From a virus: a DNA stretch of 21,692 nucleotides. A program made the position numbers and the translations under genes. Below the pieces are notes generated by a model that saw only the letters and a list, made by a program, of their open reading frames with translations, made no database searches and was not told the DNA's origin. Where the stretch lies: positions 1 to 21,692 of the IMG/VR virus record IMGVR_UViG_3300046804_006191. One strand, given 5' to 3'. Below are positions 1 through 21,692 of the stretch, piece by piece; positions within the stretch are counted from its first letter, which is position 1, and each line of letters opens with the position of its first letter.

Positions 1-427
1 GAGACTTGGGAAGATAAATTAGGTCACCTTCTTTTGGTCTTTGTATTGTTGCAGCCTTATGAGGGTCTGTTACATCAATATTTTTAATCTCATAATATTC
101 TGACAAAGTTTGTTGTAATTCTTGTTCGAAATCCTGACGTGAACAGATAACAGTTAATTCATCCTGATTTCGAATACCAAACTTAGTTAAAATATCATTT
201 GGACCAGAATAACCATCAAATGACTGAATAAAAAATGCAATCGGTGAAGCAATTTCAAATGTTGCTAGAGGACTTTCTTGAAAAAGATAATCCAAATGAT
301 TATTCAGTCTGGGTAGATAATGCAAATCTACACCAAACATCTTGATAAATTCAACTTGTAAATCATTCAATAAAGATTGTTCACTGGATATAGCAGGTGT
401 ATGTGAAAAGAATGGATTGGTGCTCAT
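1..427 (-). CDS. 14: Neck protein gp14 (head-tail connector), 3' part cut by window edge
   Basis: N-terminal 142 residues of a T4 gp14-type neck protein; the C-terminus lies beyond base 1. In T4, gp13 and gp14 close the filled head and form the platform to which the tail attaches. The match to T4 gp14 is by recalled motifs in the right order: FIKMFGVDLHYLPR (T4 has a similar MRGVECYYVPR), then FDGYSGPNDILTKFG followed by QDELTV (T4: FEGYEGAKSFFSNFG, QDEVTL), then RPKEGDLIYLP (T4: PKEGDLIYFP). The start ATG at 427 is preceded by AGGA at a 7-base spacing, lying inside the last codons of gp25. It begins 4 bases after the gp25 stop, so the two are probably translationally coupled and share the promoter upstream of gp25. 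Confidence 0.9.
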   Translation of the reverse strand, partial: MSTNPFFSHTPAISSEQSLLNDLQVEFIKMFGVDLHYLPRLNNHLDYLFQESPLATFEIASPIAFFIQSFDGYSGPNDILTKFGIRNQDELTVICSRQDFEQELQQTLSEYYEIKNIDVTDPHKAATIQRPKEGDLIYLPKS

Positions 428-431
428 TTTA

Positions 432-833
432 CTATCCTAATCTTAAATTTTGCAGATACGTATCCAGTGTCTGTTGGATATTAATTCCAACTATTGTAAA
501 TTTGACTGTAACCCGATATTCATTGCGGTCATAATCAGGGAATACTTCTACTTCATTTAAAGTAACACGTGGTTCATACTGTTCAATTGAAAACCGAATC
601 TGGTCGCGAATATCACCGGCCGTACCATAATCAAATAATTCAAACAATGACTTATTTACGTTTGACCCCAATTCACTATATGGTCTTTCCCAAGGAATAG
701 TCTGAATAATATTCATGACTGACTTTTTAATTGCATTCGAATCCTTGATTAAAACCAAATCTTTAGTGATTGGATTTGGTGTAAAGTCCAGAGATATATC
801 TGTGAACGTTCTCGACCTATAGGTATTTGACAT
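432..833 (-). CDS. 25: Baseplate wedge subunit gp25
   Basis: 133 residues, almost the length of T4 gp25 (132). gp25-like proteins (also TssE of type VI secretion) form part of the conserved inner ring of the baseplate and help trigger sheath contraction. Visible hallmarks are IKKSVMNIIQTIPWERPY (about residues 35-52), SLFELFDYGTAGDIRDQI, and the family-defining EPR motif in YEPRV, followed by a beta-rich C-terminus. The start is supported by GGAG about 8 bases upstream (ATGGAGTATTCCT before ATG) and by a late-promoter-like box at 858-865. gp14 follows immediately. Its position between gp13 and gp14 differs from T4, where gene 25 lies elsewhere. Confidence 0.95.
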   Translation of the reverse strand: MSNTYRSRTFTDISLDFTPNPITKDLVLIKDSNAIKKSVMNIIQTIPWERPYSELGSNVNKSLFELFDYGTAGDIRDQIRFSIEQYEPRVTLNEVEVFPDYDRNEYRVTVKFTIVGINIQQTLDTYLQNLRLG

Positions 834-846
834 AGGAATACTCCAT

Positions 847-1002
847 TTATTCTGAAGTATTTATTTGCAAATAAAAAGGAGAGGTATTAGCTCTCCTGAA
901 GTAATTAAGATCTTTTAGATCTAAAGCAATCTTTATTGGGACATTATGATCATCATCAATTAAGTAGATGGTGTCAAATATTTGTAATAAAACTTTACGC
1001 AA
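847..1002 (-). CDS. Possible 51-residue ORF with TTG start filling the gp13-gp25 gap
   Basis: An open frame starts with TTG at 1002, overlapping the end of gp13 by 8 bases in the +1 frame, and runs to TAA at 847. It fills nearly all of the otherwise empty gap of 161 bases. The translation reads RKVLLQIFDTIYLIDDDHN, then VPIKIALDLKDLNYF and a polar tail; I recognise no family. AGGA stands 4 bases before the TTG, closer than ideal. Against it: there is no ATG, the terminator-like hairpin at 877-897 lies inside it, and 51 open codons can arise by chance. It could be a real micro-gene, a decayed gene, or chance. Confidence 0.3.
   Translation of the reverse strand: MRKVLLQIFDTIYLIDDDHNVPIKIALDLKDLNYFRRANTSPFYLQINTSE
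858..865 (-). promoter_or_regulatory. T4-type late promoter upstream of gp25
   Basis: Reads AATAAATA on the minus strand, 7 of 8 matches to the T4 late -10 box TATAAATA, with its proximal edge 25 bases from the gp25 ATG. The sequence from this box through the ribosome binding site (ATAAATACTTC, then AATGGAGTAT) is shared with the gp13 leader. In T4 such boxes are read by RNA polymerase carrying gp55 and gp33; those proteins are not in this window. Confidence 0.65.
877..897 (-). terminator. Probable intrinsic terminator after gp13
   Basis: On the minus strand a 7-bp stem AGGAGAG/CTCTCCT encloses a 7-base loop and is followed by TTTTAT. It lies between gp13 and the late promoter of gp25, a sensible place for a transcript end. 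The stem is short and coincides with the possible small ORF at 847-1002, so confidence is moderate. Confidence 0.5.
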
Positions 1003-2128
1003 TAAATCCTAAAGGTGGTTCGTATCCAGTCAGATAGAAATCTGCCTCAATTTCAGATATTTCACGAACAGCTTCATTATAAATCTGTTGTCCATTCAAT
1101 GAAATACCGCCAGGTAATTGAACGTTATTGTACTTGGTAAGATTGATTCCCCATGCCTTTCTAGCATATGCTGTTGAGAGTTGTTTCAGGAATTTATCTC
1201 CCCACACATCAGAATTTTCACCAAAGTCAACTTTCTTATCACATTCCATTACTAGATACTTACCTGCTCCCAACCGATTTCTCATATTGAAGTTGAGGTA
1301 TAATTTATGATTTCTCATATTGAAGTCATAACTCAGTTCAGGAAGCAACATATAACCCAAATCTTCCATATAAGTCTTGAAGATTGTATATGTTGAAGTT
1401 ACGTCATAAGCACCATATCCAGAAGGGTCTGCTAGACCACCTAAACCAAATAGAACAGGAATACCTGTAGCAGTAAAAGCACCAGCCATTCCATAGAAAG
1501 CAGAGGCAGGAACAGAAATAATTTTTGAGATACCAATAATGTCCGGTGGAACAATAATGTAATTTCTTTGTTGTTCGAATACTTCATATCCATAAGTACT
1601 TACACTATCCGATACAGTAGTTACCTGAAATACTGCATTTACTGTTCCGCCAGGGACCGTTATAAGGTCGCCTACAGTGTATCCATAACCAGTGTCATAG
1701 ATTGTTACCCCTGTAAGTCCACCATTGATGTCACGGTCACCATAGTTGACTGTGAGGTTCTTTCCATTTCCTGTTGTTGTAGTTGGTCTGTTAATGTTTC
1801 CAGTCTTTTCCGGATAACCACTTCCTCCCGAGACCAGAGTTAAAGCAGTAACTTGACCGGAGGCTTTAGATGTCAATCCATTATCTTGGTTGACAATTGT
1901 CTGTTCGGCAGAGTAGAATGATTTCAGAAATTCTTCGGTAATTTTGAATCGATAAAAGACTTTATCTGTTCCGTTGAAATGATTCTTTTCAATGAAAAAT
2001 TGAATGGCGTCCTGTATAGCAATCTCAAGTTGTTCATCGGATATGTTAATCTGTAGGACAGGTTCTCCCAATTTATACTTAATATAAGATTTCAATTCAC
2101 TTCTTGTTTTAGGGGAAGCAATAGACAT
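995..2128 (-). CDS. 13: Neck protein gp13, with inserted GxGY beta-module
   Basis: 377 residues, longer than T4 gp13 (309). gp13 sits at the head-tail junction with gp14. The N-terminus (TRSELKSYIKYKLGEP, INISDEQLEIAIQDAIQFFI) and the C-terminus (DKFLKQLSTAYARKAWGINL, QLPGGISLNGQQIYNEA, then EISEIEADF) match the T4-like neck family seen in marine phages. Between about residues 92 and 175 lies extra sequence with two glycine-tyrosine motifs (GGSGY near 102, TGYGY near 146). This resembles the GxGY modules in gp7, gp8 and the DUF4815 protein of this window. The start at 2128 has GGAG about 9 bases upstream and a late-promoter-like box at 2150-2157. It is transcribed divergently from the plus-strand gene at 2185. 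Confidence 0.88.
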   Translation of the reverse strand: MSIASPKTRSELKSYIKYKLGEPVLQINISDEQLEIAIQDAIQFFIEKNHFNGTDKVFYRFKITEEFLKSFYSAEQTIVNQDNGLTSKASGQVTALTLVSGGSGYPEKTGNINRPTTTTGNGKNLTVNYGDRDINGGLTGVTIYDTGYGYTVGDLITVPGGTVNAVFQVTTVSDSVSTYGYEVFEQQRNYIIVPPDIIGISKIISVPASAFYGMAGAFTATGIPVLFGLGGLADPSGYGAYDVTSTYTIFKTYMEDLGYMLLPELSYDFNMRNHKLYLNFNMRNRLGAGKYLVMECDKKVDFGENSDVWGDKFLKQLSTAYARKAWGINLTKYNNVQLPGGISLNGQQIYNEAVREISEIEADFYLTGYEPPLGFIA

Positions 2129-2149
2129 CTGGATACTCCATTTTAGAAG

Positions 2150-2157
2150 TATTTATC
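2150..2157 (-). promoter_or_regulatory. Late promoter box for gp13
   Basis: GATAAATA on the minus strand, one mismatch from the T4 late consensus, 22 bases before the gp13 ATG. It is followed by the same ATAAATACTTC...AATGGAGTAT leader as gp25. Confidence 0.65.
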
Positions 2158-2163
2158 TAAATA
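2156..2163 (+). promoter_or_regulatory. Candidate plus-strand late promoter box
   Basis: TCTAAATA on the plus strand, one mismatch from TATAAATA, 22 bases before the ATG at 2185 and overlapping the gp13 promoter by two bases. A second match, TATAAATG at 2176-2183, is too close to the start codon to serve as the promoter of this gene. Confidence 0.5.
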
Positions 2164-2184
2164 CCTTTAAAATGGTATAAATGT

Positions 2185-2358
2185 ATGTTTTCCAAATTTG
2201 ATGCCGTGAAGAGTTTATTGATATTAACTACTCTAGGTTCGATTGGACTAGCATTTTACAGTAAAGACTATAGAAATGATTATAAAGAGTTAGCATTGGC
2301 AACTACAGCAGGTGCATTTGCATATCTGACTCCTAAAAGAAATAAAGAAGAAGAATAA
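2185..2358 (+). CDS. Small membrane-protein candidate on the opposite strand (57 aa)
   Basis: A 57-residue ORF on the plus strand, the only convincing one in the window. The protein has a short polar N-terminus (MFSKFDAVK), a hydrophobic stretch LLILTTLGSIGLAFY (about residues 11-25), a charged turn SKDYRNDYKE, a second, weaker hydrophobic stretch LALATTAGAFAYLTP (36-50), and a charged tail KRNKEEE. Two short hydrophobic segments with a charged tail suit a small membrane protein. A holin or another envelope-acting role is possible but is pure inference, and I do not recognise a family. Support for a real gene is the promoter-like box 22 bases upstream and a hairpin terminator directly after the stop; the ribosome binding site is weak (AATGG). 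Confidence 0.65.
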   Translation: MFSKFDAVKSLLILTTLGSIGLAFYSKDYRNDYKELALATTAGAFAYLTPKRNKEEE

Positions 2359-2359
2359 A

Positions 2360-2384
2360 AAAAGAGGGATTGAATCCCTCTTTT
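2360..2384. terminator. Bidirectional hairpin terminator
   Basis: AAAAGAGGGATT-G-AATCCCTCTTTT is a nearly perfect 12-bp inverted repeat. It sits 2 bases from the stop of the plus-strand gene and 2 bases from the stop of the 89-residue minus-strand gene, so it ends both converging transcripts. Read on the minus strand it continues into a run of seven T residues; on the plus strand into TTTT. Confidence 0.85.
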
Positions 2385-2386
2385 AA

Positions 2387-2656
2387 TTAGTGATTGTGAT
2401 AAGGACAATCTTCTGGATTCAGACATTCTGGCCAGTGTGCCTTGAGTTCTTCGGGAGTTGTAGCTGAAACAATTGCAGGGTCTGCGGTAACATCTCTCAG
2501 AGTTTGTTTGCGAGCAGCAACATCAGCAACATCTCCACCTTGTTCCAGAGTTCTGATATACTCTACATCCAGAGCTTCCAGTAGTGGTTTACGAGCAACA
2601 CGAAGATTATCCTTATGGATTTCCTTCGCCTTATCCATGTTAATTCCAATAGGCAT
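2387..2656 (-). CDS. Small tail-fibre-associated protein, chaperone-like (89 aa)
   Basis: The start is taken at 2656 rather than further upstream because AAGGAG precedes it at about 10 bases and the family begins near INMDKAKEIHKDNLR. The pattern INMDKAKEIH, then ARKPLLEALDVEYIR, then ARKQTLRDV, DPAI and TTPEELKAHWP is one I associate with small genes found just after tail fibre genes in many phages and prophages, often labelled tail assembly chaperone. The role is not firmly established. The protein is largely helical. It ends with an unusual tail, CLNPEDCPYHNH, holding two Cys and two His that could bind a metal. It is paired with the 66-residue gene 14 bases upstream. Confidence 0.8.
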   Translation of the reverse strand: MPIGINMDKAKEIHKDNLRVARKPLLEALDVEYIRTLEQGGDVADVAARKQTLRDVTADPAIVSATTPEELKAHWPECLNPEDCPYHNH

Positions 2657-2670
2657 TTTAACTAATCTCC

Positions 2671-2871
2671 TTATTCTGTATATTCCCAAGCGTTTCTGAA
2701 ACTACGGTCAGATGGAATCTCCGTGACTGGTACAATCTGATATGGTTTACCGTGAGGAACGACTCTTTCTGCCAGTTCCTGAATAGTTAGGCCGGTGCCA
2801 GGAGCAGGAACGACTACAGCCACTCCACCATCATCATTTGGGTAAATAATTCTCATTGATACATCAGACAT
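2671..2871 (-). CDS. Small tail-fibre-associated protein, partner of the 89-aa protein (66 aa)
   Basis: Begins MSDVSMRIIYPNDDGGVAVV, then LTIQELAERVVPHGKPYQIV and IPSDRSFRNAWEY. This resembles small proteins located between fibre genes and the INMxKAKEIH-type gene in many phages, where the pair may help fold or attach fibres; the function is unproven. GAGG about 10 bases upstream supports the start, and a perfect TATAAATA box lies at 2897-2904. The 19-residue ORF upstream repeats its N-terminal motif. Confidence 0.8.
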   Translation of the reverse strand: MSDVSMRIIYPNDDGGVAVVVPAPGTGLTIQELAERVVPHGKPYQIVPVTEIPSDRSFRNAWEYTE

Positions 2872-2896
2872 TGTATAAACCTCTAATTCTTGATAT

Positions 2897-2904
2897 TATT
2901 TATA
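2897..2904 (-). promoter_or_regulatory. T4-type late promoter for the 66/89-aa gene pair
   Basis: Perfect TATAAATA on the minus strand, 26 bases before the ATG at 2871, the same spacing as the other perfect copy at 4410-4417. It lies between the micro-ORF stop (2912) and the 66-residue gene. Confidence 0.8.
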
Positions 2905-2911
2905 TGAAAAG

Positions 2912-2971
2912 TTAGAAAATGATATTCATGCCACCTTCGTTGTTGGGGAAGATGATGTGTTGGTTGGACAT
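2912..2971 (-). CDS. 19-residue micro-ORF, truncated copy of the 66-aa protein's N-terminus
   Basis: Reads MSNQHIIFPNNEGGMNIIF and stops. AAGGAG lies about 10 bases before the ATG, a good ribosome binding site. The motif HIIFPNNEGGMNIIF parallels RIIYPNDDGGVAVVV of the next gene, so it is probably a relic of a duplicated or replaced partner gene, or possibly a short leader peptide. Nothing in 19 residues shows a function. No late promoter lies directly upstream, so it would be co-transcribed with the tip-module genes. Confidence 0.5.
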   Translation of the reverse strand: MSNQHIIFPNNEGGMNIIF

Positions 2972-3001
2972 GGAGGTTTCTCCTTTTAAGTAAACAATAA
3001 G

Positions 3002-3397
3002 CTACCAGAATACGGCCACTGTCAGATTATCTGTGTCCGCAATGACTTGACTGCCTGGATTTACGTAGCCAGAAACAACCGAAATAGCATTGACTGTCCT
3101 GGTCGGAGCTACGGAATATTGTGACGACCAAGGGTACAGAAAATTAGCATTTCCGTAGTCATCACCGCCTCCATGTGTCCCCAATACGCCATAGTTTGTA
3201 TCAGGGGCAGACGATGAAAAGTTTACGATGTATCTACCTGTTCCCAAATCCGTAATTGACGACACGCCTAAGCTTCTTCGTATTGCCACCGTACCAGTAC
3301 CATTAAAGTTCACCCATGCTCTAGCAACGCCTGGAAGATATAGGTTAGCAGAAGTACCGGAGGTATCTGTGATTGTGTTTACTCTTAATGTGGACAT
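3002..3397 (-). CDS. Stand-alone fibre tip-module protein, copy 3 (131 aa)
   Basis: Starts MSTLRVNTITDTSG, then ARAWVNFNGTGTVAIRRS, SSITDLGTGRYIVNF, a variable glycine- and tyrosine-rich stretch, and the end NLTVAVFW. The conserved first half matches the C-terminal module of the 753-residue fibre (4422-4753) and the two neighbouring genes; the second half differs in all four. It is probably a receptor-facing fibre accessory or tip, by inference from the match and position. GGAGG, inside the end of the preceding gene, precedes the ATG by about 10 bases; the gap to that gene's stop is 3 bases, so translation is probably coupled. Its DNA in the conserved block (CCATTAAAGTTCACCCA on the plus strand) is the same as that of the fibre gene. 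Confidence 0.8.
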   Translation of the reverse strand: MSTLRVNTITDTSGTSANLYLPGVARAWVNFNGTGTVAIRRSLGVSSITDLGTGRYIVNFSSSAPDTNYGVLGTHGGGDDYGNANFLYPWSSQYSVAPTRTVNAISVVSGYVNPGSQVIADTDNLTVAVFW

Positions 3398-3400
3398 ACG

Positions 3401-3787
3401 TTAGTAGCCTCCGAGTACTGCGACGTAAATTCCGCTGCTGTCTTGCCGAGTGCCAACGGCTGACTGGACGCAGCCAATAGGCGTCGATCCAGTGGTTATT
3501 GTATTGGCAACAGCAGATTGGTTGGTTATGTGAGTGAAATTTGTACTGGAGTTAGTGACGCCGCATACACAATAATTCGTGTTCGCCAAGGCCGTCTGGA
3601 AGTTCACGGTGTAGTCGCCCGTCCCGTTATCCGTTATCGACGACACATTATAACTATCCCGTATTGCGACAGTACCCGTGCCGTTGAAATTCACCCAGGC
3701 AGTCGCAGCACCGCGATAGAGCCGGTCCTGGGTGACTCCCTGTGAACCAGCAGTAGATTGTATTGTACCTACTCGTAATACACTCAT
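3401..3787 (-). CDS. Stand-alone fibre tip-module protein, copy 2 (128 aa)
   Basis: Starts MSVLRVGTIQSTAGS, then TAWVNFNGTGTVAIRDS and VSSITDNGTGDYTVNF, a variable second half containing two cysteines in NYCVCG and a third further on, and the end IYVAVLGGY. It has the same conserved-variable-conserved plan as its two neighbours and the fibre tail. The gene is visibly richer in G and C than the fibre gene (35 of 60 at 3421-3480, against 22 of 60 at 4801-4860). The start has a purine-rich GGGAA about 12 bases upstream. No promoter is visible; it is probably transcribed from 4410-4417. Confidence 0.8.
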   Translation of the reverse strand: MSVLRVGTIQSTAGSQGVTQDRLYRGAATAWVNFNGTGTVAIRDSYNVSSITDNGTGDYTVNFQTALANTNYCVCGVTNSSTNFTHITNQSAVANTITTGSTPIGCVQSAVGTRQDSSGIYVAVLGGY

Positions 3788-3831
3788 GATTGATTATTCC
3801 CATTTAATTCTCGTGTAGACATGGCGATTAC

Positions 3832-4161
3832 CTAGCGGAAGACGGCGACACAGATATTAGAATAGTCACCGTTCCCAGTGCTATATCTACCGTGACTAAA
3901 ACGAATTGAACCCGCGGCCTGAGTCGCGCTACCAACGCTAAACTCTGTCTGTCCACTACCTATGAACGAATAATTCGCATCCGCCAGTGCATTTGTGAAA
4001 TTCACGGTGTAGTCACCCACACCATTGTCGGTAATGCTATTCACGTTCCCAGAGGCACGAATAGCCACCGTACCAGTGCCGTTGAAATTGACCCACGCCC
4101 GGGCGAGGTACTGTTCAATACCCGACGTGTTCTGAATAGTATTAACTCTGAGTGTTGACAT
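3832..4161 (-). CDS. Stand-alone fibre tip-module protein, copy 1 (109 aa)
   Basis: Start at 4161 chosen over a longer frame because AAAGGA precedes this ATG by about 7 bases, the longer frame would overlap the 70-residue gene, and MSTLRVNTIQNTSG aligns with the starts of the two sister genes. Continues ARAWVNFNGTGTVAIRAS, NSITDNGVGDYTVNF, ALADANYSF, then a variable half and the end NICVAVFR. It has the highest similarity to the 128-residue copy at DNA level in the conserved block (GTGCCGTTGAAATT on the plus strand). Elevated G+C: 32 of 60 at 4021-4080. Probably a fibre tip or accessory. Confidence 0.82.
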   Translation of the reverse strand: MSTLRVNTIQNTSGIEQYLARAWVNFNGTGTVAIRASGNVNSITDNGVGDYTVNFTNALADANYSFIGSGQTEFSVGSATQAAGSIRFSHGRYSTGNGDYSNICVAVFR

Positions 4162-4171
4162 AATGATTCCT

Positions 4172-4384
4172 TTAGATAATAACCCAGTTAGCGCCACTGT
4201 TAATCGTAACTGTAATTCCACTGTTAATTGTGACTGGACCAACACTCATACTGTTGTATGTGGTTGTTACTGTATAATTTGCGGTAATGGTTGGAACTGT
4301 ATTAATAAATGGAACAGTTGTTAACTCCAAGTCACCGGTTGCTGTAATATCATTTCCACTATTTGCACCAATTACTACTGGCAT
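4172..4384 (-). CDS. Short fibre-type beta protein (70 aa)
   Basis: Begins MPVVIGANSGNDITATG and ends with three near-repeats of a beta strand pattern: TANYTVTTTYNSMSVGP, VTINSGITV, TINSGANWVII. Endings of the type GPVTI..GVTVTI..G..W are frequent at fibre C-termini and as short stand-alone genes in marine phages, so a tail-fibre accessory is the likely role. AGGAG lies 11 bases before the ATG, and a perfect late promoter lies 26 bases upstream. It is the first gene of the polycistron that includes the tip-module copies, and its stop overlaps the ribosome binding region of the next gene. Confidence 0.7.
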   Translation of the reverse strand: MPVVIGANSGNDITATGDLELTTVPFINTVPTITANYTVTTTYNSMSVGPVTINSGITVTINSGANWVII

Positions 4385-4409
4385 ATAATATTCTCCTAAT
4401 ATTCTATAT

Positions 4410-4417
4410 TATTTATA
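4410..4417 (-). promoter_or_regulatory. T4-type late promoter for the fibre-accessory cluster
   Basis: Perfect TATAAATA on the minus strand, 26 bases before the ATG at 4384 and 5 bases after the fibre gene stop. None of the three tip-module genes has a late box of its own, so this is probably their promoter. Confidence 0.8.
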
Positions 4418-4421
4418 GACA

Positions 4422-6683
4422 TCAATTAAAAATTGCTACAGAAACCATAGATAAATCCGACAAGACATTACCTTCATTATATCCAATTAATGTCAATGAT
4501 GAAGTTGTTCTCGTTGCAACATTGTCTTCAGTTATACTGGTGTAGTAAATATCACCAAATACTGGACTATAGTTAACATCTGACATTGCAGTTGTAAAAT
4601 TAACTCTATAATTTCCAGTTCCTAAATCAGTGATACTTGATACATTTCCGGCTTTTCTAATTGAAACAACTCCAGTTCCATTAAAGTTCACCCAAGCTCT
4701 AGCCAGATATAATTGTGTTCCGGATATATTGCGAATTGTATTGACTTTGATATCGGTATTGGCAATTATTGAACCAGTTACTGTTAAGTTGTTACCAACA
4801 GTGTGATTTGTACCAGTTACCATAGTAGTAGTGGATACTACAGAATTACCAGTTAGTGTACCACTGGATGTTATTGTATTTCCGGAAATTGAACCATTTG
4901 ATATGATACTGGTCCCGACAGTCAATGTATTACCGATCGAACCATTTGAAGATATGGCTAAAGAACTTCCATTTAAAGTTCCACCTGAATTAATACTTCC
5001 ACCAACACTAAGTGTATTTCCATCAAAAGTTAAATTATTTGATGTTGTAGTGGTATTTGTGGTATTATTGTATAGAATTCTATTTCCAGTTCCTACTACG
5101 TTTGTAGCTAGTGTTGATGTAGTAGAAGTTGCAGCATTTCCAGTACAAGAAGTTGAACTTCCATTGATGTTGATATTCCAAGTACCGGATGCACCAGTTC
5201 CAGTTTTTGTGACTGTATATGTAGTGTAATTTGAACTGGTGAGATATGAACCTTCCACACTATTAATTGTGCCGGATATGGATAAATCTCCCTCAATTCG
5301 AACATTATGTTTTACTGTTCCACCGGAAGTATTTGATGCAAAATTTGTTGTAAACTGAGTAGTTCCGCTAGGTGGAGTGGTATTTGGAATCCACTTAACT
5401 CCACCATTCTGACCAGCCAAAGTTTCAGTTCTTAAGTAAATACCATCGTATTGTCCTGTTCCTGCTTCGAAATGGACAATATTGGAAGTTTTACTACCAG
5501 ATACATGTAATTTAGCATCAGTTACGCCATCATTTTTGATAGATACAGACCCATCTGATAGTACACGGAAACTTTCAACATTATTAGTTAAAATCCTAAG
5601 TGGCAAATTCCCCGCTTGTGTGATGTATGAACCAGTTGAATCCGTACCAAAAATAGTTTCATTTGCGGATGTTTTAGCTACAAATCGAGCATCTGTTGAT
5701 CCGGATGAAAATGAACGAATTGTATTCGTGCCTGATGTACTTACGACATCTAGTTTGAATGTAGGAACTGCACCAATGCCAGTTTTACCGAAGGAATCAA
5801 TTATTACGGAATTTGAAGGTGCACTTCCACTTATAGAAAATTTAGCAGCTGCGGGGGAATCGCCAACTGTTAGAGTCCCATCCGCCCCAATTCTAAATCT
5901 TTCCGTAGAATTATTTGTATTAATTACAAATGGGGTGAGTGCATCATTTGAATCTGGTCCAATACTGAATTCAGTCCCAGGAATATATGTTATGGATGAT
6001 GTTCCTTGAGCACCATTGACACCGCGATTAAAATTTAATTTAACATTACCGGTGGTTGATTTATTTTCAATTACTTGTGTTAATGTTCCACCATTAATAG
6101 TAGAATATACACCAAATAATGTTCCACTTACAGGAGTTCCACCAATCCCAACTTGACCGGATGAATCAATTATAATTCGGCCAGTTCCTCCAGTAGCGAA
6201 AGCTAATTGATTTGCACCGGGAGAGTATAGACCCGTATCACTGTCTCCAGTTACAAACAATCCGGGGTTAGATGAAGTACCAGCGGCAAAACTAGGAGAA
6301 CCCAAATTTGGAGCAATATCTACCCATGAACCTGCGTCATAGATATAAAATTTATTGTCATCAAAATCATACCATTGGTCTCCATTTTGTAAGGCAGAAC
6401 CATCTGGTCTTAAAGTTGGAGCGGTTGAACTGTAATTAACACCAAATACAGATTTTGCTTCAGTCCACTCGGACCCATTATATACTTTTAAAACATTAGT
6501 CGCTGGTCGATACCATAATTTCCCTGTTGATGTCGTATCTGGTTGAAGATCTGAGACAATTACTGGTGGTTGTTCTGCTGATTCCCAAGCACCCAATACA
6601 TCATTCCACACCCAACTAAGTTTGGTTGTAGTATCTGTATAAACTTGATTTGGTGTGGGACTACCCGGAAAATTCAGAGCCAT
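4422..6683 (-). CDS. Tail fibre protein with N-terminal W-repeat and C-terminal tip module (753 aa)
   Basis: The N-terminus carries three short aromatic repeats (about residues 10-33, 54-73 and 101-120), of the type GKLWYRPATNVLKVYNGSEW, likely for attachment. Residues about 130-400 show repeated fibre-shaft phrases such as GRIIIDSSGQVGIGGTP, ERFRIGADGTLTVG and ESFRVLSDGSVSI. A TKTGTGASGTWNINI segment follows near 490, then a Thr/Ser/Asn-rich region (about 510-640). The last 110 residues are the AWVNFNGTG tip module. There is no C-terminal intramolecular chaperone (S74-type) of the kind often seen with VGIG fibres. GATAAATA lies 29 bases upstream and AGGA precedes the ATG. It probably mediates host binding; the exact receptor cannot be inferred. 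Confidence 0.85.
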   Translation of the reverse strand: MALNFPGSPTPNQVYTDTTTKLSWVWNDVLGAWESAEQPPVIVSDLQPDTTSTGKLWYRPATNVLKVYNGSEWTEAKSVFGVNYSSTAPTLRPDGSALQNGDQWYDFDDNKFYIYDAGSWVDIAPNLGSPSFAAGTSSNPGLFVTGDSDTGLYSPGANQLAFATGGTGRIIIDSSGQVGIGGTPVSGTLFGVYSTINGGTLTQVIENKSTTGNVKLNFNRGVNGAQGTSSITYIPGTEFSIGPDSNDALTPFVINTNNSTERFRIGADGTLTVGDSPAAAKFSISGSAPSNSVIIDSFGKTGIGAVPTFKLDVVSTSGTNTIRSFSSGSTDARFVAKTSANETIFGTDSTGSYITQAGNLPLRILTNNVESFRVLSDGSVSIKNDGVTDAKLHVSGSKTSNIVHFEAGTGQYDGIYLRTETLAGQNGGVKWIPNTTPPSGTTQFTTNFASNTSGGTVKHNVRIEGDLSISGTINSVEGSYLTSSNYTTYTVTKTGTGASGTWNININGSSTSCTGNAATSTTSTLATNVVGTGNRILYNNTTNTTTTSNNLTFDGNTLSVGGSINSGGTLNGSSLAISSNGSIGNTLTVGTSIISNGSISGNTITSSGTLTGNSVVSTTTMVTGTNHTVGNNLTVTGSIIANTDIKVNTIRNISGTQLYLARAWVNFNGTGVVSIRKAGNVSSITDLGTGNYRVNFTTAMSDVNYSPVFGDIYYTSITEDNVATRTTSSLTLIGYNEGNVLSDLSMVSVAIFN

Positions 6684-6710
6684 TCTGTTTTATCCTACTT
6701 CTTTTCGATA

Positions 6711-6896
6711 CTATTTATCTATAAGTTTAATTAATAAAGTCTTAATTTCATTCAGTTCATTTTCTATTGAACTTACTTTATTTGACAATTCAATATTACT
6801 CAAAGCATTTTTTTTAGACATCAAATATTGTTCATAAGAACTTTTATCTGTATTAATAATTGCATTCGAAGATGGGTCTCTTTTTAAATTATGCAT
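6711..6896 (-). CDS. Small coiled-coil protein (61 aa), probably structural
   Basis: Starts MHNLKRDPSSNAIINTDKSS. The second half, IELSNKVSSIENELNEIKTLLIKL (about residues 36-59), has hydrophobic residues at heptad spacing and should form a coiled coil. Small proteins with this NLKRD....AIINTD start occur next to tail genes in T4-like marine phages as I recall, with no assigned function. It may be a minor virion or assembly factor that trimerises with the fibre next door. GGA lies about 9 bases upstream. It lies directly after a strong terminator with no convincing promoter of its own. Confidence 0.75.
   Translation of the reverse strand: MHNLKRDPSSNAIINTDKSSYEQYLMSKKNALSNIELSNKVSSIENELNEIKTLLIKLIDK
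6712..6719 (-). promoter_or_regulatory. Late promoter box for the tail fibre gene
   Basis: GATAAATA on the minus strand, 29 bases before the fibre ATG. It is formed by the final codons of the 61-residue gene (Asp-Lys-stop). One mismatch from TATAAATA. Confidence 0.55.
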
Positions 6897-6916
6897 AACG
6901 TATCCAATAATTAGAA

Positions 6917-6944
6917 AAAAGAGAGTGATTAATCACTCTCTTTT
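6917..6944 (-). terminator. Strong intrinsic terminator after the DUF4815 gene
   Basis: AAAAGAGAGTGATT/AATCACTCTCTTTT is a perfect 28-bp palindrome. On the minus strand it is followed by further T residues, giving a run of six at 6915-6920. It begins 8 bases after the stop codon at 6952 and separates the baseplate genes from the fibre cluster. Confidence 0.85.
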
Positions 6945-6951
6945 AATTTAT

Positions 6952-9900
6952 CTAGATTGTACAGATTACTCTGTAATCATCGATGATTGGAGTTAATGCT
7001 GGATTTGGAGAATTCATTACGAATTTTAGTTCAAATGAAGTAAAAGGCGTCAACCCAGAAGCAGTAAACTTGTACTCAAAGAAATTATTCCTCGATATAT
7101 TCGATGGATTAATATCATCCATGTCAGCAATTCTTACCCTTTCTGCGTTATCGGCAATTCCAGTAGAATTAAATGGAACCCAGGGAATTTCTAAGAAACT
7201 ACGAGAATCATTTTCTGAACGTGTTCTGTAGTAACATTTCAATGAATTCACATCAAATAAAACAGCACTCATTGTTAAATTAATTTGGTCACTTGGATTT
7301 TCTAATGTAAAAGTTCTGGACTTAAACTTAGCAAATGATGAACCATAATCTGGGTCAGTTTCTGGTACGTAATAGACTGAACCAGTACGTACATCACTTA
7401 CAATTGTAGCTACATTATTATCAAATACCGAACCAATCAATATAAGTTTGAATACATCAGCACCACTTGCGTGTGAAGTTGCAATAGTTCCAAACAATCC
7501 TCTAGTAACAGTTAATTGAGTGGATGTTGTACCCGTAACTTTCATTATTTCATTGTCAATAATGATGTAGTCATTTGCTACTAAGTTATGTGGAGCAACA
7601 ACAGTGACGGTGGCAGCAATAGCGGTTACAGTGCCATTCACATCTGTATTCTTTGTTGTATTTACACTATAAGCATTAGAGTTGGCATTTGGTATAATGT
7701 CACCACCATCAATTTTCTCTAATAAAACTTCTTTGGTTGAAGAATTATAAGAGATAATTTTACTGACCGAACCATTGAGTGATGTTCCATTAGTAGCACC
7801 ATATAAGTAACTACCAACAGGAAGAGATGCATTTGAACTCAATGTTAATAAAGTACGGGTGGGTCCAAAACGGTCATCGTTCTTATCTGGGTCATCGATG
7901 AGAGAACGAACTAATATAGCATTTGTTCTCTGGACATCAATTACGGGTGATAAATCAGGATTTAAACTTGAAATATTGGCAATTAATCTCAGTGATTTTT
8001 TGCCATTAAGTAAAGTAGCACCTGAATTTAAAACTTCATTATAGGTATTAGCTACCAATTGAGGAGACCTGAAATAATAATCCTGACCAGATTGAACACT
8101 AATCGGGCTATTATTTACGTAAGAACCAACTACATATCCATTATCAATACTACCACCGTTGGTTGATACTAAAGATAATTGAACAGTTGTTTCTTGGAAA
8201 TTCAAATAACTAACTTGTGGTTGAATGACTTCATATGGTAAGTTACCAGTTACGTAACAACCATATCCACCGGCAGTAACTGAAGATGTTGCAGCTGTTC
8301 CAACGTTAACATCAAACGTATAAAAATCCGAATGTAAAACAACATGTTGTTTATTAATATTGTCGATATTAATACCACCAATTGTCTGTGGATTTCCGGT
8401 TCCGGTTACTCCACCAATAACAACCAAGTCACCACGAATCAAACCGTGAGGTTGTTTGGTTCTTACTCTAATCACTGATGGATTGGCTCCAAAGAAGTCA
8501 CCAGTACCCACAGAAGAATTAGTAGTAATGGGGTCATTATCTAGGTAACTAACCTCTATAGGACTATTGTGGAATTGTACAGTAGCGGTACGAGATGTAT
8601 CAAAATTTGCTTTATACATTACATAGGTAACATCCTGTGTTTGGTCTTCAGTCCAAAGTGAAATATTTTGAGACTTAAATAGTGACCCAATAGTAGGTTG
8701 TTTATTTACAATTTCTTGTCCAGCCGTGCCATCGGATAATAACTTTCTTTCGCCAATCTTGGAAATAAAGATAGTATAGTCAACGGAAGTAGGACAATAA
8801 ACAACAAATGCGTATGTCTTGCCATTTTCCAGATAGACTGGGACATCAAAATTGAATTTAGTTGGAACTGTTCCACCTGCTGAAGTAGCAACACCCATCT
8901 CAACTGATTTACGGTCTAGTACAGAGTGTACAATTGCAGTTGCTCCAACCGATGCACCGCCGCCCACAAAAGTAACTGAGGGAGTTGATATATAACCAGA
9001 ACCGGGATTTGTGATGATTACATCGTATAATTTTCCATTACTGACTTTAGCGTAGCCAGTTGCCTGTACTCCACCGGGTAATTGAGGTGCAGAGAATTGT
9101 ACTGTAACATAATTTGAAGGCGTAATTACATCATCAAGTTCAGTATAACCAACCCCGAAATTGGTAATTTCAACACGATTTACTTTATAAGAATCATTTA
9201 CTATAGTAAATGTTCCAGCTACAGATGAAGTTCCAAATTTCAGTGTTTCTCCTGGGATGAATTCACCCACGTAATTTGATAACACTACATCATAGACTGT
9301 ATTTGAAATATTTCTGGTAGGATTAACAGAAGAACTTTCAAAAGTTATAGTTGAACGTAAGGTACCAACTGCTCCGCTGGTTTGTCCAGTTACAGTAGTT
9401 CCCCCGACAAATGTCAACGATGATGTAGTTCCAAGTAAAGAGGCCTGTACTCTGAGATAAGAATGAGGTTTTTTAAACGACTTGGCGCCTGGAATTTTAA
9501 TTTCCGTAGGACGACCACCTTCAGTCGAAGTCAAGAACACTTCAACTCCATGAACTTCACTTCTGGTACGGAAGAATAAATCAATACCAGTTACAAAACA
9601 TCCCTTGGGATTGTCATTTTCGTCAATCGTAAATGTTTGTGCAACTGGGTCACCCCATGAACCAACCTGAAGTGATGTTCTTCCTTCACGAATATCAGTA
9701 ATGGTCCTTCTATCACTCATTTGTCTTTGAGTAAAGGCAGGAACCCGTGTGGAAATAACTGTATTTTGTCTGGTTTGAATCAGACCATTTGCTGTATAAG
9801 TGTATTCGGCAAATGCTTCTAACTCCTGTTCCAATCTAGAATCGTTGATGGAAGATGTAATTCTGAACATCCTATCACCGACTTTAAATTGTCTACCAGC

Positions 9901-12900
9901 AGGAACTTCATATGATGTAAAATTGGGGTCATTTGCCAACTGAGAAGGAGTAGTTGGATATGAATTTACGTTATAGAACTTAATTTTACTAACATCTACC
10001 GGTACAATTTGATTGTACCAATTAGTACCATTAATGTTACGAACCGATGTTGGTACAAATCCAACCCCAGTTGAGGTTGTAACACCATTAACTGTATTTT
10101 GAATATCAGTTTGTTTAACATATGGTAATGGAGGAGTACCAGTTGGAATTACGAAAATACCTTGTACATTACCAAAATCATCTGTAACAATTGATTGACC
10201 AAAACCTTTTTGTTGTGAACCAATTTCAAAATTGAATATTGTTTCATTATTAACTGTGTTGGGTGAATCAGGAGAAATCCAAGAATTAACATCTTGTCCA
10301 TCAAAGAAGGCATACATTCTTGTATTTGGTTTCAACCCTGTGGCTCTAAATTTGACAATTTGTTGTCTCATGAAACGAGCCAGAGTCACATCAACCACTC
10401 TAGGTCCAAGATTAGTATCAACTGTTCTTGAATTTGCGGGGTCTAATGCAATTTGAAAACCACTTCTTTCTTGCCTGGTTTCTATTGTATCTCGGAAAAA
10501 TAGTCTAGCTAGACTACCATGTCCGTTTGCACCACCAGTAGCATCAATTACTTGTTCATTACCCGCACCTGCTCTTACTTGATTGAGGAATCTTTGTGCA
10601 GTGAAAGCACCAGAATCGCCAACCAAACCTTGTGAACGAGTAACTTCACTACGTGTAATACCAGACCAAGTGGTATTCCATTCATTCCATTGGGTATTCA
10701 GGACACCACTTGGACCTGCCATTGCAGATAAAGCATTGAATGTGGTTTCATCAATGACTCTGTTTTCTGGAATAGTATTAACATCACTCCATTCATCTAT
10801 TTCTGGTGAAATAGATAGTTCACCGGTGTATGTAAAGACAGAATATGGTTGAATATTAATAAAACCAGTTACATTTCTGTTAGCAAAAAGTTCAACATTT
10901 GTATAGGGTAGATGAATAAAATCACCTGTTCTTCTATATGAATTTTGAATTCTAACTGACTGGTCTGAAGTACTTTCCTCAAGTCTAATTTGTTGATTGA
11001 AGAAAGGTGCACGTAAATGAGTATTTACTGTATCAACCGAACACTTATATTCAGGGTCACCAGACGCTCCTGTGACATGACCACTGAAATCATCAACTAC
11101 AATACCGTTCTTGAATCTATCAAGTCCAGTTAAAGCGTCTCTTACTTGAGAAGATAATGTATTTTGTTCAAGGAGTGACAATGAAATGACTTCTTCTAAT
11201 CTACGGACACGATTGTCAATAGACTGAATATCTTTCATTGTATAACGTTGATAGTTATATGGTTTTACAACAACATCTTTAGCACTAAAAGTGTAAGCTG
11301 GAATTGATAGGTCAAATAGTCTCATTGACCCAGACAAATCAGCTGGATATTGTGGTTTTTCTGATGGAACACCCTGTACAAGAATAAAATCACCGATTGG
11401 ACTTAAGAAGATACTATCTTTTCTAGGTAGATAGTTCTCAATATCACAATCAAAAGTGGTGAATTCGACGGGCATTCTGGAGATATTACCACCAGAGAAA
11501 GTCATTGAATTAATTTCACCAACTCCATCATACAGTGGTGTCAGTGAACTAGATGGATTAACAGACGGTCTGAAATCAATACAATCTCTTAATTCTATTG
11601 TCCCAAGAATGTCACTATCATAGAATGGAATATCACCATAATCCACACCATCAGTATCTGTGTAACTATCTACTGAGAAAAAGTCACCGGTACCAGAATG
11701 TTCAAAGTAATCAAAATCAACGTATAATGGTCCGGGTGCAGGTGAATAACCCTTCTTGAGAATTAACGTAGAAACACCATAGTAATTATCGGTCTGTCCT
11801 GTATTAAGGTAATAACGTTCAGTTACATTTGTCCGTGTAGATGGATTGGTTGGATTTCCACCGGGAGTAGTTGCCGCATAAACAGAACGAAGTTTATAAG
11901 CATCAACAACACCCAATGAGATTTCACTCTTATCATATCCGGTTTCAATATAAGCAGTGTGTAGTGCATAATTTGGTTCAGAACTATTGATTGATGTTCT
12001 CTTAATTTTACGTTTAGCTCTACCGTTAATCACAGAAACCGGGGCAATCAATTTGACTTTGTAGTTACCACCAGCAGCAAATGGAAGAGTAATAGTTACT
12101 TTTTTATCACTATCACTGAATACAACATCATTAGAAGTTAATTGAACATACTTACCAGCATTGGAACCAGCAGTTGAGTCTGCAAAAGAGAAATTAAACA
12201 GAGAAACATCCGTCAAGAAAGATTCTCCCGGTGTTACTATTGTAAATGTAATAGTATTTCCACCAGCAAGACTTCCCATAAACTGACGATAAACTGTGTA
12301 ATTAATGTCAGTTGATGTTGGTACTGTTTCCAGTGTCGCTGTTGTTTGTGTTGGTAATTTGTATAACAGTGTGTTCCTATCGGCATTATTTGTCTTGGAC
12401 CGATAGACAACAACTTGGTTTTTAGTGATATTGGCTGGAATTGCAGTAGTTACATAAATTCTACCTGCCTGTTTTACTTCGCCTTGACCGACAGGTCTTG
12501 TTGCAAAGTGAACATATAACAATCTTACAGTTCCATTGTCATCTACCACGGAAAGAATATCACCCATCGACACTTCGGATGATGGGTCTTGTCCAATATC
12601 TTGACATTCAAGATATCTAGAACCAGCAATTGCCGAATAATTGGAGCCGTTACTTAGTGTAAATGAGGAAGTACGTGAAACATTCAGATATGAAAAATCT
12701 GCACTAAATTCATTATCAGAACTTGAAGCACCATATACAGACTTAACATTATCAAAAGAAAACATCTTTTGATACTCATTTACAATTACACCATAACCAG
12801 CAACTCCAGAATTAGAGTCAATTTTAGTAATTTGAATGTAACCGGGTGTACCATTATAGAAATCGTAAATTCGATTTCTACCGGCAGTGGTTAGAGTAAG

Positions 12901-15036
12901 AGTGTACCTAGAACCATTTGTAGCTTTAGTATAATGTGTATTGTTATTCAACACCAACTCTTGACCTGAGTATGTCAGAGTGATTGAAGAGGTGGGAGAA
13001 TTAGTAAAATCTGTAATTACTAATGAATCAACTTCATATATTCTTTTAACTGTTGCACTAAAAGTTCCGTCTTCAGTAATTACATTTTCACCAGATTCAA
13101 AATTTCCATTTAGATTGGAAAGAACTAGTTTATCATTATTTGTTCCGGACTCCAGAATTGCTCTGGCACGTGACCTAGAACCAATTAGAACTTTACCAGA
13201 ACTGGGAGTGCCAGATAATGAACGCACATATAAGTGAGTAAAGAATTTACCACCCTGTAAACCTAGTTTAAATTCTGATGTTTTATTTGCTTTTTGGTTG
13301 GTATCTGTAATTAGATTTGATGCTCTGAAGAATTTAGGTCTTACAATTCCAACTGGTTCCGCTGATTGTTTATATACAGAGTTAATTACACCATTACCAA
13401 TAGAACCACCAACGACATAATCGGATGTACCGGTAAGTACAATAATAGAACCACCAGAAATAGCTGCAAAGTAAATTACTTTACCTGTTCCTAGTGATGC
13501 ACCTTCTGCATATACAGTCGTATTAGTAGTAACTAAGTGATAAGTAGTCTGACACTCATTGCCAATATTTTGAGATGAGAGACCAACATATCCATCTGTA
13601 AAAGTTTTGTGAAGCTTTAACTCATTAAAAGCAGTGGAAGTGCCACCAGTTGAAATATTTTGTAAATCTGGAGTTCCGAATACATTGGTAACATAAGTAT
13701 GTTGACCTTCTGTCAATGAAACTCTTGCATTGTCTCTAAATTGGGTTGTACGGGCTTTATCATTTACAATAAAATCTGTGAGTTTGGATTCAATTTCATA
13801 ACCATTAACATATGCCTTGCCTGCACCAAGAGAAATAACAAATTTGGAATCTGCTTCCTGTTCTGTTAATCTTTCGGAGATTACACCATAATTAAAAATA
13901 ACTTTACCAGTGTCATCAAATTCGATAGTGCCATTGGCATCTTGTGTACGTACAATATTACTTACTGGAAGAGGTTCGGTTCCTTGACCATACTTACCAT
14001 CAGTTCCAATTGTAAATAGACCATCTTGGTTATTAGTATTAATCCATTCTTTTAAATCAATTGAGAATGGTTTTACTGTGTAATTGCCACTTTCATCATA
14101 TGTCCGTCTAGCTAAAGTTTCAAACAACCATTTAAATTGTGTTCTTTCAACTTTATTTTGTAATACACCATTCACAACTCTGGCAATTTCAACAAAATTT
14201 TCATCGATTTCTGTTAAACCACGGAAAGTTAGAGTGGGTCTAATTGAAAATCGATGTGCACCGGGAGCCGAAAAATTACTGTATCCCTGTGCATTATCAA
14301 ATAGTGAATTATCTTCTTCTGGACCAATTAACAATTCATTTACAGCAAAACCAATTTTTCCAGTTGGTTTTGTATGGAATTTTGACAAAATAATTGCATC
14401 GTCATCGACACGAACCATGAACCCACGGAGAAAATATATGCCACTCTTAATTTCAAAATATGAACCACTGCCCTGAACAGAACTATTTTCATTAAAAGTG
14501 GTTATAACTGTTCCAGAGTTATCAAACAAATTGTATTTTATTGTGGTTGGTGCAGTTACGTTGGATACACCTACGACTGCAGTCAATCCATCGGGATGGT
14601 CAGAAAATAAAGTTTCGCCTTCGGTGAAGGTTTTACTTGCGGTGTCATTACCCGATGAAATATATTGAACAAAAAATACAACACTTTCAGTATCTGTTTG
14701 TTCTTCTGTTAATAAAATTTTAGCTTTTACACCAGAAGTTTCACCTGTTATAATACATCCTTTATAATCGGAGGCAGAATAACTACTAGTAATTCTGGAA
14801 ATTTTTACATAATCAGCGTTATTAACATATTTTACTTCACCCGGAATAACCATCTGGCCTTCCTTGAAAATCCCAGACCCTAGATTTTCTATCTGAGACT
14901 GTAAAATATCCTGTAATTGTGTTAATTCTCTTGCTTGAACTGCATATCCAGAACGAAATAAAATTTTATAAAAATTTTTCAGACTATTATAGTCATCAAA
15001 ATAAGGACTGATGTTTAGATTAGTTCTTTGTGCCAT
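6952..15036 (-). CDS. Giant DUF4815-type baseplate/fibre-connector protein (2694 aa)
   Basis: The N-terminus MAQRTNLNISPYFDDYNSLK with QARELTQLQDILQSQIENLG (residues 35-54) is the signature of DUF4815-type virion proteins of T4-like marine phages. Further family features are a coiled stretch around RVRRLEEVISLSLLEQNTL (about 1275-1293) followed by LDRFKNGIVVDDFSGH, and late segments YLENGKTYAFVVYCP and GSLFKSQNISLWTEDQTQD. GxGY modules occur near 1950-2035 (GVGYTELDD, NPGSGYISTPSVTFVGGG). It lies directly after gp8, where T4 carries gp9 and gp10, so a role linking the baseplate wedge to fibres is a fair inference. It is far longer than T4 gp10 (602). No catalytic motif is seen. The ribosome binding site is weak (GGAA 4-5 bases before the ATG); a poor late box, CCTAAATA, lies at 15073-15080. 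Confidence 0.85.
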   Translation of the reverse strand: MAQRTNLNISPYFDDYNSLKNFYKILFRSGYAVQARELTQLQDILQSQIENLGSGIFKEGQMVIPGEVKYVNNADYVKISRITSSYSASDYKGCIITGETSGVKAKILLTEEQTDTESVVFFVQYISSGNDTASKTFTEGETLFSDHPDGLTAVVGVSNVTAPTTIKYNLFDNSGTVITTFNENSSVQGSGSYFEIKSGIYFLRGFMVRVDDDAIILSKFHTKPTGKIGFAVNELLIGPEEDNSLFDNAQGYSNFSAPGAHRFSIRPTLTFRGLTEIDENFVEIARVVNGVLQNKVERTQFKWLFETLARRTYDESGNYTVKPFSIDLKEWINTNNQDGLFTIGTDGKYGQGTEPLPVSNIVRTQDANGTIEFDDTGKVIFNYGVISERLTEQEADSKFVISLGAGKAYVNGYEIESKLTDFIVNDKARTTQFRDNARVSLTEGQHTYVTNVFGTPDLQNISTGGTSTAFNELKLHKTFTDGYVGLSSQNIGNECQTTYHLVTTNTTVYAEGASLGTGKVIYFAAISGGSIIVLTGTSDYVVGGSIGNGVINSVYKQSAEPVGIVRPKFFRASNLITDTNQKANKTSEFKLGLQGGKFFTHLYVRSLSGTPSSGKVLIGSRSRARAILESGTNNDKLVLSNLNGNFESGENVITEDGTFSATVKRIYEVDSLVITDFTNSPTSSITLTYSGQELVLNNNTHYTKATNGSRYTLTLTTAGRNRIYDFYNGTPGYIQITKIDSNSGVAGYGVIVNEYQKMFSFDNVKSVYGASSSDNEFSADFSYLNVSRTSSFTLSNGSNYSAIAGSRYLECQDIGQDPSSEVSMGDILSVVDDNGTVRLLYVHFATRPVGQGEVKQAGRIYVTTAIPANITKNQVVVYRSKTNNADRNTLLYKLPTQTTATLETVPTSTDINYTVYRQFMGSLAGGNTITFTIVTPGESFLTDVSLFNFSFADSTAGSNAGKYVQLTSNDVVFSDSDKKVTITLPFAAGGNYKVKLIAPVSVINGRAKRKIKRTSINSSEPNYALHTAYIETGYDKSEISLGVVDAYKLRSVYAATTPGGNPTNPSTRTNVTERYYLNTGQTDNYYGVSTLILKKGYSPAPGPLYVDFDYFEHSGTGDFFSVDSYTDTDGVDYGDIPFYDSDILGTIELRDCIDFRPSVNPSSSLTPLYDGVGEINSMTFSGGNISRMPVEFTTFDCDIENYLPRKDSIFLSPIGDFILVQGVPSEKPQYPADLSGSMRLFDLSIPAYTFSAKDVVVKPYNYQRYTMKDIQSIDNRVRRLEEVISLSLLEQNTLSSQVRDALTGLDRFKNGIVVDDFSGHVTGASGDPEYKCSVDTVNTHLRAPFFNQQIRLEESTSDQSVRIQNSYRRTGDFIHLPYTNVELFANRNVTGFINIQPYSVFTYTGELSISPEIDEWSDVNTIPENRVIDETTFNALSAMAGPSGVLNTQWNEWNTTWSGITRSEVTRSQGLVGDSGAFTAQRFLNQVRAGAGNEQVIDATGGANGHGSLARLFFRDTIETRQERSGFQIALDPANSRTVDTNLGPRVVDVTLARFMRQQIVKFRATGLKPNTRMYAFFDGQDVNSWISPDSPNTVNNETIFNFEIGSQQKGFGQSIVTDDFGNVQGIFVIPTGTPPLPYVKQTDIQNTVNGVTTSTGVGFVPTSVRNINGTNWYNQIVPVDVSKIKFYNVNSYPTTPSQLANDPNFTSYEVPAGRQFKVGDRMFRITSSINDSRLEQELEAFAEYTYTANGLIQTRQNTVISTRVPAFTQRQMSDRRTITDIREGRTSLQVGSWGDPVAQTFTIDENDNPKGCFVTGIDLFFRTRSEVHGVEVFLTSTEGGRPTEIKIPGAKSFKKPHSYLRVQASLLGTTSSLTFVGGTTVTGQTSGAVGTLRSTITFESSSVNPTRNISNTVYDVVLSNYVGEFIPGETLKFGTSSVAGTFTIVNDSYKVNRVEITNFGVGYTELDDVITPSNYVTVQFSAPQLPGGVQATGYAKVSNGKLYDVIITNPGSGYISTPSVTFVGGGASVGATAIVHSVLDRKSVEMGVATSAGGTVPTKFNFDVPVYLENGKTYAFVVYCPTSVDYTIFISKIGERKLLSDGTAGQEIVNKQPTIGSLFKSQNISLWTEDQTQDVTYVMYKANFDTSRTATVQFHNSPIEVSYLDNDPITTNSSVGTGDFFGANPSVIRVRTKQPHGLIRGDLVVIGGVTGTGNPQTIGGINIDNINKQHVVLHSDFYTFDVNVGTAATSSVTAGGYGCYVTGNLPYEVIQPQVSYLNFQETTVQLSLVSTNGGSIDNGYVVGSYVNNSPISVQSGQDYYFRSPQLVANTYNEVLNSGATLLNGKKSLRLIANISSLNPDLSPVIDVQRTNAILVRSLIDDPDKNDDRFGPTRTLLTLSSNASLPVGSYLYGATNGTSLNGSVSKIISYNSSTKEVLLEKIDGGDIIPNANSNAYSVNTTKNTDVNGTVTAIAATVTVVAPHNLVANDYIIIDNEIMKVTGTTSTQLTVTRGLFGTIATSHASGADVFKLILIGSVFDNNVATIVSDVRTGSVYYVPETDPDYGSSFAKFKSRTFTLENPSDQINLTMSAVLFDVNSLKCYYRTRSENDSRSFLEIPWVPFNSTGIADNAERVRIADMDDINPSNISRNNFFEYKFTASGLTPFTSFELKFVMNSPNPALTPIIDDYRVICTI

Positions 15037-15082
15037 ATTATTCCATGTGTCCGGTATTCTTTTTTCTGATAATATTTAGGAC

Positions 15083-16555
15083 TTAAAATTTAAGAATAAA
15101 TCTTAAAGATTCTGTTTGTGTAGATGACCGTTGGACTGGTTGAATATTATTCAAGTTCAGAATATATCCCGAATTTTGTTTAATCTGTGGCACAGAGTAT
15201 CCATCAATGAATGATATTCCGGTCTGTGTTTCTATAGAATTATAAGCAACATCTGGAGTACCAGCTGCCCCTGATGTTTCACCTATAATTGTTGTAGGAC
15301 CGCTAAAATGAATTACATTTTTCATGTCCTCGGAAAGAAGAGGAGTCTGAATGTAAAATAATAATTTACGTGATGTATCCCAATGTACTACGTATCCCAG
15401 TGCACTGCCTTGTCTGATTATTTCACCTACTTGGTAGTTACCAGACCCTCCCGATAACTTGACTGCATAACACCCAGTATAATTTGATGATGATATGGAC
15501 TCTCCATTGGTTTTTTCTGGATTCAATAGAAGACCATATTGTCTGAATTTCATATTTTCGTAGAAATGATTGTCTCCACCAGAAATAGAATAACCATATC
15601 TGGTTTTTACATTAATACTCAAATAATATGAATTCAAGGTAGTAACTGTATCATACGTATATCCACCGGGTGGAGGCAGAATTACTCTAAATTCTGGTTT
15701 AATTCCTCCAATTATAATTTCATTAGTACCATTGTCTAAATCTACGAGAGAAGGATAGATGTTACTACCTCTTAGTGCACTGCCATCGTCTAATATAAAA
15801 TTTGCATACGTATATCCACTACCACGACGAACCATTTCCAATTTATCAATTTGACCATTTCTAACAGAAAATCTAAAACATGCTCCATCACCATCACCCA
15901 TGACATTACAATAATAGTAAGGAATCAATGAATTATTAGATGACATTCCACTGCCGGATGTAATTGGATATGCACATACGACTTCACCATCAACTGAATT
16001 AATTGTTGAAGGTTCTACTGGCAAATAAGTGGATGTTAGATGGTCTTCATACGCAGTGGAAGATAATGTATAAAGATACTTCCAAATATAACCATCATTG
16101 GGCCCAATATAGGGAATGGAAGACCTACCTATAGGAATATCAATCGAAGGAACTCCATCTGGGTTATAAACACTTTTTCCATTATATAAACACAAATAAA
16201 CATCGACAACAGATGGACTAGGAGAAACAGCAACATAATAAGGATAAGTCCCTGCAGGTATTTCTTGTGAATCTGGAGTCAATGTGTCATCATACATTTG
16301 ATATACTTGTCCAGACTCCCAGTTAAATCTGTAGGTGACAGGGAGAACGTCAGAAATACTAACTGGTTTATATGATGTAATTGACCTATAAACATCTCTC
16401 TGTTCTAAGGCAGAACCGGTGGGAGTAGGTGGTTCTGAATCTACTTCCCACGGTTCAGGCCTGCCAATAAATACAAATAAACCAGTTTGATTTATAGTAT
16501 TTGTGAAAATTTTAGAATTTCTTACTCTCAAATAATCAGTGACAATCCCTGTCAT
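15083..16555 (-). CDS. 8: Baseplate wedge subunit gp8
   Basis: 490 residues against 334 in T4. Recognised from LFVFIGRPEPWEVD (residues 26-39; T4 IFITFGRSEPW), NDGYIWKYLYTL (about 149-160; T4 GDGYVWEYLFEI) and the ending LRFILKF (T4 INILFTF). gp8 is a dimer in the T4 wedge and bridges gp7 and gp10. The extra length lies mainly after residue 210 and includes a GxGY module (GQIDKLEMVRRGSGYTYANF, about 233-252). GAGG precedes the ATG by about 9 bases. Its late promoter box overlaps the gp7 stop codon. Confidence 0.92.
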   Translation of the reverse strand: MTGIVTDYLRVRNSKIFTNTINQTGLFVFIGRPEPWEVDSEPPTPTGSALEQRDVYRSITSYKPVSISDVLPVTYRFNWESGQVYQMYDDTLTPDSQEIPAGTYPYYVAVSPSPSVVDVYLCLYNGKSVYNPDGVPSIDIPIGRSSIPYIGPNDGYIWKYLYTLSSTAYEDHLTSTYLPVEPSTINSVDGEVVCAYPITSGSGMSSNNSLIPYYYCNVMGDGDGACFRFSVRNGQIDKLEMVRRGSGYTYANFILDDGSALRGSNIYPSLVDLDNGTNEIIIGGIKPEFRVILPPPGGYTYDTVTTLNSYYLSINVKTRYGYSISGGDNHFYENMKFRQYGLLLNPEKTNGESISSSNYTGCYAVKLSGGSGNYQVGEIIRQGSALGYVVHWDTSRKLLFYIQTPLLSEDMKNVIHFSGPTTIIGETSGAAGTPDVAYNSIETQTGISFIDGYSVPQIKQNSGYILNLNNIQPVQRSSTQTESLRFILKF

Positions 16556-16577
16556 ATTCGTGCCTCTTATTTTGAGT

Positions 16578-16585
16578 TATTTATT
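16578..16585 (-). promoter_or_regulatory. Late promoter box for gp8
   Basis: AATAAATA on the minus strand, 7 of 8 matches to the T4 late box, 23 bases before the gp8 ATG. It overlaps the stop codon of gp7. Confidence 0.6.
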
Positions 16586-19500
16586 GGAGGACAACATCTG
16601 TTTCTATGAATGTCTGAAATACATTTATCGTACTCTTGAGAGATAACTGACCGAACATGATATATCCAGTGGGATGAGTATTCTTCAATACATAATTTCG
16701 ATATTCACTGGGTCTAACTTCACTATCAATAACATAACTAAAATTCTGATAATAATAACTATCAGTTAATCTTGAATAAGATTCACTTAGTAAGTTCATA
16801 TCAGTCACAAATTCAGAACCAAGAGTTACTTTAGAACCAGTTCTGGAAAGAAGAATAGGCATTTCAACCTGAAGTATTTTTGCGGTTGCAACCTGAAACT
16901 CGAATAATTTTCCGTAATCATCGTCTTCGGTTGCCAAATCATTAATTAATCCATAATCCTCTGTTGACTCTTCGGTTTCAGTGACTAATCCATAGTCCTC
17001 ACTAGTAATTAATGGAACATAGAGAGATGTAATTAACTCATTTTCCTTCAGAGACCCATTTGTTCTTTTTAGTGTTAATACTCTATTGGTCGGATCCCAA
17101 TATTTAACCAGACCAGTAAAATTGCCAGATGCAGATGTAACTTCTGCATTGATATCAAATGTTCCTACGACATCATAAACAGTAACATTTAAGTCTAATT
17201 CAAATGAAGGGACAATTGTTGGGTCTGAATTTTGAAATGCACCAACAGTATAAAGAATATCAGAAGTATATCCACCTATACTATTACTCTTTGCTATCAA
17301 TATATTACTAGTATCGACAATTAGAATTTTATCTGTTGATTTGTATCCTTTTCCACCAAGAATCACATCAATTGATTCAATACTTCCATTTACAACATTG
17401 ATATCAAATGTTGCATCTGTTCCAGTATTTGTTAAAACTTCAACTTTTGGATTCGAATATCTAGCACCACCGTAAATGGTAGCTACAGATATAATTGCTC
17501 CTTCTTCGTCAACTTCGATAGAATGAATTGACCGGTCGATTTCTCTAGGATAGATTCCAGTAATTGATGGAAGATATTTGATATTTTGACCAGATGAGGT
17601 AACTTCTATTCTACCAACTGGACCAATCACAGATGAGGATGATGTGATGAAATAATAATTTCCGCTTGCCATCATAATTTCTGTGTATTTTGTCAACAAA
17701 TTGGCAGTCAATGAGATACTGTAATCATAGGCACCTTCACCGGGTTTTGTTCCGACTGGTGTAGCTACAACCCATTTGGAATCATATCTAATGTAAAGTA
17801 CACCTGTTATAGAAGACCACCACAAATCACCATCTGTAACCGGGTTATCGATGGCATTGACAGGTGGATACTCGGAAACAGTTACCACTGCTTGTTTTTG
17901 TATACCAGTCCCAGTTCCATATGAAATATCGGGAGCAATTGCACCTTCATCACTTCTACCAGAAATACCAGTTGGAGTTGCTGGTACCCATATGCCGTCT
18001 TGTGTTGATGACTTATAGTAAACATATAAGAAACCAGAAGAAGATGACCACCAAAGGTCGCCTTTTTTCAAGGCAGATAAATCAATTCTTGTACTTGGAG
18101 CAACATCGGAAATAATTATCTGGTCTCCATTTAAACCAGTTGGAGAAATATTGAGGTCTCCACCTGAAACAGAAACAATTTCATCATTCAATAATCTGGG
18201 AACAACACCTGTTGGTGAAGCTAACACCCATTGATTACTATCGGTATCATTATAACGAACGTATAACATACCACTGAGAGTTGACCACCAAAGAGTACCT
18301 TCGGTAGGATTTGTCAGAAAATATGGTTTGGTCGAAGTAATATAAGCCAACCCTCTATCTGGGTCAGTTATGGGTTCATTCAGGATAAACTGAATATCTT
18401 CCTTCGATAATTTTTTATAACAAACGAACCTTGTTTCAGATTCTATTAAATCTATATTCAGTTGACCATTAAAAATATTTGGTACTGCGTCGATTATTTC
18501 TATCAAATCACCTTCTTTCATGTTGTGAGGAACTGTTGTATCTACAATAACAGCCAATCTAGTTAAATTGGTTACCGATGTTCCTCTTGCAATTGGAGGA
18601 TTAACATTAGTATCTCTTATAACTTTGAGTACATTATCTTCTAGAATTTCAACCAATTCAACAACTTCATCTCCAACACGAATTATATCACCACCATAAA
18701 AACTAGAACTATCGGTTACTGGTATTAGGGTCGAATTTTCATTGATATCCGGAGTAGTTATACTCAAAATCTTACATTTGGAATTGACCAAATCTGGAAA
18801 AATATCATCAAGTTCAGTGTCAATTGTTCCCAATACACGAATTCCCAATGTAACCGTTGATGAATCCCATGTAATTACTTTAAACGAACATCCTCTTTCA
18901 GTAACAAATGTTCTTCCAACAATAAAAGCATAAACCGGTGACAGTCTTTTATCGCCAGTCCCCGTAGACTCAATAGAAACTTTCGTATCTAATTTCCAGT
19001 CGTCAATAGTTTTATGTAAAGAAATAGTTAAGTTGTTAACTACTTTAATAAAGTATGCACGATTATCTTCCAAACCATCGGGAATATTTCCATTGATATT
19101 AGAAAATACCATACGAGAACCATTAACAATTCCGTGTGGTGTTGCAAATTCAATATAATCTCCTATTAAATTGATATCACTTGATGTAAAATTCCGATTG
19201 GTGTTATCAAAAGTAATATTTTGGTCACGTAATATCACATCTACGTTAGGTATAGCTATATTGAGCGAAGAAATTTCTTCACCGACTACCCAACTAACGA
19301 CGGCTTCACACCCTTTATCTTCACCCAGCTGGGTATTAGGATAATGAAATCTACATAAGTCACCTACTACATATGAACCGTCAGATGCATCTACATATAC
19401 ATCATCCAAAACACCAGAAGTTACATCTGTAAGCCTACCAGTCACATCTAATGTAAAAAGATTATTATAGTTTAAATTATAATTTCTTATTACATATGAA

Positions 19501-21692
19501 ATATCATATGCAACTGGACCATCTTCTCCATAATATTTTTCATTCAATACCGATGTAAACCCATAAGTATTACGTGTGTAACTACCCATGAAGTCTATGT
19601 TCTGAGAAATAGGTAAAGAATAAAAAGATAAACCTATAATGTATGGAAATACTGGAGTATCGTCAGCATCAACTGTAATAAAATATGCATATGTTCCTGT
19701 AGGATATTCTGGTGTAACACACCATCTGCCATTATGTTCATCCAAAGAACCTAAATTTTCTACATATTCATAATCTTCAACAAATGTACCTAATGGATAT
19801 AAACTTGTACTTGGCGCACCTGTTCCTGGCCTACTATTACGAAGAGAATAACTTGATGTCATTCTGACAATATCGGAAGTCGGTTCATTTGGATTTTCAT
19901 ATGCATAAGGGCCATATATGGGATTACCATCGAAAGCCCAACCTAAAATTGGCGAATGTGCATTTTCCAGTACATTGTCATTTAATTCATTGCGAAGACT
20001 AATTGGATTGTTGGAGTAACAATAAGTATTTTTAACGACATCTACATTTTTTCTTCTGGGATAAACATATCCACCATTTGCATCAAAATCAGCTACTGGA
20101 TTATCCAAAACATATCTAACAGAATCATACGTATAATATGGGATATTTGCCACTGCAGCTGCATCACTTCCCGCAGGTTCAATTAGAACATAAGTATAAG
20201 GAGAATAATCAATTCCTTTATCAATTATAATAACTGCATCTGGTTGAATTACTCCATCAATAATTTTGGTGGCGTCTATTTTTATTTCTCCGCCACGTCC
20301 TCTATTCAGAGAATCGACCAGAGTTAATTTTGGAGGTGCATTATAATATTTTCCACCGTTCGTAACCACAACGGATGTCAATCTACCAAATCTATCAACT
20401 TCGACTGATATAATTGCATTTTCACCAGAAGTGAATCTCACACTCGGTGGTTCGATGTATCCGGCACCACTTGATGTTACATTTACTTCGATGATTCTTC
20501 CATCATTATCAATCGTACAGGTGGCAGCTGCCCCAGAACCTACTTCACTATTAAATATTACAACTGGTGGAACTTGATATCCATATCCAGAACTGGTAAC
20601 TGTTACGGATTCAACTCCCCCATAGTAAACATTGAGATTAGTCCGGACCGATTGTGCAAGTACACCATCAATAAACATACCGATGGATTCGTCACCGGTA
20701 TTGATTTTGGTGTCGATTGTTGTTACCGGAGTTCTCGGAAATGCACAAGTTGAACCCAATGGAATCAATGACTCCATATTTTCATTACCGAATGGTCCAA
20801 TTACATATGAAGGTAAAGATGTTGATTGTACAAATACATACTTTTCATCATAATGAACTGAAGAAACACCAGAAGTATAACTAGTGACATCGGCTACTGT
20901 GGAATCAGCTATTCTTGAATGACTACCTTGTGTATTTTCTTTCCAAGTGTCAATCAGAGGAATGTTGGTTATATTATTTTCTGTGTATCCAGTGGAGTAA
21001 AAATCACTAGGTGAGTTAAAATATCCGGATTGAAATATATCGATATCATTAACTATACGAAGACATTTTAATACAGTTTCACCATCTTCGTGATATGCAA
21101 TAAGTGGTTTAAAATCATATACTTCTTTACCCACACTATGAGTTCTGACTGTAGTGTTATTAACACCACGGACACAATCTCTAAATTGATTCGATGTGGA
21201 ATAACTGTATTGAATTATTTCATCGTCAATTGTAATCAATCCTGAATTCTGTGGAAATCCATATGTACTTTCAACAACGATATTCTTATCGTTGAGACCA
21301 ATAGGATACATTGTGTTAGTTTTTTCAGAAGGAATTGGTTCCCCGACTTTATTAATATCATTAATTGTTATTTCATATACCATTTTATCACCGACCATTA
21401 AACTACGTACTTGTTCGACAATAAAACTAGCAACAAAAGTTTTCTGGTCTTGAAATAACGTGTTATCTCTTACTTTATTAATGTCGCCGGATATCAAATC
21501 ACATAATATTATACTTCTAGTGAACCAAGTGGATTCGGATGGAGTTAATACTTTTTCACCGGGATAGAAAATAGAAACATCAACATTACCATATATTAAT
21601 TTTAACAAAATTATAATAGCATCTTCCGAACCCTTAGAACGATAAAAAGAAGAAATTCGTTCTAATATTGTAGATTTTTTAATGGTTGGATA
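16581..21692 (-). CDS. 7: Baseplate wedge protein gp7, enlarged, 5' end beyond window
   Basis: The frame is open to the window edge, so the visible 1703 residues lack the N-terminus; a TTG at 21608 is internal. In-window residues 4-47 (TIKKSTILERISSFYRSKGS, then KLIYGNVDVSIFYP) align with the C-terminal third of T4 gp7 (FYSTKGIEASYKFLFKVLYNEEVEI). The end (RPSEYRNYVLKNTHPTGYIM, about 1659-1678) aligns with T4 SRWKSDVIRFVHPVGFGFI. In T4 these are about 150 residues apart; here about 1650. The insertion holds GxGY beta-modules (about 365-505 and 1365-1460), a YHYH-like segment HSPILGWAFDGNPIYGPY (about 578-595), three W-rich repeats (about 1120-1310) and three acidic EDYG repeats (about 1563-1602). 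In T4 gp7 initiates wedge assembly with gp10 and gp8. gp8 starts 26 bases after the stop. Confidence 0.85.
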   Translation of the reverse strand, partial: YPTIKKSTILERISSFYRSKGSEDAIIILLKLIYGNVDVSIFYPGEKVLTPSESTWFTRSIILCDLISGDINKVRDNTLFQDQKTFVASFIVEQVRSLMVGDKMVYEITINDINKVGEPIPSEKTNTMYPIGLNDKNIVVESTYGFPQNSGLITIDDEIIQYSYSTSNQFRDCVRGVNNTTVRTHSVGKEVYDFKPLIAYHEDGETVLKCLRIVNDIDIFQSGYFNSPSDFYSTGYTENNITNIPLIDTWKENTQGSHSRIADSTVADVTSYTSGVSSVHYDEKYVFVQSTSLPSYVIGPFGNENMESLIPLGSTCAFPRTPVTTIDTKINTGDESIGMFIDGVLAQSVRTNLNVYYGGVESVTVTSSGYGYQVPPVVIFNSEVGSGAAATCTIDNDGRIIEVNVTSSGAGYIEPPSVRFTSGENAIISVEVDRFGRLTSVVVTNGGKYYNAPPKLTLVDSLNRGRGGEIKIDATKIIDGVIQPDAVIIIDKGIDYSPYTYVLIEPAGSDAAAVANIPYYTYDSVRYVLDNPVADFDANGGYVYPRRKNVDVVKNTYCYSNNPISLRNELNDNVLENAHSPILGWAFDGNPIYGPYAYENPNEPTSDIVRMTSSYSLRNSRPGTGAPSTSLYPLGTFVEDYEYVENLGSLDEHNGRWCVTPEYPTGTYAYFITVDADDTPVFPYIIGLSFYSLPISQNIDFMGSYTRNTYGFTSVLNEKYYGEDGPVAYDISYVIRNYNLNYNNLFTLDVTGRLTDVTSGVLDDVYVDASDGSYVVGDLCRFHYPNTQLGEDKGCEAVVSWVVGEEISSLNIAIPNVDVILRDQNITFDNTNRNFTSSDINLIGDYIEFATPHGIVNGSRMVFSNINGNIPDGLEDNRAYFIKVVNNLTISLHKTIDDWKLDTKVSIESTGTGDKRLSPVYAFIVGRTFVTERGCSFKVITWDSSTVTLGIRVLGTIDTELDDIFPDLVNSKCKILSITTPDINENSTLIPVTDSSSFYGGDIIRVGDEVVELVEILEDNVLKVIRDTNVNPPIARGTSVTNLTRLAVIVDTTVPHNMKEGDLIEIIDAVPNIFNGQLNIDLIESETRFVCYKKLSKEDIQFILNEPITDPDRGLAYITSTKPYFLTNPTEGTLWWSTLSGMLYVRYNDTDSNQWVLASPTGVVPRLLNDEIVSVSGGDLNISPTGLNGDQIIISDVAPSTRIDLSALKKGDLWWSSSSGFLYVYYKSSTQDGIWVPATPTGISGRSDEGAIAPDISYGTGTGIQKQAVVTVSEYPPVNAIDNPVTDGDLWWSSITGVLYIRYDSKWVVATPVGTKPGEGAYDYSISLTANLLTKYTEIMMASGNYYFITSSSSVIGPVGRIEVTSSGQNIKYLPSITGIYPREIDRSIHSIEVDEEGAIISVATIYGGARYSNPKVEVLTNTGTDATFDINVVNGSIESIDVILGGKGYKSTDKILIVDTSNILIAKSNSIGGYTSDILYTVGAFQNSDPTIVPSFELDLNVTVYDVVGTFDINAEVTSASGNFTGLVKYWDPTNRVLTLKRTNGSLKENELITSLYVPLITSEDYGLVTETEESTEDYGLINDLATEDDDYGKLFEFQVATAKILQVEMPILLSRTGSKVTLGSEFVTDMNLLSESYSRLTDSYYYQNFSYVIDSEVRPSEYRNYVLKNTHPTGYIMFGQLSLKSTINVFQTFIETDVVLQ
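17755..18332 (-). repeat. Three tandem W-rich repeats inside gp7
   Basis: Three copies spaced about 235-240 bases carry GTLWWSTLSGMLYVRY, GDLWWSSSSGFLYVYY and GDLWWSSITGVLYIRY, each followed by W and V.A(S/T)P(T/V)G. The DNA copies are diverged but recognisable on the plus strand (GACCACCA in each). The pattern is related to the N-terminal W repeats of the 753-residue fibre. Confidence 0.8.

Follow-up and report, generated by a model that had tools for sequence, protein, structure and literature searches.

A candidate rack of small fibre-tip adhesins in a virus genome fragment, and replacement of distal tip halves across its module family

In T2- and T6-like phages the gp38 adhesin is a small separate tip protein, encoded next to the fibre gene and attached to the fibre by its N-terminus, in which conserved scaffold motifs alternate with hypervariable segments responsible for receptor choice (PMC10844046). 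The Alteromonas phages A5 and V22 carry a host-recognition module, a fibre with its cognate chaperone, that travels between distantly related phages (PMC10579305). In the metaviromic islands of marine phages, host-recognition genes are variable in otherwise near-identical phages (PMC3909814). Exchange of host-binding parts is already known in phages, mostly as whole genes. Here we describe a tail-fibre locus in a 21,692-nucleotide stretch of viral DNA (IMG/VR record IMGVR_UViG_3300046804_006191; the whole stretch is called the window). Like gp38, the tip modules of this locus are small separate genes with a conserved scaffold and a hypervariable part; unlike gp38, they are present more than once in a genome, and a further copy is fused to the fibre.

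Four module copies and their neighbours

The features of the locus, all on the minus strand, are as follows.

4422-6683, minus strand: tail fibre, 753 aa (phrog_11355 at residues 643-708, E 1.4e-16, and the tail-fibre family phrog_18345)
4422-4754, minus strand: fibre-fused tip module, the C-terminal ~110 residues of the fibre, with N-terminal anchor IKVNTIRNISGTQLYLAR (module alignment)
4410-4417, minus strand: TATAAATA, T4-late-promoter-like site 25 nt before p70 (motif search)
4172-4384, minus strand: p70, 70 aa, stand-alone copy of a different fibre-end motif, GPVTINSGITVTINSGANWVII (phrog_5342, phrog_34255)
3832-4161, minus strand: s1, stand-alone tip module, 109 aa, ATG start (phrog_11355, E 1.1e-16); a GTG start listed at 4245 merely gives the longest frame
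3401-3787, minus strand: s2, stand-alone tip module, 128 aa (phrog_11355, E 2.2e-22)
3002-3397, minus strand: s3, stand-alone tip module, 131 aa (phrog_11355, E 4e-17)
2897-2904, minus strand: TATAAATA, T4-late-promoter-like site 25 nt before g66 (motif search)
2671-2871, minus strand: g66, 66 aa, conserved module partner, MRIIYPNDDGGVAVVVP... (linkage in relatives)
2387-2656, minus strand: g100, ~89 aa, probable tail-fibre assembly chaperone (linkage and weak family matches)

A first-pass annotation of the window had proposed that the C-terminal module of the fibre recurs in three stand-alone genes that follow it. The recurrence was borne out: s1 used as a query retrieved the other three window modules with E values of 3.9e-26 (fibre), 2.4e-21 and 3.0e-21, and the likeness of the modules is therefore not due to chance. 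All three stand-alone genes are present, but p70 intervenes between the fibre and s1. Each module spans about 90 residues and consists of a conserved core of about 44 residues (AWVNFNG...NY), a distal stretch that differs between copies, and a conserved end strand, VAVF/VAIF-like in the window copies; protein alignment thus upheld the annotated pattern of conserved start, differing middle and conserved terminal strand. Over the 44 aligned core residues the four copies are 66-80% identical; beyond the core they are weakly alike, with 13-18 identities in 44-61 residues (z 0.8-4.8 relative to shuffles). Conservation of the core is much lower in DNA than in protein, with 55-67% identity and longest exact matches of 5-17 nt. 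The anchor of the fibre-fused module is closest to the s1 anchor type. The fragment shows no invertible fibre cassette of the Mu/P2 type: all four modules have the same orientation, and the inverted repeats present are short and unrelated to the module ends.

The AlphaFold2 model of the s1 monomer is a predicted beta-sandwich (pLDDT 78). It matched the C-terminal domain of the phiAB6 tailspike with Z 7.5 over 77 residues at 2.6 A, a score under 8 and hence too low to rule out a merely common arrangement; the match to the C-terminal domain of the Pam1 tailspike was lower (Z 5.3). Among viral models it resembles the C-termini of cyanophage tail fibres, and no sequence relatives of the module were found among solved structures.

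Every minus-strand ATAAATA site (6/6) stands 21-28 nt ahead of a gene start, and one of them precedes p70-s1-s2-s3. As the next late-promoter-like site after that of p70 is the one before g66, these four genes look like one unit. Purine-rich ribosome sites lie ahead of p70, s1 and s3; the site of s2 is weaker. The GC content of s1, s2 and s3 is 0.494, 0.512 and 0.460, compared with 0.363 for the window, and third-position GC is 0.40-0.53 in the stand-alone genes and 0.20 (0.198) in the fibre tip, the latter like the fibre body and the genome. By composition, then, the stand-alone genes look imported and the fibre tip looks genome-like.

The p70 protein matches the ends of tail fibres (phrog_5342, positions 3280-3319 of 3319; phrog_34255, positions 1001-1044 of 1044), and its motif closes 204 long and 48 short ORFs in relatives. 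In 188 of the 200 contig groups with a module, a g66 relative is encoded on its strand at a distance of at most 4 kb. None of its 83 members has a PHROG match and the family is also absent from Pfam; for its fold, no PDB match worth naming was found; known phage chaperone folds were absent from the results, an absence that has no power to exclude one. A g66 match was lacking in Puniceispirillum phage HMO-2011 (tblastn) and in some other module-bearing records, so g66 is not obligatory. For g100, 165 of the 200 contig groups have a relative close to the module. At most such loci the g66 and g100 relatives come after the tip modules. Among 50 members of this family, Phage_tail_APC (PF16778) was matched weakly by 19 (best E 1.5e-4), the tail fiber assembly family phrog_4912 by 16 (best E 5.3e-6) and phrog_8746 by four; the window's own protein matched just phrog_4912, at E 0.077. 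These matches suggest that g100 is a probable tail-fibre assembly chaperone. The layout of module, g66 and g100 is also found in the cultured phages 9515-10a, NATL2A-133 and Vibrio phage 1.077.O.

Tip replacement in the wider family

A megablast search of the whole window against the phage collection gave no match, and queries with the neck protein and fibre shaft returned distant phages only, with the module not within reach. As close relatives of the window phage were not found, exchange was analysed in other lineages. The family sample comprised 356 modules from 200 virus contigs or contig groups and was selected by similarity, so that counts are lower bounds. With that limit, the module stands at the ORF end in 356 of 357 cases, with a tail of 40-69 aa after the core, and at least 101 of the 200 contig groups carry two or more copies. 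Median identity is 0.76 for the core and 0.21 for the tail, against 0.19 for shuffled tails.

Pairs of modules at the same position were compared where the DNA on both flanks was more than 75% identical, near-identical contigs being kept separate (n=40). Tail similarity was at the random level in 37 of these pairs, intermediate in one and retained in two; tail DNA identity averaged 0.52, compared with 0.51 for random pairs. The pairs are spread over 19 independent locus clusters. Contigs L027 and L030, for example, are 97-100% identical up to the point where the core begins and once more from the stop codon onward, and L204 and L223 are 99-100% identical except for a patch running from mid-core to the last codons. 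Exchange boundaries thus lie within the core and at the terminal strand or stop. This agrees in part with the earlier suggestion of recombination between conserved blocks, but there is little synonymous conservation of the core: third-base sameness is 0.26-0.40, close to the expected 0.27, and therefore gives little evidence that core DNA is a specially conserved recombination site. Recent duplication inside the genome was likewise rejected, core identity being 0.73 within contigs and 0.76 between them.

Tips also recur in other contexts. Twelve pairs of tips, 54-98% identical, are borne by unrelated N-termini, one of these tips having changed stand-alone position between two close relatives, and the DNA identity of recurring tips is mostly 66-99%. 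Tail identity is independent of N-terminal type (0.21 in both classes), and the order of N-terminal types along the locus was retained in 90 of 94 comparisons (0.957; 1000 shuffles gave a mean of 0.676 and a maximum of 0.798). With tails random between alike flanks and tips recurring on other N-termini, tip swapping is, on this sequence evidence, real across the family, the replacements having been seen in lineages other than the window phage. The distal half of the tip is probably the host-binding part.

A probable rack of adhesins and alternative readings

The homology and hypervariability of the modules, replacement between alike flanks, tip movement, anchor order and partner genes were all observed in the sequences. 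We consider it reasonably probable that a rack of small fibre-tip adhesins is encoded at the locus, with position-bound anchors and with distal halves exchanged by recombination. Each small protein would be a minimal fibre, in which a short N-terminal anchor, tied to one place in the order of genes, precedes a C-terminal tip folded as a beta-sandwich. The conserved scaffold (AWVNFNGTG...Y.VNF...NY) would make up the first half of this tip, the variable second half would presumably bind the receptor, and the end strand would close the sandwich. During co-infection, recombination would swap the distal half, from a point inside the core through to the stop codon, for that of a second phage or of a different position, and leave the anchor and the downstream genes unchanged. 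The stand-alone proteins may be made late, assembled on the virion with the help of g100 and perhaps g66, and displayed together to bind host receptors.

A different reading is that the stand-alone genes are a silent store, mainly donors for recombination into the tip of the main fibre and not parts of the virion. In different phages, tips do pass between short stand-alone ORFs and longer ones of fibre type (tails 88% identical in L013, 132 aa, and L063, 241 aa; 80% in L010, 129 aa, and L073, 152 aa), and one tip has changed position between close relatives, the position 3 tip of L036 being the position 1 tip of L061 from mid-core exactly to the stop. Within the window genome, however, no tip is common to the fibre and the stand-alone genes, or among the latter, and the difference in third-position GC stands against such transfer; only three of 238 within-contig tail pairs reach 50% identity. 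With a genome-like fibre tip and stand-alone genes of imported appearance, the swapping proposed in the first-pass annotation is supported for the family but not as resupply of the window phage's own fibre. Donors would, moreover, have no need of start codons, ribosome sites, a late-promoter-like site or ordered, position-specific N-termini. These N-termini in fixed order, with the promoter-like and ribosome sites, favour several expressed adhesins over a silent store; display of several tips together would fit better, and we regard the store as unlikely.

That the stand-alone genes are functionless leftovers of fibre-gene duplication or failed recombination might be read from their short length, tandem arrangement and foreign composition. 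Yet frames are intact in hundreds of modules, the N-terminal segment and its order are conserved, and a stand-alone copy can be the sole module of a cultured phage (NATL2A-133), which makes this reading very improbable. We give still less credence to the replacements being metagenome-assembly chimeras joined at the shared motif. The evidence does come mostly from metagenomic contigs, in which a wrong join would most naturally fall in the core, but both flanks are retained in 19 separate clusters, the cores of unrelated modules have too little exact DNA in common, and recurring tips differ in DNA and are not copies. The one-genus isolates 9515-10a, NATL2A-133 and P-SCSP-R27W also differ: one has the module fused and the other two have it as a separate gene, between flanks alike at just 72-87% identity. 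Variation of tips in place by a diversity-generating retroelement or other targeted mutator, suggested by variation limited to one C-terminal stretch between constant flanks, can practically be dismissed, since no reverse transcriptase (PF00078) was found in the window record or in 19 contigs of relatives (all fragments), tails differ in length and are unrelated rather than point-mutated, the intermediate pair L204/L223 has many third-position changes of all kinds rather than A-specific ones, and the same tip turns up in other contexts.

The adhesin rack may, more tentatively, be a general system common to unrelated phages, in which ordered small adhesins have position-specific anchors accepting any tip, g66 and g100 form a dedicated assembly pair, and several tips are displayed per virion, each separately exchangeable by recombination. 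Replacement of the distal half in constant surroundings points to a widespread way for phages to change the bacteria they recognise. In hundreds of phages the sequence reveals which unit is exchanged, where it ends and what stays fixed around it, so that the rate and source of host-range change become directly measurable, and the tightly linked g66 family offers a sequence marker by which such loci can be recognised. Joint display of several tips, if it occurs, would help to account for the wide range of hosts that aquatic phages reach with a single simple fold.

Relation to described systems

Neither the AWVNFNGTG motif nor a description of such a tip-module array was found in the open-licence literature. 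The module does belong to a named family: the four window copies match PHROG 11355 'tail fiber protein' with E 1.4e-16 to 2.2e-22, and all 109 aligned modules of relatives match both it and the C-terminal part of PHROG 3484. At 131 aa this family is itself of stand-alone size; its record is a name only and says nothing of tandem order, anchor types, replacement or partner genes. The beta-sandwich predicted for the tip is similar, at the modest scores given above, to the C-terminal domains of the phiAB6 and Pam1 tailspikes, each the end of a receptor-binding protein, at 17-21% identity over the aligned part and with no detectable sequence relation.

The cultured phage HMO-2011 has about a dozen small fibre-like genes after its main fibre; two places match the module, and the sequences of these small 'tail fiber' genes are divergent. 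In gp38 there are five glycine-rich motifs and four hypervariable segments. Module alignments lack such a repeated series and show just a single core, followed by a single variable stretch and an end strand. The unit in A5 and V22 is a whole fibre with one chaperone, whereas here no more than the distal half of a small tip is exchanged, g66 and g100 being the partner genes. Metaviromic islands, finally, are defined by read recruitment at the scale of genes, whereas the unit exchanged in this module family is a segment of ~130-190 nt with mapped ends.

The module genes and their putative late promoters

The window is one entire virus record of 21,692 bases, a fragment of a contractile-tailed phage genome, with genes for a gp25-like baseplate wedge, a neck/adaptor protein, and baseplate and fibre proteins, nearly all on the minus strand. 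The C-terminal end of the fibre is a module that recurs in three stand-alone genes, s1, s2 and s3. All four modules match PHROG 11355, 'tail fiber protein', and none has a Pfam match. The fibre region is arranged as follows.

4422-6683, minus strand: fibre, 753 residues, ending in the module
4172-4384, minus strand: p70, between fibre and s1, a stand-alone copy of a second widespread fibre ending (GPVTINSG.TVTI.SG..WVII)
3832-4161, minus strand: s1, stand-alone module gene
3401-3787, minus strand: s2, stand-alone module gene
3002-3397, minus strand: s3, stand-alone module gene
2671-2871, minus strand: g66, downstream of s3
2387-2656, minus strand: g100, downstream of s3, beyond g66

The p70-type ending mostly terminates long fibres in relatives, and which ending is fused to the fibre varies among phages. 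Between the neck gene and g100 lies a plus-strand frame of 57 codons with a hydrophobic stretch (2185-2358). At 16581-21608 and 6952-15036 the baseplate region encodes very large proteins that carry a YHYH domain (PF14240) and DUF4815 (PF16075).

Sites with the motif ATAAATA give the fragment a map of T4-like late promoters.

858-864, 2150-2156, 2897-2903, 4410-4416, 6712-6718 and 16578-16584, minus strand: ATAAATA

All six minus-strand sites lie 21-28 nt upstream of a gene start, against a baseline of 0.8% of positions lying 18-30 nt before one. Exact copies of TATAAATA, the T4 late-promoter sequence, occur twice in the window, upstream of p70 and of g66; p70-s1-s2-s3 therefore look like one late unit. 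Ribosome sites rich in purines stand before p70, s1 and s3; the one before s2 is weaker.

The window has a G+C content of 36%, and 390-base windows outside the s1-s3 region have a mean of 0.357 (sd 0.030, maximum 0.454). The values for s3 (0.460), s1 (0.494) and s2 (0.512) all exceed this maximum. At third positions, G+C reaches 0.40-0.53 in s1-s3 but is 0.20 for the fibre tip and about 0.20 for the body of the fibre. By this contrast in composition, s1-s3 look imported, whereas the fibre tip does not.

Distribution of the module and its partners

A single module query matched viral contigs in at least 594 stretches. From four queries, 290 loci were taken and combined into about 200 contig groups, which hold 356 modules; the module terminated its ORF in 356 of 357 cases. 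Two to seven copies were present in 101 of the approximately 200 groups. Both shares describe loci picked by similarity to the window rather than phages at large. Bacterial genomes yielded 27 module loci, mostly in Pseudomonadota. In culture, the module is known from cyanophages, vibriophages and rhizobiophages, among others, and from HMO-2011, a SAR116 phage with roughly a dozen short genes in a row (L383:3135-9487), annotated for the most part as tail fibre proteins.

Of 200 contig groups bearing the module, 188 had a g66 relative within 4 kb, 165 a g100 relative and 145 a p70-like end. Among cultured phages, g66 occurs in 18 records, adjoining the module in nearly all. This family of 66-residue proteins (motifs RIIYPNDDGGVAVVVP...DR.FRNAW) gave no match in PHROG or Pfam searches and no convincing match in a PDB fold search. 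The g100 family has members with weak matches to Phage_tail_APC and to 'tail fiber assembly' PHROGs. In two loci an apparent C-terminal g66 motif, judged by eye, is joined to g100 in one ORF (L068:3251-3610 and L022:4657-5016), which would suggest a joint function. Thus g100 probably acts in assembly and, with less certainty, g66 may do so too.

Stable positions and exchanged tips

The distal tail, or tip, is the variable half of the module: median identity was 0.76 for cores and 0.21 for tails, barely more than the 0.19 of shuffled tails. The N-terminal segments of short ORFs, presumed anchors, group into types whose order along the genome agreed in 90 of 94 comparisons (0.957); 1000 shuffles averaged 0.676 and never exceeded 0.798. 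Tails do not track N-terminal type. Although the agreement is partly owed to shared descent, this comparison of sequences shows that positions are stable while tips are not. The s1 N-terminus is of the commonest first-position type, and those of s3 and s2 are similar to two types that follow one another in three other loci (L035, L173 and L175). The first-pass annotation had offered two readings of the stand-alone modules, a cassette store and several tips displayed together. A silent store of donor cassettes is possible but less likely, since a pure donor store has no need of a fixed anchor order; we therefore favour a set of proteins that are all expressed and each attach differently.

The main test of replacement compared the same position in related phages in which both 300-nt flanks were more than 75% identical in DNA. 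The 40 pairs of this kind came from 19 independent locus clusters. In 37 of them the tails were no more alike than in random pairs (0.52 against 0.51), in one the tail was intermediate and in two it was kept. L027 and L030 are 97-100% identical up to a point just short of the core of their second module, and again directly past the stop codon. Two other contigs, L204 and L223 (module ORFs at 1042 and 3849), are 99-100% identical outside a patch that starts in mid-core and reaches the last codons. This patch, with 72% identity, all kinds of substitution and sharp ends, has the look of a partial replacement by recombination with an allele related to the original. Chimeric metagenome assemblies are an unlikely source of such replacements: many clusters preserve both flanks, and this site also varies among isolates of a single genus, though the isolate flanks are only 72-87% identical.

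Tips also recur in other contexts. Twelve tip pairs, 54-98% identical, are carried on N-terminal segments less than 40% identical. In L036 and L061, whose surroundings are about 93% identical, the position 3 tip of one is the position 1 tip of the other. The shared stretch, 94% identical in DNA, begins in mid-core and ends precisely at the stop codon; the sequences on either side of it are unrelated. Like tips also link short stand-alone genes with longer ORFs (L013/L063 and L010/L073). Generation of tip variation by a retroelement is unlikely, as no reverse transcriptase was found in 20 records, tail lengths vary and the same tips recur elsewhere. The tips shared across contexts in other phages directly support the tip swapping proposed at first pass, though not swapping within the window genome itself. 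Conserved DNA blocks had been suggested as exchange sites. Exchange would use the ordinary recombination of phages, acting on cores of moderate similarity and on the shared end; core DNA is conserved no further than the encoded protein requires.

Predicted fold and known systems

An AlphaFold2 monomer of s1 (pLDDT 78, pTM 0.60) is a beta-sandwich, confident from about residue 40 on. Its N-terminal third is poorly defined, as would be explained if this part were built only in a trimer. The closest PDB folds are residues 464-563 of the phiAB6 tailspike (Z 7.5) and 688-758 of the Pam1 tailspike (Z 5.3). S-layer domains score on a par with the latter, and fold alone therefore shows no function. 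Among viral models, s1 resembles small proteins of phages and the ends of fibres.

Variable host-recognition islands are already known in phages (PMC3909814). In the open-licence literature searched we found no description of the ordered rack, the mapped exchange unit or the partner pair. The rack in the window would work like the gp38 adhesins (PMC10844046), yet by motif it is not a gp38, and it would also work like shared fibre-chaperone modules (PMC10579305).
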